Assembly: GCF_900156655.1 (NCBI RefSeq)
Contig: NZ_FTOG01000001.1
Span: forward strand, 372,001-436,000
Direction: 5' to 3'
Length of the DNA: 64,000 nucleotides
From: Rhodobacter aestuarii
Lineage (GTDB): Bacteria; Pseudomonadota; Alphaproteobacteria; Rhodobacterales; Rhodobacteraceae
The notes beneath the pieces are model-generated. The model saw only the letters and a program-made list of their open reading frames with translations, searched no databases and had not been told where the DNA came from. Made by a program: the position numbers and the translations under genes. Shown piece after piece: positions 1-64,000 of the stretch (within the stretch, counting starts at the first letter, position 1; every line of letters starts with the position of its first letter).

Positions 1-1
1 T

Positions 2-193
2 GTGAAGGCGCGCGGCATTCCGATCATCCTGATCTCGCACAATATGCCCCATGTGTTTGAAGTGGCCGACCGCATCCATGTGCACCGCCTTGGGCGCCGC
101 CTGTGTGTGATCGACCCGAAGACGCATTCGATGTCCGATGCGGTGGCCTACATGACCGGGGCGAAAGCGCCCGAGGGCATGGAAGCCGCCTAA
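2..193 (+). CDS. Sugar ABC transporter ATP-binding protein, C-terminal fragment
   Basis: This is the 3' end of a gene whose start lies before the window. The visible 63 residues hold the H-loop region of an ABC ATPase (SHNMPHVFEVADRI) followed by a short tail, as in single-domain ATPases of ribose/fructose-type (FrcA-like) sugar importers. The ATPase would sit on the cytoplasmic face and power sugar uptake. The frame is open at the window edge, so the apparent GTG start at position 2 is not the true start. An intrinsic terminator follows about 50 bases after the stop. The sugar cannot be told from this fragment. Confidence 0.8.
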   Translation: MKARGIPIILISHNMPHVFEVADRIHVHRLGRRLCVIDPKTHSMSDAVAYMTGAKAPEGMEAA

Positions 194-240
194 ACGATCA
201 AACCCGGCGCGCCCCACTCACGGAACTTGCGCAAAGGGTG

Positions 241-268
241 AGGCCCGGGGTCGCCCCCGGGCCTTTGG
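241..268 (+). terminator. Intrinsic terminator after the sugar ABC gene
   Basis: A perfect 10-bp stem (AGGCCCGGGG pairing with CCCCGGGCCT) with a TCGC loop is followed by a short T-containing tract. It closes the upstream sugar transporter operon and separates it from the hydrolase gene. Confidence 0.7.
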
Positions 269-334
269 TCTTGCCCGAAGCCTGCCTTCCGGTCCAATCT
301 TGCGCCAAAGAACTGCAGGAGGCAGGGGGGAAGA

Positions 335-1177
335 ATGAAACTGGTTCGTTATGGCGACAAAGGCTTTGAAAAGCCGGGGCTTTTGCACACCGATGGCACG
401 TTGCGTGACCTCAGCCGGGTGGTGCGCGATATTGATGGCGCGGCGCTTTCCGATGCGGGGCTGTCGCGGCTGGAATGGGTCGATGCTGCGATGCTGCCGA
501 TTGTGCCCGAAGGCGTGCGTTTGGGGGCCCCCGTCGCCAATGTTGGCAAGCTGATTGCGGTCGGTCTGAACTATGCCGATCACGCCGCCGAGTCTGGCAT
601 GGATGTGCCACCCGAGCCGGTGTTGTTCATGAAAGCGACCTCGGCGATTTCCGGCCCCGATGACCCGATCGAATTGCCGCGCGGCTCCACCAAGCTGGAT
701 TGGGAGGTGGAACTGGCCTTTGTGATCGGCACCCGCGCCAAATACGTCCCCCTCGAGAGTGCGATGGATCATGTGGCGGGCTATATGATCTGCAATGATG
801 TGTCGGAGCGCAGCTTCCAAATTGAACATGCGGGCCAATGGGTCAAAGGCAAAAGCCATGACAGCTTTGCCCCCCTCGGCCCGTGGTTGGTGACGAAGGA
901 AGAGGTGCCCGATCCGCAAAACCTGTCGCTTTGGCTGGATGTGAACGGCTCCCGTCGCCAAAACGGCTCGACCGCGACAATGGTCTATGGCGTCGCTTAT
1001 CTGGTGCATTACATCAGCCAGTTCATGACGCTGGAGCCGGGCGATATCATCACCACCGGCACGCCGCCCGGTGTGGGGATGGGCATGGATCCGCCGCAAT
1101 TCCTGTGGGAAGGCGATACGGTCGATCTGGGGGTTGAGGGGCTGGGCCAACAGCATCAGCGCGTGGTGCTGGTGTGA
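335..1177 (+). CDS. Fumarylacetoacetate hydrolase family protein
   Basis: A 280-residue protein of the FAH superfamily, cytoplasmic metal-dependent enzymes that cleave or hydrate acidic keto compounds. The WEVELAFVIG block near residues 123-132 supplies the two conserved glutamates (E124, E126), and D155 in NDVSER completes the expected divalent-metal site. The length fits the single-domain bacterial type annotated as 2,4-diketo-3-deoxy-L-fuconate hydrolase or ureidoglycolate lyase. It follows a sugar importer and overlaps an aldehyde dehydrogenase gene by four bases (GTGA). That favours a role in non-phosphorylative sugar acid breakdown, but this is inference and the substrate is not fixed by sequence. 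A GGAGGCAGG-like ribosome binding site precedes the ATG. Confidence 0.85.
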   Translation: MKLVRYGDKGFEKPGLLHTDGTLRDLSRVVRDIDGAALSDAGLSRLEWVDAAMLPIVPEGVRLGAPVANVGKLIAVGLNYADHAAESGMDVPPEPVLFMKATSAISGPDDPIELPRGSTKLDWEVELAFVIGTRAKYVPLESAMDHVAGYMICNDVSERSFQIEHAGQWVKGKSHDSFAPLGPWLVTKEEVPDPQNLSLWLDVNGSRRQNGSTATMVYGVAYLVHYISQFMTLEPGDIITTGTPPGVGMGMDPPQFLWEGDTVDLGVEGLGQQHQRVVLV

Positions 1178-2568
1178 CCCCGGCCGAGGTCTACACCCAA
1201 CTCGCTGCAGGCGATGCGGCGCGGCGCACGGGCTTTACGCTTGCGAAGCGCCGCGCAGTTTTGGCGAAACTGGCCGCCGAATTGCGCGCGCGCGAAAGCG
1301 AGATCATGGCCGCTTTGGCCGCCGATCTTGGTAAGCCGCCGGTTGAGGTGCGGATCTCGGAAATCATTCCCATCCTGTCGGAAATCCGGCACACGACCAA
1401 ACATCTGAAGCGCTGGGCCAAGCCACGCCGGGTTTGGCCCACGCTTTCCATGCTGGGCACACGCGGTACGATCCGGCCCGAGCCCAAGGGCACGGTGCTG
1501 ATCATCGCGCCGTGGAACTATCCGCTGTGCCTCGCGCTTGGCTCGTTGGTCTCGGCGATTGCGGCGGGCAATGCGGCGGTGATCAAACCCTCGGAACTCG
1601 CGCCCGCCACCTCGGCGCTGATCGCCCAAATCGCCGCGGCTGCACTGCCCGCTGATCTTGTGGCGGTGGTGGAAGGGGGCGTGGAGGTTTCGACCGAGCT
1701 TCTTGCCCAGCCCTTTGACCACATCTTCTTTACCGGCTCGCCCGCTGTGGGGCGCGTGGTGATGGCGGCGGCGGCGAAAACGCTGGCCTCTGTGACGCTG
1801 GAATTGGGCGGGAAATCTCCGGTTATTCTTGGCCCCGGCGCAAATCTGCAAAAAGCCGCGCGGATGGTGGCTTGGGGCAAGTTTCAAAACGCGGGCCAAA
1901 CCTGCATCGCGCCCGATCATGTCTATGTGCCGCGCGCCGATCAGGCCGCCTTCACCCAAGCCCTGCGCGCCGAGATTGCTAAGATGTATGGCGCCACGCC
2001 CGAAACCTCGCGCAGCTTCGCGCGGCTGATTGGGGCGCGCCATTTCTCCCGGCTCAAGGGCTTGCTGGATGAGGCGCTGGCCAAAGGCGCGACCCTTATC
2101 ACTGGGGGGGAGGCGGAAGAGGCCGCGCGCTATCTCGCCCCCACGGTGTTGACCGATGTGCCGGGCGAGGCCGCGCTTATGCGCGAAGAGATTTTCGGCC
2201 CGGTGCTTCCGGTGATCGCCTATGACGCTCTTGAGACGGTGCTGGCCGAAATTGAGGCGGGGGAAAAGCCGCTCGCGCTTTACCTCTTCACCAAGGACCG
2301 CGCCTTGATCAACCGTATCAGCGCCGCCACCACTTCGGGCGGGGTGGGGGTGAATGTGACGCTTGCGCATTTCCTGCACCTCAACCTGCCCTTTGGTGGG
2401 GTGGGCAATTCGGGCCTAGGGGCTGCGCATGGCCGCTGGGGCTTTGCCGCTTTCAGCCATGAAAAGCCGATCTTGGAAAACCGCTTTGCGGTGCTGGACC
2501 CGTTGATGCCGCCCTATACAAAAATGAGCGCGCGGTTCGCCAAAGCGGTGCAAAAGCTGGTGGGCTAA
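1174..2568 (+). CDS. Aldehyde dehydrogenase, class 3 / coniferyl aldehyde type
   Basis: A 464-residue NAD(P)-dependent aldehyde dehydrogenase. The APWNYP motif near residue 112, the catalytic base E210 in ELGGKSP and the nucleophile C244 in GQTC are all present. The short length and WNYP sequence match the ALDH3-like group (fatty aldehyde and coniferyl aldehyde dehydrogenases) rather than the ~500-residue class. It starts at a GTG that overlaps the stop of the preceding hydrolase gene, so the two are translationally coupled and probably work in one catabolic route. The exact aldehyde is unknown. Confidence 0.85.
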   Translation: MTPAEVYTQLAAGDAARRTGFTLAKRRAVLAKLAAELRARESEIMAALAADLGKPPVEVRISEIIPILSEIRHTTKHLKRWAKPRRVWPTLSMLGTRGTIRPEPKGTVLIIAPWNYPLCLALGSLVSAIAAGNAAVIKPSELAPATSALIAQIAAAALPADLVAVVEGGVEVSTELLAQPFDHIFFTGSPAVGRVVMAAAAKTLASVTLELGGKSPVILGPGANLQKAARMVAWGKFQNAGQTCIAPDHVYVPRADQAAFTQALRAEIAKMYGATPETSRSFARLIGARHFSRLKGLLDEALAKGATLITGGEAEEAARYLAPTVLTDVPGEAALMREEIFGPVLPVIAYDALETVLAEIEAGEKPLALYLFTKDRALINRISAATTSGGVGVNVTLAHFLHLNLPFGGVGNSGLGAAHGRWGFAAFSHEKPILENRFAVLDPLMPPYTKMSARFAKAVQKLVG

Positions 2569-2645
2569 GCCTTAGGGTAAAGGCGCGAAAGGGTTTGTTT
2601 ACCAAGCGCGATTAGGGTTTGGGAAACAGCCTCCCCAAGCCCTAA

Positions 2646-3737
2646 ATGACCCTCACCATTTACGCCATCGACAATCAGTTTGCGGCTGCCACGGGCTCCA
2701 ACATCGGCTCGGGGGCGGGCACCTCTACGTTTGACTATCCGCCGAACTCGTCGAAGGATCTGGTGATCCAATCGCAACCCGGCGATCCCTCTCCCTATAT
2801 CTTCTCGCCGGGGGATACTTACACGATCACCTTCGGAGGCAATGGCGGCGACACGATTGCGAATGCCACGATCATCCGGTCCGATTTCATCGACCTCAAT
2901 GGCGACAGTGGCTATGCGGTGGTGTTTGAGGGGCTTGATAGCCATGGCGATCTGATCCAACTCGTTTGGACCCCGGATTTTGATTTGGAAACATGGTATT
3001 GGGATAATTTTGACTCTGGCAACCCGCCGGGCTTCTATACCACGGACCAATCCCCAACCACCTATCAGATGCCCTGTTTTGATGCCCGCACGCGGGTGCA
3101 AACGCCTGAAGGTGAGCGCGCCATCGCCTGCCTGCGCCCCGGTGATGTGGTGGACACGCGCGACAACGGCCCGCAAGCTTTACGCTGGATCGGGCGGTTT
3201 GATGTGGCGGGCGTTGGGCGGTCGATGCCGGTCTGGTTTGAAACGGGCGTTTTGGGCAATACCCGGCCTTTGCTGCTCAGCCGCCAGCATCGGGTGCTGC
3301 TTACCGACCCGCAGGGGGAAGAGGTGCTGGTGCCCGCCGCCGCGCTGCTCAACGGCGCCACGGTGCGGCTGCAACCGCTCGACCGGATCGCCTATGTGCA
3401 TCTGCTGTTTGAGCGCCATGAGATCATTTTGGCCGAGGGTTGTGCCTGCGAAACGCTGCTGCTCAAGCGTACCACGGCGGGGTATTTGGCCGATCAGCAT
3501 ATTCCCGGCCTGCCGCAAGCGATGGGCGGGCTGGCGCAAACCCCGGCGCGGCCCATTTTGACGACGCGGGCTGGCGAACAGCTTTGGGCGCGGATACAAA
3601 AAGCCACGGGGCGCAAGCGGGCAATGTTTGGCAAGCGGGGCCGTTCGCAAGCCGCGATCTTCACCTTTGTGCCCTGCACCACAGGCGCGCACGCCAATTG
3701 CCGCGCGGTAGAGGCCGAAGACCCCGCGCCGGTCTGA
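2646..3737 (+). CDS. Hint-domain protein (Hint_2 type)
   Basis: A 363-residue protein with two parts. Residues 1 to about 140 are rich in Gly, Ser, Asp and aromatic residues, with no family I recognise. Residues 142 to about 300 form a Hint (Hedgehog/intein) domain: C144 in PCFDARTRV as candidate first nucleophile, a GDVV block near 167, and SRQHRVLL near 212-219 giving the conserved histidine H215. Such Hint modules are common in Rhodobacterales and are thought to self-process or to anchor secreted proteins. A tail of about 60 residues follows. No signal peptide is visible. A second, degenerate Hint gene lies near 28.6 kb. Function beyond the domain is unknown. Confidence 0.8.
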   Translation: MTLTIYAIDNQFAAATGSNIGSGAGTSTFDYPPNSSKDLVIQSQPGDPSPYIFSPGDTYTITFGGNGGDTIANATIIRSDFIDLNGDSGYAVVFEGLDSHGDLIQLVWTPDFDLETWYWDNFDSGNPPGFYTTDQSPTTYQMPCFDARTRVQTPEGERAIACLRPGDVVDTRDNGPQALRWIGRFDVAGVGRSMPVWFETGVLGNTRPLLLSRQHRVLLTDPQGEEVLVPAAALLNGATVRLQPLDRIAYVHLLFERHEIILAEGCACETLLLKRTTAGYLADQHIPGLPQAMGGLAQTPARPILTTRAGEQLWARIQKATGRKRAMFGKRGRSQAAIFTFVPCTTGAHANCRAVEAEDPAPV

Positions 3738-3853
3738 GTGCTGACCCACGATGCCCTGATGGCACGCCCTTAACCTCGCGTCCCTGCGCGCTGCTGCCCC
3801 CTTGCTCCCGCGCACATTTCGGCTCACACCGGGGCAAAAGCGGGGAGGCGGGG

Positions 3854-4771
3854 ATGAGTGAGGCAAAGGCATCAGGTGGCTGGAAGCTTTGGGCAGTGCT
3901 GGCGCTGCCGCCGCTGTTCTGGGCGGGCAATTTCATCGTGGCGCGCTATTCGCGCGGCGAATGGCCCCCCGTCAGCCTTGCCTATGGCCGCTGGGTGATC
4001 GCGCTGATCGCGCTTTTGCCCTTTGCTTGGCCACATCTCAAACGCGATTGGCCGCTTTATAAACGCTACTTCTGGCGCATCGTCGGGCTTTCTGTGCCCG
4101 GCGTTGTGGCCTTTAACACGCTGATTTATTGGGGCTTGCAGACAACGCCTGCCACCAATGGGATGCTGCTCAATTCCTCGATCCCGCTGTTGATCTTGCT
4201 CATCGGCGCGCTTTTCTGGGGGCAGCGCTTGGGGCTGTGGCAGGTCTTGGGCCTGATTGTCTCCACGCTGGGCGTGGCGGTGGTGATCTTGCAAGGTTCG
4301 CTCGCCCGCGCGCTGGCGCTTGATTTCGCGCAGGGCGACTTGATCATTTTCACCGCGATGATCGCTTGGGCCTTTTACACGATGGGGCTGAAGCTCTTCC
4401 CGCCAGAGGTGAACCGGATCGGCCTCTTGGCGGTGCAGATCATCCTTGCACTGCCGATGCTTGCGCCGTTCTTGGCGCTGGAGCTTTGGCTCGGCTATCG
4501 GCCGATCTTCACCCCGGCTTCGATTGCCTCGCTCGCCTATATCGGCATTGTGCCCTCGGTTCTGGCCTATCTTTTTTATACGCGCGCCGTGGTGCTGGCG
4601 GGGCCTGCGCGGGCGGGGCAGTTCATTCACCTGATCCCGGTTTACGGCGCGATCTTGTCGGCGGCCTTCCTGCATGAGCCGCTGCATCTTTACCACGCGG
4701 CGGGCTTTGGGCTGATTTTGGGGGGCATTTTGCTCGCCGCCCAAGGCAATCGCGCCGCTGCCAAAGGGTGA
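3854..4771 (+). CDS. EamA/DMT family transporter
   Basis: A 305-residue inner-membrane protein with about ten hydrophobic segments in two repeated halves, the drug/metabolite transporter fold (EamA domains). Recognisable features are PPLFWAGNFIVAR in the first helix and VAFNTLIYWGL in the first half. Members export amino acids, metabolites or toxic compounds, and the substrate cannot be predicted. The ATG at 3854 was chosen because the protein then starts directly before helix 1; the longer frame upstream only shadows the Hint gene. It lies just upstream of the ribosomal protein operon but is separated from it by that operon's own promoter. Confidence 0.85.
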   Translation: MSEAKASGGWKLWAVLALPPLFWAGNFIVARYSRGEWPPVSLAYGRWVIALIALLPFAWPHLKRDWPLYKRYFWRIVGLSVPGVVAFNTLIYWGLQTTPATNGMLLNSSIPLLILLIGALFWGQRLGLWQVLGLIVSTLGVAVVILQGSLARALALDFAQGDLIIFTAMIAWAFYTMGLKLFPPEVNRIGLLAVQIILALPMLAPFLALELWLGYRPIFTPASIASLAYIGIVPSVLAYLFYTRAVVLAGPARAGQFIHLIPVYGAILSAAFLHEPLHLYHAAGFGLILGGILLAAQGNRAAAKG

Positions 4772-4777
4772 TTTTGC

Positions 4778-4805
4778 TTGCACGCGGCGCGCTTTCCCCT
4801 ATAAG
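4778..4805 (+). promoter_or_regulatory. Promoter of the rpsF-rpsR-rplI operon
   Basis: A sigma-70-type pair is visible: TTGCAC, a 16-base spacer and TATAAG. It lies about 100 bases before the rpsF ATG, right after the EamA gene ends, and is the best promoter match in the window. Confidence 0.6.
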
Positions 4806-4906
4806 GCCCCATCTTCCGCGCTGATATGAACCGGCGCAGCCTCTCGTGGTGGGTGGCGGAAGGTTACATCCACCGTTGAAGCCGCCTAGTGAAAACAGGA
4901 GCCTAC

Positions 4907-5287
4907 ATGCCGCTTTACGAGCATGTCCTCATTGCGCGTCAGGATCTGTCCAACGCGCAGGCCGAAGGTCTTTTGGAACATTTTTCCGCCGTGATCGGTG
5001 ACAACGGGGGCAAAGTCCTCGGCACCGAATACTGGGGCGTGAAAACCATGGCCTACAAGATCAACAAAAACCGCAAAGGCCACTATGGCTTCATGCGGAC
5101 CGAATCGCCCTCGGGCGCCGTGCAGGAAATGGAGCGTCTCGCCCGTCTGCACGACGACGTGATGCGTGTTCTGACCGTGAAGGTCGACGCCCATGACGAA
5201 GGCCCCTCGGTGCAGATGCAAAAACGTGACGAGCGCGAAGAACGCGGCCCCCGTGGCGACCGCGGCCCGCGTCCCGAACGTCGTTGA
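4907..5287 (+). CDS. rpsF: 30S ribosomal protein S6
   Basis: The 126-residue S6 protein of the small ribosomal subunit, which pairs with S18 on the platform. The N-terminus (MPLYEHVLIARQDLS) and the central Tyr-Gly-Leu/Lys-Ile-Asn-Lys-Asn-Arg region are typical. The C-terminal tail is rich in Arg, Glu and Asp, the usual variable extension. Start at 4907 gives the canonical N-terminus. The order S6-S18-L9 is the standard bacterial operon. The tail makes it slightly longer than the conserved core. Confidence 0.98.
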   Translation: MPLYEHVLIARQDLSNAQAEGLLEHFSAVIGDNGGKVLGTEYWGVKTMAYKINKNRKGHYGFMRTESPSGAVQEMERLARLHDDVMRVLTVKVDAHDEGPSVQMQKRDEREERGPRGDRGPRPERR

Positions 5288-5304
5288 TCGCAGGAGTTTG
5301 ACCC

Positions 5305-5532
5305 ATGGCTAGCAAACCGTTTTTCCGTCGCCGCAAGGTCTGCCCGTTCTCGGGCGAGAACGCGCCGAAGATCGACTACAAAGACACCCGTCTTCTGCAG
5401 CGCTACATCTCGGAGCGTGGCAAGATCGTCCCCGCCCGCATCACCGCCGTTTCGGCCAAGAAACAGCGCGAGCTTGCGCGTGCCATCAAGCGCGCCCGTT
5501 TCCTCGCCCTGCTTCCCTATGCCGTGAAGTAA
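5305..5532 (+). CDS. rpsR: 30S ribosomal protein S18
   Basis: A 75-residue, strongly basic S18 protein, the partner of S6 on the 30S platform. It contains the family sequence [16 protein letters not shown] followed by the RI-T-basic C-terminal core. A GCAGGAG ribosome binding site lies in the 17-base gap after rpsF. Length is normal for the family. Twelve bases separate its stop from the rplI start, so the three genes form one transcript. Confidence 0.98.
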
Positions 5533-5544
5533 GGAGACAGAGCA

Positions 5545-6120
5545 ATGCAAGTCATCCTTCTGGAACGCGTGGCCAAACTTGGCCAAATGGGCGATGTCGT
5601 GAAAGTGCGCGACGGGTATGCTCGCAACTTCCTGCTGCCCCAAGGCAAAGCGCTGCGCGCCAACGAAGCCAACATCAAAAGCTTCGAAGAGCGTAAAGCC
5701 CAGCTTGAGGCCCGCAACCTTGAGACCAAAGCCGAAGCGCAAGCTCTGGCCGAGAAACTCGACGGTCAGCAGTTCATCGTGATCCGCTCGGCGTCCGACG
5801 CCGGTGCGCTTTACGGTTCGGTCACCACCCGTGACGCCGCCGAAGCGGCCACCACGGGCGGCTTCTCGATCGACAAGCGCCAAGTGGTGCTGAAAGCCCC
5901 GATCAAAGACCTCGGCCTGCATGACGTGCACGTTGTGCTGCACCCGGAAGTCGAAGCGACCATCGTCATCAACGTGGCGCGCTCGATGGAAGAAGCCGAA
6001 ATCCAAGCTTCGGGCAAATCGATCCAAGAACTCGCCGCAGAAGCCGAAGCGGCTGCCGAGTTCGAGATTGCCGAACTGTTCGACGAAGTGGGCGCTGCGG
6101 CGGCCGACGACGACGAATAA
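5545..6120 (+). CDS. rplI: 50S ribosomal protein L9
   Basis: The 191-residue L9 protein of the large subunit, which binds 23S rRNA with its N domain and spaces ribosomes with its C domain. [19 protein letters not shown] and the following [12 protein letters not shown] block are the standard N domain; a long helix links it to the C domain. The acidic C-terminal tail (to ADDDE) makes it longer than the ~150-residue E. coli protein, as in other alphaproteobacteria. A GGAGACAG ribosome binding site precedes the ATG. The operon ends at a terminator 30 bases downstream. Confidence 0.98.
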
Positions 6121-6151
6121 GAAATCTATCTCCGATCTCGGAGGTTACGAG

Positions 6152-6178
6152 CCGCGCCCTTCGGGGCGCGGTTTTGTT
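6152..6178 (+). terminator. Intrinsic terminator of the rpsF operon
   Basis: A perfect 8-bp GC stem (CCGCGCCC with GGGCGCGG) with a TTCG tetraloop is followed by TTTTGTTT. It lies 31 bases after the rplI stop. Confidence 0.9.
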
Positions 6179-6360
6179 TGGGGATGGTGCCCCTTTGCCC
6201 GGAATCGCCGCTTTAGCGGCCCGGGCAGCGCCCGACCGCCCCCTCGGGCGGGCGCTTGCAACGTTTGGATAAAGAACGCGGGCTGAAGATCTGACACGAT
6301 AAAACGCCCCGCACATCCGGCAGGCGCCCACCCGGCGGTCATGCGCCGCCCTGTGTCGTC

Positions 6361-7914
6361 TTACGTCGGCAAAATCGCCATCGGCGTGGCCTTCATCGCG
6401 CTTGCGAGCGAGGCAAAGCGTGCCTCGGCCACTTCGCCAAACAGCCCCGCGCCGCGCTTGGTCAGATGCAGCTCGATGGTGTTGGTCTTTTCGTTATAGC
6501 TCAACTCGCCCGCATCGCCCGGATCATGGATTGCGAACATCGCGCCAAAGCGCATCGCCTTGCCCAAGATCTCGGCCTCGCGCAATTGCTCGGGTGGCAG
6601 CAGATCAAAGAGCGGCGTGAACCGGCTGCCGGAGCGCGAGTTCTTGTAGCGGTGCAACAGCGCCACCCCCAAAAATACCCGTTCGGGGTGGCTCAGTGCC
6701 GCCATATTGGCGCGGGTAACATTGTCAAAACACGCCTCGGCCCGGTAATCGGGATGGGTGCGCCAAGTTGTGTCATGCAGCAAACATGCCGCGCGCATCA
6801 GCCGGTAGCGCGCGGGGGAGACCTCGCCAAAAAGTGGCTCGATGAAGGCATGCAGCTTTTTGCCAAAGCCCGGCAGCCGCGATTGCCCACGTTCGGCATG
6901 GCGGCAGGCCTCTATCAGCGGGTCGCGCGCGCGCAGTTTGTCGGGCATCTGCTCATACAAAAGCCCTTCGCGGATACCGTAAGAGGAAACGTCAATTTCC
7001 TTCGGCTGGAAGGTCTCGATCAATTCGCGCAGCACGAGGGATGCCAGCGGCACCAATTCCATCCGCGCCTGCGAGGTGCCGGTTTTCGCCCGCAGATCCG
7101 CCAAGTCTTGCTTGCCGATCCAATCGAGCGTTTTGAGAACGCTGTCGGGCTCCATCCGGTATTCATGCAGCACCAAAAGCGGGTATTTGTTGCGCTCCAT
7201 ATCAAGCCGCGCAATCGCCCGCCACGAGCCGCCCACCAGATAAAGCCGGTCGTGATCGGTGCCGAGCTTTTTCGCCAGCCGCTCCACATGGGCGCGGATA
7301 TGGGCGAGTTGCTCTTTTTTGCCGCCCTCGATCTGTTGCAGCCGGAACGGCCCCAAAGGCGAGGTGTCGCGCTTGCCCACTTTGCGCCCGCCTAAAACGG
7401 CGAGTTCCATCGAGTTGCCGCCGATGTCGGAAATTAGGCCCTGCGCCTCGGGCCAGCCCAACAGCACGCCTTGCGCCGAAAGCCGCGCCTCTTCGGTGCC
7501 GTCAATCACATGCAGCCGCAGCCCGGTTTCGCGCTCCACTTGGCGCTGAAACTCGGGGCCGTCTTTGGCATCACGCACCGCCGCCGTGGCGACGCAGGTG
7601 AGCGGGCCAATATCCATCCCCTTGGCCAGCAATGAAAACCGCTTGAGTGCGATCAGCGCGCGTTCGCGGCCCTTGGGGTTCAGCATCCCGGTTTCGGCAA
7701 GCTCTTTGCCCAGCCCCGCCATCACCTTTTCATTGAAGAAATAGGCCGGGCTGCGGGCGGCGCCGTCAAACACCACCATCCGAACCGAGTTGGAGCCAAC
7801 ATCAACCACCCCCACCCGCGACACGGCGCGGGCCGAAGGGTCATCGAACAAAGGCTTTCCAAATGGGTCCCAATCCTCGGCGTCCTCATGCAGGGGAGTG
7901 GTCTTTGGGTTCAT
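6361..7914 (-). CDS. ppx: Exopolyphosphatase, Ppx/GppA family
   Basis: A 517-residue phosphatase of the ASKHA fold that removes terminal phosphates from polyphosphate (or from pppGpp in GppA). The phosphate-1 loop VGVVDVGSNSVRMVV lies near residue 35, and the phosphate-2 loop ISDIGGNSMEL follows around residue 165. The C-terminal third resembles an HD-type helical domain, the long-form layout. It is 36 bases downstream of ppk1 on the same strand, the common ppk-ppx arrangement, which supports polyphosphate as the substrate. It is probably the last gene of an operon that begins with the AI-2E family permease. Confidence 0.92.
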   Translation of the reverse strand: MNPKTTPLHEDAEDWDPFGKPLFDDPSARAVSRVGVVDVGSNSVRMVVFDGAARSPAYFFNEKVMAGLGKELAETGMLNPKGRERALIALKRFSLLAKGMDIGPLTCVATAAVRDAKDGPEFQRQVERETGLRLHVIDGTEEARLSAQGVLLGWPEAQGLISDIGGNSMELAVLGGRKVGKRDTSPLGPFRLQQIEGGKKEQLAHIRAHVERLAKKLGTDHDRLYLVGGSWRAIARLDMERNKYPLLVLHEYRMEPDSVLKTLDWIGKQDLADLRAKTGTSQARMELVPLASLVLRELIETFQPKEIDVSSYGIREGLLYEQMPDKLRARDPLIEACRHAERGQSRLPGFGKKLHAFIEPLFGEVSPARYRLMRAACLLHDTTWRTHPDYRAEACFDNVTRANMAALSHPERVFLGVALLHRYKNSRSGSRFTPLFDLLPPEQLREAEILGKAMRFGAMFAIHDPGDAGELSYNEKTNTIELHLTKRGAGLFGEVAEARFASLASAMKATPMAILPT

Positions 7915-7950
7915 CGGGCAGCCTTCCGAGTCGATCCGTCCTAAGCGTGA

Positions 7951-10125
7951 TCACGGTATCCTGTGTTCGGGTCCATGGGCAAGCACCGGCACATCTTTTG
8001 CGCCCGCCGTGCCACGCCCCGAAAGCGAGGGGTTTTCCATGAAGAACTTGTGGCAGGAGAAAAGTTCCTTGCCCTCGGGCAGGGCGCGGATAAAGCGGCC
8101 ATCGGGACCAAGCACCCAGCTTTGCGCGGTATCGGCCATGTTCGCCGCCATGATCTGGCCGACGATCTGCGCTTTCACCGTGTCGTTTTTCGCCTCAATC
8201 AGCGTTTCCACGCGCCGCGTCAGGTTGCGGCCCATCCAGTCGGCAGAGGAGAAAAACACCCGTGCGCCTTCTGAGGGCAGGCCATGGCCATTGCCAAAAC
8301 AGACAATCCGCGAATGTTCCAAGAACCGCCCGACAATGGATTTGACGCGGATGTTTTCGCTCAGCCCTTTGATGCCCGGGCGCACGCCGCAGATGCCGCG
8401 CACCACGAGCGAGATTTCTACCCCCGCTTGGCTTGCCGCATAAAGCGCATCAATCACATCGGCATCAATCAGTGAGTTGACCTTGGCCCAAATCTCCGCA
8501 GGCCGCCCGGCTTTGGCATGCTCTGCCTCGGCGGCGATCATTTCCAAAAGCTTGGGTTTGAGCGAGGTGGGCGAGATCGACAAATTCTCCAACCCCTCGG
8601 GCTGCACATAGCCCGACAGATAGTTGAAGACCTTGGTGGCATCGCGCCCCAAGCTCGCATCGCAAGTGAAGAAGCTCAAATCGGTGTAAATCCGCGCCGT
8701 GATCGGGTGATAGTTGCCGGTCCCATAGTGGGTGTAGGTGACAAGGTTATCGCCCTCGCGCCGCACCACGGTCGAGATTTTTGCATGCGTTTTCAGATGC
8801 ATGAAGCCGTAAACGACATGCGCGCCCGCCCGTTCCAGCCGCCGCGATTGGCGGATGTTGGCGGCCTCGTCAAAGCGGGCCTTGAGTTCGACAAGGGCCG
8901 TGACCGATTTGCCGTTTTCCGCCGCCTCGCAAAGCGCATCCACGACGGGGCTGTCTTTCGAGGTGCGGTAAAGCGTTTGCTTGATCGCCAGCACATTCGG
9001 GTCGTTCGCGGCCTGCGTCAGGAAGCGAATGACCATGTCAAAGGTTTCATAGGGGTGGTGCAGCAGCATGTCCTTATGCCGAATGGCCGAGAACATATCA
9101 CCGTCATGGTCTTGCACCCGTTCGGGCACGCGCGGCACAAACGGCGGCCAAAGCAGATCGGGGCGGTTATCCAGCACCAGTTCTTTCAGATCGGCGACCC
9201 CCAAGAGCCCCTTCACCTCGACCACCTCATCGGGGGCGACGTGCAATTCTTCCATGATCAGGCGGCGCAGCGCGCTTGGCGCGCCGGTGGTGATTTTGAG
9301 CCGGATCACTTGGCCGCGACGGCGCCGCTTCAGCGCGGTTTCAAACTCGCGCACAAGGTCTTCGGCTTCGTCTTCGACCTCAAGGTCGCTGTCGCGCAGC
9401 ACTCTAAACGCGCAATGCCCGGTTTCGGTGTAGCGCGGAAACAGCATATCGAGGTGCAACAGCAGTAATTCTTCCAGCGGCAGGAAGCGTGCCTCGCCGG
9501 GCAGGCGGATGAACCGGTCGATCTGCTGCGGGATCGGCAAAAGCGCCTGCATCCGCCGTTTGTCGGCGGTGCGCTCCAACTCCAGCGCCAAGCAAAAGCC
9601 GGTGTTGGGGATGAAGGGGAAGGGGTGCGCCGGGTCAATGGCGAGCGGCGACAGCACCGGGAACACTTTCGACAGGAAGTATTCCGCCAAGAAGCTGCGA
9701 TCTTCGGCGGTGATCGAGGAGCGCGACAACAGATGGATGCCGGTTTCTTCCATCTCGCGGCGCAGCGTGTTCCACGTGGATTGCTGCGTTTCCATCAGCG
9801 CGCGGGCATCGGCGTTGATCAGCGTCAACTGTTCAGCAGGGGTCAGCCCATCATCCGAGGGCACGGCATTGCGTTCGCGCACAAGCTCCATCAGGCCGGC
9901 CACACGCACGGTGTAAAACTCGTCGAGGTTGGTGGCCGAGATAGAGAGAAACCGCAGCCGCTCCAAAAGCGGCACGCGCTGGTTCGCCGCCTCTTCCAGC
10001 ACCCGCCAGTTGAAGGCGAGCCAGCTCAGCTCTCGGTTGAAGAAGCGCTTCGGCCCAGCCAGATCCTCCTCCGGAAGTTCATGCGGGACGGGGAAGGGGG
10101 CGGTGAGGAAATCTGCCTGAGTCAT
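7951..10125 (-). CDS. ppk1: Polyphosphate kinase 1
   Basis: A 724-residue PPK1, which reversibly transfers the gamma-phosphate of ATP to polyphosphate. It shows the N-terminal [19 protein letters not shown], the middle-domain [12 protein letters not shown], and the two phospholipase-D-like C-terminal domains, with the phosphohistidine in [17 protein letters not shown] and a second His in THAKIS. Length is normal. It lies between hdaA (51 bases upstream) and ppx, so polymer synthesis and degradation are likely co-transcribed. Confidence 0.96.
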
Positions 10126-10176
10126 GGAGCGCTTATGCTTCTGTTATGTGATGGAATTGTGACAGTTTAGGTGCGC

Positions 10177-10851
10177 TCAACGTAACGTGTCTAGCACTTC
10201 GGCAGCCATGGTCCGGGAGATCGGCTTGCGCTCGGCCAAAGCGCGCGCATCGAGCGCCGCCACCAAGGCCCGCGCCGTGCCCAAAGAGCGTTCCATACGC
10301 GGCACAAGCCAACTCACCAAAGTGGGTGGCACGATCAATTGCCGGTCGGAGAAAAGCTTGCCCAGAACCGCGCCCAAAAGCACATCATCGGGCGGCGCGA
10401 TATGCACTGCCGTGGTGGCCTCAAGGCGGCTTTTGAGGTCGGGCAGACGCAGGTGCCAATCGCGCGGCGGGCAATCGGCGGTGAAGAGCACCAAGCCCCC
10501 CTCGGCGGCGATCAGGTTCACCAGATGAAACGCCGCTTCTTCGGCGGCCGGGTCGCCGCCCATATGCTGGGCATCTTCCACCACCACAGCGCGCAGCGCG
10601 GCCAGCCGTTCCGCCCCGGCATCGGTCAATGCGCGCGCATCTATGATTTCGGCCTTGTGATCCTCGGCCCAGATCGCGCCCAGATGGGTCTTGCCTGCGC
10701 CTTCAGGGCCCACCAAGAGCATCCGGCCTGCGGGCCAATGCTCGGGCGTATCAAGGGCTGCCAGTGCCAGCGCATTGGCGCCTGCCACGAAGAAATCTTC
10801 GCGTCCCCGGGCTTGCCGCACCGGTAGGTCGAATGCCATTTGCCGCCCCAT
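10177..10851 (-). CDS. hdaA: DnaA-related AAA+ regulator HdaA
   Basis: A 224-residue protein related to the AAA+ part of DnaA but without the DNA-binding domain IV, as in Hda/HdaA, which with the sliding clamp promotes ATP hydrolysis by DnaA after initiation. It has a Walker A GPEGAGKTHLG near residue 50 and a Walker B-like VVVEDAQ. The N-terminus QMAFDLPVR resembles the clamp-binding QL[S/D]LP-type motif of Hda. The ATG at 10851 lies one base after the stop of the upstream permease gene, implying coupling; a longer frame upstream has no support. It is followed by ppk1. Confidence 0.88.
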   Translation of the reverse strand: MGRQMAFDLPVRQARGREDFFVAGANALALAALDTPEHWPAGRMLLVGPEGAGKTHLGAIWAEDHKAEIIDARALTDAGAERLAALRAVVVEDAQHMGGDPAAEEAAFHLVNLIAAEGGLVLFTADCPPRDWHLRLPDLKSRLEATTAVHIAPPDDVLLGAVLGKLFSDRQLIVPPTLVSWLVPRMERSLGTARALVAALDARALAERKPISRTMAAEVLDTLR

Positions 10852-10852
10852 C

Positions 10853-11968
10853 TTAGGCCTCATCCTCGGGGGTTTCGGTTGCATCGGAAAGGGTACTGGG
10901 GGTGTCTTCGTCTTGCCATTCAAGGCCGCGGTAAAGCCGCCCCTCGCGGTAATGATCCAGCGCAAAGCGGACCAGAACCCCGATCATCGCGGCAAGCGGA
11001 ACCGCCACCAGCATGCCCACAAAGCCAAACAGCGTGCCAAAGGCCGACAGCGCAAAGATCAGCCACAGCGGGTGCAGCCCGACCGAACTGCCGACCAGCC
11101 GCGGGGTGATGATATTGCCCTCGAGGAATTGGCCAACGGCAAAAATGCCCGCGACAATCCCGATCGAGAACCACTCCCCCCAAAACTGATAAAGCGCGAG
11201 CCCAATGGCGAGCACGCCGCCCACCAGCGCGCCGACATAGGGGATAAAGGTCAGCATGCCCGCGACCGCCCCGGCCAGCAGGCCAAAGGTCAATCCCGCC
11301 GCCATCAGCGCCACACCATAGAAGGTGGCCAAGATCAAACAAACCGAGATTTGCCCGCGCACAAAGCCCGAAAGCACCTTGTCGATTTGGCGGGCCAGTT
11401 CGCGGATCGTGGGCGCATGATCGCGCGGCAACAGCGCATCGACCTTGGCGACCATATTGTCCCAATCCAACAGCATGTAAAATGCCACGACCGGCACGAC
11501 GACAATGAAGACCAGCGCATTGACGACGCTCATCGCCGAGGAAAGCAGCGTTTGCGCCAGTTCCGCCCCGCGCGCCTTGATCGCATTGCCAACGCCCGCC
11601 AAGGCCTCGTTCGTGGCCGAGCCCGGCTCCATCAGCGAGGGGAAATGCGTGGTCAGAAAGGCTTGCAACCGCGCGGCAATTTCGGGCGCGGTTTCCACAA
11701 GCCCGGTCAACTGGCGCACCAGCGTGGGCAAAATGGCGAGCCCAATCACGACAAAGGCAGAGGTGGCGATAAAGGCAATGGTGGCCGTCGCCACCGCCCG
11801 GCTTGCGCCTGCGCGCTCTAGCCGGTCGGCCAGCGGATCAAGGAAGTAGGCAATGGCGCCGCCCACCAAGAAGGGCAGGATCACATCGCCCAACCCCCAA
11901 AGCACCACCACAAGCGCGCCCATGGCGACGCCCCAATAGGTAACCTGTTGCCGCACCGGCAAAGCCAT
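10853..11968 (-). CDS. AI-2E family (PerM-like) membrane permease
   Basis: A 371-residue inner-membrane protein of the AI-2E/PerM family with about eight hydrophobic segments and the characteristic long periplasmic/cytoplasmic middle part followed by closely spaced helices. Typical pieces are ILPFLVGGAIAYFLDPL near the N-terminus and PYVGALVGGVLAIGLAL with FLEGNIITPRLVGSSVGLHPLW (read in parts) near the C-terminus. Substrates differ between members (signals, ions), so none is assigned. It is the first gene of the minus-strand operon leading into hdaA, ppk1 and ppx. Confidence 0.9.
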   Translation of the reverse strand: MALPVRQQVTYWGVAMGALVVVLWGLGDVILPFLVGGAIAYFLDPLADRLERAGASRAVATATIAFIATSAFVVIGLAILPTLVRQLTGLVETAPEIAARLQAFLTTHFPSLMEPGSATNEALAGVGNAIKARGAELAQTLLSSAMSVVNALVFIVVVPVVAFYMLLDWDNMVAKVDALLPRDHAPTIRELARQIDKVLSGFVRGQISVCLILATFYGVALMAAGLTFGLLAGAVAGMLTFIPYVGALVGGVLAIGLALYQFWGEWFSIGIVAGIFAVGQFLEGNIITPRLVGSSVGLHPLWLIFALSAFGTLFGFVGMLVAVPLAAMIGVLVRFALDHYREGRLYRGLEWQDEDTPSTLSDATETPEDEA

Positions 11969-12104
11969 GAACTTCTCCCCACAATCCTTTGGACAAGATC
12001 GCGTTTTTGGCTTGCGGTTTCAAGTTTTTCTGCGTGCGCAGCAAAATTGTAACGCGTGTGTGACGCGCGTCATTGGGTGGCGTTGGGGCCCCTAAAGCCG
12101 TGGA

Positions 12105-12389
12105 TTATTCCACGATTTCCGGGGCGATGGTCATTTCCGCTTGCTTCGGCCCCGGGTAACGGAACACGATGCGTTTGAGCGGGGGCGGCGACATCCGTTC
12201 CAGCAAGCGGAACTTCACGGCGAATCCCTCTGCCTCCAGATAGGCCATCACTTCGGCCCCATCTTCGGGGGTGCCGCCGATCTGGCGCAACTCCACAATC
12301 CGCACACCGCGCAGATGGTGGCGCATCGCGTTGTAATCTGCCTCGGTCAGAAAGGTGCCGGGCATCGGAAGGGCAAATGCATCGCTCAT
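12105..12389 (-). CDS. Small protein of unknown function
   Basis: A 94-residue frame with normal GC-rich codon use that I do not recognise. It begins MSDAFALPMPG and has a mixed alpha/beta look, with hydrophobic strands around residues 29-38 and 66-77 and an acidic C-terminus. No signal peptide or membrane segment is seen. The ATG at 12389 is preferred to one four codons upstream. It lies upstream of the AI-2E permease gene on the same strand but with a gap of about 135 bases, so it may have its own promoter. Confidence 0.6.
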   Translation of the reverse strand: MSDAFALPMPGTFLTEADYNAMRHHLRGVRIVELRQIGGTPEDGAEVMAYLEAEGFAVKFRLLERMSPPPLKRIVFRYPGPKQAEMTIAPEIVE

Positions 12390-12531
12390 ACCTATAAGCA
12401 TGATCAGCCTCGCCGCGAGCGCAAGCGCGAAAATGCGCGCATGGTTTCACAATGCGCGGCGGCTTGCTCAAATCGGGGGCGACAGGCGCCCCCTTGCCGA
12501 TTGAAGCCGCGTTTCATCGTCGCGCCCACCA

Positions 12532-12933
12532 TTATTCGGCCGGTTCGGGCACGCGCACCTGCGTCAGTTTGCCCTGAAACCGTGCATCGCCAACATGAAA
12601 CGCGCCGCTGCCATTCCAATTGGCATCGACGGTGAATTCGCCAAAGAAAGGCGCAAGATAGGCGCGGTCGCGCGGCCCGCGCGCGGTAACAACGACCTGA
12701 CCTTGAAGCCCCCCCAGCAGCCCCAAGGCGCCACGCTCGGGCGAAAGCTCCATCACCCCTTTGGCGTGGCCATTGAATTCTTGCGGCGTATTGACCCGTG
12801 TGCGCATCAGCCCATGCAGGCTGGCATCTAGCAGGCGTGTTTCAGGATTGACGGCCAGTTCGATGGAAAGCGTAGCTGCCCCGGCGCGGGCAGTTTCGAA
12901 ATCCAACCGGACGATATAGAGACCTTGGGGCAT
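12532..12933 (-). CDS. Hypothetical protein
   Basis: A 133-residue protein with no family I recognise. The start at 12933 has an AAAGG ribosome binding site and gives MPQGLYIVRLDFET; the longer frame upstream is Cys/Arg/Pro-rich and unlike protein. The body alternates short beta-like strands (VRLDFE, LSIELAVN, VVVTARG, FTVDANWNGSGAF), suggesting a small beta-sandwich or lipocalin-like cytoplasmic protein. No signal peptide. Neighbours give no functional clue. Confidence 0.6.
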   Translation of the reverse strand: MPQGLYIVRLDFETARAGAATLSIELAVNPETRLLDASLHGLMRTRVNTPQEFNGHAKGVMELSPERGALGLLGGLQGQVVVTARGPRDRAYLAPFFGEFTVDANWNGSGAFHVGDARFQGKLTQVRVPEPAE

Positions 12934-13157
12934 TGGGGGTGACCTTTCTTGGCGCGGTATGTGCGTGACTCGGAAAAAGGCGCGGACCGAGCGGCCGGTC
13001 CAACGCGGGCTCTCGCACGTTGGGCCGATGGATGCGCAGGAAGGCCGGAGCCGCACACCCGGTGGCAGGGCGGCAGCGAGGACGCAGGCAAGCGGCGAAA
13101 CGTCGCACAACTATAAGCTGAGTCGCGCAAATCGCCTAGCGGTTTTGCGCAGGCCGC

Positions 13158-13649
13158 TCAGTCGAGATCGAGCCAAAGCGCGCCATTTCGGTACCCGCCA
13201 CGGATCACTTTGCCCGGTGACAGCTGATCGGGAAACGCCTCGGTCCAATCTCGAAACCGATCATTGCTGACGATCCGGGCGCCCATATCTTGGGCTGCCG
13301 CGAGCAGGGTCGGGTCTGCGGGCTGGCCTTTGGGCACCACCAGCACCTGCGCCGTGGGCAGGCCGATCCGGCGTGCAAGCACAGCATCATCTTGGTAGCG
13401 GCCGCCGAGCTTGTAGCCCGCATTGGCATCAAACACGACGCCGGCGCGGAACCCGGCGGCTTGCAACCGCGCCACGAGCTCGACCACCGGCTCCAGCGCG
13501 GGGGTGTTATCGCGCCAATGCATCACGTTCGAGCCGTCAATCAAGATCGTGGGGCGCTTTCGGTCGCGCCGCCAGCGCCGCAACTCCAAGAATGAATAGA
13601 CAAAGGCCAGACCAATCAGGAACGGCAAGCTTTCAAAAAAGAGATCCAT
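13158..13649 (-). CDS. Membrane-anchored NYN/Zc3h12a-like ribonuclease domain protein
   Basis: A 163-residue protein with an N-terminal membrane helix (about residues 5-22), a basic linker, and then a PIN-like fold: TILIDGSNVMHW with D38 and N41, VVFDANAG near residue 80, and IVSNDRFRDW near 135. The DGSN and ND-F-D signatures are those of the NYN/Zc3h12a RNase family, whose acidic residues bind a metal and cleave RNA. The helix suggests that the nuclease faces the cytoplasm while bound to the inner membrane. It is divergent from proS. RNA target unknown. Confidence 0.78.
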   Translation of the reverse strand: MDLFFESLPFLIGLAFVYSFLELRRWRRDRKRPTILIDGSNVMHWRDNTPALEPVVELVARLQAAGFRAGVVFDANAGYKLGGRYQDDAVLARRIGLPTAQVLVVPKGQPADPTLLAAAQDMGARIVSNDRFRDWTEAFPDQLSPGKVIRGGYRNGALWLDLD

Positions 13650-13825
13650 AGGGTTCCTTGATCAGACTTCGGCAAATACAGTCCGCAGAATGTCAGGTTT
13701 GCCGGGGAGGGGGGAAGGCGGCTGATCGCCCGGCCTCTGGTCTTTCGCCCCATCTTGCCCCGCGCCCCGGTTTCCGCTAGCCCCATTGCCAAAGAACTCA
13801 CCGAAACTCTGCCAGAGGCCCGCCC

Positions 13826-15163
13826 ATGCGCCTGTCCCGCTACTTCCTCCCCGTTCTCAAGGAAAACCCCGCCGAGGCGCAGATTGTCAGCCACCGGCTG
13901 ATGCTGCGCGCTGGTATGATCAAGCAGCAGGCGGCGGGGATCTATTCTTGGCTGCCCTTGGGCTTCAAAGTGCTCAAACGCATTGAGCAGATCGTGCATG
14001 AAGAGCAAATCCGCGCCGGTCACATTCCGCTGCTGATGCCGACGCTGCAACCGGCTGATCTGTGGCGCGAGTCGGGCCGCTATGATGATTACGGCCAAGA
14101 GATGCTGCGCATCAAAGACCGCCATGATCGCGATATGCTTTACGGGCCCACCAACGAAGAGATGATCACCGACATCTTCCGCGCCCATGTCAGTTCTTAC
14201 AAAGAACTGCCGCTGACGCTTTACCACATCCAGTGGAAATTCCGCGACGAGGTGCGCCCGCGCTTTGGCGTGATGCGGGGCCGCGAGTTCTATATGAAAG
14301 ATGGCTACAGCTTCGACCTTACCCGCGAAGATGCGCTGCATGCCTACAACCGCCATATGGTCAGCTACCTGCGCACCTATGAGCGGATGGGCCTGACCGC
14401 GATCCCGATGCGCGCAGCCTCGGGCCCGATTGGCGGCGACAACACCCATGAATTCTTGGTGCTCGCGCAAACCGGCGAAAGCGAAGTCTTCTACGATGCG
14501 AAAGTGCCGGAACTGAAACTGGGCGACCGCGAAGTGGATTACGACGACCGCGATGCAGTGGCGGCGATCTGCGACGAGTTCACCACGCTCTACGCCCGCA
14601 CCGATGAAACCCATGACGAGGCGGTCTTCAACGAGATCCCGGAAGAGCGTCGTTGCGTGGGCCGTGGCATTGAAGTTGGCCAAATCTTCTACTTCGGCAC
14701 CAAATATTCCGAAGCGATGGGCGCGACCGTTTCCACCCCCGATGGCACCCGCGTGCCGGTGGAAATGGGCTCGCACGGGATTGGCGTGTCGCGTCTGCTT
14801 GGCGCGCTGATCGAAGCGAACCATGACGACAAAGGCATCATTTGGCCCGAGGGCGTGACGCCGTTCCATTGCGGCATCGTCAACCTCAAACAAGGCGATG
14901 CGGCGACCGACAGTGCCTGTAATGCGCTTTACAAAGCCCTGACCGAAAAAGGTCTTGAGCCGCTTTATGACGACCGTGAAGAACGCGCAGGTGCGAAATT
15001 CGCCACCATGGATCTGATCGGCTTGCCGTGGCGCATCACTGTGGGGCCGCGTGGCCTTGGCAATGGCGTGGTCGAGCTGACCTCGCGCCGCAGCGGTGAA
15101 AGTGAAGAGATGTCGCTGGAAGCGGCGGTGGCGCGCGTGGCCGAGATTTACGCAAATCACTAA
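13826..15163 (+). CDS. proS: Prolyl-tRNA synthetase
   Basis: A 445-residue class II synthetase charging tRNA-Pro. It shows the N-terminal [15 protein letters not shown], motif 1 PLLMPTLQP region, motif 2 [17 protein letters not shown], and motif 3 [13 protein letters not shown], followed by the anticodon-binding domain. It lacks the large editing insert of the E. coli enzyme; this short form of about 440 residues is usual in alphaproteobacteria. No Ybak-type editing partner is adjacent. The gene stands alone; a weak 5-bp hairpin (CGCCC/GGGCG) follows the stop near 15170. Confidence 0.97.
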
Positions 15164-15350
15164 GGTTTTCGCCCTTTCGGGCGGGTGTTTGGGGCGCGTG
15201 CGGGCAACCGTGCGCGCCTTTTTCGTTCACGTTCAGGCACGATTAGTTGACTGGGTTTGAGCCATTTTTCCCGTTTTGGAACATTGATTTAGCGCGCGTG
15301 CAGTCAATCTTTCACGGGCAGACAAACACTCTGTCTGAAGGAAGACTGAT

Positions 15351-15986
15351 ATGAAAAAACTCGCTCTTGTGGCCGCTGCGGCGGCTGGTTTTGCTGCACC
15401 TGCTTTTGCGGGTGGTTTGAATACGCCCGTGGTTGAAGCGGCTCCCACCGCGCCCGCGCCCTTTGTGGCCTCGACCGGGAAATGGGATGGCTTTTATGGC
15501 GGGGTTACCGCTGGGGCGGTGACCGGTGGCCGCGCGACCTATAAAAACGCTACTGCGCCCGATACCTCCGATAGCCTTGGCAGCGGCAGCTATGGGGTCT
15601 TTGGGGGCTACAACCTGCAACGCGGGTCGCTGGTTTATGGCGGCGAACTGTCGCTGCAAGCGGCGGATGTCGACACCGACAACGGCCCTGCGCATTTCAA
15701 CAACCTGCTTGATGTGAAGGCACGCCTTGGCTGGGCCTATGGCGATGCGCTGCCCTATGCCTTTGTGGGCTATTCGCGCGGGCAGTGGAACAACGGTGAC
15801 GGCCAAACCAATGACGACGCCGATGGCGTGAACTACGGGCTTGGCGTGGATTATGCGGTGAACGATCAGTGGCAGGTCGGGGCCGAATTTATCCGCCGCG
15901 AATTGGATACCGATTTCAACGGCACCGCGAACAGCGTGGAGCAAAACTTCAACGCGGTTCAACTGCGTGCGGCTTACCGCTTCTGA
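15351..15986 (+). CDS. Outer-membrane beta-barrel protein
   Basis: A 211-residue exported protein with a clear signal peptide (MKKLALVAAAAAGFAAPAFA, cleavage after residue 20) and a body of alternating strands ending in the C-terminal aromatic AAYRF, the outer-membrane sorting signal. WDGFYGGVTAG and LGVDYAVNDQWQVGAEF are typical of small Opa/OmpW-like porin-type barrels of Rhodobacterales. It likely sits in the outer membrane as an eight-stranded barrel. Function unknown. It has a GGAAG ribosome binding site, its own terminator and no co-transcribed gene. Confidence 0.85.
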   Translation: MKKLALVAAAAAGFAAPAFAGGLNTPVVEAAPTAPAPFVASTGKWDGFYGGVTAGAVTGGRATYKNATAPDTSDSLGSGSYGVFGGYNLQRGSLVYGGELSLQAADVDTDNGPAHFNNLLDVKARLGWAYGDALPYAFVGYSRGQWNNGDGQTNDDADGVNYGLGVDYAVNDQWQVGAEFIRRELDTDFNGTANSVEQNFNAVQLRAAYRF

Positions 15987-16016
15987 TTGGCGTCCTCCTG
16001 AACACACGCCCTCATG

Positions 16017-16049
16017 CGCCCCCGCTGGTCTGCCCGGCGGGGGCGTTTG
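16017..16049 (+). terminator. Terminator of the outer-membrane protein gene
   Basis: A 9-bp stem (CGCCCCCGC with GCGGGGGCG) with an 11-base loop is followed by TTTGC, 30 bases after the stop codon. Confidence 0.6.
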
Positions 16050-16103
16050 CACTTGCGATCCTGCGCTATTTGGGGCCTTGCGCCTTTGCCACAGGCGCAG
16101 TTC

Positions 16104-16132
16104 TTGACAGTTTCACTCTATCGGCGCATAGC
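16104..16132 (+). promoter_or_regulatory. Candidate thrS promoter
   Basis: A perfect TTGACA -35 is followed 17 bases later by CATAGC, a weak -10. It lies 62 bases upstream of the thrS ATG. Confidence 0.35.
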
Positions 16133-16193
16133 AGCCAAGATACATAACCCGCAACCGGGCGTTCCGTGGGCGCCAAACTGACGAGGAGGACAT

Positions 16194-18140
16194 ATGTCCC
16201 AGGTCACTCTTTCTTTCCCCGATGGCAATAAACGCGACTATCCGGCTGGTGTGACAGCGGCGGAAGTGGCGGCGTCCATTTCCAATTCGCTCGCCAAGGC
16301 GGCGATCTCGGCGCAGATTGATGATGCGCATTGGGATTTGCAGTGGCCGATCACCAAAGACGCGCGCATCTCCATCAATACGATGAAAGACCCGGTGCCG
16401 GCGCTCGAACTCATTCGCCATGACCTGGCCCATATCATGGCGCGCGCGGTTCAAGAGATTTGGCCCGATGTGAAAGTGACCATTGGCCCGGTGCGCGATG
16501 CGGGCTGGTTTTACGACTTCGACCGCGAAGAGCCCTTTACCCCCGAAGATCTGGGCGAGATCGAAGCGCGGATGAAGAAGATCATCAATGCGCGCGAGCC
16601 GGTGAAAACCGAAGTGTGGTCGCGCGAGGCGGCGCTCAAGCATTACGAAGAAACGAACGAGCCTTATAAGGTCGAACTCGTCAACCGCATCCCCGAAGAC
16701 CAAGACCTGCGCATGTATTGGCACGGGCCTTGGCAAGACCTGTGCCGCGGCCCGCACCTGCAACATACCGGGCAAGTGCCTGCGGATGCGTTCAAGCTGA
16801 CCCATGTGGCGGGCGCTTACTGGCTGGGCGATAGCGCGCGCCCGATGCTGCAACGCATCTATGGCATTGCCTTCCGCTCGCGTGATGACCTCAAAGCGCA
16901 TATGATGATGCTGGAAGAGGCCGCGAAACGCGACCACCGCAAGCTCGGCAAAGAGATGGACCTCTTCCATATGCAAGAAGAGGCGCCGGGGCAGGTGTTC
17001 TGGCACCCGAATGGCTGGACCATCTACACCCAGCTGCAAGATTATATGCGCCGTCGTCAGCGCGCCGATGGCTATGTTGAGGTGAACACGCCGCAAGTGG
17101 TGAACCGCAAGCTGTGGGAAGCCTCGGGCCACTGGGATAACTACCGCGAAAACATGTTCATCGTTGAGGTGGACGAGGATGGCGCGCGTGAAAAGGTCAT
17201 CAACGCGCTCAAGCCGATGAACTGCCCCTGCCACGTGCAAATCTTCAACCACGGGCTCAAGTCCTACCGCGATCTGCCGCTGCGGATGGCGGAATTTGGC
17301 TCCTGTGCGCGGTATGAACCCTCGGGCGCGCTGCATGGCATCATGCGGGTACGCGGCTTCACCCAAGATGACGCGCATATCTTCTGCACCGAAGAGCAGA
17401 TCGAAGCCGAAACGAAGAAGTTCATCGACTTCCTTGCCGCGATTTATTCCGATCTTGGCTTTGACAAATGGCGCATCAAACTTTCGACCCGCCCCGATAA
17501 GCGGATCGGCTCGGAAGAAAGCTGGGATCATGCCGAGGCGGCGTTGGCCAATGCGGTGACCGCTGCGGGCTATGAGTATGAAATCTTCCCGGGCGAGGGG
17601 GCCTTCTATGGTCCGAAGCTTGAATTCGTGCTGACCGATGCGATTGGTCGGGATTGGCAATGCGGGACGCTGCAAGTGGACCCGAACCTGCCCGAACGGC
17701 TGGATGCGCATTACATCGGGGCCGATGGGGCCAAGCATCGCCCGATCATGCTACACCGCGCTTGCCTCGGCTCGTTCGAGCGGTTCATCGGCATGTTGAT
17801 CGAGAACTTCGCAGGCAAGATGCCGCTGTGGTTGGCGCCGCGGCAGGTGGTGGTCGCCTCGATCGTTTCGGAAGCCGATGATTATGTGGAAGAAGTGGCG
17901 GCCAAGTTGATCGAAGCGGGGATTCGCGCGGAATGCGATACCCGCAATGAAAAGATCAACTACAAGGTGCGCGAGCATAGCCTTGGCAAAGTGCCCTATA
18001 TCTTTGCGATCGGCATGAAAGAGGTGGAAAACCGGACCGTCTCGGTGCGCCGTTTGGGCGATAACCGCACCGAAACCGTGGCGCTGGACGAGATCATCGC
18101 GACCCTGACCACCGAGGCAACGCCGCCTGATTTGCGCTGA
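16194..18140 (+). CDS. thrS: Threonyl-tRNA synthetase
   Basis: A 648-residue class II synthetase charging tRNA-Thr. Domains in order: TGS (residues 1-60), the N2 editing domain with [12 protein letters not shown] (HxxxH near residue 75) and the Cys-containing [10 protein letters not shown], the catalytic core with the zinc-binding cysteine in [10 protein letters not shown], and the anticodon-binding domain from about 545. Length is normal. The start has a GAGGAGG ribosome binding site. A strong terminator follows. Confidence 0.97.
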
Positions 18141-18166
18141 AAAAGGGCAATGAATTTTTTTCTGGC

Positions 18167-18198
18167 AGCGGGGGGCACATGTCCCCCGCTACTTTTTT
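18167..18198 (+). terminator. Intrinsic terminator of thrS
   Basis: An 8-bp stem (AGCGGGGG with CCCCCGCT) is followed by AC and a run of six T. Confidence 0.85.
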
Positions 18199-18495
18199 GA
18201 ACGCTTGATCTTTTTGGGGCAGGAACTCGCCCCTTGGTTGCGCAAATGTTGTGCAATTAACCGCCTCCTCGCGCTGAACCTCCTGTGAAACAAGGCAAAT
18301 TGGACAAATTGACGCAAGGTCTTGAACCCCGGCCTGCGGCGCTTTGACCGTTGCTTTTTGGGGCACGTGTGGCAGGCTTCCCCTCGCGTGGGCAAACTCT
18401 TTCTACCGCTCCCTCCTGGGGCAGCCGGGGAATTGAAAGTCAGGGCTGCACGTCTTGCGGCAATGAAGCCGCGGGATCACTACGAGGAGAGAAAT

Positions 18496-18702
18496 ATGGC
18501 TACCGGAACCGTGAAATGGTTCAACACCACCAAGGGCTACGGCTTTATCGCCCCCGATGGCGGCGGCAAGGACGTTTTCGTTCATATCTCGGCGGTTGAA
18601 CGCGCCGGGCTGAAGTCGCTTAGCGATAACCAGAAGATCAGCTTCGAACTGATCTCGGGCCGCGATGGCCGCTCGTCGGCCGGTGAGCTCAAACTGCTCT
18701 GA
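18496..18702 (+). CDS. cspA: Cold-shock protein
   Basis: A 68-residue single-domain cold-shock protein that binds single-stranded RNA and DNA. It has RNP1 KGYGFIAP and RNP2 VFVHISAV on the OB fold. The ATG at 18496 has a strong GAGGAGAG ribosome binding site. The 297 bases between the thrS terminator and this start contain no gene that I can support, so the transcript may carry a long leader, as is common for csp genes; I saw no specific cold box. A terminator follows. Whether it is cold-induced cannot be told. Confidence 0.95.
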
Positions 18703-18724
18703 ACGACGGGTAGTGTCGTCGAAG

Positions 18725-18754
18725 GCCCGCGGCGCCCACGCGGGCTCTTCTTTT
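18725..18754 (+). terminator. Intrinsic terminator of the cold-shock gene
   Basis: A 7-bp stem (GCCCGCG with CGCGGGC) is followed by TCTTCTTTT. Confidence 0.8.
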
Positions 18755-18809
18755 AGCTATTCGTTTGTTCCTTTGGAGGCTTGACCGGGCCCTGCCGGTC
18801 GGCCTCACC

Positions 18810-19085
18810 TCAATCTTCCAAATCACCCGGGCTCAGCCCAAGCGCGGTTGCCAGCGTGGCCATTTGCGCAGGCGAAAGCGCCTGTTGGCGCGCTTCGGCG
18901 GCGGTGATGGTTTGCGCCGAAATCCCAGAAATCTCTGCCAGATCTTGCACACTAAAGCGCGCAGCGCGGCGCCATGCCATGAGCGGAGAGGCCCCGGCAT
19001 TCAGCCAAGCCACCTGCGTCCAGTAATCCGGTTCGGCACCGGTGCGGGCTGCCGTATTGCTCAGGCGCTCTTTCAAAGCGGTCAT
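18810..19085 (-). CDS. Small XRE-type helix-turn-helix protein
   Basis: A 91-residue protein whose C-terminal half is a Cro/CI-type helix-turn-helix: FSVQDLAEISGISAQTITAAEAR followed by LSPAQMATLATALGLSPGDL. The N-terminal 40 residues (MTALKERLS...) include two tryptophans and may be a dimerisation or sensing part. The ATG at 19085 has an excellent GGAGG ribosome binding site. A perfect 9-bp inverted repeat lies 42-74 bases upstream, a plausible autoregulatory operator. No toxin gene is adjacent, so it is not an evident toxin-antitoxin pair. Targets unknown. Confidence 0.72.
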   Translation of the reverse strand: MTALKERLSNTAARTGAEPDYWTQVAWLNAGASPLMAWRRAARFSVQDLAEISGISAQTITAAEARQQALSPAQMATLATALGLSPGDLED

Positions 19086-19126
19086 CGTGCCTCCTGCACG
19101 TCCCCGACTTGGCGCAGGGATCATGG

Positions 19127-19159
19127 CTCTATCATGCTCTCACTCAGCCTATGATAGAG
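19127..19159. repeat. Inverted repeat upstream of the XRE gene (candidate operator)
   Basis: CTCTATCAT at 19127-19135 and ATGATAGAG at 19151-19159 form a perfect 9-bp dyad with a 15-base centre. On the minus strand the two arms sit 42 to 74 bases before the XRE start codon, where a promoter would be. The AT-rich arms stand out in GC-rich DNA. Confidence 0.6.
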
Positions 19160-19242
19160 TTAAGACCGTCTCGAAATTTGTTGGAATCACGGCATTTTCA
19201 AGGTTAACGAAGCCTTGCCGTGATGCCGATATTGGGGCCGTT

Positions 19243-19569
19243 TTAGCCGCCCAGTTGTGCGGCTTGGGAGTCTTTGGTCCAGCCCAGCGTGAGCCCATTG
19301 CCGCGAATGACCGGGCGTTTCATCAAGGTGGGATGGGCGGCAATCAGCGCGGCCACGGGCTGCGCGCGCTCATCATCGGACAGCTTGCGCCATGTCATGG
19401 AGGCGCGGTTCACCAGCTTCTCGCCAAAGGCGGCCTCAAACTCGGCAATTTCGTCGGGGCTGAGCGGTTCGGCGCGCACATCGCGCAGCACGGGTGCTTT
19501 GCCTGCCTCGGTCAGCGCGGCCAGCGCCTTTTGCACCGTGCCGCAGGTCTTGATGCCATAAACGATCAT
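19243..19569 (-). CDS. ArsC/Spx/YffB-like thioredoxin-fold protein
   Basis: A 108-residue protein of the arsenate reductase-like family with MIVYGIKTCGTVQKAL at the N-terminus: a single active cysteine followed by Gly-Thr-Val instead of the second cysteine of Spx. The KRPVIRGNGLTLGW block near residue 85 matches the conserved RP-[VLI] cis-proline region. YffB-type members are glutathione-dependent thiol reductases of unclear substrate rather than arsenate reductases. The start overlaps the end of lolD by four bases (ATGA), so it is the third gene of the lol operon. Confidence 0.8.
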   Translation of the reverse strand: MIVYGIKTCGTVQKALAALTEAGKAPVLRDVRAEPLSPDEIAEFEAAFGEKLVNRASMTWRKLSDDERAQPVAALIAAHPTLMKRPVIRGNGLTLGWTKDSQAAQLGG

Positions 19570-20249
19570 GTCGCCTCCACCAATTTTCCGTCTTCAAGCC
19601 GCAACACACGGTCCATCCGCGCGGCAAGCTCTAGGTTATGCGTCGCAATCAGCGCCGAAAGCCCGGTGGCGCGCACCAGTTCCATCAGCGCGTCAAAGAC
19701 CGTGTCCGAGGTCGCCGGGTCAAGGTTGCCCGTCGGCTCGTCCGCTAGCATTAGGGCAGGGGCATTGGCCAGCGCCCGGCAAAAGGCCACCCGCTGCTGC
19801 TCACCACCTGACATTTCGGAGGGCCGATGGCTTGCCCGTTCGGCGAGCCCCACGCGGGCTAGCAAATCGCGCGCGCGTGCCTCCGCCGCTTTGCGCGGGC
19901 TGGCATTGGCCAGTTGCGGCAGCACGATGTTTTCCAGCGCGGTGAATTCGGGGAGCAGGTGGTGGAATTGATAGACAAAGCCAAGCGCTTGCCGCCGCGC
20001 CGCAGTGCGCGCGCCATCTTTTGCCCCGGTCATGTCTTGGCCATTCACGATCACCCGGCCCGCATCGGGCGTGTCGAGCAAACCAGCAATATGCAAAAGC
20101 GTGGATTTCCCGGCACCAGAGGGGGCCACAAGTGCCACCACCTGTCCGCGCGGGATCGTGAGGTTCGCGCCACGCAGAACCATGATCTCATTTGGCTTGC
20201 CGCGATTATAGCCCTTTTCCAGCCCTTCGAGCCGCAACACCTCATTCAT
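19566..20249 (-). CDS. lolD: Lipoprotein-releasing ABC ATPase LolD
   Basis: A 227-residue ABC ATPase with Walker A GAGKSTLLH near residue 46, Q-loop, signature MSGGEQQRVAFCRAL and Walker B LMLADEPTGNLD. The NLD after the Walker B and the 227-residue length are typical of LolD/MacB-type ATPases. It energises release of outer-membrane lipoproteins to LolA together with the permease encoded immediately upstream, with which it overlaps by eight bases. The next gene downstream is the ArsC-like protein. Confidence 0.92.
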   Translation of the reverse strand: MNEVLRLEGLEKGYNRGKPNEIMVLRGANLTIPRGQVVALVAPSGAGKSTLLHIAGLLDTPDAGRVIVNGQDMTGAKDGARTAARRQALGFVYQFHHLLPEFTALENIVLPQLANASPRKAAEARARDLLARVGLAERASHRPSEMSGGEQQRVAFCRALANAPALMLADEPTGNLDPATSDTVFDALMELVRATGLSALIATHNLELAARMDRVLRLEDGKLVEAT

Positions 20250-21534
20250 AGCGCAACGCCTCCACCGGGTTCAGCCTTGCAGCGCGGCGCGCCGGGAAGA
20301 TGGTCACAATGAAGCTCAGTCCCAAAGCCAGCCCCACGGCGCGGCCCACATCATAGGCTTGCAGCTTCGCGGGCAGTTCATAAATACCGCGAATGGACGG
20401 ATCCCACGCGCCGCCACCGCTGATCCAGTTCACCGCCGACATGATGCCATCAATATTGAGCGCCAAAAGCACCCCCAGCCCCACGCCAAGTGCTGTGCCG
20501 ATCACCCCCGTAAACGCACCACAAAGGAAGAAAACGCGCATCACCGCGCCCTCGGTCAGCCCCATCGTGCGCAAAATGCCAATGTCGCGGCCCTTGTTTT
20601 TGACCAGCATGATCAAGCCCGAGGTGATGTTCATTGTCGCGATCAAGACCAGCACGGACAAGATCACGAACATCACATTGTCTTCCATCGTCAGCGCGCG
20701 CAGGAAACTGCTCGAGGCATCGCGCCAACTCCATAGCATCGTGCCTGCGCCGCCCGCTTGCAGCAGTTGCAGCGTGTAGTCATCCACCTCTTCGGGGTCG
20801 GTGACCATCACCTCAATCTCATCCGCCCCGCCTTCACGGTTGAAATAGCTCTGCGCCTCGGCGAAGGGCATGTAAATCCGCGTGCGGTCAATGTCCCAGC
20901 GCCCGGCGGTAAAGATATAGACGATCTGATAGGCATTAACGCGGGGGCTGGTGCCAAAGGGCGTTTTCACCCCATTGGGAGAAATGAGCTTGACCGTATC
21001 GCCTACCGTCACGCCCAATTCGCGCGCAAGCTCCGAGCCCATGGCAATGCCTTGCCCGAAACTTTCAATATCGCCCTCGGCCTCAGCCGAATGTGCAACG
21101 CGGGGGATGGTTTCAAGATTTTCGCGTGTGATCCCATAGACTTCGGCCACATTGGCGCGCTCGCCCCAGGTTGCCATCACTTGGCCGCGAATAAGTGGTG
21201 CTGCGCGGGTCACGCCGGGAATGGCGGCAATCCTTTCGGCACGCGCGGCATAATCCGACATCAGATTGGAATAGATGCCGGTGCCGGGTTCGACCTCCAT
21301 CTGCGCGGAATAAACCGTCACATGGGCGTTTGAGCCCAAGATCGTATCGACAAATTCGGCGCGAAAGCCCGCGCGCACGGCCAGCGTGATGATCAGCGCC
21401 GCAACGCCGAGCATGATCCCGATGAGGGAAATCCATGTCATCACGGACACCCCGCCTTCGGCGCGGCGGGCGCGCAAATAGCGCCAAGCGATCAGGAATT
21501 CAAAGCCGGAAAACGGCGCGGTGCTCTTGGCCAT
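20242..21534 (-). CDS. Lipoprotein-releasing ABC permease, LolC/LolE family
   Basis: A 430-residue inner-membrane protein with one N-terminal helix (SLIGIMLGVAALIITLAV), a large periplasmic domain (about residues 60-280) and three C-terminal helices, the LolC/E (FtsX-MacB) plan. The N-terminus FLIAWRYLRARR is characteristic. Only one permease gene is present, so a homodimeric LolCE-type (often called LolF when single) transporter is likely; gene symbol left open. It is the first gene of a three-gene operon with lolD and the ArsC-like gene. Confidence 0.9.
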   Translation of the reverse strand: MAKSTAPFSGFEFLIAWRYLRARRAEGGVSVMTWISLIGIMLGVAALIITLAVRAGFRAEFVDTILGSNAHVTVYSAQMEVEPGTGIYSNLMSDYAARAERIAAIPGVTRAAPLIRGQVMATWGERANVAEVYGITRENLETIPRVAHSAEAEGDIESFGQGIAMGSELARELGVTVGDTVKLISPNGVKTPFGTSPRVNAYQIVYIFTAGRWDIDRTRIYMPFAEAQSYFNREGGADEIEVMVTDPEEVDDYTLQLLQAGGAGTMLWSWRDASSSFLRALTMEDNVMFVILSVLVLIATMNITSGLIMLVKNKGRDIGILRTMGLTEGAVMRVFFLCGAFTGVIGTALGVGLGVLLALNIDGIMSAVNWISGGGAWDPSIRGIYELPAKLQAYDVGRAVGLALGLSFIVTIFPARRAARLNPVEALRYE

Positions 21535-21730
21535 GCAGGGCGCTCCCTAAGGTCGGCGCAAGGTGGCGGCGGGCGGCGCAAAGGTCAAGGGCGGTGGTGG
21601 CGCGGGCCGATAAAACCGGCGCGAGTAGGGCAGGGGATGTAGAGCCATCGCATGCCGCGACCCGGCGCGTGAAAGCGCGCTTGCAGGCGGATCAGGATTT
21701 CATGAATGCGGAGCAGACCAAGCTTTTGGG

Positions 21731-21826
21731 CTTCGACTTTGTTGAAATATCCCGGGGGGAGGCTGCAACGCAGACGGGGGGCAGAGCCCCCCGCGCGGTT
21801 GATCTTTGCGCTTGCGCGCCGAGCGT
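21731..21826 (+). repeat. Extragenic repeat element, copy A
   Basis: The 303-base gap between the lol permease and purU has no gene. It holds CTTCGACTTTGTTGAAATATCCC followed by a G run and then a 6-bp G/C hairpin with loop CAGAG (21776-21792), then GTTGATCT and a GAGCGTTC stretch. The first 29 bases match copy B near 63.28 kb with only about three differences, and the later parts recur in the same order. Confidence 0.65.
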
Positions 21827-21837
21827 TCGAGCGCCTC

Positions 21838-22722
21838 TTACCCCATGCGTTCCGAGGTGTAGCCGCCGGGCGAGGCCGGGAAGACGACCGTCTTGTTGCC
21901 GTTGATGAAGGTGCGGTGTTGCACGTGGGCGTGGATCGCGCGGGCCAGCACCAGCGCCTCAACATCGCGGCCAAGGCTCACGTAATCTTCGGGGCTTTGT
22001 GCATGGGTGATGCGGACGGTCTCTTGCTCGATGATCGGGCCTTCATCAAGGTCGGCCGTCACATAGTGCGAGGTCGCGCCAATCAGCTTCACGCCGCGCT
22101 CATAGGCTTGCTTGTAGGGGTTCGCGCCTTTGAACGAGGGCAGGAACGAATGGTGGATGTTGATGATCTTGCCCGACATCTTCTGGCACAGCTGATCCGA
22201 CAGGATCTGCATATAGCGCGCCAGCACCACGAGTTCCGCGCCCGATTCCTCGACCACTTCCATCAGCCGGGCCTCGGCTTCCGGTTTGTTGGCCTTGGTC
22301 ACTTTGATGTGGTGGAAGGGGATGTCATTGTTCACCACGACCTTTTGATAGGTCATGTGGTTCGACACCACGCCCACGATCTCGATCGGTAGCGCGCCAA
22401 TGCGCCAGCGATAGAGCAGGTCGTTCAGGCAGTGCCCGAAGTTCGACACCATCAAGAGAACCTTCATCTTGTCGGTGGCGTCGCGCATGCCCCAGTCCAT
22501 TTTGAACTCGGCCGCAACCGGCTCAAAGCCTTTTTGCAGCGTTGCCAGATCGGAGCCGGTTTCCGAGTTGAAGCTCACGCGCATGAAGAACTGACCGGTC
22601 GCCAGATCGTCGAACTGGCTCGAATCGGTGATATTGCAGCCGTTGTCGGCAAGGTAGTTGGCGATTGTGGCCACGATCCCGCGGGTCGTGGGGCAGTTCA
22701 CCGTCAGCACGTAGTCGGTCAT
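21838..22722 (-). CDS. purU: Formyltetrahydrofolate deformylase
   Basis: A 294-residue enzyme that hydrolyses 10-formyl-tetrahydrofolate to formate and tetrahydrofolate, balancing one-carbon pools and feeding formate to purine synthesis. An N-terminal ACT domain (residues 1-85, starting MTDYVLTVNCPTTRGI) precedes a formyltransferase-like domain with INIHHSFLPSF and the downstream ADLDEGPIIEQ containing the catalytic Asp. The ATG at 22722 has a GGGAGCCTC-like upstream region; the much longer frame to 23160 has no coding support. Divergent from the SGNH hydrolase gene. It is monocistronic. Confidence 0.93.
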   Translation of the reverse strand: MTDYVLTVNCPTTRGIVATIANYLADNGCNITDSSQFDDLATGQFFMRVSFNSETGSDLATLQKGFEPVAAEFKMDWGMRDATDKMKVLLMVSNFGHCLNDLLYRWRIGALPIEIVGVVSNHMTYQKVVVNNDIPFHHIKVTKANKPEAEARLMEVVEESGAELVVLARYMQILSDQLCQKMSGKIINIHHSFLPSFKGANPYKQAYERGVKLIGATSHYVTADLDEGPIIEQETVRITHAQSPEDYVSLGRDVEALVLARAIHAHVQHRTFINGNKTVVFPASPGGYTSERMG

Positions 22723-22978
22723 TGAGGCTCCCTTTCGTCGCCCCCCGGGCTGCGGGGGCGTTGCAAGCATATTCACCGCAGATTGCGAAACCTCCAGCCG
22801 GGATGCGACGACGCGCAAGCAAAAAACGTCAGGCACAATGTCGCAATTGCGATCGGTGTTTCCGATCGTGGACCTCGCGCATGGTTGGCTGCGGGAAAGC
22901 CGCGGGATCGCGTTCTGTGTCACGACATTGCCGCTTGTGCATGATAAAGAGCGCCACAAAGCGAAGACTGGGGAGAGC

Positions 22979-23647
22979 ATGAGCAAAAGGGCGCTGCGGT
23001 TGCTGGTGATGCTGTGCGCGCTTGGCACTGGGGTGCCCGCGCAGGCGGATATTTTGGTGATGGGCGATTCGCTTTTGGCGGTGAACGGGTTGCAGGGCAA
23101 ATCCGTCGCCAAGGAATTGCGCCGCCTTTTGCCCGGTGAACATGTGCGCGACCGCTCCAAAATGGGGGCCAGCTACCTTTACCCGCTGCCCGTCACGGGC
23201 GCGATGGGGATGAGCATTCCCAAACAATACCGGCAGGGCAATTGGGATTGGGTCGTTTTGAACGGGGGCGGCAATGATGTGCTGTGGAATTGCGGCTGCG
23301 GCCCTTGCACGCGGTTTTTGGACAAGCTGATCACCCGCGATGGCATGGCGGGCGCGATTGCCGATCAGGTGCGCGCTTTGCGGGCCAGCGGCGCGCGGGT
23401 GGTCTTTGTGGGCTATTTGCGCTCGAACGGGTTTGACAGCCCGGTCGATAAATGCGGCCCCACCGGCGATGAGATGGACCGCCGGATTGGGCGGCTTGCC
23501 AAAGCCGATCCGGGGGTGGAGTTTGTGCCGCTCGCCGATTTGGTGCCCGAGGGCGACACCAGTTTTTATGCGCCCGACCGCATCCATCCCTCGCCCAAAG
23601 GCTCTGCGGCAATTGCCGCGCGGATTGCGAAAGTGATTGCGCCGTGA
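22979..23647 (+). CDS. Secreted SGNH/GDSL hydrolase
   Basis: A 222-residue exported protein of the SGNH hydrolase fold. A signal peptide (MSKRALRLLVMLCALGTGVPAQA) precedes block I with the nucleophilic serine in VMGDSLL, block III NGGGNDV and block V DRIHPSPKG with the Asp-His pair. Such periplasmic esterases act on polysaccharide acyl groups, lipids or peptidoglycan; the substrate is unknown. The start at 22979 was chosen for the signal peptide and GGGGAG ribosome binding site. Its stop overlaps the GTG start of the next gene (GTGA), so the two exported proteins are coupled. Confidence 0.85.
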   Translation: MSKRALRLLVMLCALGTGVPAQADILVMGDSLLAVNGLQGKSVAKELRRLLPGEHVRDRSKMGASYLYPLPVTGAMGMSIPKQYRQGNWDWVVLNGGGNDVLWNCGCGPCTRFLDKLITRDGMAGAIADQVRALRASGARVVFVGYLRSNGFDSPVDKCGPTGDEMDRRIGRLAKADPGVEFVPLADLVPEGDTSFYAPDRIHPSPKGSAAIAARIAKVIAP

Positions 23648-24276
23648 GGCTTGCCAAAGCTGCCGTCGCGCTTTTGGCTCTTTGCGGGCTGGTGCAGCCT
23701 GTAAAGGCCGATCAGGCCAGTTTGGCGGCAGAAATCGCGGCATTGGGCACACGGGAGGTTTCAAGCCCCGAGGGGCCGAAACGGGATTGGTTAGAGACGG
23801 AGGTCTCCGACTGCACGCTGCATTGGCGCAAATATGTCCAAGAGCCGGGGCAAGAGAAATATCTGCTCAGCGCCGATGCGATCCCGCTTGAAGGGGTGCT
23901 GTTTCGCAAGGTGCGCAATTTCAACGAGATGACCAAACCCGACGCGGCCACCAAGGCGCCAAATGACGGCGCGCCCGCGCTTGCTGCGGTGGAACCCGTG
24001 CCTTCCGCCCCCGAGACCACGCCCCCCGAACAGGTGCTGCTCTATCTGGATTACACAATGACCTCGGGTTGGGTGGTGGAGCGTTTGGTTCCTGTTGAGA
24101 AAGATCCGCGCGCGCCGTTCCGCTCCGGCCCGGTGATTGCCGGGCGGGCCTATGTGATTGCCGAGCGCAATCGGGGCGGGGTGTTTTTTCAAGGCTTGCA
24201 GGATCTTGACCTGCCCAACCGCTACCTGCACGCGATTGAGACGTATCGCGATTCCTATTGCCGTTTGCTGGGCTGA
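23644..24276 (+). CDS. Exported protein of unknown function coupled to the SGNH hydrolase
   Basis: A 210-residue protein starting with GTG and a signal peptide (residues 1-22, ending VKA). I recognise no domain. The mature part has two cysteines (one in SDCTLHW near residue 58, one in DSYCRLL near the end) that could form a disulfide, and a Pro/Ala/Glu-rich stretch near residues 115-130 that looks like a linker between two beta-rich halves. The four-base overlap with the preceding gene suggests a shared periplasmic job. Confidence 0.72.
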   Translation: MRLAKAAVALLALCGLVQPVKADQASLAAEIAALGTREVSSPEGPKRDWLETEVSDCTLHWRKYVQEPGQEKYLLSADAIPLEGVLFRKVRNFNEMTKPDAATKAPNDGAPALAAVEPVPSAPETTPPEQVLLYLDYTMTSGWVVERLVPVEKDPRAPFRSGPVIAGRAYVIAERNRGGVFFQGLQDLDLPNRYLHAIETYRDSYCRLLG

Positions 24277-24297
24277 CGCGGCGGTATGCGCGGCTGA

Positions 24298-25260
24298 TTA
24301 AGGTGTTTTGCCACGCAGGCGCCGCCCCAATGCGCGGAGTTTACGGGTGATCTTTCTCAGCAGCGGCATTTTGCGTTCGGGCAGCTTTTCGGAATATTCC
24401 ATGACCATCCGCCGCAACAGAGTGTTGCGCCGTTCGATATGCTCTTGAGGGCTGAGTTGGCGCGGCGCGATCGGGCGGCGCAGCCGCACATAGAATTCCA
24501 CGCCCGTCGTGTCTGACACCTCCTCAACTTCAAGGGAGATCAGGCCAAGATACTGCGCATCCAGCAGCATCAATTCCAATGATGCCGGGGTGAACACCGA
24601 GCAATGTGTGTCGATATATTCGGAAAGCGCGGTGCCCTTCTTCCAATCGTCGTAAAGAGCGCGCAGATCGGTTTCGCAGCCAAGGCGCGCGGGCGAAATG
24701 CCCATCTGGAACGCATAGGGATCAGACGGGGTATCTTGGCGCCGCGCATGAACCGACTGCGCCCGAAACACCTGCGCCGGGCTCGGTTTTTGCGGATCAG
24801 ACAGCGAGGCTTCGATCCAATCCGCCAAAGTGCTGCGTGAGCGGAAAACGTCAAAACAACCGCGATGGTCGGGCACGGCAATCGACAAGACGCCGCCGGG
24901 GCGCAGAACTTGCGCACAGCCGTTGAGAAATTTGATCGGATTGGGCAGGTGCTCAAAGTTGTGCGAACTGACGATGTAGTCATACCGACCATGGTCGGTC
25001 TCTGGCACCAGTGCGGCAATCTCGGTCGCGCTACCAACAAAATCCACCTCTTCGATGGCGGTGCAATCGCGTGCGCTTTGATTTGGGTCTGCGGCACCAC
25101 GGGCGCGCAGCGTTTCGGTGTCGAACACGTCAAGGATGCGGATGTTGTAGCCGGCAGCGCGCGGTGCAATCGCCGCGAGCCAAGGGGCGACTTCAATACC
25201 GAGATCCGTCTTCGATATGCCTTTAAGGATAATGTCTCTGCGCTCCAAACTCGTCTCCAA
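24298..25260 (-). CDS. SAM-dependent class I methyltransferase
   Basis: A 320-residue cytoplasmic protein with a Rossmann methyltransferase core: the acidic end of strand 2 in IRILDVFD, the motif YDYIVSSHNFEHLPNP near residue 94-110 and VLRPGGVLSIAVPDHRG near residue 118, the pattern of Methyltransf_11/23 enzymes. SHNFEHL is typical of family members near glycan or O-antigen genes. Residues 1-60 and the basic C-terminus (about 40 residues rich in Arg/Lys) are less conserved. The 373 bases upstream to 25633 contain no gene that I can support. Substrate unknown. Confidence 0.8.
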   Translation of the reverse strand: METSLERRDIILKGISKTDLGIEVAPWLAAIAPRAAGYNIRILDVFDTETLRARGAADPNQSARDCTAIEEVDFVGSATEIAALVPETDHGRYDYIVSSHNFEHLPNPIKFLNGCAQVLRPGGVLSIAVPDHRGCFDVFRSRSTLADWIEASLSDPQKPSPAQVFRAQSVHARRQDTPSDPYAFQMGISPARLGCETDLRALYDDWKKGTALSEYIDTHCSVFTPASLELMLLDAQYLGLISLEVEEVSDTTGVEFYVRLRRPIAPRQLSPQEHIERRNTLLRRMVMEYSEKLPERKMPLLRKITRKLRALGRRLRGKTP

Positions 25261-25633
25261 ACCCTGTTTATATCCCTAAAGTTTACCGTAAGGGTTGTGC
25301 CGGGGTTCGCCAAGAGAAGGTTAAGGGTTGAGCGTCACCTGTTGCGCCGATGCCGTATAATCCTTGGTGATACGTGTTTGGAGGGCGCGAGCGCGCGTTC
25401 TGGGCGCGAATGGTCCAATTTTACCCAAACTGTTTCCAATTCTCGCCCCATTTCGCCGCCAGATTGAAGCTGTTCGGGAAACAAAGCTCGAATGTGTATT
25501 GGCAGTAGTGAGTCATTGATATGGTAGGTAACGACGAAATGCGTTTTCGACGAAGGCCGGATCGGGCCGGAGCGTGGCAGCGCTTGAAACGACCCTCTCC
25601 CCCCTCTGACAGCATCAGCAAGGAGTGCCTGAA

Positions 25634-25864
25634 ATGGAGTTCAGGATCATTGCCGTCGTGCTGAGCTTTCTGGGGTTGATGTGTTTGCAATTGGCAGATT
25701 CAGGCACATTCGGCACCGGTTCGCTCGCACGATCCTTTGACAGACCCGCCTTTGTCGATCTCTCCGGACATCAGGTCGGTCGCTCCAACTTCAGCCCATT
25801 GGCGCTTCCCCGCCCAAGCCGCCTCGACTTCGACGCGGGGAAGAAATTTTTCGGCTTGGACTGA
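25634..25864 (+). CDS. Small exported or membrane protein, unknown
   Basis: A 76-residue frame beginning with a hydrophobic segment (MEFRIIAVVLSFLGLMCLQLADS) that could be a signal peptide or single membrane anchor, then a short polar tail. The ATG at 25634 has an AGGAG site nine bases upstream; a GTG at 25625 is too close to it. It is followed by a strong terminator. No family recognised; the ribosome binding site and terminator are the main support. Confidence 0.5.
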   Translation: MEFRIIAVVLSFLGLMCLQLADSGTFGTGSLARSFDRPAFVDLSGHQVGRSNFSPLALPRPSRLDFDAGKKFFGLD

Positions 25865-25890
25865 CCCCGCCGATGCAATGGTGCCAAAAG

Positions 25891-25919
25891 AAAAGGCCGC
25901 CCCGAGGGGCGGCCTTTTT
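25891..25919. terminator. Bidirectional intrinsic terminator
   Basis: A 9-bp GC stem (GGCCGCCCC with GGGGCGGCC) flanked by AAAA on the left and TTTTT on the right lies between the small exported gene (plus strand) and the end of tig (minus strand), and can serve both. Confidence 0.88.
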
Positions 25920-25945
25920 GTCACTGTCCGGTGACGATGGCTGGA

Positions 25946-27280
25946 TCAGAGTTCGTCCAGCGCTTCGATCGCTTTTTGCAGATCTTCTTTGCTGACTTCT
26001 TTGTCGGTCACTTTCGCGCCCGAAACGATGAAGTCGATCACTTTGTCTTCGAAGATCGGCGCGCGCAGTTGTTGTTGCATTTGCGCGTTGCTCTTCACGA
26101 ATTCAAAGAAGGCACGTTCTTGACCCGGGTATTGACGGGCAGCGTTCATCACCGCTTGCGTCATTTCCGCGTCGGTCACTTCGATTTTCTCGACGCGGCC
26201 CATTTCGGCGAGCACGAGGCCAAGGCGGACGCGGCGGGTCGCCAGCGCTTTATGTTCCTCGGTCGGCTCGATGTTGCCGTGGTCATGGCCGTGGTGATCG
26301 GGGTTTTCCTCATGCCACAGCTGGTGCGCGATTTGGTTGGCTTCGGCTTCCACCAGCGAGGGCGGCAGTTCGAAGTCCATTTTGCCATCCAGCGCGTCCA
26401 GCAGGCCACGCTTCAGCACAGCGCGCGCCGCGCCGACATATTCGGCTTCAAGGCGTTCGGTGACTTGGGCTTTGAGCGCGGCCAGATCTTCGGAGCCGAA
26501 TTTCTTTGCCAGTTCGTCATCGACTTCGGCCGCTTTCGGGGCTTTCACCGCATGGACGTGGCATTTGAAGGTGGCTTCTTGGCCCGCCAGATGCGCGGCA
26601 CCATATTCCGCCGGGAAGGTCACTTTCACTTCCACATCTTCACCGGCTTTCGCGCCAACGAGTTGGTCTTCGAAGCCCGGGATGAAGGAGTTGGAGCCCA
26701 GCACCAGCGGATATTCTTCGCCTTTGCCGCCTTCAAACGGCTCGTCGCCAAGGAAGCCTTCGAAATCGATCACGACTTGGTCGCCGTCTTTCGCTTTCGA
26801 GCCTTTGCGGCGGTCTTCGAAGCTTTGCGCCGATTTGGCGAGGTTTTCGAGCGCTTCGGTCACGGCAGCTTCGTCGGCTTTCACGACAAGGCGTTCCAGT
26901 TCCAGCTCGCCACGGTCGAAGCTCGGAATTTCCGGCAGCGCTTCATAAGAGACGGTGAAAGTGGCATCCGAACCCGGTTTCCAGGCTTCGCCGTTTTCCA
27001 TCTCGATTTTCGGCTCCAGCGCCGGGCGGTCGCCCGAGGTGGAGAGAATTTCTTTCACCGCGGCATCAACGCCTTCATTGAGCACGTCGCCCAGCAGACG
27101 ATCACCGAATTGCTTGCGCAGGATCGGCATCGGCACTTTGCCCTTGCGGAAGCCCTTGATCTCGACTTCGGGCTGGGCCTCGGCGAGTTTCGCGGTGACT
27201 TTGGCCTCGAGCTCCTCACCGGTCAGGGTGAAGCTGTAGCCGCGCTTGAGGCCTTCGTTGAGGGTCTGGGTGACCTGCAT
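25946..27280 (-). CDS. tig: Trigger factor
   Basis: The 444-residue ribosome-bound chaperone with peptidyl-prolyl isomerase activity. The N domain has [13 protein letters not shown] and the ribosome-binding signature GFRKGKVP near residue 45. The middle FKBP domain includes [20 protein letters not shown], and a helical C domain follows. ATG 27280 gives the canonical N-terminus; twelve upstream codons are not conserved-looking. A His-rich patch (HHGHDHG) lies in the C domain near residue 335. In many bacteria clpP follows tig, but here no clp gene is adjacent. Confidence 0.96.
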
Positions 27281-27482
27281 GGGGTTTCCTCTGGTTCCGG
27301 CGCGCCGCGCGCGCATGGGGCAAAAATTTCAGAGGCCCTTCTAGGCACTCGTCGCTTGGCTGGCAAGGCGAAACGCGGCGCAAAAACGGCGTGTAGGGGC
27401 GAATCTTTCTGCTTTTCGGCCATTCTTGCGCCATCTTCGATCGGCAAAACCGGGCTGTTTATGATTGGTGAGGAGTGTTCCA

Positions 27483-27848
27483 TTGAACAAAGGCATTTTC
27501 ATGATTGTCGCCGCCTTGGGAATGATTGTCGCGGGCGTGGTTTTGGGGGGACAGGATTGGACCCCGAAAGAGATCGATTTTTCCGACATGCCGAAAGAGC
27601 CCAATGCGGTCGAATGTAAGCAGATTTCTTCGGCATATAGCCGGGAAATGGATGCGATTACGCGCGCGGCCGCCGAGGCATTGCAAGCCGCCCCCGCGCC
27701 GACCGCGCAGGCGCGCTTCGTTGGGGCGGGAGATGGCTTTGGCAATGTGTCAAAGGCCGGTGGCTCTGGGCTTGGTGGCCTGCGGATGCAGCTCAAAAAG
27801 CTTGAGCGCGTCGAGAAATATCTCACCCGCGAATGTGGGGGCAAATAG
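27483..27848 (+). CDS. Small membrane-anchored protein, unknown
   Basis: A 121-residue protein with an N-terminal membrane segment (IFMIVAALGMIVAGVVLGG) and a mostly helical soluble part with an Ala/Pro-rich middle and two cysteines. The start chosen is TTG at 27483, eight bases after GAGGAG; ATG at 27501 is an alternative. No family recognised. It is divergent from tig. Confidence 0.55.
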   Translation: MNKGIFMIVAALGMIVAGVVLGGQDWTPKEIDFSDMPKEPNAVECKQISSAYSREMDAITRAAAEALQAAPAPTAQARFVGAGDGFGNVSKAGGSGLGGLRMQLKKLERVEKYLTRECGGK

Positions 27849-27946
27849 CGGAACCTAATCCCGCGCATCGCGTTTAACCCAAGCGCGACACCGAAAACGC
27901 TCGTGCAGGCCGACACCGCCGCGCGGGCGTTTGCTTTTGGAGATGA

Positions 27947-28030
27947 TGGTGCGGGTGAAGGGACTCGAACCCCCACGCCAAAGGCGCCAGAACCTAAATC
28001 TGGTGCGTCTACCAGTTCCGCCACACCCGC
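27947..28030 (-). tRNA. tRNA-Leu (anticodon UAG)
   Basis: Read on the minus strand, the acceptor arms GCGGGTG and CACCCGC pair, with discriminator A and an encoded CCA. The anticodon arm CCAGA-TTTAGGT-TCTGG gives anticodon UAG. A long variable arm (GCGCCTTTGGCGT) is typical of tRNA-Leu, and the T arm carries GTTCGAGTC. Total length is 84 with CCA. Confidence 0.96.
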
Positions 28031-28206
28031 ATAGGCGGCCTTTTAGCAATCTCGTTGGGCAATGAACAGGGGGCGGTTTGCGAATTCGAAAGATTGTCGT
28101 GGCAGAAACAATGGATGAAAGAACCGCGCAATGTTCACAATCTCGCCCCTTTTGCATGGTCTGATCAAGGCATGGCAAAGGATCGGGGCAGAGGATCGGG
28201 GCCGTT

Positions 28207-28488
28207 ATGAAACGTCGTCATGCAATTGGATGGGTCGCTTTGCTGGGGTTGGGGGTAAGCCTCGCCACGCCAGCGGTGCCGTTTCAAGGCGATGAAGACA
28301 GCGATCCGGTCGTGACATTGCTGGATGGGCGGCAGGTGCGCAGCGCTGCGCTCGATTGTTTTGATTTGCAAATCCACACCCAGATCGAGGCGGAGCGGCT
28401 CAAAGCCACCAATCTGCGCGCTTCCTCGGATGTCACCTCCGAAGCTCCTGTTTTCGCACCTCTTTATGCGGCACGCTGCAACAAGTGA
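28207..28488 (+). CDS. Small exported protein, unknown
   Basis: A 93-residue frame with a signal-peptide-like N-terminus (MKRRHAIGWVALLGLGVSLATPA) and a short mature part containing two cysteines (LDCFDLQ and ARCNK), which could be disulfide-linked in the periplasm. No family recognised. It has no obvious operon partner. Confidence 0.5.
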   Translation: MKRRHAIGWVALLGLGVSLATPAVPFQGDEDSDPVVTLLDGRQVRSAALDCFDLQIHTQIEAERLKATNLRASSDVTSEAPVFAPLYAARCNK

Positions 28489-28613
28489 TGCGTTCTTGCC
28501 AAGGGCTGCGCGAATTTCACGGCAGTTAACCTTTTCGCTCGCCAGCCTGTCCCCAATCGCCTAGTCTTTTTGCCAGAGCCGCAAAGGCCACGAGCAAAGA
28601 GCAGGATCACCCG

Positions 28614-29141
28614 ATGGACAGGCAGGCCACGGGGCGCAGCAGCGGGGGGCAGCCCCCGGTGAACCTATCGCCCATATTCACACTCGACACCCATCTTGAA
28701 GCAGGGCCGGGGCAAGGCCGCGCGGGCTGTGCGCTTGGGGCGCAAGTGGCAACGATGGAAGGGCTTTTGCCGGTAGAATACCTTAGCCTTGGCGATCGGA
28801 TCATCACCCGGTCCGGCGCGCGGGTGCTGCGGGGCATTTCCTCGGTGCCTTTGATTTCCAACCTTGTGCGGGTCGCGCCGGGCGCGCTTGGCCATGATCG
28901 GCCCGGCAAGGCGCTGGTGTTGGGCGCGGGGACAGAGGTGCTGGTGCGCGATTGGCGCGCGCAGGTGCTGTTTGGTGCGGATCAAGCTTTGGTGCCGGTG
29001 GCGCGGCTGGTGGATGGGCAGTTCATCACCCGCGTCACGGGGCAAAAGACCCGGCTTTTCACCCTGCATTTTGACGCGTCCGAGGTGATTTATGCCGATG
29101 GCGTCGAAATTGGCTGCAAGCCTCTGGCGGTGAAAGTTTAA
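28614..29141 (+). CDS. Degenerate Hint-domain protein
   Basis: A 175-residue protein almost wholly made of a Hint_2-like domain: C39 in GCALGAQV at the first-nucleophile position, SLGDRI near residue 58 and the DRPGKALVLG block near residue 96. Where active members have a Ser-Pro-x-His motif, this protein reads GAGTEVLV (104-111), so the expected histidine is missing and self-cleavage is doubtful. It is much shorter than the Hint protein at 2.6 kb and has no N-terminal partner domain. Its TAA overlaps the TAA of the convergent nnrD gene. Confidence 0.7.
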   Translation: MDRQATGRSSGGQPPVNLSPIFTLDTHLEAGPGQGRAGCALGAQVATMEGLLPVEYLSLGDRIITRSGARVLRGISSVPLISNLVRVAPGALGHDRPGKALVLGAGTEVLVRDWRAQVLFGADQALVPVARLVDGQFITRVTGQKTRLFTLHFDASEVIYADGVEIGCKPLAVKV

Positions 29142-29992
29142 ACGTCGATTTCGCGCAACACGGCCGGCAGTGCTTCGGGCAGGTCTTCGGCAATCAGGCC
29201 GGGGCCGAATTGGCGCGCGCAGGCGGCGTGCAACCATGTGCCGGTGCAGGCGGCTTCATAGGCACTAAAGCCGCGCGCCATCAGCCCGGCAATCAGCCCC
29301 GCCAAAACATCGCCCGCGCCCGCAGTGGCGAGCCACGGCGCGGCCAGTTCCCCGCACGCGTCATGCAGGGCGGCCATTCCGTTTTGATCGGCGATGGTGG
29401 TTTGCGCGCCCTTCAAGAGCACGGTGCAGCCCGCGCGGGCGGCGGCTTGGCGGGTTGCGTCAATCTTTTCTATCTCGCCCGCTTCCAGTGCTTCAGCCAG
29501 ATCGGGGAAGAGGCGGCGAAATTCGCCCAAATGCGGGGTGAGCACCACGTTTTCATGCGTGGCGTTGAACAGCAATTCTGGTTCGCGCTCAAAAGCGGAA
29601 AGCGCATCGGCATCGAGCACCGTGGCGCGCTTGCCCCAAAGGGCTGCAGGCACCATTTCTTGGGCGCGTGGCAGGCCGAGCCCCGGCCCAAGGCAAAGCG
29701 CAGTCAGGCGCGTGTCTGAAAACAGGCCGCGCAGGGCGTAAGCATCGGGCAGGGCGCTCAGCATCACCGCGTTCAGATGCGCGGCATTTTCCGCCAAAGA
29801 GACCTGCGGGCAAGCGAGCGTCACCAGCCCCGCGCCGACCCGCAGCCCCGCGCGGGCCGCAAGCCGTGCCGCCCCGCCGCGCCCAAGCCCACCGGCCAGC
29901 ACCAGCAAATGGCCGTGGCTATATTTATGCCCTGCAACCCCTTTGGAAAGCGCCGCGCGGCGCGTCTCGGTTAGGGTGATGTGCTCGGTCAT
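29138..29992 (-). CDS. nnrD: ADP-dependent NAD(P)H-hydrate dehydratase
   Basis: A 284-residue ribokinase-fold enzyme that dehydrates S-NAD(P)HX back to NAD(P)H. Markers are HKYSHGHLLVLAGG near residue 22, LCLGPGLG near 95, VLDADALSAF near 120, and the nucleotide-binding ATAGAGDVLAGLIAGLMARG near 225. In most bacteria this is the C-terminal half of a bifunctional protein; here it is its own gene 69 bases after nnrE, with several stops between them in the same frame. It is convergent with the Hint gene, with overlapping stop codons. Confidence 0.9.
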   Translation of the reverse strand: MTEHITLTETRRAALSKGVAGHKYSHGHLLVLAGGLGRGGAARLAARAGLRVGAGLVTLACPQVSLAENAAHLNAVMLSALPDAYALRGLFSDTRLTALCLGPGLGLPRAQEMVPAALWGKRATVLDADALSAFEREPELLFNATHENVVLTPHLGEFRRLFPDLAEALEAGEIEKIDATRQAAARAGCTVLLKGAQTTIADQNGMAALHDACGELAAPWLATAGAGDVLAGLIAGLMARGFSAYEAACTGTWLHAACARQFGPGLIAEDLPEALPAVLREIDV

Positions 29993-30061
29993 AGCGGGCT
30001 CCGGTCGAAATTTTGCTTAGCTTGGCAGGTTTTACCCCAAAGGCCATGATGAAAAGATGAA

Positions 30062-30709
30062 CTAAAGCCCGAGCGGCGCCACAATCACCGGCACGCCGCG
30101 CGCGCGCAGATGCGCATGGGCGGGTTTGAGCGCGTGAAACGTGACCACCAGCGAGGTGGGTGCGGTGGGCCAATCCATCGTGTCGGGGCGGGCATCGGCA
30201 TCGCGGCCCGAGGGCAGATCGACCGACAGCACCGGGGCTTGGGTGCGGCTGATGGCGGCAAAGATCGTGTCAAACCCGGTCAGCGGGCGCGAAAGCCCAA
30301 TCCCAAACAGCGCATCGACAATCAGATCGGGCGTGCCGAAATCGGGCTTGGCGGGCAGGGGATTGACCCGCCCGATTTTGCACCACCGGTCGTGGTTGGC
30401 GCGCGCGTCGGGGGGCAGACGCTCGGCCCCGCCGTAAAGATAAAGCGCCACCCGCCAGCCGCGTTTGCGCAGCTGGCGCGCAACAACGAAGCCGTCGCCG
30501 CCATTATTGCCCGGCCCGCACAAAATGACGGCACGCGGCGCGGTGCCGGGGCGTGCAAGCTCCGGCCAAGCGGCGAGGATGGCGGTGACAAGGCCGGTTC
30601 CGGCGCGCTCCATCAACTCCAAACCGGTGACAGAGCCCGTCCCGATTGCCGTTGCTTCCATGGCGCGCATTTGGGCGCTTGTGATGATTTGCGGCTGTTT
30701 CTCATTCAT
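30062..30709 (-). CDS. nnrE: NAD(P)H-hydrate epimerase
   Basis: A 215-residue YjeF_N-fold protein that epimerises R- and S-NAD(P)HX so that NnrD can repair both. It has SAQMRAMEATAIGTGSVTGLELMERAG at the N-terminus (shown in part), the GPGNNGGDGFVVARQL motif near residue 65 and DALFGIGLSRPL near 135 with the catalytic Asp region, then SVDLPSGRDAD. The protein stops where the linker to a dehydratase domain would start in fused homologues. It is upstream of nnrD in a two-gene unit. Confidence 0.9.
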   Translation of the reverse strand: MNEKQPQIITSAQMRAMEATAIGTGSVTGLELMERAGTGLVTAILAAWPELARPGTAPRAVILCGPGNNGGDGFVVARQLRKRGWRVALYLYGGAERLPPDARANHDRWCKIGRVNPLPAKPDFGTPDLIVDALFGIGLSRPLTGFDTIFAAISRTQAPVLSVDLPSGRDADARPDTMDWPTAPTSLVVTFHALKPAHAHLRARGVPVIVAPLGL

Positions 30710-30803
30710 CCCGTTTACAAACTGCCTGAAAAATGCGCTAAACGCTTAAACCCTGACCGCGTTTTCGGGAATCCCCGAGCGCACTGCCCTAGGCGAAAGC
30801 TAG

Positions 30804-31208
<405 letters not shown>

Positions 31209-31269
31209 CGCTTTGTAAGAATTCGGACTTTTGGTCCGGAAACCCATGCTCAACGAAAGGGTAGTCAAT

Positions 31270-32679
31270 ATGAGCGCAGTCAATAAGGCTCTCGAACTGA
31301 TGAAGGCCGAGGAAGTCGAATATGTCGACGTCCGCTTCACCGACCCGCGCGGCAAACTCCAGCACGTGACGCTGGTGGCCGATCTGGTCGATGAAGACTT
31401 CTTCGAAGAAGGCTTCATGTTCGACGGTTCGTCGATTGCTGGCTGGAAGTCGATCGACCAGTCGGACATGAAACTGATCCCGGATGCGGGCTCGGTCTAC
31501 ATCGACCCGTTCTACGCTGAAAAAACCATGTGCGTGCACTGCAACGTGGTTGAGCCCGACACCGGCGAAGCCTACTCGCGCGACCCGCGCGGCACCGCTG
31601 CGAAAGCCGAAGCTTACCTGAAAGCCTCGGGCATCGGCGATGCGGCCTACTTCGGCCCGGAAGCTGAATTCTTCATCTTCGACGACGTGCGCTACTCGGT
31701 CACGCCGCAAAAAGTGGCTTACTCGGTTGATGCCGAAGCCGCCGCTTGGAACACCGATGCGGAAATCGAGATGGGCAACCTCGCCCACCGCGCTGGCCAC
31801 AAAGGCGGCTACTTCCCGGTCAACCCGACCGACGAAGCCCAAGACCTGCGCTCGGAAATGCTTTCGACCATGAAACGCATGGGCATGAAAGTTGACAAGC
31901 ACCACCACGAAGTGGCGACCTGCCAACACGAGCTGGGCATGATCTTCGGTGGTCTCGTCGAGCAAGCCGACAACATCCAGAAATACAAATACGTGATCCA
32001 CAACGTGGCCCACGCCTACGGCAAAACCGTGACCTTCATGCCGAAGCCGATCAAAGGCGACAACGGCTCGGGGATGCACGTGAACATGTCGATCTGGAAA
32101 GACGGCAAGCCGCTCTTCGCTGGCGACAAATATGCTGACCTGTCGCAAGAAGCGCTCTACTTCATCGGTGGCGTGCTGAAACATGCGAAAGCGCTGAACG
32201 CGCTGACCAACCCGTCGACCAACTCGTACAAACGTCTGATCCCGGGCTTCGAAGCCCCGGTTCTGCGTGCCTTCTCGGCGCGTAACCGTTCGGGCTGCGT
32301 GCGTATTCCGTGGACCGAATCGCCGAAAGCGAAACGTGTGGAAGCCCGCTTCCCCGATCCGTCGGCGAACCCGTATCTGTGCTTCTCGGCCCTGCTGATG
32401 GCTGGCCTCGACGGCATCAAAAACAAAATCGACCCGGGCCCGGCGTCGGACAAAGACCTCTACGATCTGCCGGCCGAAGAACTGGCCGCGATCCCGACCG
32501 TCTGTGGTTCGCTGCGTGAAGCTCTGGAAGCGCTCGAAGCCGATCACGAGTTCCTGCTCGCCGGCGACGTGTTCACCAAAGACCAACTCGAAGGCTACAT
32601 GGCCCTCAAGTGGGAAGAAGTGTACGCCTACGAGCACACCCCCCACCCGGTCGAATACCAACTCTACTACTCCTGCTAA
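31270..32679 (+). CDS. glnA: Glutamine synthetase type I
   Basis: A 469-residue type I glutamine synthetase that makes glutamine from glutamate, ammonia and ATP. The N-terminal FMFDGSSIAGW, metal-ligand FGPEAEFFIFD, active-site NGSGMHVNMS and nucleotide-binding KPIKGDNGSG blocks are present. The Tyr of KDLYDLP near residue 397 is the adenylylation site, marking the GSI-beta form controlled by GlnE. ATG 31270 gives the usual N-terminus with an AAGGG site; a frame 13 codons longer is not supported. It is co-transcribed with glnB and ends at a strong terminator. Confidence 0.97.
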   Translation: MSAVNKALELMKAEEVEYVDVRFTDPRGKLQHVTLVADLVDEDFFEEGFMFDGSSIAGWKSIDQSDMKLIPDAGSVYIDPFYAEKTMCVHCNVVEPDTGEAYSRDPRGTAAKAEAYLKASGIGDAAYFGPEAEFFIFDDVRYSVTPQKVAYSVDAEAAAWNTDAEIEMGNLAHRAGHKGGYFPVNPTDEAQDLRSEMLSTMKRMGMKVDKHHHEVATCQHELGMIFGGLVEQADNIQKYKYVIHNVAHAYGKTVTFMPKPIKGDNGSGMHVNMSIWKDGKPLFAGDKYADLSQEALYFIGGVLKHAKALNALTNPSTNSYKRLIPGFEAPVLRAFSARNRSGCVRIPWTESPKAKRVEARFPDPSANPYLCFSALLMAGLDGIKNKIDPGPASDKDLYDLPAEELAAIPTVCGSLREALEALEADHEFLLAGDVFTKDQLEGYMALKWEEVYAYEHTPHPVEYQLYYSC

Positions 32680-32700
32680 TCTTAGCCGGAGCGGTTACGG

Positions 32701-32728
32701 AAGGGCGCCCTTTGGGGCGCCCTTTTGC
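32701..32728 (+). terminator. Intrinsic terminator of glnBA
   Basis: An 8- to 10-bp stem (AAGGGCGCCC with GGGCGCCCTT, loop TTTG) ends in TTTT, 21 bases after the glnA stop. Confidence 0.9.
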
Positions 32729-32758
32729 TTTGGCGCTTTATGCCGCTGAGCGCGGCTG

Positions 32759-32787
32759 TTGAACCGAACGCTACGTCAGGCTAGGAA
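32759..32787 (+). promoter_or_regulatory. Candidate fabD promoter
   Basis: TTGAAC and TAGGAA are separated by 17 bases, 27 bases before the fabD ATG and after the glnA terminator. Confidence 0.4.
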
Positions 32788-32813
32788 AGCGCAGGTTTAC
32801 CAAGGAGACAGGC

Positions 32814-33743
32814 ATGAGCGTGGCATGGGTGTTCCCCGGTCAGGGGGCGCAAACGATCGGGATGGGCAAGGCATTGGCCGAGGCATACCCGGCAGCGAAA
32901 GCGGTCTTTGATGAGGTTGATGCGGCACTGGGCGAAAAGCTGAGCGCGCTCATTTGGGAGGGCGATATTGCCGATCTGACGCTGACCGCCAATGCCCAGC
33001 CCGCGCTGATGGCGACCTCGCTTGCCGCCGTGAAGGCGCTGGAAGCCGAGGGCTTCAAGATCACCGACGCGGCTTATGTGGCGGGCCATTCGCTTGGCGA
33101 ATATTCCGCGCTTTGTGCGGCGGGGGCGTTGAGCCTTTCGGATACCGCGAAGCTTTTGCGCATCCGGGGCGAGGCGATGCAATCGGCGGTGCCGGTGGGC
33201 GTGGGTGCGATGGCCGCGCTTTTGGGCCTCGATTTCGCGACCGCGACCGAAGTGGCGCAAGAGGCCGCCGAGGGCGAGATTTGCCAAGCCGCGAATGACA
33301 ATGATCCGGGGCAGGTGGTTGTTTCGGGCCACAAAGCCGCCGTGGAACGCGCGGTGGAGATCGCCAAGGGCAAAGGCGCAAAACGTGCGGTGATGCTGCC
33401 GGTCTCCGCCCCCTTCCACTGCGCGCTGATGCAACCCGCCGCCGACCGCATGGCCGAGGCGCTGGCCGGGGTGGCGATTTCGGCCCCCGTGGTGCCTGTG
33501 GTGGCGAATGTGCGCGCCGAGGCGGTCAGTAGCCCCGATCTGATCCGCGATCTGCTGGTACAGCAGGTCACGGGGTCGGTGCGCTGGCGCGAGTCGGTGG
33601 AATGGATGGTGGCGCAAGGTGTCACCGAGGCATGGGAAATCGGTGCGGGCAAGGCGCTCTCGGGCATGATCAAGCGCATCGCCAAAGAAACCGCGCTCAA
33701 AAATGTGGGCACGCCTGAAGATCTGGCGAAGCTCAAGGGCTGA
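32814..33743 (+). CDS. fabD: Malonyl CoA-ACP transacylase
   Basis: A 309-residue enzyme that moves malonyl groups from CoA to acyl carrier protein for fatty acid chain extension. WVFPGQGAQTIGM forms the oxyanion region, GHSLGEYSA (near residue 92) holds the nucleophilic serine, and PVSAPFHCALM (near residue 200) the catalytic histidine. It opens a fatty-acid cluster: fabD, fabG, acpP, then fabF 2.6 kb later. An AAGGAG ribosome binding site precedes the ATG. Confidence 0.96.
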   Translation: MSVAWVFPGQGAQTIGMGKALAEAYPAAKAVFDEVDAALGEKLSALIWEGDIADLTLTANAQPALMATSLAAVKALEAEGFKITDAAYVAGHSLGEYSALCAAGALSLSDTAKLLRIRGEAMQSAVPVGVGAMAALLGLDFATATEVAQEAAEGEICQAANDNDPGQVVVSGHKAAVERAVEIAKGKGAKRAVMLPVSAPFHCALMQPAADRMAEALAGVAISAPVVPVVANVRAEAVSSPDLIRDLLVQQVTGSVRWRESVEWMVAQGVTEAWEIGAGKALSGMIKRIAKETALKNVGTPEDLAKLKG

Positions 33744-33745
33744 TC

Positions 33746-33793
33746 TGGGGGCGCCGGGGGCCCCGCCTCCGGCCCCTCCATAGGTATTTACGC
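33746..33793 (-). repeat. Extragenic G-rich element, copy E
   Basis: In the gap between fabD and fabG, the minus strand reads GTAAATACC followed by GGAGGGGCC and a GGGGCC/GGCCCC hairpin. Layout (AAATA-C core, then a G-rich hairpin) matches the other extragenic elements in this window, though with lower identity. Confidence 0.5.
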
Positions 33794-33824
33794 CGGTAAG
33801 AATTGGCGAAGGAAAGGCTTGCAG

Positions 33825-34562
33825 ATGTTTGATCTGACTGGGAAATGCGCGCTGGTGACCGGCGCTTCGGGTGGCATTGGCGGCGAGATTGCCAAAGCCC
33901 TTCATGCGGCGGGCGCGAAAGTGGCGCTGTCGGGCACGCGGGTCGAACCGCTTGAGGCTTTGGCCGCTGAGTTGGGCGAGGGCGCGTTTGTTTGCCCCGC
34001 GAACCTGTCGGACCCGGATTCGGTTGAAGCGCTGCCGAAAGCTGCTGCGGCGGCGATGGGCTCGGTCGATATTTTGGTCAACAATGCGGGCATCACCCGC
34101 GACAACCTTTTCATGCGCATGTCGGATGACGAATGGCAGGCGGTGATGGATGTGAACCTCACCTCCTCGTTCCGTCTGATGCGCGGCGTGCTGCGCGGCA
34201 TGATGAAGGCGCGCTGGGGCCGGATTGTGACCATCACCTCGGTCGTCGGCCAAACCGGCAACCCGGGGCAGGGCAACTATGCCGCCGCCAAAGCGGGGCT
34301 CGTCGGCATGTCGAAATCGCTCGCTTACGAAGTGGCAAGCCGTGGCATCACCGTGAACTGTGTCGCGCCGGGCTTCATTGCCACCGCGATGACCGACAAG
34401 CTCAATGATGAGCAGAAGGGCAAGATTTTGTCGCAGATCCCCTCGGGCCGGATGGGCGCGCCCGAGGAAATCGCGGCGGCGGTGCTGTATTTGTCCAGCC
34501 CCGAAGCAGGTTACGTCACCGGCGCCACGCTCAGCGTGAACGGCGGCATGGCGATGGTGTGA
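33825..34562 (+). CDS. fabG: 3-oxoacyl-ACP reductase
   Basis: A 245-residue short-chain dehydrogenase that reduces 3-ketoacyl-ACP with NADPH. TGASGGIGGEIA is the cofactor loop, NNAGITRDNL the structural motif, and the Ser-Tyr-Lys triad is seen in TSVVGQ and YAAAKAG. The C-terminal GYVTGATLSVNGGMAM is typical. ATG 33825 is preferred to a TTG two codons upstream because of the AAGGAAAGG site. It stands between fabD and acpP. Confidence 0.96.
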   Translation: MFDLTGKCALVTGASGGIGGEIAKALHAAGAKVALSGTRVEPLEALAAELGEGAFVCPANLSDPDSVEALPKAAAAAMGSVDILVNNAGITRDNLFMRMSDDEWQAVMDVNLTSSFRLMRGVLRGMMKARWGRIVTITSVVGQTGNPGQGNYAAAKAGLVGMSKSLAYEVASRGITVNCVAPGFIATAMTDKLNDEQKGKILSQIPSGRMGAPEEIAAAVLYLSSPEAGYVTGATLSVNGGMAMV

Positions 34563-34605
34563 CGCATTGCCCCTGCCGTTGGGGCAAGCGCGGTCTTTTA
34601 ACGAC

Positions 34606-34633
34606 TTGCCTTGCGTGGGGACTGTGCTATAGG
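34606..34633 (+). promoter_or_regulatory. Candidate acpP promoter
   Basis: TTGCCT, a 16-base spacer and TATAGG lie about 120 bases upstream of the acpP ATG, in a 190-base gap. This fits the separate strong expression usual for acpP. Confidence 0.5.
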
Positions 34634-34754
34634 CGGCGAAGACGGGACGGGGGTGTGCCCCCGTTTCGCGGCGGCCCTGCGTGACGGGGCGAAGAAGCCG
34701 CTCGCACGAGCACGGAAGGGATGGGCCAACGCGCCCCCGAACTGAGGAAAAGAC

Positions 34755-34988
34755 ATGAGCGACATCGCGGATCGCGTGAAAAAGATCGTCGTGGAACATC
34801 TGGGTGTGGAAGAAGACAAGGTCACCGAGACCGCGTCCTTCATCGACGATCTGGGCGCCGACAGCCTTGACACCGTTGAACTGGTGATGGCTTTCGAAGA
34901 AGAATTCGGCATCGAGATCCCGGATGATGCGGCCGAAACCATCCAAACCTTCGGCGACGCGGTGAAGTTCATCACCGAAGCCGCCTAA
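34755..34988 (+). CDS. acpP: Acyl carrier protein
   Basis: The 77-residue acidic acyl carrier protein. The serine of [18 protein letters not shown] receives 4'-phosphopantetheine and carries the growing fatty acid. The N-terminus [16 protein letters not shown] is normal and an ACTGAGGAAA site precedes the ATG. It has its own candidate promoter and terminator. Confidence 0.98.
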
Positions 34989-35011
34989 TAGGTTTTTTTG
35001 AGAATTCATGG

Positions 35012-35038
35012 AACGGCGCCCCCTCGGGCGCCGTTTTC
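35012..35038 (+). terminator. Intrinsic terminator of acpP
   Basis: A 10-bp stem (AACGGCGCCC with GGGCGCCGTT) with a CCTC loop ends in a T run. Confidence 0.9.
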
Positions 35039-35090
35039 CTTTGCACAAGCGGCCTACGGGCCATGACTTGAAACTGCGAAGGAGATGACG

Positions 35091-35630
35091 ATGACCGTCG
35101 ATATTCAGGGCCTTGAAGACCTCAGCAAGAAAATGGACTTTGCCGGCGAGGTGGAAAATTCCATCGGCTTGATGGGGCTTGAGGGGAATGCACGCAAAGT
35201 TTCGGTCGAGGTGCTTAACGCCTGCCTTGTCGATGAGATCGCTTTGGGTCTGGCGCTGAAACAGGCGCATTGGAATGTGAAGGGGCCGAATTTCATCGCC
35301 GTGCATGAGCTGCTCGACAATGTTCACGCCCGGGTGCAAGAGCAGGTCGATACGATCGCCGAGCGGGTGCAGATTTTGGATGGCACGGCGGTTGGCACGC
35401 TCGAAGCCGTGCAAAAGTTCACCGAGCTTGAACCCTATCCGATTGGCCTGACCGGGATTGAGGCGCATCTGGCAGAACTTTGCGCGCGGATGCTGAAGCT
35501 TGGCGCGAAGCTGCGCAAAGGCATTGAAGAGACCGAGGGCGCGGGCGATGCCGATACCGCCGATGTGCTCACCGCTGCCTCGCGGCAGATGGACAAGGAT
35601 GTTTGGTTCCTGCACTCTCACCTTGAATGA
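35091..35630 (+). CDS. dps: Dps family DNA-protection/ferritin-like protein
   Basis: A 179-residue Dps, which forms dodecamers that oxidise and store iron and shield DNA in starvation and oxidative stress. The ferroxidase region LKQAHWNVKGPNFIAVHELLDNVHARV contains the conserved His, Asp and nearby acidic residues shared between subunits (shown as HWNVKG and HELLD). ATG 35091 is chosen because an earlier ATG at 35085 overlaps the AAGGAG site. Monocistronic with a terminator downstream. It sits among fatty-acid genes without an evident link. Confidence 0.93.
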   Translation: MTVDIQGLEDLSKKMDFAGEVENSIGLMGLEGNARKVSVEVLNACLVDEIALGLALKQAHWNVKGPNFIAVHELLDNVHARVQEQVDTIAERVQILDGTAVGTLEAVQKFTELEPYPIGLTGIEAHLAELCARMLKLGAKLRKGIEETEGAGDADTADVLTAASRQMDKDVWFLHSHLE

Positions 35631-35673
35631 GGGAGCACCTCGCGTGATCGAGGTCTAGCTTAGCGACTAAGCT

Positions 35674-35700
35674 ACGGCACCCTGCGGGGTGCCGTTTGCG
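35674..35700 (+). terminator. Intrinsic terminator of dps
   Basis: An 8-bp stem (CGGCACCC with GGGTGCCG, loop TGCG) is followed by TTTGCGTTTT. The following thpR ATG is 14 bases away. Confidence 0.75.
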
Positions 35701-35713
35701 TTTTGGGGGGAAG

Positions 35714-36259
35714 ATGCGGGTCTTTGTGGGGGTGATGCTGGCGGAGGCGCTTTGGGAGCCGGTGGCGCAGTTGCAAAGCGCGCTTGGCTGTGGCCGCGCA
35801 GTGGCGGAAGAGAACCTGCATTTGACGCTCGCCTTTCTGGGCGACGTGGACCTGCCCGAGCTCGAAGCCGTGCATGAAGAACTGGCCGCTTTGCCTGTGA
35901 CGCCCTTCACCGTGGACCTGGCCGGGCTTGACCCGATGGGCGGCGCGGATCGGGTGGAAACCTTGGTCTTGAACGCGCGGCCGAACCCGGCGCTGGAGGC
36001 GCTGCACTCTAAGGTCGCGCAAGCGGCACGACGCGCGGGCGTGGTGCTGGAGCGGCGCCGCTTTCGCCCGCATGTGACGATTGCGCGGTTTGGCAAAGGC
36101 TTTGGCCCCGGCGCGGTGGCCAAGCTTGGTGCGCTGTTGCAAGCGCGCGGCGATGTGGTTTTGCCCGAATGGCGGGTGACAGGCTTTGCGCTGATCCGCT
36201 CGCATCTGGGGCGCGAGGGGGCGAGCTACGAGGTGCTGGCGGAGTATCCCGAGGCGTGA
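35714..36259 (+). CDS. thpR: RNA 2',3'-cyclic phosphodiesterase
   Basis: A 181-residue 2H phosphoesterase (LigT/ThpR family) that opens 2',3'-cyclic phosphates on RNA ends. The two signature histidine motifs are NLHLTLAFLG near residue 35 and RPHVTIARFG near residue 120. ATG 35714 follows a GGGGGGAAG site directly; an ATG-like start six codons earlier is less suitable. It lies between dps and fabF and has no operon partner. Confidence 0.92.
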   Translation: MRVFVGVMLAEALWEPVAQLQSALGCGRAVAEENLHLTLAFLGDVDLPELEAVHEELAALPVTPFTVDLAGLDPMGGADRVETLVLNARPNPALEALHSKVAQAARRAGVVLERRRFRPHVTIARFGKGFGPGAVAKLGALLQARGDVVLPEWRVTGFALIRSHLGREGASYEVLAEYPEA

Positions 36260-36378
36260 AGGCGCGCGTTCCCAGCCTTTTGCGTGGCGCGAATGCCCGC
36301 CTGCGGCGGCGCTGGACGTTGCACGGCCCAAAGTGCGCGTGTAGAAGGCCTTAACGAAATTTTGCAAAGGGGGCGCGC

Positions 36379-37641
36379 ATGCGTCGGGTTGTCGTCACGG
36401 GTCTTGGTATGGTCACGCCGCTGGCTTGCGGGGTTGAGGAAACCTGGTCGCGTCTCTTGGCCGGGCAATCGGGGGCGGGGCTGATCACCCGGTTTGACGC
36501 CTCGGCTGTGACGACGAAATACGCTTGTGAAGTGCCGCGCGGCGATGGCTCGGATGGCACCTTCAACCCCAATGACTGGATGGAGCCGAAAGAGGCCCGT
36601 AAGGTCGATGAGTTCATCCTTTACGGGTTGGCGGCTGCCGACCAAGCCGTGCGGGACTCGGGCTGGATGCCCGAAGACGATGAGAGCCGTGAACGCACTG
36701 GCGTGATGATTGGTTCGGGCATTGGCGGGCTGCAAACGATCGCCGAAAACGCGGTGCTAATTAAAGAAAAGGGCCCGCGTCGGGTGAGCCCGTTCTTTAT
36801 TCCGGCGGCGCTGATCAACCTTGTGTCTGGCCAGGTGTCGATCCGCTTTGGTTTCAAAGGGCCGAACCACGCGGTGGTGACGGCCTGTGCGACCGGTGCC
36901 CATGCGATTGGCGATGCGGCGCGGCTGATCATGCTCGGCGATGCCGATGTGATGGTGGCGGGCGGAGCCGAAAACCCGATTTCCGAGATCGGTATTGCGG
37001 GCTTCAACGCCTGTAAGGCGCTCTCGACCAAGCGCGCGGATGACCCGCAAGCGGCGAGCCGCCCGTGGGATGAAGACCGTGATGGCTTTGTCATGGGCGA
37101 AGGCGCGGGCTGTGTGGTGCTGGAAGAATACGAACACGCCAAAGCGCGCGGCGCGAAGATTTACGCCGAAGTGCTGGGCTACGGCCTTTCGGGCGATGCG
37201 TACCACATCACCGCGCCCTCGGAAGATGGCGATGGCGGCTTCCGCGCGATGAAAGCGGCGCTGAAGAACGCGGGACTGACGCCTGCAGATATTGATTACA
37301 TCAACGCGCATGGCACCTCGACCATGGCCGATACGATTGAGCTTGGCGCGGTGGAGCGGCTGCTCGGCGATGCGGCGGCCAACGCCACCATGTCTTCGAC
37401 CAAATCGGCGACGGGCCACCTTTTGGGGGCTGCTGGCGCGATTGAAGCGATCTTCTGCATTTTGGCGATCCGCGATCAGGTCGCGCCGCCGACGCTGAAC
37501 CTTGATAACCCCGCGGGCAATCCGGTGATTGACCTTGCGCCGAAGGAGGCCCGAAAGCGCAAGATTGATATCGCCATGTCTAACAGCTTTGGCTTTGGTG
37601 GCACCAATGCCAGCGTGATCGTGGGCAAGGTGCGCGACTGA
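36379..37641 (+). CDS. fabF: 3-oxoacyl-ACP synthase II
   Basis: A 420-residue condensing enzyme that elongates fatty acids with malonyl-ACP. VVTACATGAHAIGDAARL holds the nucleophilic cysteine, YINAHGTSTMADTIEL (His) and STKSATGHLLGAAGAIEA (Lys, His) complete the triad. N-terminus MRRVVVTGLGMVTPL is standard. Its stop overlaps the mltG start by one base (TGATG). The order fabF-mltG-GTA is typical of Rhodobacterales. Confidence 0.97.
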   Translation: MRRVVVTGLGMVTPLACGVEETWSRLLAGQSGAGLITRFDASAVTTKYACEVPRGDGSDGTFNPNDWMEPKEARKVDEFILYGLAAADQAVRDSGWMPEDDESRERTGVMIGSGIGGLQTIAENAVLIKEKGPRRVSPFFIPAALINLVSGQVSIRFGFKGPNHAVVTACATGAHAIGDAARLIMLGDADVMVAGGAENPISEIGIAGFNACKALSTKRADDPQAASRPWDEDRDGFVMGEGAGCVVLEEYEHAKARGAKIYAEVLGYGLSGDAYHITAPSEDGDGGFRAMKAALKNAGLTPADIDYINAHGTSTMADTIELGAVERLLGDAAANATMSSTKSATGHLLGAAGAIEAIFCILAIRDQVAPPTLNLDNPAGNPVIDLAPKEARKRKIDIAMSNSFGFGGTNASVIVGKVRD

Positions 37642-38792
37642 TGATCTGGCGGCATATCGTCTCCAATTTCCTGACGCTGGCCATCGTGATCATGGTGGTG
37701 CTGGGCGGGCTCGTGACATGGGCGAAGACCCAATATGAGGAGCCCGGCCCCCTGACCGAGGGGATTTGTCTGCGCGTCGAATCGGGGGCGAAATTCCGCG
37801 ATATTTCCGAGACATTGGCCGCACAAGGGGCGGTGTCTTCGGCGTATATTTTGCGCGCGGGCGCCGATTATTCGGACAAGGACGGCAAGCTGAAGATCGG
37901 CTCTTACCTGATTGAGCCCCATAGCTCGATGGCGGGGATTGTCGATCAGATCACCGCGGGCGGGCCCTCTACCTGTGGGACGGAGCTGAATTTCCGCATT
38001 GGTGTGAACGGGCAGCAGATGATCTTGCGCACGCTCGACCCGGCGACGGGGCGCTATGTGGAAACGGCGAAGTTTGACCCGAAGGCCGAGGATGTGCCCG
38101 AGGGTTTCTCGGAGGAGGCGCAAAAGGCCGACACCCGGCTGCGCGTAACCTTGGCCGAGGGTGTGACCAGTTGGCAGGTGGTTGAGGCGCTTAAAGCCGC
38201 CGATTTCCTCAGCGGCGATGTGGCCGAGGTTCCGGCCGAAGGCACGCTTTCGCCCGACAGCTATGAAGTGACGCGCGGCGCGAACCGGGCCGATCTTTTG
38301 GCGCAAATGAAAGCGCGGCAGGAAACGGCTTTGGCTTTGGCGTGGGAGACCCGTTCGGAGGGGCTTCCCTATGCGAGCCCGGAAGAGGCTTTGGTAATGG
38401 CCTCGATCGTCGAAAAGGAAACCGGGGTTGCCTCGGAACGTGCGCAGGTGGCGAGTGTTTTCGTCAACCGGCTTGAGCGCGGGATGAAGCTGCAAACGGA
38501 CCCGACGGTGATTTACGGCGTGACCAAAGGGCAGGGCGCGCTGGGGCGGGGCTTGCGCCAAAGCGAGTTGCGTCGCGAGACGCCCTACAACACCTATGTG
38601 ATCGATGGGCTGCCGCCGACGCCGATTTGTAACCCGGGCACCGCAGCGATTGACGCCGCGCTGCATCCGGCGGACACGCCCTATATCTACTTTGTGGCCG
38701 ATGGCACGGGCGGGCATGCTTTTGCGCAAACGCTTGATGAGCATAACGCCAATGTGGCGCGCTGGCGGGCGATCGAGGCGCAGCAGGAATAG
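37641..38792 (+). CDS. mltG: Endolytic murein transglycosylase
   Basis: A 383-residue inner-membrane YceG/MltG protein that cleaves nascent glycan strands and sets their length. One N-terminal membrane helix (ISNFLTLAIVIMVVLGGLV in part) precedes a LysM-like domain and the lytic domain with MASIVEKETGVASERAQVASVFVNRL (parts shown), whose glutamate in EKETG is catalytic, and DPTVIYG. Coupled to fabF by start-stop overlap and followed by a terminator. It marks the upstream border of the GTA cluster. Confidence 0.95.
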   Translation: MIWRHIVSNFLTLAIVIMVVLGGLVTWAKTQYEEPGPLTEGICLRVESGAKFRDISETLAAQGAVSSAYILRAGADYSDKDGKLKIGSYLIEPHSSMAGIVDQITAGGPSTCGTELNFRIGVNGQQMILRTLDPATGRYVETAKFDPKAEDVPEGFSEEAQKADTRLRVTLAEGVTSWQVVEALKAADFLSGDVAEVPAEGTLSPDSYEVTRGANRADLLAQMKARQETALALAWETRSEGLPYASPEEALVMASIVEKETGVASERAQVASVFVNRLERGMKLQTDPTVIYGVTKGQGALGRGLRQSELRRETPYNTYVIDGLPPTPICNPGTAAIDAALHPADTPYIYFVADGTGGHAFAQTLDEHNANVARWRAIEAQQE

Positions 38793-38815
38793 GCTGCAAG
38801 GTACTGAAAAGATGC

Positions 38816-38845
38816 AAGAAACCCCGGCATTGCCCGGGGTTTCTT
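38816..38845 (+). terminator. Intrinsic terminator of fabF-mltG
   Basis: A perfect 12-bp stem (AAGAAACCCCGG with CCGGGGTTTCTT) with a 6-base loop insulates the GTA cluster from the upstream operon. Confidence 0.85.
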
Positions 38846-38848
38846 AAT

Positions 38849-38862
38849 GTAGCGCACGCTAC
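38849..38862. repeat. Palindrome upstream of the GTA promoter
   Basis: GTAGCG-CA-CGCTAC is a 6-bp dyad with a 2-base centre. It lies 17 bases upstream of the candidate -35 of the GTA promoter and is a plausible regulator site. Confidence 0.45.
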
Positions 38863-38879
38863 CGCTTAGGCGTTAAAGC

Positions 38880-38908
38880 TTGACTCGGCGCACGCCTTAA
38901 GGTAGAAA
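38880..38908 (+). promoter_or_regulatory. Candidate GTA cluster promoter
   Basis: TTGACT and TAGAAA are separated by 17 bases. It is located 113 bases before the g1 ATG and after the mltG terminator, where the promoter of the GTA head-tail operon is expected. Confidence 0.5.
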
Positions 38909-39020
38909 TTTTGCATGCTAGGAGAAGTGGGCAAGCGCCGCGGGGACCCCCGTTGGCGCTTTTTCATTTTGCCCTGCCGGGGGGCGGGTGCGGGCAGCAT
39001 GGGGGCAGGCGAACGATCAG

Positions 39021-39344
39021 ATGAATGGTGAGGTCACAGGTGGGACCGATCCGCCGGCAGATTTGCTGGCGGAAACGGAGGAGTTGTATCGCGCGGTTGC
39101 GGGGGAGTTGGCCGTGGTGATGCGGGGGCTGCGTCAGGGCGAAAAGGCCGATGTGAAGGCGGCTGTGCAGTCAGTCAAAGATCTGCGCGCAGCGTTGCAG
39201 ATGGTGATGGAGGAACGGGGTCGTGTCGAAAAATTGCGCAAGCAAGTGGCCGCAGCCGTGCCAGCAAACGGGCTTGACCTTGCGGCGGCCCGAGATGAGA
39301 TCGGGCGCCGCTTGGCTTGCCTGCGCGACGCCGCGCGACGTTGA
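39021..39344 (+). CDS. GTA g1, terminase small subunit-like protein
   Basis: A 107-residue mainly helical protein with no catalytic motif. Position directly before the large terminase and the Ala/Glu/Arg-rich coiled-coil-like composition match RcGTA g1, the small terminase. In GTA particles this subunit has lost sequence-specific DNA recognition, fitting random packaging. ATG 39021 is chosen over a start 11 codons upstream (GTG 38988) to place the N-terminus at the polar MNGEVTGG. It overlaps g2 by 50 bases. Confidence 0.75.
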   Translation: MNGEVTGGTDPPADLLAETEELYRAVAGELAVVMRGLRQGEKADVKAAVQSVKDLRAALQMVMEERGRVEKLRKQVAAAVPANGLDLAAARDEIGRRLACLRDAARR

Positions 39345-40641
39345 TGCGTTTTTGGGCGGGCTGGGCGAAAACGCACTTTTGGCGCTGCCGTGGCTGTTTG
39401 AGTTTTGGGCGCTGCCGCATCAACTGCCGCCAGTGGGCAGCTGGAAAAGCTGGGTGATCATGGGCGGACGAGGTGCGGGCAAGACCCGTGCCGGGGCGGA
39501 ATGGGTGCGTGCGCAGGTGGAAGGCGCGGGGCCGAAGGATGCCGGGCAGGCGCGGCGTGTGGCGCTCGTTGGGGAGACCTTTGATCAAGTCCGCGAGGTG
39601 ATGATCTTTGGCGAGAGCGGGATCTTGGCCTGTTCGCCGCCCGACCGCCGCCCGGTGTGGGAGGCCACGCGGCGGCGTTTGGTGTGGGAAAATGGTGCGA
39701 CCGCGCAGGCCTTTTCGGCGCAAGAGCCAGAGGCGTTGCGCGGGCCGCAATTTGATGCCGCTTGGGTGGATGAACTCGCCAAATGGAAGAAGGCCGAAGA
39801 GGTTTGGGACATGCTGCAATTTGCGCTGCGGCTGGGGGCGCATCCGCAGCAAGTAATCACCACGACGCCGCGCAACTTGGGGGTGCTGAGGGCGATTTTG
39901 GAGAACCCCTCGACCGTGGTGACCCATGCGCCGACCGAGGCGAACCGGGCCTATTTGGCGCAAAGCTTCTTGGACGAGGTGCAGGCGCGTTATGCGGGCA
40001 CGCGGCTGGGGCGGCAGGAGTTAGAGGGCGTGTTGCTGGACGATGTCGAGGGCGCGCTTTGGACCACGGCCATGCTGGAGGCGGCGCGGGTTGCGCGGGT
40101 GCCGGAATTGGACCGCGTTGTTGTGGCGCTGGACCCGGCGGTGACGGGCGGTGCGAGCGCGGATGAATGCGGGATTGTGGTGGCGGGCGCGGTGACGCGC
40201 GGTCCGGTCTCTGACTGGCGGGCCTATGTTTTGGAGGATGCGAGCGTGCGCGGGCGGCCCACGGATTGGGCACGCGCGGCGATTGCGGCGATGGAGCGTT
40301 GGGGCGCTGAAAAGCTGGTGGCCGAGGTCAACCAAGGCGGTGATCTGATTGAAAGCGTGCTCCGCCAAATCGACCCTTTGGTGCCGTTCAAAGCGTTGCG
40401 CGCGGCGCGGGGCAAGGCGGCGCGGGCGGAGCCTGTCGCGGCGCTTTACGAACAGGGCCGGGTGAAACATTGCCGTGCGGGCGCGCTTGGCACGCTTGAG
40501 GACCAGATGTGCCGCATGACGGTGCAAGGTTACACCGGGCCGGGCTCGCCCGATCGGGTGGATGCGCTGGTGTGGGCGATGACCGAGCTCATTTTGACCC
40601 CCGCCGCGCATTGGCGCCGCCCGCAGGTGCGCGGGCTTTAG
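39295..40641 (+). CDS. GTA g2, terminase large subunit
   Basis: A 448-residue DNA-packaging motor. The Walker A GGRGAGKTRAGAEW lies at residues 57-70, a Walker B-like FDAAWVDELAKWKK around 150-163, and the coupling motif ITTTPRN near 190. The C-terminal nuclease domain has VVALDPAVTGG and the acidic DRVDALVWAM near the end. The ATG at 39295 lies inside g1; the frame is open for another 24 codons, so the exact start is uncertain. A 142-base gap with a terminator separates it from the portal gene. Confidence 0.92.
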   Translation: MRSGAAWLACATPRDVDAFLGGLGENALLALPWLFEFWALPHQLPPVGSWKSWVIMGGRGAGKTRAGAEWVRAQVEGAGPKDAGQARRVALVGETFDQVREVMIFGESGILACSPPDRRPVWEATRRRLVWENGATAQAFSAQEPEALRGPQFDAAWVDELAKWKKAEEVWDMLQFALRLGAHPQQVITTTPRNLGVLRAILENPSTVVTHAPTEANRAYLAQSFLDEVQARYAGTRLGRQELEGVLLDDVEGALWTTAMLEAARVARVPELDRVVVALDPAVTGGASADECGIVVAGAVTRGPVSDWRAYVLEDASVRGRPTDWARAAIAAMERWGAEKLVAEVNQGGDLIESVLRQIDPLVPFKALRAARGKAARAEPVAALYEQGRVKHCRAGALGTLEDQMCRMTVQGYTGPGSPDRVDALVWAMTELILTPAAHWRRPQVRGL

Positions 40642-40650
40642 GCGCGTTGT

Positions 40651-40703
40651 CTTTCATCTTGCCGCAAATATCCCACGGGGGCGCGGGGGTGTGAAACCCC
40701 CGC
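40651..40703 (+). repeat. Extragenic repeat element, copy C
   Basis: CTTTCATCTTGCCGCAAATATCCC followed by GGGGGCGC and a hairpin (CGGGGGT with ACCCCCG, loop GTGAA) lies between g2 and g3. It matches the core of copies A and B. Confidence 0.6.
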
Positions 40704-40733
40704 AGCCTTGGCGGAAATGCGGAAATTCATCTG

Positions 40734-40760
40734 AAAGGCCGGGGTTTGCCCGGCCTTTTT
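40734..40760 (+). terminator. Intrinsic terminator inside the GTA cluster
   Basis: A perfect 10-bp stem (AAAGGCCGGG with CCCGGCCTTT) with a GTTTG loop and a run of five T. It lies between g2 and g3, 24 bases before the portal start, and should stop most transcripts coming from the g1 promoter. Confidence 0.85.
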
Positions 40761-40783
40761 CATGCTGGCCTAAGGGGATGCTG

Positions 40784-41962
40784 ATGGCGTTCAATCTTTT
40801 CCAAAAACCGCGCGTGGCAGCGCCGCCGGAGCGCAAAGCCTCTGTCACCGGGCGGATTGTGGCGCTGGCGGCGGGGGCGGGGCGGCCTGTCTGGGGGCCG
40901 CGCGATAGCGCCAGCCTGACGCGCGCGGGGTTCACCGCCAATCCGGTGGGGTTTCGCGCGGTGAAGCTGATTGCGGAGGCGGGCGCGGCGGTGCCGCTGA
41001 TCTGTGCCGATGCGACGCGCCGCTATGAGGTGCATCCGCTGTTGGATTTGATCGCGCGGCCCAACCCGGGCCAAGGGCGGGCGGAATTGTTTGAGGCGCT
41101 GCTAGGGCAGATTTTGCTTTCCGGCAATGGCTATGTGGAGGCGGTGGCGCAAGAGCCCGGCCTACCGCGCGAATTGCATGTGCTCCGCGCGGATCGGATG
41201 CAAGTGGTGCCGGGGCCGGATGGTTGGCCCGTGGCCTATGATTACGCGGTGGGTGGGCGCAAACATCGCTTTGAGATGACCGGCGCGCCCGATCCGATTT
41301 GTCATATCAAAAGCTTCCACCCTTCTGATGACCATTATGGTCTTTCGCCGATGCAGGCGGCGGCGGTGGCGGTTGAGGTGCATAACGCGGCCAGCGGTTG
41401 GTCCAAGGCGCTGTTGGACAATGCCGCGCGGCCCTCGGGGGCGATTGTCTATACGGGCGCGGATGGGCAAGGCACGCTCAGCCCCGATCAATATGAGCGG
41501 CTGGTGGTGGAGATGGAGACCCATCACCAAGGCGCGCGCAATGCAGGCCGCCCGCTGCTCTTGGAGGGTGGGCTTGATTGGAAGCCGATGGGGTTTAGCC
41601 CCTCGGATATGGAATTTCACGAAACCAAGCTTGCGGCGGCGCGCGAGATTGCCGTGGCCTTTGGTGTGCCGCCGATGCTGTTGGGCATTCCGGGCGAGGC
41701 GACCTATGCGAATTATGCCGAGGCGCATCGGGCGTTTTATCGGCTCACGGTCTTGCCGCTCATTACCCGCGTGGCGGCGGCGCTTTCGTGGTGGCTCTCG
41801 GGCTATTTGGGAGTGCGGGTCACCTTGCGGCCAGATCTGGATCAGATCCCAGCGCTTGCGGGGGAGCGCGATCAGCTTTGGGCGCGGATCAGCCAAGCCA
41901 CGTTTTTGAGCGATGGTGAGAAGCGCCGCCTTTTGGGGTTGCCGCCCGCGCCGGAGGGCTAG
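40784..41962 (+). CDS. GTA g3, portal protein
   Basis: A 392-residue HK97-type portal, the dodecameric ring at the capsid vertex through which DNA enters and leaves. FTANPVGFRAVKLIAEA, the HPLLDLIARPNP motif near residue 85 and MLLGIPGEATYANYAEAHRAF near residue 300 (parts shown) are family signatures. ATG 40784 is six bases after AAGGGG; the ATG at 40778 abuts the site. Confidence 0.93.
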   Translation: MAFNLFQKPRVAAPPERKASVTGRIVALAAGAGRPVWGPRDSASLTRAGFTANPVGFRAVKLIAEAGAAVPLICADATRRYEVHPLLDLIARPNPGQGRAELFEALLGQILLSGNGYVEAVAQEPGLPRELHVLRADRMQVVPGPDGWPVAYDYAVGGRKHRFEMTGAPDPICHIKSFHPSDDHYGLSPMQAAAVAVEVHNAASGWSKALLDNAARPSGAIVYTGADGQGTLSPDQYERLVVEMETHHQGARNAGRPLLLEGGLDWKPMGFSPSDMEFHETKLAAAREIAVAFGVPPMLLGIPGEATYANYAEAHRAFYRLTVLPLITRVAAALSWWLSGYLGVRVTLRPDLDQIPALAGERDQLWARISQATFLSDGEKRRLLGLPPAPEG

Positions 41963-41965
41963 GGC

Positions 41966-42199
41966 ATGGCGACCGGAGGCTCGCGTTACCTCAAGGAGCC
42001 CTTTGCCGCGCATGAGGAGCGGTTGCAGGCGACCGACCGGATTATGGAGCTGCAATTCGCGCATCTGGAGCGGCGGTTGGAGAAGATCGAGGGGCTGATT
42101 GAGCGGCTCGAAAAGCGTTTGTGGGTCAGCGTTTACGGCGTGGTGGCGGTGATCGTGACGCAGGCGGTGCTGGGCATCCTCGACCATGCCCCGAAGTGA
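41966..42199 (+). CDS. GTA g3.5, small coiled-coil membrane protein
   Basis: A 77-residue protein with a charged, heptad-like helix (residues about 20-50, LERRLEKIEGLIERLEKRL) followed by one membrane helix (VSVYGVVAVIVTQAVLGIL). It lies between portal and protease, the place of g3.5 in RcGTA. Its function is not known; a membrane-tethered role in assembly is possible. Three bases separate it from g3. Confidence 0.8.
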   Translation: MATGGSRYLKEPFAAHEERLQATDRIMELQFAHLERRLEKIEGLIERLEKRLWVSVYGVVAVIVTQAVLGILDHAPK

Positions 42200-42209
42200 G
42201 GAAAGCGAT

Positions 42210-42770
42210 ATGGATCAGATGGAAAGCGGGCTTTTGGAGACAGGGCTCGAACATAAGTTTTGCCGCGCCGATGGGCCGATGCAGGTGGAGGGCGGCACCC
42301 AGATCGAGGGTTATGCCAGCCTTTTTGGCACGCCCGACCAAGGCGGCGATGTGGTGCAGCCCGGCGCTTATGCCCGCGCGTTGGAGCGGCTCGCAGAGCA
42401 GGGCGGGCGGGTGAAGATGCTTTGGCAGCATGACCCCGCGCAGCCGATTGGCGTGTGGGACAGCGTCACCGAGGATGCGCGCGGCCTTTACGTCAAGGGG
42501 CGGCTTTTGCCCGAGGTGGCGCGGGCGCGCGAGGCGGCGGCGCTGGTTGCGGCGGGGGCGATTGACGGGCTGTCGATCGGCTATCGCACCTTGCGCGCGC
42601 ATCGCAACGAAAAGGGCGCGCGGCTTTTGGCCGAATTGGAGCTTTGGGAAGTGTCGCTGGTGACCTTTCCGATGTTGCGCGCGGCCAAGGTGGCGGCAAA
42701 GACCCGCGCGCCCTTGCAAGAGCTGGCGGCGGCGTTGCGCGTTGCCACGGCAGAACTGGCGGCGCGCTAG
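42210..42770 (+). CDS. GTA g4, prohead protease
   Basis: A 186-residue HK97-type prohead protease (herpesvirus protease-like fold) that trims the capsid protein during head maturation. IEGYASLFGTPDQGGDVVQPGAY (parts), the catalytic His of MLWQHDPAQPIG near residue 72 and the GLSIGYRT serine motif near 117 are present. Start 42210 follows GAGGAAAG. Confidence 0.92.
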   Translation: MDQMESGLLETGLEHKFCRADGPMQVEGGTQIEGYASLFGTPDQGGDVVQPGAYARALERLAEQGGRVKMLWQHDPAQPIGVWDSVTEDARGLYVKGRLLPEVARAREAAALVAAGAIDGLSIGYRTLRAHRNEKGARLLAELELWEVSLVTFPMLRAAKVAAKTRAPLQELAAALRVATAELAAR

Positions 42771-42797
42771 GCCCGCCGAACCCAAGGAGAGATGGAA

Positions 42798-43988
42798 ATG
42801 AGTGATCAGACATGGGCCGGGGCGGGGCTGCCCCCGGGCCCCGATCCGGCATGGGAAATGCAAGCCGCGCTCGCGGATTTTGTGAAGGAAGTCAAAGGCT
42901 TTCACGAGGAACTTCGGGCCAAGGTGCAACAGCAAGAAGAGCGTGTGACGATGCTGCAAACGAAAACTCTCACCGGGCGTCCCGCCCTTGCGCAAGCTGC
43001 CAGCGAAGAGGCGCCGCACCTGAAAGCCTTTGGGGCCTATGTGCGCCACGGCGATGATGATGGGCTGCGGGCCTTGGCGCTGGAGGGCAAGGCGCTCAAT
43101 ACCGCTGTTTCCGCCGAGGGGGGCTATTTGGTCGATCCGCAAACGGCGGAGACCATTCGCGGGGTGCTGATGGCGACCGCCTCGATCCGGCAGATTGCGA
43201 GCGTGGTGCATGTGGAGGCGAGTTCTTTTGATGTGCTCGTGGATCATTCCGAAATGGGCTCTGGTTGGGCCACGGAAACGGCGAGCCTGACCGAGACGGC
43301 GACGCCGCAGATCGACCGGATCACGATCCCGCTGCATGAGCTTTCGGCGCTGCCCAAGGCGAGCCAGCGGCTGCTCGATGACAGCGCCTTTGATATTGAA
43401 ACTTGGCTGGCGAACCGGATCGCCGACAAATTCGCCCGGGCCGAGGCTTCGGCCTTTATTGCGGGGGATGGGGTCGATAAGCCGACCGGCTTTTTGACCC
43501 ATCCGAAGGTGGCCAACAGCGGCTGGAGTTGGGGCAGCCTTGGCTACATTGCGACCGGGGCGGATGGCGATTTTGCGGCGGTGAATGCCTCGGATGCGGT
43601 GGTCGATCTGGTCTATGCTTTGGGGGCCGAATACCGCGCCCACGCTAGCTTTGTGATGAATTCGAAAACCGCGGGCGCGGTGCGCAAAATGAAAGACGCC
43701 GATGGGCGGTTTTTGTGGTCCGACGGTTTGGCGGCGGGCGAGCCGGCGCGGCTGATGGGCTATCCGGTGCTGATTGCCGAGGACATGCCTGATATTGCCT
43801 CTGGCACCTATGCGCTGGCCTTTGGCGACTTTGCCAATGGCTACACGATTGCCGAGCGGCCCGAATTGCGGGTGCTGCGCGACCCGTTCTCGGCCAAGCC
43901 GCATGTGCTCTTTTACGCCTCCAAACGTGTGGGCGGCGATGTGAGCGATTTTGCGGCGATCAAGCTGTTGAAATTTGCCACCGCCTAA
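42798..43988 (+). CDS. GTA g5, major capsid protein
   Basis: A 396-residue HK97-fold major capsid protein forming the head shell. An N-terminal helical region (residues 1 to about 95) is the scaffold-like part removed by g4; the mature shell protein would start near residue 95-105. Signatures include GGYLVDPQTAETI, ASVVHVEASSFDVLV and FYASKRVGGDV. ATG 42798 is used because an earlier ATG (42792) abuts the AAGGAGAG site. A hairpin follows the stop. Confidence 0.94.
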   Translation: MSDQTWAGAGLPPGPDPAWEMQAALADFVKEVKGFHEELRAKVQQQEERVTMLQTKTLTGRPALAQAASEEAPHLKAFGAYVRHGDDDGLRALALEGKALNTAVSAEGGYLVDPQTAETIRGVLMATASIRQIASVVHVEASSFDVLVDHSEMGSGWATETASLTETATPQIDRITIPLHELSALPKASQRLLDDSAFDIETWLANRIADKFARAEASAFIAGDGVDKPTGFLTHPKVANSGWSWGSLGYIATGADGDFAAVNASDAVVDLVYALGAEYRAHASFVMNSKTAGAVRKMKDADGRFLWSDGLAAGEPARLMGYPVLIAEDMPDIASGTYALAFGDFANGYTIAERPELRVLRDPFSAKPHVLFYASKRVGGDVSDFAAIKLLKFATA

Positions 43989-43997
43989 GGGCGGCGC

Positions 43998-44020
43998 GGG
44001 GTCGGGCCTGGCCCGGCCCC
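43998..44020 (+). repeat. Hairpin after the GTA capsid gene
   Basis: GGGGTCGGGC pairs with GCCCGGCCCC (one G-T pair) around a 3-base loop. No T run follows, so it is not a canonical terminator; it may protect the 3' end of capsid mRNA. Confidence 0.5.
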
Positions 44021-44050
44021 AAGGTTTGGGCGTGGTGCGGAGGGTGTTTC

Positions 44051-44647
44051 ATGGTGTTGACCGAAGGGGCGCCGGTGGCCGAGGCGGTGCTGCCGGTGGC
44101 GGAATTTCGCGATCATTTGCGGCTGGGGCGCGGCTTTGCCGATGTAGGGGCGGAAGATGCGGCGCTGGTGGGCTATTTGCGCGCGGCTTTGGCGGCAATT
44201 GAGGGGCGCACGGCAAAAGCCTTGTTGGCGCGGGCGTTTACGCTGAGCCTGCCGCGCTGGCGCTGGGGGGATATGCAAACATTGCCGATTGCGCCGGTTT
44301 CTGCTGTGGCAGAGCTGCGGTTGATTGACAGCGCCGGGGCGGTGAGCGTGGCGGACCGGGCCAGTTGGCGGCTGGTGCAGGATATGGCGCGGCCCCGGCT
44401 TGTGGCGGTGGGGGCTTTGCTGCCGCGCATCCCGACAGATGGCCGCGTTGAGGTGGCCTTTACGGCAGGCTTTGGCCCGGCTTGGGCGGATCTGCCGGTG
44501 GACCTTGCCCAAGCGGTCTTTTTGCTGGCCGCGCAATATTTTGAGTTTCGCCATGACAGCGCGGGTGACGGCGCGGGAATGCCCTTTGGCGTGAGTGCCT
44601 TGATTGAGCGCTGGCGCACGGTGCGGGTATTGGGGGGCGGCGCATGA
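44051..44647 (+). CDS. GTA g6, head-tail connector
   Basis: A 198-residue protein of the phage gp6-like connector family (helical, DNA-packaging/adaptor), with LRDHLRLGRG-like N-terminal helix (FRDHLRLG near residue 20), EGRTAKALLARAFTL near 58 and DLPVDLAQAVFLLAAQYFE near 150. It sits beneath the portal in the particle neck. Its stop overlaps the next start (ATGA). Confidence 0.88.
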   Translation: MVLTEGAPVAEAVLPVAEFRDHLRLGRGFADVGAEDAALVGYLRAALAAIEGRTAKALLARAFTLSLPRWRWGDMQTLPIAPVSAVAELRLIDSAGAVSVADRASWRLVQDMARPRLVAVGALLPRIPTDGRVEVAFTAGFGPAWADLPVDLAQAVFLLAAQYFEFRHDSAGDGAGMPFGVSALIERWRTVRVLGGGA

Positions 44648-44982
44648 GCCTGCCCGATTTCAACCATGAATTGGTGCTGGAGGAGGCGGTGCGCCTGCCC
44701 GATGGCGCGGGGGGTTATGCGCTTGGCTGGCAGCCCTTGGGCACGCTTTGGGCGGCGCTGCGGGCGGGCACCGGGGCGGCGCGCGGTGGCGAGGCCGTGA
44801 CGCTGGCCTCGGTGCCCTACAAGGTCGTGGTGCGGGCCGCGCCTGTGGGCAGCCCGCGCCGCCCCAAGCCCGCGCAACGGTTTCGCGATGGCACCCGTGT
44901 CTTTGGCATTTTGGCGGTGGCCGATGATGACCCGCAGGGCCGCACGCTGACCTGTTTCGTGCGTGAGGAGGTGGCGGCATGA
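44644..44982 (+). CDS. GTA g7, head-tail adaptor (stopper)
   Basis: A 112-residue beta-rich head-closure protein with YALGWQPLGTLWAAL and the C-terminal GRTLTCFVREE typical of phage head-tail joining proteins (gp16/SPP1-like). Overlaps g6 and g8 by four bases on each side. Confidence 0.85.
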   Translation: MSLPDFNHELVLEEAVRLPDGAGGYALGWQPLGTLWAALRAGTGAARGGEAVTLASVPYKVVVRAAPVGSPRRPKPAQRFRDGTRVFGILAVADDDPQGRTLTCFVREEVAA

Positions 44983-45386
44983 GCTATGCGATTGCGGCTG
45001 CGTTGCAGGCGGCGATTTATGCGCGGCTTACAGAGGATGCGGCGCTGAGCGCGCTGGTGGGCGGGGCGATTTATGATGCGGTGCCCCCCGGCCCGGTGTC
45101 GGGGCCTTATGTGAGCCTTGGGCCGGAAAGCGTGCGCGATGCCTCAGACGCGACGGGCGCGGGGGCGGCGCATGATTTCACCCTCTCGGTCATTTCCGAT
45201 GCGGCGGGCTTCGCAGGCCTCAAAGCTGTGGCGGGTGCGGTGTCTGACGCGCTTTTGGGCAGCGATCTGGTGCTGGCCCAAGGGCATCTGGTTGGGCTGT
45301 GGTTTTTGCGCGCCCGCGCGCGGCGGGTCGAGAAAGCGCAGACCCGGCGCATTGATTTGACCTTTCGCGCCCGCGTGGCGGGCTGA
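44979..45386 (+). CDS. GTA g8, tail terminator protein (DUF3168)
   Basis: A 135-residue DUF3168-type tail completion protein that caps the tail tube and joins it to the head. ALQAAIYARLTEDAAL at the N-terminus, VPPGPVSGPYVSLG near residue 38 and the C-terminal Arg-rich RRIDLTFRARV are characteristic. Confidence 0.9.
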   Translation: MSYAIAAALQAAIYARLTEDAALSALVGGAIYDAVPPGPVSGPYVSLGPESVRDASDATGAGAAHDFTLSVISDAAGFAGLKAVAGAVSDALLGSDLVLAQGHLVGLWFLRARARRVEKAQTRRIDLTFRARVAG

Positions 45387-45413
45387 GGTCGTTTTCACCC
45401 AAAGGAGAGAAAG

Positions 45414-45827
45414 ATGGCGGCGCAAAATGGCAAGGATCTGTTGATTAAGCTCGATCTGAGCGGGGCGGGGCAGTTTGAAACCATTGCGGGGCTGCGCGCG
45501 ACGCGGATCAGCTTCAATGCGGAAACGGTGGATGTGACCTCGCTTGAAAGCCAAGGCGGTTGGCGGGAGCTGCTGGCGGGGGCGGGGGTGCGCTCGGCCA
45601 GCCTATCGGGGGCGGGGGTGTTCAAGGATGCGGGCACCGATGAACGCGCGCGGCAGGTGTTTTTTGACGGTGAGAAGCCCGATTTTCAGGTGATTATCCC
45701 CGATTTTGGCGTGGTCGAGGGGCCGTTCATGATCTCCGCGATTGAGTATGCGGGCAGCCATAATGGCGAGGCGCGTTTTGAATTGGCGATGGCCTCGGCG
45801 GGCGCGCTGCGGTTCACGGCGCTTTGA
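45414..45827 (+). CDS. GTA g9, major tail protein
   Basis: A 137-residue tail-tube protein (TP901-1-like) forming the ring stack of the short tail. GKDLLIKLD, the AETVDVTSLESQGGWRELL segment near residue 38 and FELAMASAGALRF at the C-terminus are typical. It has the strong AAAGGAGAG ribosome binding site expected for a major structural gene. Confidence 0.92.
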   Translation: MAAQNGKDLLIKLDLSGAGQFETIAGLRATRISFNAETVDVTSLESQGGWRELLAGAGVRSASLSGAGVFKDAGTDERARQVFFDGEKPDFQVIIPDFGVVEGPFMISAIEYAGSHNGEARFELAMASAGALRFTAL

Positions 45828-45828
45828 C

Positions 45829-46152
45829 ATGGCGAACCCTTGGGCTGGTGAGGTGGAGGTGGTTCTGGGCGGCAAGCCGTGGGCGGCGAAGCTGACGCTT
45901 GGGGCTTTGGCGGAACTGGAGGCGGAGCTTGGCGAGGCGAGCCTTTTGGATTTGGTCGCGCGGTTTGAAAGCGGGGCATTTTCGGCGCGTGATGTCTTGG
46001 CGCTTTTGGTGGCGGGGTTGCGCGGCGGCGGCTGGGAGGGACGGGCCGAGGATTTGCGCAAGGTGGAGATTGCGGGCGGTCCGTTGGTGGCGGCGCGGCT
46101 TGCGGCGCAGTTGCTTGCACGCGCCTTCACCCTGCCTGAGCCGCCGAGTTGA
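45829..46152 (+). CDS. GTA g10, gene transfer agent family tail assembly chaperone
   Basis: A 107-residue protein beginning MANPWAGEVEVVLGG with a mostly helical remainder including LTLGALAELEAELG. This is the conserved GTA g10 family, a tail assembly chaperone-like protein made before the tape measure. The start is one base after the g9 stop. Confidence 0.88.
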   Translation: MANPWAGEVEVVLGGKPWAAKLTLGALAELEAELGEASLLDLVARFESGAFSARDVLALLVAGLRGGGWEGRAEDLRKVEIAGGPLVAARLAAQLLARAFTLPEPPS

Positions 46153-46166
46153 GATGGCAGCCTGAC

Positions 46167-46382
46167 ATGGCGGAGAAGTTGGATTGGCCCGGAATGCTGC
46201 GGGCGGGGTTGCAGGGGTTGCACCTGCGGCCTGCGGAGTTTTGGGCGCTGAGCCCGGCGGAACTGGCCTTGATGCTGGGCGCGACGGGGCAGGGCGGGGC
46301 GCTGAGCCGCGCGGGGTTGGCGGCTTTGGCCAAACGCTGGCCCGATACCCCGGCGAAAGGAGAGAAAAATGGTGGAGATTGA
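46167..46382 (+). CDS. GTA g10.1, small phage tail assembly chaperone
   Basis: A 71-residue protein with DWPGMLRAGLQGLHLRPAEFWALSPAEL (parts), the pattern of the Phage_TAC_6/rcc01693 family. In many phages the two chaperones come from one gene by frameshifting; here they are two reading frames 14 bases apart. Its 3' end overlaps the putative original start of g11 at 46369. Confidence 0.87.
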   Translation: MAEKLDWPGMLRAGLQGLHLRPAEFWALSPAELALMLGATGQGGALSRAGLAALAKRWPDTPAKGEKNGGD

Positions 46383-46434
46383 GGGCTTTGAGAGCTGGAG
46401 CGCGCCTTGGGCGGGGCCGAGGGGATGGCGGTGA
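46369..46434 (+). other. Displaced 5' end of g11 (21-codon frame)
   Basis: An ATG at 46369 follows an AAGGAGAG site at ideal spacing, but its frame encodes only 21 residues (MVEIEGFESW...) and stops at 46434. After the eighth codon the neighbouring frame continues as ELERALGGAEGM into g11, so one missing base near 46390-46395 would explain it. The stop overlaps the internal g11 ATG, so reinitiation could still give a slightly shortened product. Confidence 0.55.
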
Positions 46435-47006
46435 GTTTTAGCGGCGAGCTTGCCCGGATGCGCGAGAGCCTGACCTATACTGGGCGCGAGGTGGGCACGC
46501 TCTCGCACAGCCTTGGGCGCAGTTTGAAGCGCGCCTTTGATGGTGTGGTTCTTGACGGGGGGACGCTTTCGGATGCTTTGGGGCAGGTGGCCGAGAGCCT
46601 GTCGCGCACGGCCTATGCGGTGGCGATGCGCCCGGTGCAAGAGGCTGTGGGCGGGGCGCTGGCCACTGGGTTGAACGGGCTCTTCGGCGGCGTGTTCCCG
46701 TTTGAAAAAGGTGGGGCCTTTAGCGCGGGGCAGGTTTTGCCCTTTGCCAAAGGGGGCGTGGTGAGTGCGGCCACGACTTTCCCCTTGCGGGGTGCCACTG
46801 GGCTGATGGGCGAGGCGGGGCCGGAGGCGATTTTGCCGCTGGCACGTAGCGCAGACGGGCGGCTTGGGGTGCAAGCCGGGGGCGGGCGCGCGGTCAATGT
46901 GGTGATGCATGTTTCCACGCCCGATGCGGCGGGCTTTGCGCGGTCTTCAAGCCAGATCGCGCAGCAAATCAACCGCGCTTTGGCGCGTGGGCAACGCAAT
47001 GCGTAA
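46425..47006 (+). CDS. GTA g11, short tail tape measure protein
   Basis: A protein of 193 residues from ATG 46425 that sets tail length and fills the tube. It has FSGELARMRESLTYTGREV at the N-terminus (parts), RAFDGVVLDGGTLSDAL, hydrophobic helices near residues 70-85, and GLMGEAGPEAILPLARSADGRLGV and VNVVMHVSTPDAAGF (parts), all typical of GTA g11. The frame is open upstream to 46392 and reads LERALGGAEG before this ATG, which suggests the true N-terminus was longer. Ribosome binding at 46425 itself is poor. Confidence 0.85.
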   Translation: MAVSFSGELARMRESLTYTGREVGTLSHSLGRSLKRAFDGVVLDGGTLSDALGQVAESLSRTAYAVAMRPVQEAVGGALATGLNGLFGGVFPFEKGGAFSAGQVLPFAKGGVVSAATTFPLRGATGLMGEAGPEAILPLARSADGRLGVQAGGGRAVNVVMHVSTPDAAGFARSSSQIAQQINRALARGQRNA

Positions 47007-47015
47007 GGGGGCGAG

Positions 47016-47648
47016 ATGGCTTTTCACGCGGTGAGATTTCCCGCCAATCTGAGCTTTGGCTCGGTGGGTGGGCCGGAGCGGCGAACCGAAATTGTGACGT
47101 TGGCAAGCGGGTTTGAAGAACGCAACAGCCCCTGGGCCCATGCGCGGCGGCGCTATGATGCGGGGGTGGGGCTACGGTCTTTGGATGATGTGGAGCGCTT
47201 GATTGCGTTTTTTGAGGCGCGCGGCGGGCAGCTCCACGGCTTTCGCTGGAAGGATTGGGCCGATTACAAAAGCTGTGCGGCCTCGATGCAGCCGGGCTAT
47301 GAAGACCAGTTTTTGGGCTTGGGCGATGGGGTGAGCCGCCGGTTTCAATTGCGCAAGCTTTATAGCTCGGGCGGTGTGGACTATTGGCGCCCGATCACCA
47401 AGCCCGTGGCGGGGACGGTGCTCGCGGGCGTGCAGGGCGACCACCAAGCCGAAGAGGCGCAGTTCACGCTGGAGTTGGAAAGCGGCGGGGTGGTGTTTCA
47501 CACCGCGCCGGGGGCGGGCGCGCGGATCACGGCGGGGTTTGAGTTTGATGTGCCAGTGCGGTTTGACACTGACCGGATCGCGGTTTCTGTGCAGTCGTTC
47601 CAAGCGGGGGATGTGCCGCAGGTGCCGGTGGTGGAGCTGCGGGTCTGA
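47016..47648 (+). CDS. GTA g12, distal tail protein (DUF2460)
   Basis: A 210-residue DUF2460 protein forming the distal end of the tail. FHAVRFPANLSFGSVGGPERRTEIV (parts) at the N-terminus, HGFRWKDWADYKS near residue 76 and VDYWRPITKPV near 125 are characteristic. Its stop overlaps the g13 start by one base. Confidence 0.92.
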   Translation: MAFHAVRFPANLSFGSVGGPERRTEIVTLASGFEERNSPWAHARRRYDAGVGLRSLDDVERLIAFFEARGGQLHGFRWKDWADYKSCAASMQPGYEDQFLGLGDGVSRRFQLRKLYSSGGVDYWRPITKPVAGTVLAGVQGDHQAEEAQFTLELESGGVVFHTAPGAGARITAGFEFDVPVRFDTDRIAVSVQSFQAGDVPQVPVVELRV

Positions 47649-48535
47649 TGGCGTTTTCTGCGGAATTTCAGGCGCATCTGGCAAGCGGCAATACCACGGT
47701 GGCGCGGGCTTGGGCGGTGGTGCGCCGCGATGGGTTGGTGTTGGGCTTTACCGACCATGACCAAGCCTTGGTCTTTGAAGGGGTTCGCTTTGCGCCTGAG
47801 AGTGGCTTGAGCGCGCGGGCCTTGGTGCAGGGCACGGGGCTGTCGATTGATAATAGCGAAAGTTATGGCGCGCTGCGCTCCGAGGCGATCACCGAGGCCG
47901 ATCTTTTGGCGGGGCGCTATGACGGGGCGGAGGTGCGGATTTGGCTGGTGAATTGGGCCGATATCACGCAGCGCGCTTTGATCTTTCGTGGCCATATCGG
48001 GGAGGTCACGCGCGGGGCCGGGGCCTTTGCGGCGGAGTTGCGCGGGCTGACGGAAGCTTTGGGGCAGGAGCAAGGGCGGATCTATCATTCGCGCTGTGCG
48101 GCCGTGCTGGGGGATGCGCGCTGCGGCTTTGATGTGGGCACCAATGGCTATGCGCTGAGCGCTGCGCTGGCGCAGGTGAACACAGGCGGGTTCGTGGTGA
48201 CCGAGGGCGCGGGGTTTGAAGACCGCTGGTTTGAAAAGGGCCTTGTGGTGGTGCAATCGGGCGCGGCTTCGGGGCTGGTGGGTCTTGTGAAGACCGATCG
48301 GCTTTTGGCCGATGGCACGCGGCAGGTGGCGCTGTGGCAAGAGTTGGGAGCGCCGCTTGCCGTGGGGGATGTGCTGCAGCTTGCGCCCGGCTGTGACAAG
48401 CGGGCCGAGACGTGCCGGCTCAAATTCGACAATTTCGCGAATTTCCGGGGCTTTCCGCACATTCCGGGCGAGGATTGGCTGATGTCCTACCCTGTGCCCT
48501 CGGGGGCGAATGACGGGGGGAGCCTGTTCAGATGA
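47648..48535 (+). CDS. GTA g13, tail hub protein (DUF2163, iron-sulfur-type cysteines)
   Basis: A 295-residue DUF2163/BR0599-family protein of the baseplate hub. It contains several cysteines in the C-terminal half (HSRCAAVLGDARCGF near residue 150, GCDKRAETCRLKF near 255) and FRGFPHIPGEDW near the C-terminus. RcGTA g13 carries an iron-sulfur cluster held by such cysteines. Overlaps g14 by four bases (ATGA). Confidence 0.92.
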   Translation: MAFSAEFQAHLASGNTTVARAWAVVRRDGLVLGFTDHDQALVFEGVRFAPESGLSARALVQGTGLSIDNSESYGALRSEAITEADLLAGRYDGAEVRIWLVNWADITQRALIFRGHIGEVTRGAGAFAAELRGLTEALGQEQGRIYHSRCAAVLGDARCGFDVGTNGYALSAALAQVNTGGFVVTEGAGFEDRWFEKGLVVVQSGAASGLVGLVKTDRLLADGTRQVALWQELGAPLAVGDVLQLAPGCDKRAETCRLKFDNFANFRGFPHIPGEDWLMSYPVPSGANDGGSLFR

Positions 48536-48978
48536 ACGAGATCGGAGCGCGGGCGGTGGCCGAGGCGCGGCTGTGGCTTGGCACGCCCTATCTGCATCAG
48601 GCGAGTGTGCGGGGCGCGGGGGCGGATTGTCTGGGGCTGTTGCGCGGGGTCTGGCGTGCGCTTTACGGGGGCGAGCCGGAGCCCGTGCCAGCCTATAGCG
48701 CGGATTGGTCTGAGCCGAGCGGGCAAGAGGCGTTATGGGCGGCGGCGCAAAGGCATTTGCGGCCCTTGCCGGGGCTTTTGGTGCAAGCGCCCGGAGAGGT
48801 GCTCTTGTTTCGGATGCGCGCGGGATCTGTGGCGAAACATTTGGGTATCGTCTCGGCAACCGGGGCGCAGGCGCGGTTTGTGCATGCCTATAGCGGGCAT
48901 GGGGTGGTGGAAAGCCCGCTCGCGGCGCCTTGGGCGCGGCGGATTGTGGCGCGGTTTGCCTTTCCGGAAAGGGCGTGA
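48532..48978 (+). CDS. GTA g14, NlpC/P60 cell wall peptidase
   Basis: A 148-residue peptidase with the NlpC/P60 triad: C33 in GADCLGLL, H103 in AKHLGIVS and a downstream polar residue near H119. It is thought to open peptidoglycan during DNA delivery. WLGTPYLHQASVRG before the cysteine is the usual N-terminal context. Three bases separate it from g15. Confidence 0.93.
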   Translation: MNEIGARAVAEARLWLGTPYLHQASVRGAGADCLGLLRGVWRALYGGEPEPVPAYSADWSEPSGQEALWAAAQRHLRPLPGLLVQAPGEVLLFRMRAGSVAKHLGIVSATGAQARFVHAYSGHGVVESPLAAPWARRIVARFAFPERA

Positions 48979-48981
48979 GCG

Positions 48982-51900
48982 ATGGCGACATTGGTTTTGG
49001 GCGCGGCGGGGGCGGCGCTGGGCGCGGGCTTTGGCGGTTCTGTGTTGGGGCTTTCGGGCGCGGTGATTGGGCGTGCGGTGGGGGCGACGCTGGGGCGGGT
49101 GATTGACCAGCGCTTGCTGGGGGCGGGTTCGCAAGCGGTCGAGACGGGTCGGGTGGAGCGGTTGCGGCTGACGAGCGCGAGCGAGGGTGCGCCGGTGGGG
49201 CGGCTTTGGGGCCGGATGCGGGTGGCGGGGCAGGTGATTTGGGCCACGCGGTTTGCGGAAACCGCGACGGTGCAGAAATCCGGCAAGGGCAGCCCGCGCA
49301 GCACCACGACCGGTTACAGCTATTCGGTGAGCCTTGCGCTGGCACTATGCGAGGGGGAGATTTTGCGCGTCGGCCGGATTTGGGCCGATGGCAGCGAGAT
49401 CGCGCGCGATAGCCTGAACCTACGCATTTACACCGGGGGTGAGGATCAACTGCCCGACCCGAAGATTGCCGCCGTCGAGGGGGCGGAGAAAGCGCCGGCC
49501 TATCGCGGCATTGCTTATGTGGTGATCGAGGATCTGGCGCTTGGCCCCTATGGCAATCGGGTGCCGCAATTCACCTTTGAGGTGGTGCGGGCCGCGCAAG
49601 GGTCGGCGCTGGGGGATGTGCCCGATTTGACGCGGGGCGTGCAGGCGGTGGCCTTGATCCCCGGCACGGGGGAATATGCGCTGGCGACGGAGCCCGTTTA
49701 CCTGAGTTCTGGGGCGTCTTTTGTGGATGGTGTGGCACACGAGGTGGCGAACCAAAGCGCGCCGGGGGGCGGGAGTGATTTCGCCCAGTCGTTAGAGCGG
49801 CTGGGGGAAGAGCTTCCGGCCTGTCAGGCGGTGTCTTTGGTGGTGAGTTGGTTTGGCTCTGACCTGCGCTGTGGGGCGTGCAGGCTGCGCCCCAAGGTAA
49901 CGGCGGCGGAGCGTGATGGCACCAATATGCCGTGGCGCGTGGCGGGGGAGACGCGTACGACGGCGGCGTTGGTGCCACGCGATGAGGCGGGCAACTCGGT
50001 CTATGGGGGCACGCCTGCCGATGCCTCGGTCTTGCAGGCGATTGCGGCGCTGAAGGCGGCGGGGCAGGCGGTGACGTTTTACCCGTTTATCTTGATGGAT
50101 CAGTTGGCGGGGAACCGTTTGCCCAACCCCTATACGGGTACGCTTGGCCAGCCTGCTTTGCCGTGGCGCGGGCGGATCACGCTGAACGTGGCCCCCGAAC
50201 GCGATGGCTCGCCCGATGGCAGCGAAGACGCGACGGCGCAGGTGGCGGCGTTTTTTGGCGCGGCGCGGGCGGGTGATTTTGCGGTAAGTGGCGGGGAGGT
50301 GGTTTACACCGGGGCCGAGGATTGGGGCCTGCGCCGCTTTGTGCTGCATTACGCGCATTTATGCGCCTTGGTAGGCGGGGTGGAGGCGTTTTGCATTGGC
50401 TCTGAACTGGTTGCGCTGACGCGGGTGCGGGGGGAGGTAAACAGCTTCCCGGCGGTGGAGCAGCTTATTGCGCTGGCCGCTGAGGTACGCGCGGTTTTGG
50501 GGCCTGATTGCAAGATCAGCTATGCGGCGGATTGGTCGGAATATGCGGGCTATGCGACGGGCAATGGGGATCGGTTCTTTCAGCTTGATGCGCTTTGGGC
50601 CGATGACAACATCGATTTCATCGGGATCGACAATTACCTGCCGCTGTCGGATTGGCGGGATGGTGAAGAGCATGCCGATGCCGATTGGGGGGCGATTTAC
50701 AATCTGGATTACTTGCGCGCCAATATCGAGGGCGGTGAGCTTTATGATTGGTATTACGCAGGGGAGGCGCATCGCGCGGCGCAGATCCGCACGCCGATTA
50801 CCGATGGCGCGCAGGAGGAACCGTGGATTTGGCGGGCGAAAGACATCCGCAGCTTTTGGGACAAGGCGCATTATGAGCGGGTGGGGGGTGTAAGGGCTGC
50901 GACGCCCACCGCTTGGGTGCCGCGTTCCAAGCCGATTTGGTTCACCGAATTTGGGTGTGCCGCCGTTGATAAGGGCACGAACCAGCCCAATGTGTTTTTG
51001 GACCCGAAAAGTTCGGAAAGTGGGGTGCCTTATTTTTCGGATGGGCGGCGGGATGAGTTGATCCAGATGCAATATCTGCGCGCGATCTTGGGCTATTTGG
51101 GGGATGCGGCGCGCAACCCGGTGTCAGAGCTTTATGGCGGGCCGATGGTGGATATGGCGCGCGCCCATGTTTGGGCGTGGGATGCGCGGCCTTGGCCGCA
51201 GTTTCCGGCGCGCAGTGATTTGTGGGCGGATGGGGAGAACTACGCGCGCGGGCATTGGATTTCGGGGCGGGCCGTTTCTCAGCCTTTGGCGGCGGTGGTG
51301 GGGGAGATTTGCGCCACAGCCGGGATCGAGGCCGTAGATGTGGCCAAGCTTTACGGGCTGGTGCGCGGTTTCACGATGGGAGAGGGCGAGACCGGGCGTG
51401 CGGGGCTGCAAGCACTGATGCTGGGGTATGGGGTGGAAGCGGTGGAGCGCGATGGGCAGTTGGTGTTTGCGATGCGCGATGGCAAGAGCGTTGCGACATT
51501 GACCCCTGATCATTTGGCGCTGGGCGAGAGTGATAGAAGCGTGGAAACCATCCGCGCGGCACAGGCGGAAATCGCGGGGCGGGTACGGCTGGCCTATGTG
51601 GAGGCCGATGGCGATTTTGAGGCCCGCGCGGTGGAGGCGATTTTCCCTGATGAAGCGGGCGGCGCGGCCACGGGCTCTGAATTGCCGCTGGCATTGACGC
51701 GGGCGGAGGCACAGGGGCTGGCGCAGCGGTGGCTGTCTGAAGCGCGGGTGGCGCGCGATACGGCGCGGTTTGCCTTGCCGCTGTCGCTCGCGCATCTGGG
51801 GCCGGGGGATGTGGTGACGCTCGATCTGCCCGAAGGGGCGCGGCGCTATCGGCTCGACCGGGTGGAACGCGCGGGGGCGCTGGAGGTGGAGGCGGTGCGG

Positions 51901-52905
51901 GTGGAGCCAGGCGTTTACACCCCCGGTGATGAGGCGGAGGAGGGGGCCGTGCTGGCCCCCTTTGCTGCGCCGGTGCCGGTGGGGGCGGTGTTTCTGGACC
52001 TGCCTTTGATGCGCGGGGATGAAGACCCGATCGCCCCGCATTTGGCCGTGTCTGCGGTGCCTTGGCCCGGTACTGTGGCGGTCTATGCCGGGCAAGAGGA
52101 TGCGGGTTATACGCTCAACACCACGCTTTCTGCGCGCGCGGTCTTGGGGCAGAGCCTTTCGCCGCTGCATCGCGCCGCGCCGGGGCTTTTGGATCGGGGC
52201 GCGCCTTTGCGGGTGAAGTTGGCGACGGGGGCACTCGAAAATGCTGCGCTGGAAGGCGTGCTCAATGGTGCGAACCTGATGGCGATTGGCGATGGCACGT
52301 CTGACAATTGGGAGTTGTTGCAATTTGCCGAGGCCGTGCCGGTGGCCGAAGGCGTGTGGGAGATTTCGCAGCGCTTACGTGGGCAGTTGGGCACCGATGC
52401 GCTGATGCCCGAGGTCTGGCCCGAGGGGAGCGTTGTGGTGCTGCTCGATGGCGCACCGGAACAGATTAGCCTTGCGCCCTCGGCCCGGGGTTTGGCGCGG
52501 CACTACCGGATTGGATCGGCTGCGCGGCCCTATGATGACCCGTCTTACACCCACCGAGTGGAGGCCTTTACGGGCGCTGGGCTGCGGCCCCTCAGCCCGT
52601 GCCATTTGCGTGCTGACGCCGCAGCGGCGGGCTGGGGCTTCACTTGGGTGCGCCGCACCCGTGTCGATGGGGATAGCTGGGCGGGCTATGAGGTGCCCTT
52701 GGGCGAGGCGCAGGAGTTGTATTTGCTGCGCGTGGTGCACGATGGGGCGATCAAGCGGGAGGTGACCTTGGGGGAGGCTGCTTGGACCTATCCGAGCGCG
52801 CTTCAGGTAGCGGATGGGGTTGCGGGCGCGTTTGCGGTTTCGGTCGCGCAAATTTCGGACAGTTACGGGCCGGGGCTGGCGGCGCAGATCACCGTGGGCG
52901 GGTGA
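48982..52905 (+). CDS. GTA g15, megatron/host-contact tail protein
   Basis: A 1307-residue protein, the largest GTA component. It begins with a Gly/Ala-rich hydrophobic segment (AAGAALGAGFGGSVLGLSGA) probably used for membrane insertion during DNA entry. The middle (about residues 430-760) resembles a glycoside hydrolase TIM-barrel, with FIGIDNYLPLSDWRD and IWFTEFGCAAVDKG containing candidate acidic catalytic residues. A phage tail protein domain follows. Full length fits RcGTA g15. Ends with TGATG overlap into the next gene. Confidence 0.93.
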   Translation: MATLVLGAAGAALGAGFGGSVLGLSGAVIGRAVGATLGRVIDQRLLGAGSQAVETGRVERLRLTSASEGAPVGRLWGRMRVAGQVIWATRFAETATVQKSGKGSPRSTTTGYSYSVSLALALCEGEILRVGRIWADGSEIARDSLNLRIYTGGEDQLPDPKIAAVEGAEKAPAYRGIAYVVIEDLALGPYGNRVPQFTFEVVRAAQGSALGDVPDLTRGVQAVALIPGTGEYALATEPVYLSSGASFVDGVAHEVANQSAPGGGSDFAQSLERLGEELPACQAVSLVVSWFGSDLRCGACRLRPKVTAAERDGTNMPWRVAGETRTTAALVPRDEAGNSVYGGTPADASVLQAIAALKAAGQAVTFYPFILMDQLAGNRLPNPYTGTLGQPALPWRGRITLNVAPERDGSPDGSEDATAQVAAFFGAARAGDFAVSGGEVVYTGAEDWGLRRFVLHYAHLCALVGGVEAFCIGSELVALTRVRGEVNSFPAVEQLIALAAEVRAVLGPDCKISYAADWSEYAGYATGNGDRFFQLDALWADDNIDFIGIDNYLPLSDWRDGEEHADADWGAIYNLDYLRANIEGGELYDWYYAGEAHRAAQIRTPITDGAQEEPWIWRAKDIRSFWDKAHYERVGGVRAATPTAWVPRSKPIWFTEFGCAAVDKGTNQPNVFLDPKSSESGVPYFSDGRRDELIQMQYLRAILGYLGDAARNPVSELYGGPMVDMARAHVWAWDARPWPQFPARSDLWADGENYARGHWISGRAVSQPLAAVVGEICATAGIEAVDVAKLYGLVRGFTMGEGETGRAGLQALMLGYGVEAVERDGQLVFAMRDGKSVATLTPDHLALGESDRSVETIRAAQAEIAGRVRLAYVEADGDFEARAVEAIFPDEAGGAATGSELPLALTRAEAQGLAQRWLSEARVARDTARFALPLSLAHLGPGDVVTLDLPEGARRYRLDRVERAGALEVEAVRVEPGVYTPGDEAEEGAVLAPFAAPVPVGAVFLDLPLMRGDEDPIAPHLAVSAVPWPGTVAVYAGQEDAGYTLNTTLSARAVLGQSLSPLHRAAPGLLDRGAPLRVKLATGALENAALEGVLNGANLMAIGDGTSDNWELLQFAEAVPVAEGVWEISQRLRGQLGTDALMPEVWPEGSVVVLLDGAPEQISLAPSARGLARHYRIGSAARPYDDPSYTHRVEAFTGAGLRPLSPCHLRADAAAAGWGFTWVRRTRVDGDSWAGYEVPLGEAQELYLLRVVHDGAIKREVTLGEAAWTYPSALQVADGVAGAFAVSVAQISDSYGPGLAAQITVGG

Positions 52906-53261
52906 TGCGCGCGATTTTGATCGATGATCTGATGGCTGCGGCGCGGGCCGTGGTGCTGGTGGCGCCCGCGCGACAAAGCGAGACTTTGGCGTGCTGGTTG
53001 GAGCAGGCGCATGCCGCGGATCTCTATCGTAAGCGCTTGGGAAAGCTGCATCCCGCTTGGGGCAATGGTGCGCTGGGCGGGCGGGCGCGATGTGAGCCGC
53101 TTTACCATCCGCGCTATTACGACGGGTGGCGGCTTGAAGCGCTTGGTATGGTGCTTGCTGCAATACAGGTATGGCGTCGGCGGGGGTTTAACCTGCCGCG
53201 CCCTTCCCCTATCTGGGGCGAGACCTATGTGATAGGATCGTCCGAAGCGAAGGAGCCGCCT
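52905..53261 (+). CDS. GTA-adjacent small protein (rcc01699/DUF7742-like), stop codon lost
   Basis: Starting at an ATG overlapping the g15 stop, about 90 residues resemble the small protein usually found right after g15: MRAILIDDLMAAARAVV, YRKRLGKLHPAWGNG near residue 42 and VLAAIQVWRRRG near 86. No stop follows; the frame continues through about 30 unrelated-looking residues straight into cysE at 53262. One additional G in the run at 53182-53186 would give TAA at once, so a base loss in a homopolymer is the likely cause. Its function in GTA production is unknown. Confidence 0.65.
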
Positions 53262-54080
53262 ATGGCCAAGACCCATGCCAAAGTTGCCGCCGTTGACCCG
53301 GTTTGGACGCAGATCTGCGAAGAGGCAGAGGATGCGGTGCGCAATGAGCCGCTATTGGGCGCGCTGATCCATGCCGGGCTGTTGCACCATCCCAGTTTCG
53401 AGCGGGCCTTGGCGTTTCGGTTCTCGCTCAAGCTTGCCTCGGGCGAGATGAGCGAGCAGATTTTGCGCGAGATCGCCGATGAGGCCTATAGCTCTGACCC
53501 AACGCTGGGGCAGGCGGCGCGGGCGGATTTGGTCGCCGTGTATGACCGTGACCCGGCCTGCCATCGCTTCATCCAGCCGATCTTGTTCTTCAAGGGCTAT
53601 CAGGCGTTGCAAAGCTACCGGATTGCGCATTGGCTGTGGCGTTCGGGGCGCACGGATATGGCGTTTTTCGTGCAGATGCGTACCTCGGAAATGTTTGGGG
53701 TGGATATTCACCCCGCCGCGCGGATTGGGCGGGGCGTGATGATTGACCATGCCCATTCGATTGTGATCGGGGAAACCGCAGTTGTGGGCGATGATGTCTC
53801 AATGCTGCATTCGGTGACTTTGGGCGGCACGGGTAAGGAAGACCAAGATCGCCACCCGAAAATTGGCAATGGCGTGCTGATTGGCGCGGGCGCGAAGGTG
53901 CTGGGCAATATTCGCGTCGGCGACAATTCGCGGATCGCGGCGGGGTCTGTGGTGCTGGCCGATGTGCCGTGCTGCAAGACCGTGGCGGGCGTGCCTGCGA
54001 AGATCGTGGGCGAGGCGGGCTGCGAGCATCCGTCGGTTGAGATGGACCAACGTCTGCGCGGCTGCGATTGCGAAGGATAA
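53262..54080 (+). CDS. cysE: Serine O-acetyltransferase
   Basis: A 272-residue serine acetyltransferase, first step of cysteine synthesis from serine and acetyl-CoA. An N-terminal helical domain (TQICEEAEDAVRNEPLLG) precedes left-handed beta-helix hexapeptide repeats with GVDIHPAARIGRGVMIDHA (parts) holding the catalytic Asp-His, and SVTLGGTGKEDQDRHPKIG. The C-terminus CDCEG includes a terminal Cys-rich tail. ATG 53262 has an AAGGAG site seven bases upstream, so it is the expected start although the frame is open to 52905. It marks the downstream border of the GTA cluster. Confidence 0.94.
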   Translation: MAKTHAKVAAVDPVWTQICEEAEDAVRNEPLLGALIHAGLLHHPSFERALAFRFSLKLASGEMSEQILREIADEAYSSDPTLGQAARADLVAVYDRDPACHRFIQPILFFKGYQALQSYRIAHWLWRSGRTDMAFFVQMRTSEMFGVDIHPAARIGRGVMIDHAHSIVIGETAVVGDDVSMLHSVTLGGTGKEDQDRHPKIGNGVLIGAGAKVLGNIRVGDNSRIAAGSVVLADVPCCKTVAGVPAKIVGEAGCEHPSVEMDQRLRGCDCEG

Positions 54081-54086
54081 GGGCTG

Positions 54087-54109
54087 TCGCCCCGGCGGGG
54101 CCGGGGCGA
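54087..54109 (+). terminator. Hairpin after cysE (terminator-like)
   Basis: A 10-bp stem (TCGCCCCGGC with GCCGGGGCGA) around GGG lies seven bases after the cysE stop. The T run is 12 bases further on, so termination is likely but not canonical. Confidence 0.5.
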
Positions 54110-54142
54110 GGTGCTTAGGGTTTTGAAGGCAGGGAAGGGTGT

Positions 54143-54478
54143 TTAGCCCTTAAGCTGGTCATAGGCTTCAAGCGCCTTGAGCCCATACATGAGCGACGGG
54201 CCGCCGCCCATCAGCACCGAGACATTGACGGTTTCTTCGACCTCTTCGCGGGTGGCACCTGCGGCGATGCAGGCTTGGGCATGCAGCCCGATGCAATATG
54301 AGCATTGCCGGGCGATGCCGATGGCGAGCGAGATCAGTTCTTTTTGCTTGGTGGAAAGCGCGCCTTCGGCCAGCGCTTCGTGATGCAAGATGCCAAAGCC
54401 CTTTTGCGAGGCGGGTTGCTTGGCGTTGTAATCGGCCATCTCGGCGCGGATGGTGTCGAGCTCGTTATGCCAGTCCAT
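54143..54478 (-). CDS. Carboxymuconolactone decarboxylase/AhpD-like protein
   Basis: A 111-residue helical protein of the CMD family with the redox pair and His in RQCSYCIGLHAQACIAAGAT (parts), the AhpD-like CxxCxxxH motif near residue 60. Such proteins are thiol peroxidase-type reductants. Length equals the single-domain form. It faces cysE convergently and is upstream of the pdh terminator. No partner gene is adjacent. Confidence 0.9.
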   Translation of the reverse strand: MDWHNELDTIRAEMADYNAKQPASQKGFGILHHEALAEGALSTKQKELISLAIGIARQCSYCIGLHAQACIAAGATREEVEETVNVSVLMGGGPSLMYGLKALEAYDQLKG

Positions 54479-54562
54479 GATCTGTCCTTTGCATGTCAGA
54501 ACCGGGGTTTTCCCCCGCCTTTGGGCTAGCGCGCGGCACAGGTTTTTGCCTTGACCTGACGC

Positions 54563-54588
54563 AAAAAGCCCCCGCTTGGGGGGCTTTT
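54563..54588. terminator. Intrinsic terminator after pdhC
   Basis: A 10-bp stem (AAAAGCCCCC with GGGGGCTTTT) flanked by A and T runs, 28 bases beyond the pdhC stop on the minus strand. Confidence 0.88.
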
Positions 54589-54615
54589 CTGATCGTTTTT
54601 GGTGGGTTTGTCGGC

Positions 54616-55923
54616 TTAGGCCAGCATCGCCATCGGGTGTTCGAGATTGCTGACAATCGCGGCCAGAAGTTCGGCCCCAAGCGCGCCATCAATCACCCGG
54701 TGATCGACCGAAAGCGTGAGCGACATCATCGTTGCCACTTCGATCTGACCATCTTTGCCAACAACCGGCTTTTTCACGCCCGCACCCACGGCCAAGATCG
54801 CGCCATGCGGCGGGTTGATGACGGCGTCGAAATTCTCGATCCCCATCATGCCGAGGTTGGAAATGGCGAAGCTGCCGCCTTGATATTCCTGCGGGGCCAG
54901 CTTGCGGTCACGCGCGCGTTTGGCGAGGTCTTTCATCTCGTTGGACAATTGGCTGAGCGGCTTCATCTCGGCGTCTTTGAGCACCGGGGTGAAAAGACCG
55001 CCCTCAATTGCCACGGCCACGGCCACATCAGACGCTTTCATCTGCAAGACCCGGTCACCGGCCCAAACGGCATTGGCAGCGGGCACGGTTTGCAGCGCAA
55101 GCGCGCAGGCTTTGATGATGAAATCATTGACCGAAAGCTTCACGCCACGGGGGCTGAGTTGGTCGTTGATTTGGCCACGGAAGGCGAGCAGCGCATCCAG
55201 TTTCACCTCGCGGCGAAGGTAGAAATGCGGGATCGTTTGCTTGGCCTCGGTGAGCCGTGCGGCGATGGTTTTGCGCATCCCATCGAGCGGGATTTCGGTG
55301 AACTCCCGGCCTTCGTATAGCTTTGCCACGGCGCTCGCGGAGACCGGCGCTGGGGCGGGGGCTGCTGCCGGGGCTGCGGGGGCGGCAGCGGTGCTTTGGG
55401 CCACCGGGGCGGCGGCTTTGGGCGCAGCGCTGGCGGCCTCGACATCGGCTTTCACGATCCGGCCATGCGGGCCGGAGCCGGTGAGGCTGGCAAGATCCAA
55501 GCCTTTGTCGGCGGCAATGCGGCGGGCGAGCGGCGAGGCAAAGATGCGTGCACCGCTGGCGGCTTTGGGGGCTGCCGGGGCCTCTGCCTTGGCGGGCGTG
55601 GGCGCATCAAGGAACGCGGGCATCGGTTCGGCTTCTGCCGGAGTGGCGCTGGCAGCGGCGGGCAGTGCATCGGCGCTGTCACCCTCTTCCAAAAGCACAG
55701 CGATCGGGGCGTTCACTTTCACGCCCGCCGTGCCCTCGGCCACCAGCAATTTGCCGATTGTGCCTTCATCCACCGCTTCAAATTCCATCGTCGCCTTATC
55801 GGTTTCGATTTCGGCGATGATTTGGCCCGAGGTGACCTCGTCACCCTCTTTCACCAGCCATTTGGCGAGCGTGCCTTCCTCCATCGTGGGGGACAGCGCG
55901 GGCATTAGGATTTCAATGGCCAT
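54616..55923 (-). CDS. pdhC: Pyruvate dehydrogenase E2, dihydrolipoamide acetyltransferase
   Basis: A 435-residue E2 core of the pyruvate dehydrogenase complex. One lipoyl domain (residues 1-80) carries the lipoylated Lys in [13 protein letters not shown]. An Ala/Pro-rich linker leads to the E1/E3-binding domain ([33 protein letters not shown] in parts, residues about 128-165), a second linker, and the acetyltransferase domain with the catalytic His and Asp in [10 protein letters not shown]. Last gene of the pdhA-pdhB-pdhC operon, 11 bases after pdhB. Confidence 0.95.
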
Positions 55924-55934
55924 TTTGCCCTCCC

Positions 55935-57308
55935 TTAGCGGTAGCAGACGCGTTTGGCAGCGGCGACAACCTCATCGGAGGTGACGAGCGCCAGTTTTTC
56001 GAGGTTTGCCGCATAGGGCATCGGCACGTCTTTCCCGGTGCAGTTGATCACCGGCGCGTCGAGATAATCAAACGCGCGTTCCATGATCACGGCACTGAGG
56101 TGGTTGCCGATGCTGGCGACGGGCCAGCCCTCTTCCACGGTGACGCAGCGGTTGGTTTTCATCACCGAAGCAAGGACCGTGTCGTAATCAATCGGGCGCA
56201 GGGTGCGCAGGTCGATCACCTCGGCGGAGATGCCTTCCTCGGCCAGTTTGTCGGCGGCGGCGAGCGCATGCGCCATGCCGATGCCGAAGCTGACGAGCGT
56301 CACGTCTGTGCCTTCGCGCCAGATCCGGGCTTTGCCGAAGGGGATGGTGAAATCATCGAGCACCGGCACTTCAAATGAGCGGCCATAGAGGATTTCGTTT
56401 TCAAGGAAGATGACCGGGTTCGGGTCGCGGATCGCGGTTTTCAACAGACCCTTCGCATCGGCGGCGGAATAGGGCATCACCACCCGCATCCCCGGAATTT
56501 GCGCAAACCATGCGGCATAATCTTGGCTGTGCTGGGCGGCAACGCGCGCGGCGGCGCCGTTGGCACCCCGGAACACGATCGGGCAACCCATTTGCCCGCC
56601 CGACATGTAAAGCGTTTTCGCGGCGGAGTTAATGATCTGGTCCATCGCCTGCATGGCGAAGTTGAAGGTCATGAACTCGACAATCGGGCGCAGGCCGCCA
56701 AAGGCCGCGCCGACGCCAATGCCGGTGAAGCCATGTTCGGTGATCGGCGTATCGAGCACGCGTTTCGCGCCGAATTCATCAAGCAGCCCTTGGCTGACTT
56801 TGTAAGCGCCTTGGTATTCGCCCACCTCTTCGCCCATCAAGAAGACGGTCTCATCGGCGCGCATTTCCTCCGCCATCGCTTCGCGGAGCGCCTCGCGGAC
56901 CGACATGGTTTTCATCTCGGTGCCTTCGGGCCAATCGGCGCTGGCCTTGGAGACGATTTCAACCGGCGCGGCGGCTTGGGCGGGGGCGCTGGCTGGGGCA
57001 GGGGTATCGGCTTGCGGGGCGGGCGCAGCTTCGGCTTTGGCGGCGGGCAGCGCATCGGCGCTTTCGCCCTCTTCCACCAGCACCATGATCGGCGTGTTCA
57101 CCTTCACACCCGAGGCGCCTTCGGCCACGAGCAGTTTGCCCACGGTGCCCTCGTCCACCGCTTCAAATTCCATCGTCGCCTTATCGGTCTCGATCTCGGC
57201 GATGATCTGGCCAGAGGTGACGGTGTCGCCCTCTTTCACCAGCCATTTGGCGAGCGTGCCTTCTTCCATCGTCGGCGAAAGGGCGGGCATCAAAACTTCG
57301 GTTGCCAT
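55935..57308 (-). CDS. pdhB: Pyruvate dehydrogenase E1 beta, with lipoyl domain
   Basis: A 457-residue E1 beta subunit. Residues 1-80 form a lipoyl domain nearly identical to that of PdhC, including [13 protein letters not shown] with its lipoylation Lys; a Pro/Ala linker (about residues 85-130) follows; the transketolase-like domain starts at [15 protein letters not shown] and contains [17 protein letters not shown] (parts). The N-terminal lipoyl domain on E1 beta is known for alphaproteobacteria. ATG 57308 gives the lipoyl start [11 protein letters not shown]; an upstream start overlaps pdhA. It lies 10 bases after pdhA. Confidence 0.95.
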
Positions 57309-57318
57309 AAGTCGTTCC

Positions 57319-58323
57319 TCACGCGGTGATGTCAGTCCAGAGCTCGTCAAGCGCGGGCTCGGGGCTCGTTTTGGCGAATTCGGCGGAATCGTTCACCACC
57401 GCTTTGATCTCCCGGTCGATCGACTTGAGATCATCATCGGTGGCATGACCGCCCGAAAGCAGCAATTCGCGCACGTTTTCAATGGCATCGCGCTCGTCGC
57501 GCATTTTTTGCACTTCTTCGCGGCTCCGGTATTTCGCCGGGTCAGACATGGAGTGGCCACGGTAGCGGTAGGTTTTGACCTCGAGGATATAGGGGCCATC
57601 GCCCGCGCGGCAGTGCGCCACGGCTTTTTCGCTCGCCGCTTTCACGGCAAGCACATCCATCCCATCGACCACCTCGCCCGGAATGCCGAAAGCGGCGCCA
57701 CGGGTGTAGATATCCGGCGTGGAGGTAGAGCGTTTTTGCGCCGTGCCCATCGCATATTGGTTGTTTTCGATGACGAAAATCACCGGAAGCTTCCACAAAG
57801 CGGCCATGTTGAAGGTTTCATACACCTGGCCTTGGTTTGCCGCGCCATCGCCGAAATAGGCGAAGGTGACATTGTCGTTGCCAAGGTATTTATCGGCAAA
57901 AGCCAGACCCGCGCCAAGCGGCACTTGCGCGCCGACAATGCCGTGGCCGCCGTAGAAATGCTTCTCTTTCGAGAACATATGCATCGAGCCGCCCTTGCCT
58001 TTGGACAGCCCGCCCTCGCGGCCGGTGAGTTCGGCCATCACGCCTTTGGGGTCCATGCCGCAAGCCAGCATATGGCCATGGTCGCGGTAGGAGGTGATGC
58101 GCTTATCGCCCTCTTTCGCGGCGGCTTCGAGGCCGACAACGACCGCTTCTTGCCCGATGTAAAGGTGGCAAAAGCCGCCGATGAGCCCCATGCCATAAAG
58201 CTGACCGGCCTTTTCTTCGAACCGGCGGATCAGCAGCATGTCACGGTAATATTGCAGCAATTCTTCCTTCGAGACATTCGGGCGCTTGGGCGCCGGGGTC
58301 TCGGGGGTCTTGCGTGTCGCCAT
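57319..58323 (-). CDS. pdhA: Pyruvate dehydrogenase E1 alpha
   Basis: A 334-residue E1 alpha subunit that decarboxylates pyruvate with thiamine diphosphate. The TPP motif [21 protein letters not shown] (parts) with GDG and the trailing N near residue 165-195, ENNQYAMGT, and the phosphorylation-loop-like [11 protein letters not shown] are present. First gene of the pdh operon; a GGGAGGCTG site precedes the ATG. The 131 bases upstream toward the FtsB-like gene likely hold the promoter. Confidence 0.95.
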
Positions 58324-58454
58324 CGGACAGCCTCCCGTTTTCGTGATAGTTCAACGTTAAACCATCACATACTCCAAAGCGGACGCAGATGCAATGACGC
58401 ATGCGACAAAGGCCCGCAGTGCGAGAGTTAGGGCGCGGGAAGCGTTGGGAAAGC

Positions 58455-58751
58455 TTAGCGGATCACGATCTCATCAGCGCGCAGCGTGCCCAGAATTTCG
58501 CGTGCGCGCTCATCAAGCAGATCGAGATCAAGATAATCGTCGGACAGGCGACGGGTCAGATTGGCCATGCGGGCGTGCTCTTCCAGCAGCGCGTCGCGTT
58601 CGGCCTCGGCCTTGGTGATATCGGCATCCAACTGCACGCGGCGGAAAATGCCGTTCGGCCCCTGCGTTGCGGCAAAGGCAAAGTTGATCGCCAAGAAGGC
58701 GGCCAAAGAATAATAGACGAAAGGGAAAACCTTCGGACCTTTAGGAAACAT
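58455..58751 (-). CDS. FtsB/DivIC-like septum formation initiator
   Basis: A 98-residue bitopic membrane protein: N-terminal helix (VFPFVYYSLAAFLAINFAFAA), then a coiled-coil (ADITKAEAERDALLEEHARMANLTRRL in parts) and the tail ERAREILGTLRADEIVI typical of the FtsB/DivIC family, which links FtsL and FtsQ in the divisome. ATG 58751 is chosen; 17 upstream codons look non-coding. It precedes pdhA, a common alphaproteobacterial arrangement. Confidence 0.85.
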   Translation of the reverse strand: MFPKGPKVFPFVYYSLAAFLAINFAFAATQGPNGIFRRVQLDADITKAEAERDALLEEHARMANLTRRLSDDYLDLDLLDERAREILGTLRADEIVIR

Positions 58752-58875
58752 ACTCTGCCTCGTGCGTTCACCTCTGCCGGGTGTTGCGGTGCAGAATGCC
58801 ACAAACGAATCGCGGTGTGAATCCCCATTAAGGATATGATGCGTTTTTGTGTGCGCGCGAAGCGTCGCGGCGGCG

Positions 58876-58915
58876 TGTGATTGCCCATCAGGGCAAGAGG
58901 GGGGCCGCGCCCCCC
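58876..58915 (+). repeat. Extragenic repeat element, copy D (partial)
   Basis: TTGCCCATCAGGGCAAGAGGGGGG followed by a GGGGGGCC-GCGC-CCCC hairpin matches the second half of copy B near 63.31 kb. The AAATATCC part is missing. It lies between the ftsB-like gene and speB. Confidence 0.55.
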
Positions 58916-58949
58916 ACCGGTCCGCTTTGGCTAAGCCGAAGCGCTCCCC

Positions 58950-59915
58950 TTACCCGGCGCGTTGCTCCCGCGCGTGGAAGATGAAGCCCAAGAAATTCAA
59001 AAGCACCTGCGCGGCCAAGATCTGCGTGCCGCCAGAGGGGTCATAATCCGGCGCGACCTCGACCAGATCGATCCCCACCACGTCGTGATTTTGGGCGACG
59101 CCTTGCAAGATTTCGAGCACTTCGTAGTAGAGGAACCCGCCATGCGAGGGCGTGCCGGTGCCCGGCGCGATGGAGGGGCAGAAGCCATCAATGTCGATGG
59201 TGACGTAAATCCGCGCGCCTTTCGGCAGCCGCTCAAGCACGCCTTCGGTGCCGAGCTTGCGGACCTGCCGCACGCTCAAGATATCATCGCCCATCTCGCG
59301 CGCCGCATCATAGCCGTCTTTCGCGGTCGAAGACACGTTGCGGATGCCAAGCGCGGTGATGCCGGTGACATAGCCCTTTTCCGCCGCGCGGCGCATCGGG
59401 TTGCCGTGGCCGTGGCGGACGCCGTGGCGCACATCGACAAAATCCAGATGTGCATCAATCTGCAAAATATGGATCGGCTCTTGGTCGTCAAAGGCGCGGA
59501 TGCAGGGGATGTTGACCGAGTGATCCCCGCCAATCACCACCGGAAGCGCGCCCGCTTTGAGCATGGCGCGCACGCCCGCCTCAATATTCGCATGGCTCGC
59601 CTCGGTATCGGTGTGGACGATATCGGCATCGCCAATATCCACAATCCGCACGCTTTCGGGCAGATAGGTCGCATCATCTTCATGGTCATAGGCGCCGGCA
59701 TGACCGAAGGAAAAGAGCGTTGAGGCTTCGCGCACCGCGCGCGGGCCGAAGCGGGCGCCTGCGCGGAACTGGGTGCCAAAGTCAAAGGGCGCGCCCATCA
59801 CCGCGACATCGGCCTGGATCTTCGACCAATCTTCAACGTAAGGGCGTTTGCCGAAGGTCGAAATGCCGACAAAGGGCAGGTTGAGCCGCCCCGTTTCATA
59901 GCCATGTTTTGTCAT
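58950..59915 (-). CDS. speB: Agmatinase / arginase family ureohydrolase
   Basis: A 321-residue ureohydrolase that hydrolyses agmatine (or a related guanidino compound) to putrescine and urea using two manganese ions. Metal-ligand motifs GGDHSVNIP, DAHLDFVD and DIDGFCPSIAPGTGTP (parts) are intact. The N-terminus MTKHGYETGRLNLPFVGIS is chosen at 59915; the frame is open for 73 further codons, but those look non-coding. Other substrates such as guanidinobutyrate cannot be excluded. Divergent from the TDT permease gene. Confidence 0.88.
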   Translation of the reverse strand: MTKHGYETGRLNLPFVGISTFGKRPYVEDWSKIQADVAVMGAPFDFGTQFRAGARFGPRAVREASTLFSFGHAGAYDHEDDATYLPESVRIVDIGDADIVHTDTEASHANIEAGVRAMLKAGALPVVIGGDHSVNIPCIRAFDDQEPIHILQIDAHLDFVDVRHGVRHGHGNPMRRAAEKGYVTGITALGIRNVSSTAKDGYDAAREMGDDILSVRQVRKLGTEGVLERLPKGARIYVTIDIDGFCPSIAPGTGTPSHGGFLYYEVLEILQGVAQNHDVVGIDLVEVAPDYDPSGGTQILAAQVLLNFLGFIFHAREQRAG

Positions 59916-60009
59916 TTTTTTGCTCCGTTCCCTGTGGTGGTGGGACGAGCTTTTCCTTTGTTGCGAAATAATGCAAGTTGCTGCGGTGGAGTGAGGAGAA
60001 GGAAAGACA

Positions 60010-62507
<2,498 letters not shown>

Positions 62508-62525
62508 TCGGGGTTGAGAGTTGTG

Positions 62526-62555
62526 AAAAGGCCGGGGTGGTCCCCGGCCTTTTTG
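62526..62555. terminator. Bidirectional intrinsic terminator after guaB
   Basis: A perfect 12-bp stem (AAAAGGCCGGGG with CCCCGGCCTTTT) with a TGGT loop and flanking A and T runs separates guaB from the convergent SnoaL-like gene. Confidence 0.9.
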
Positions 62556-62567
62556 TTTGGCGCGTGC

Positions 62568-63125
62568 TTATTGGCCAAGCCCAATTTGGCGGTAGAATTC
62601 GGCATTGTCCCAAAACAGATATTCTTCATCCATCACGCCCGCTTCGGTCCAGTGACCGACCGTCGCCATCGTCAGCTTGTAGGCTTTGCCCGTGGGCTCG
62701 ATCACGCTGCCATCGGCAAGCTGCATCGGTGCGGAGAAGGTGCCTTCAATCACGCCCACAACGCCCGTCCATTCGCCTTGGCCGATCTTCACCGGGTGCT
62801 GTTCAATCCGGGTGTCGGGGGCGAAGGTGAAGAAATATTTCAGGTAGTCGATATGGGGTTCGATGCCTTCGGTCACCGTGCCATCGGGCAGGTGCACTTT
62901 GATGTTTGCAGCATGGCTTTCATGCAGGCGGTCCCATTTTTGCCCGGTGAAAACGTCAAAATCGAGCGTGTCGAACGTATCAAGGTTGTGGGCGATCCGC
63001 GCATCATCGGCTTGGCGGGCGGCCAGTTCGGCGAAAGCCGCAGTGGCGGCGGCATTGTCTTGCGCAGCGGCGGCTGTGGTGATGAAAGCCGCGGCGGTGG
63101 CCGCGAGAATGGCTTTGATTTTCAT
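62568..63125 (-). CDS. Exported SnoaL-like protein
   Basis: A 185-residue protein with a signal peptide (MKIKAILAATAAAFITTAAAA) and a body of the NTF2/SnoaL-like fold: HESHAANIKVHLPDGTVTEGIEPHIDYLKYFF (parts), QGEWTGVVGVIEGTF and AYKLTMATVGHWTEAGVMDEEYLFWDN (parts). The pattern of aromatic and acidic residues is that of SnoaL-like ester cyclases or polyketide cyclases of unknown substrate. Start 63125 is preceded by a GGAGATAAG site on the minus strand. Likely periplasmic. Function unknown. Confidence 0.8.
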   Translation of the reverse strand: MKIKAILAATAAAFITTAAAAQDNAAATAAFAELAARQADDARIAHNLDTFDTLDFDVFTGQKWDRLHESHAANIKVHLPDGTVTEGIEPHIDYLKYFFTFAPDTRIEQHPVKIGQGEWTGVVGVIEGTFSAPMQLADGSVIEPTGKAYKLTMATVGHWTEAGVMDEEYLFWDNAEFYRQIGLGQ

Positions 63126-63279
63126 GGTCTTATCTCCTGTAAGGCGTCTTGCCTTATGTCTGTGCAGCCTCAGATAGCGGGAGATTTTGACGCATAAAAT
63201 GACGAAGGCCGGGAATGACTTCGCCGAATTTATTCCTAATGAGGGCAAGCCACATTCGCAGCGCAAGAGACCTTAGCCC

Positions 63280-63375
63280 CTTCGACTTTGTGCAAATATC
63301 CTGGGGGGTGAATGGCCCGTCAGGGCAAGAGGGGGGCAAGGCCCCTGGCGCGCTTTGATCTCGGCGAGCGTTCCG
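63280..63375 (+). repeat. Extragenic repeat element, copy B
   Basis: CTTCGACTTTGTGCAAATATCC with a following G run, then GGCCCGTCAGGGC, a GAGGGGGGC hairpin and TTTGATCT...GAGCGTTC. It is the most complete copy and shares its order with copy A (21.73 kb) and its middle with copy D (58.88 kb). The 365-base gap between the SnoaL-like gene and the deaminase holds no gene. Next to it, GCGCATCCGG occurs at 63382 and 63411 within an imperfect 29- to 33-base direct repeat. Confidence 0.65.
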
Positions 63376-63455
63376 CGAAACGCGCATCCGGCGCTCGCAA
63401 GTTTGCTCGGGCGCATCCGGCCAGCCCTCGCAGGCGTGCTCGGGCGTTCGCGGCT

Positions 63456-63480
63456 GACAAGGCTACAACGGAGCCTTGTC
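63456..63480 (-). repeat. Hairpin downstream of the deaminase gene
   Basis: GACAAGGCT at 63456-63464 and AGCCTTGTC at 63472-63480 form a perfect 9-bp dyad with a 7-base loop, 11 bases beyond the stop of the minus-strand deaminase gene. No T run, so it may be a weak terminator. Confidence 0.45.
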
Positions 63481-63490
63481 CGGGCGCCGC

Positions 63491-64000
63491 TCACCCATTC
63501 CGAAAATGTTTGGCGAGTTTGAGCCCTTGGCCTTGGTAGTTCGAGGCAATGCCTGCACCGTAAAGGCGTTCGGGGCGGTCGGCCATGCGCTCATAGACCA
63601 GTCGCCCGACGACTTGGCCGTGTTCCAGCACAAAAGGCGCCTCGTGGCAGCGCACTTCCAGCACGCCGCGCGCGCCTTCGCCGCCTGCTGCGCCGTGGCC
63701 AAAGCCGGGGTCAAAGAAGCCGGCGTAATGGACGCGGAACTCGCCGACCATTGCGAGGTAAGGCGCCATTTCCGCGGCGAAATCGGGCGGGATTACTACC
63801 GCCTCGCGGCTGACCAAAATGTAGAACGCGCCGGGGTCGAGGATGATCCGCCCATCGCGCGAGCGGATTTCTTCCCAAAAATCCGAGGCCGGGTAATGCG
63901 CGATCCGATCCAGATCAATCACCCCGGTGTGGGGCTTGGCGCGGTAGCCCACCAGATCGCCTGTCTCGGGCCGCAGATCGACCGAGAAGCCCAAGCCGTG
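63491..64000 (-). CDS. dcd: 2'-deoxycytidine 5'-triphosphate deaminase, C-terminal part
   Basis: The C-terminal 169 residues of a dCTP deaminase of the long alphaproteobacterial type, which converts dCTP to dUTP for thymidylate synthesis. GEFRVHYAGFFDPGFGHGAAGG (parts), with the dUTPase-like FFDPGF motif, and the C-terminal NYQGQGLKLAKHFR are family signatures. The frame is open to the window edge; an internal TTG at 63994 is not the start. The N-terminal half lies outside. Confidence 0.88.
   Translation of the reverse strand, partial: HGLGFSVDLRPETGDLVGYRAKPHTGVIDLDRIAHYPASDFWEEIRSRDGRIILDPGAFYILVSREAVVIPPDFAAEMAPYLAMVGEFRVHYAGFFDPGFGHGAAGGEGARGVLEVRCHEAPFVLEHGQVVGRLVYERMADRPERLYGAGIASNYQGQGLKLAKHFRNG

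What the first reader, a model, noticed from the sequence alone, without database searches (positions are those of the whole stretch)
39021..52905. Complete RcGTA-like gene transfer agent cluster with g3.5 and g10.1
All head-tail genes are present and, apart from the g11 start, open and of normal length, with the conserved mltG and cysE flanks. Established knowledge: RcGTA-type clusters of this order make particles that package random host DNA. The sequence shows no integrase, repressor or replication gene. Inference: the strain can, or until recently could, make GTA particles.
Basis: partly seen in the sequence, partly recalled or inferred. Interest (0 to 1): 0.7.

Follow-up and report, generated by a model that had tools for sequence, protein, structure and literature searches.

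The report
Gene-transfer agent with damaged tail gene
This is a known kind of virus-derived gene set with which some bacteria make particles that carry pieces of their own DNA to neighbours; here it is nearly complete and well kept, but a small deletion removes the normal start of the gene that sets the tail's length.

Summary
Window 39021-52905 carries g1-g15 of an RcGTA-type gene transfer agent in canonical order, with mltG upstream and g16-cysE downstream; GTA-specific models match, and the 17 products align to the R. capsulatus cluster at 62-89% identity. The promoter block is conserved. The same genome holds gafA, endolysin-holin, tspA, a probable tail fibre, and comEC and dprA family matches; a ghsB search found only a prophage gene. 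The cluster is a member of a known kind.

The correction concerns g11 (tape measure). Its ATG (46369) and ribosome site survive, but a loss of 22 nt relative to relatives ends that frame after 21 codons. All 76 distinct relatives that could be read keep an in-frame start. Restart at TTG46407, ATG46425 or GTG46431 would give 199, 193 or 191 residues; 72 of 74 relatives measured have 213-226. "Complete" is therefore too strong: particle production is probably ancestral and recent, and now probably impaired, unless the deletion is an assembly error or a restart works.

The parts
37641..38792 (+). mltG (YceG family), conserved upstream neighbour
   Evidence: Pfam YceG E 9.3e-81
38870..38939 (+). 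conserved GTA promoter block (TTGACT, GTAGA, CATGCTAGGAG), 82-151 nt upstream of g1
   Evidence: alignment of 17 upstream regions, window included; published GafA binding 75-125 nt upstream of g1 in R. capsulatus (PMC9638019, passage)
39021..39344 (+). g1, small terminase, 107 aa
   Evidence: 69% identical to R. capsulatus g1; no family model matched
39295..40641 (+). g2, large terminase (start uncertain)
   Evidence: Terminase_6N/6C; 89% to R. capsulatus
40784..41962 (+). g3, portal
   Evidence: Phage_portal E 6e-86
41966..42199 (+). g3.5, GTA head formation protein
   Evidence: NCBIfam NF048001 E 6e-32
42186..42770 (+). g4, prohead protease (start 42186 or 42210)
   Evidence: Peptidase_S78 E 2e-31
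42792..43988 (+). g5, major capsid
   Evidence: Phage_capsid; PDB 6tb9 Rcc01687 E 4e-213
44051..44647 (+). g6, head-tail connector
   Evidence: TIGR02215 E 4e-45
44644..44982 (+). g7, stopper
   Evidence: Phage_HCP
44979..45386 (+). g8, tail terminator
   Evidence: Tail_completion_gp17
45414..45827 (+). g9, tail tube
   Evidence: Phage_tail_2 E 9e-47
45829..46152 (+). g10
   Evidence: Phage_TAC_11 (GTA-gp10) E 1.5e-27
46149..46382 (+). g10.1, tail assembly chaperone (start 46149 or 46167)
   Evidence: Phage_TAC_6 E 4e-22
46369..46434 (+). remnant of the g11 start: ATG with strong ribosome site, 21 codons, stop; 22 nt shorter than most relatives between ATG and the codon for residue 21
46407..47006 (+). 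g11 body, tape measure; candidate restarts TTG46407 (199 aa), ATG46425 (193 aa), GTG46431 (191 aa, overlaps the leader stop as GTGA)
   Evidence: NF058675 model positions 21-219 of 220
47016..47648 (+). g12, distal tail
   Evidence: DUF2460, TIGR02217
47648..48535 (+). g13, baseplate hub
   Evidence: TIGR02218
48532..48978 (+). g14, NlpC/P60 peptidase
   Evidence: TIGR02219
48982..52905 (+). g15, megatron
   Evidence: GTA_TIM E 5e-148; NF048004 1840 bits
52905..53261 (+). g16 (DUF7742), stop lost, frame runs into cysE
53262..54080 (+). cysE (counterpart of R. capsulatus cysE1), own ribosome site kept
   Evidence: SATase_N; SD energy -7.8

Best explanation
An RcGTA-type gene transfer agent locus in a genome of the genus that holds Rhodobacter capsulatus (shown). 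In R. capsulatus such a locus is switched on by GafA, builds small tailed particles filled with host DNA, and releases them by endolysin-holin lysis (established there, inferred here). In this genome the tape measure gene g11 carries a deletion of 22 nt just after its start codon (shown in the assembly). Ribosomes that load at the normal site stop after 21 codons, so full-length tape measure cannot be made by ordinary translation. Most likely outcome (inferred): head, packaging and lysis genes work, while tail assembly is impaired or depends on inefficient restart that gives an N-terminally shortened tape measure. The strain was a producer until recently and is now a poor producer or non-producer.
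For: Gene content and order; conserved promoter block; gafA, endolysin, holin and tspA 75, 70, 77 and 69% identical to R. capsulatus; DUF2793 protein with a pyocin-fibre-like end; comEC and dprA family matches. Purifying selection: omega 0.072-0.319 for the 16 head-tail genes compared with L003, g11 body 0.144; g11 has 4 amino acid changes on this branch against 7 on the sister branch, so no sign of long decay. Deletion: ATG46369 to the codon of residue 21 is 38 nt against 60 in most relatives; 76 of 76 distinct readable relatives keep an in-frame start there.
Against: The deletion rests on one assembly: the only second copy found, IMG/VR contig L117, is 100% identical over 9,991 nt and is probably the same data. 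GTG46431 has a ribosome site nearly as good as the normal one (-7.3 against -7.8 kcal/mol) and overlaps the leader's stop, and none of the 43 invariant columns of the protein lies in the lost residues, so a working shortened protein is not excluded. Over the 16 genes the window branch has 113 amino acid changes against 84 on the L003 branch (sums), which could hint at relaxation, but flanking mltG shows 17 against 7. A ghsB search found only a prophage gene; 15 of 18 genomes of the genus have no ghsB match at all.
Confidence: 0.5

Rival explanations
1. The g11 deletion is an assembly or sequencing error, or arose in culture; the species has an intact, working GTA.
For: The other head-tail frames are open and under purifying selection; no readable relative shows the deletion; no independent second genome of the species was found.
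Against: A clean 22-nt loss in unique sequence is not a typical homopolymer error (general knowledge); the contig is 686 kb long and the genome is rated 100% complete with 0.12% contamination.
Confidence: 0.22
2. The shortened tape measure is made by termination-reinitiation at ATG46425 or GTG46431 and works; the particle has a shorter tail.
For: GTGA overlap with the leader stop, good ribosome site; lost residues carry 0 of 43 invariant columns; no relaxation in the g11 body. Restart loses 26 or 28 helical residues, 39 or 42 A at 1.5 A per residue (textbook rise), close to the published disc pitch of 38.3 A (PMC7296036, passage).
Against: 72 of 74 relatives measured hold the length within 213-226 residues; the other two are L068 (270, normal start, longer at the other end) and L074 (stop after 28 codons). 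The 150 best rows (matches in 314 of 394 family genomes) all lie in open frames of at least 217 aa, though that list is sorted by score and so favours full-length genes. No translation data.
Confidence: 0.16
3. A GTA on the way to loss: g11 is null and the lineage is a non-producer that may still receive DNA (a cheater).
For: Broken start; g16 stop also lost; comEC and dprA families kept. Pseudogenised clusters as recent cheaters are discussed in PMC10883770 (passage).
Against: No other head-tail frame is broken; gafA, lysis and tspA genes are open; g16 deletion had no significant effect in R. capsulatus (PMC9552610, passage).
Confidence: 0.3
4. An ordinary prophage rather than a GTA.
For: IMG/VR lists g1-g14 of this locus as a viral contig; single genes have phage homologues (capsid: 582 phage records, all below 60% identity, 47.7% the highest of the 20 rows shown).
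Against: GTA-specific models, conserved site between mltG and cysE, no phage integration or replication family among 10 flanking ORFs tested, no att-like repeats in the list.
Confidence: 0.01

Closest known systems
   Same: Same 17 genes, 62-89% protein identity; gafA, endolysin-holin and tspA counterparts. Neighbours g16 and cysE1 as published (PMC9552610, passages).
   Different: g11 start deleted by 22 nt; g16 in one frame with cysE; no GTA-type ghsB found.
GTA clusters of Rhodobacter sp. TJ_12 (L003) and R. maris JA276 (L008)
   Same: Nearest relatives found; capsid 87 and 83% identical.
   Different: Both have an open g11 start.
Prophage-like stretch on contig C12 of the same genome
   Same: Products 53, 42, 49 and 43% identical to g12, g13, g14 and g15, and a DUF2793 fibre.
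   Different: Has an 813-aa tape measure and its own phage context; not part of the GTA.

Membership tests
RcGTA-type gene transfer agent | Head-tail cluster g1-g15 in canonical order | tested here: met
RcGTA-type gene transfer agent | GTA-specific protein families (megatron, RcGTA tape measure, g3.5) | tested here: met
   NF048004, NF058675, NF048001 above curated cut-offs
RcGTA-type gene transfer agent | Fixed chromosomal place, no integration or replication module | tested here: met
   mltG and cysE flanks; none of 10 flanking ORFs tested matches an integration or replication family; no att-like repeats in the list; not every ORF of the window was tested
RcGTA-type gene transfer agent | GafA regulator and its promoter | tested here: met
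   DUF6456 protein of 371 aa, 75% to R. capsulatus; conserved promoter block; binding itself not testable here
RcGTA-type gene transfer agent | Dedicated endolysin-holin | tested here: met
   NF040573 endolysin, GTA_holin_3TM
RcGTA-type gene transfer agent | Tailspike tspA near lysS | tested here: met
   69% to R. capsulatus, near lysS
RcGTA-type gene transfer agent | Tail fibre (rcc00171, DUF2793) | tested here: inconclusive
   DUF2793 protein with pyocin-fibre-like end on C14; no match in R. capsulatus 160-200 kb, where I had guessed rcc00171 to lie
RcGTA-type gene transfer agent | Head spikes ghsA/ghsB (accessory, not defining) | tested here: not met
   ghsB query hits only a prophage tail module, 41%; match in 3 of 18 genus genomes, this one included; ghsA not searched
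RcGTA-type gene transfer agent, functional producer | All structural genes translatable at normal length | tested here: not met
   g11 start
RcGTA-type gene transfer agent, functional producer | Particles with about 4 kb random host DNA that transfer markers | not testable with these tools
   needs culture
Temperate phage (prophage) | Integrase, repressor, replication genes, att sites at the locus | tested here: not met
   10 flanking ORFs only

The most novel reading that the evidence does not exclude
A natural tape-measure experiment: the deletion, with coupled restart at ATG46425 or GTG46431, shortens the N-terminal helix of the tape measure by 26-28 residues (39-42 A), about one tail-tube disc (38.3 A), so this strain would make working particles with four discs where RcGTA has five. 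Of 74 relatives measured, 72 lie within 13 residues (about half a disc) of each other; none of the 76 readable ones has a comparable loss at the start.
Probability: 0.1. Interest if true: 0.5.

Novelty: new member of a known kind. Interest (0 to 1): 0.24.

Why it matters
As a GTA cluster it is ordinary: 290 of 394 genomes drawn from the family have a tape measure gene above the model's cut-off. Its small value lies in g11. If the deletion is real it catches a well-kept GTA at, or just after, the loss of one gene, which bears on how producer and cheater lineages turn over; if a restart works it gives a clean test of the tape-measure rule in a very short tail.

Tried and rejected
Prophage reading: rejected. 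Programmed -1 frameshift from leader to body: no canonical slippery heptamer was seen by eye between 46392 and 46434; not computed. RNA structure around the g11 start: weaker than shuffles (z +1.87; 197 of 200 shuffles fold at least as well), so no evidence for a structured control element. Independent copy of the species: one IMG/VR contig matched, 100% identical; its name carries what I recall to be an IMG genome number, so it is taken as the same genome. Pfam PF12218 for tspA: no match in the genome; tspA was then found through lysS and R. capsulatus. A PDB search with the tspA product gave only weak beta-helix hits. The tail fibre has no tblastn match at 1e-5 in R. capsulatus 160-200 kb, so its orthology stays open. 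ghsB was sought with the RcapMu protein that matches Rcc01080 in the PDB; two other phage proteins gave no PDB hit. AlphaFold model of the R. capsulatus tape measure: mean pLDDT 56, pTM 0.27; a helix over residues 4-69 (block pLDDT 63-81) agrees with the published 113-residue helix but is weak evidence; no fold search was made. In the alignment the window row has gaps at the N-terminus, so invariant columns were recounted without it. That alignment used 36 of 37 loci that I chose (L077 dropped, no ATG; lengths limited to 190-250); the lengths were later measured without that limit on 74 of 76 relatives (L077 no ATG, L079 runs off its contig), which added the two outliers L068 and L074. Literature: in the rows listed for three searches (15 of 47, 12 of 169 and 8 of 9 papers) no title or abstract start speaks of a shortened or frameshifted GTA tape measure; open-access library only, not read further for this.
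Full report
What is there. The window is G000:C19:372001-436000 of a 3.84-Mb genome in 31 contigs, rated 100% complete, in a genus whose members include R. capsulatus, R. maris and Sinirhodobacter records. ORFs and protein models give g1-g15 in canonical order at 39021-52905. Models specific to GTAs match above cut-off: g3.5 NF048001, tape measure NF058675, megatron NF048004. The capsid matches the solved RcGTA capsid Rcc01687 at E 4e-213; in 582 phage records it stays below 60% identity, 47.7% being the highest of the 20 rows shown. Against the R. capsulatus cluster, taken from genome G002, all 17 products align at 62-89% identity. G002 is read as strain SB1003 because its chromosome has 3,738,958 bases (recalled figure) and holds an RcapMu protein at 100% identity.

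Relatives. One scan of named genomes gave 511 confirmed stretches, of which the best 80 loci were kept. In 80 of 80 the genes that are hit lie in the window's order, and 62 of 80 have hits to all 17; 18 lack one or more, in most cases on short contigs. L058 (strain QY30) is the clear exception: 8 of 17 genes give no hit on a 21-kb stretch and several others are partial. The upstream region of the window and 16 relatives shares a block with TTGAC and, with small differences, the string CATGCTAGGAGAAGTGGGCAAGCG, 82-151 nt before g1. Published work places GafA binding 75-125 nt before g1 in R. capsulatus (PMC9638019, passages seen).

Accessory loci in the same genome. gafA: C19:667501-668616, 371 aa, DUF6456, 75% identical to the R. 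capsulatus protein. Lysis: endolysin of 203 aa (NF040573) and holin of 163 aa (GTA_holin_3TM), C11:233643-234736, 70 and 77%. tspA: C16:46978-49356, 792-aa frame, 763 aa from an internal Met, 69% identical; lysS is nearby, as published for tspA, whose product ends at residue 763 (PMC13420450, sections 5 and 7 read). Tail fibre: C14:16330-17445, DUF2793 N-terminus and a C-terminus like an F2-pyocin side fibre; DUF2793 is the published GTA tail fibre family (PMC10883770, passage), but I found no R. capsulatus counterpart at the place I had guessed. ComEC- and DprA-family proteins are present. A ghsB homologue occurs only inside a prophage tail module on C7 at 41% identity, and ghsB has a match in 3 of 18 genomes of the genus, this one included; ghsA was not searched.

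The g11 start. The window keeps an ATG at 46369 behind AAAGGAGAGAAAA, almost the same site as before g9, but that frame ends after 21 codons at 46432-46434. The g11 body is open from 46392. Relatives have 12-26 residues between the start and the leucine that aligns with TTG46407, 20 in 43 of 74; the window has 38 nt there instead of 60, a loss of 22 nt. Of 98 loci examined, 7 had no g11 match, 2 were partial, and 89 could be read, including the window's own copy L096. One of the 76 (L074) has a stop inside the body. In the genus search 17 of 18 genomes have a g11 match; the one without is 81% complete. So the loss is private to this genome among those examined. In a sample of 394 genomes of the family, 314 match the tape measure model; the 150 rows shown all have open frames of at least 217 aa (counted by hand), but that list is ordered by score and the window's own match is not in it.

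What the loss does. Restart at TTG46407, ATG46425 or GTG46431 would give 199, 193 or 191 residues. Of 74 relatives measured, 72 have 213-226; L068 has 270 with a normal start, so it is longer at the other end, and L074 stops after 28. In 36 of these, residues 1-28 hold none of 43 invariant columns; their mean conservation is 0.59 against 0.70 and 0.81 for the two later parts. GTG46431 overlaps the leader stop as GTGA, and its ribosome site scores -7.3 kcal/mol against -7.8 for the leader, -5.8 for ATG46425 and -5.6 for TTG46407; the best quarter of 300 random start triplets in the cluster lies at -6.0 or lower. Termination-reinitiation at such overlaps is described in print (PMC6728339 and PMC10666635, search listing only). 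In RcGTA a trimer of the tape measure fills the tube, its N-terminal part is a 113-residue helix, and the tail has five tube discs with 38.3 A pitch (PMC7296036, section 18 read, passages). Loss of 26 or 28 helical residues equals 39 or 42 A, about one disc. This is arithmetic, not evidence of function.

Selection. Against L003, omega (NG86) is 0.072-0.319 for the 16 genes g1-g14 with g3.5 and g10.1, g11 body 0.144, flanking fabF 0.031 and mltG 0.129; g15 could only be compared with L008, 0.189. Amino acid changes on the window branch against the L003 branch sum to 113 against 84 over the 16 genes: 4/7 for g11, 3/8 for g2 and g14, but 11/3 for g6, 11/5 for g3, 12/6 for g4 and 15/9 for g13. Flanking mltG shows 17/7 and fabF 0/4, so a general difference in rate may explain part of this. 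No formal test was run.

Judgement. The locus is a member of the RcGTA kind; membership is near certain. Whether it works is open. I hold a real g11 lesion with impaired tail assembly at about 0.5, an error or culture artefact at 0.22, a null and decaying system at 0.3 as a harsher form of the main reading, and a working shortened tape measure at 0.16; these overlap and do not sum to one.

Noticed in passing
52905-54080: g16 has lost its stop codon by a small deletion relative to L008 and L009, so g16 and cysE form one open frame of 391 codons; cysE keeps its own ribosome site.
   Followed up: partly
38988-48978; L117: IMG/VR holds g1-g14 of this GTA, 100% identical over 9,991 nt, as viral contig IMGVR_UViG_2740891822_000002: a GTA filed as a virus.
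   Followed up: partly
39021-52905: Coding strand of the GTA genes is strongly G- and T-rich at third positions (GC skew 0.336 against 0.053 in 7 flanking plus-strand genes and -0.057 in 7 minus-strand genes); the R. capsulatus cluster shows the same, 0.307.
   Followed up: partly
L088, L089 (C12:32001-58462): Prophage-like stretch with baseplate proteins 42-53% identical to g12-g15, among them a 1321-aa megatron-like protein, and a 641-aa DUF2793 fibre.
   Followed up: partly
L126, L127 (C7:about 185-204 kb): Another prophage-like stretch, with terminase, tail genes and a protein like the RcGTA head spike fibre GhsB.
   Followed up: partly
L095 (C18:70001-90000): Phage-like stretch with a terminase and a second GTA_holin_3TM protein.
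   Followed up: no
L090 (C15:247036-248100): A weak portal-family match below the curated cut-off; no PHROG match at 1e-8.
   Followed up: no
L092:5085-9445: The probable tail fibre gene follows a 1045-aa RTX-repeat protein whose N-terminal half is 53% identical to an R. capsulatus RTX protein; an RTX-like protein is the published repressor of RcGTA (PMC10218006, passage). The link was not tested.
   Followed up: no
L012, L028, L036, L038, L054 and others, near the end of the locus: In at least 31 of the 80 named loci a DUF2793 fibre gene is hit, mostly at a place just behind g15; in the window it is not there.
   Followed up: no
L058; L068; L074: GTA cluster of strain QY30 (L058) looks heavily degraded; g11 of Nioella ostreopsis (L068) is 270 codons long; g11 of a Pseudorhodobacter MAG (L074) has a stop after 28 codons.
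   Followed up: no
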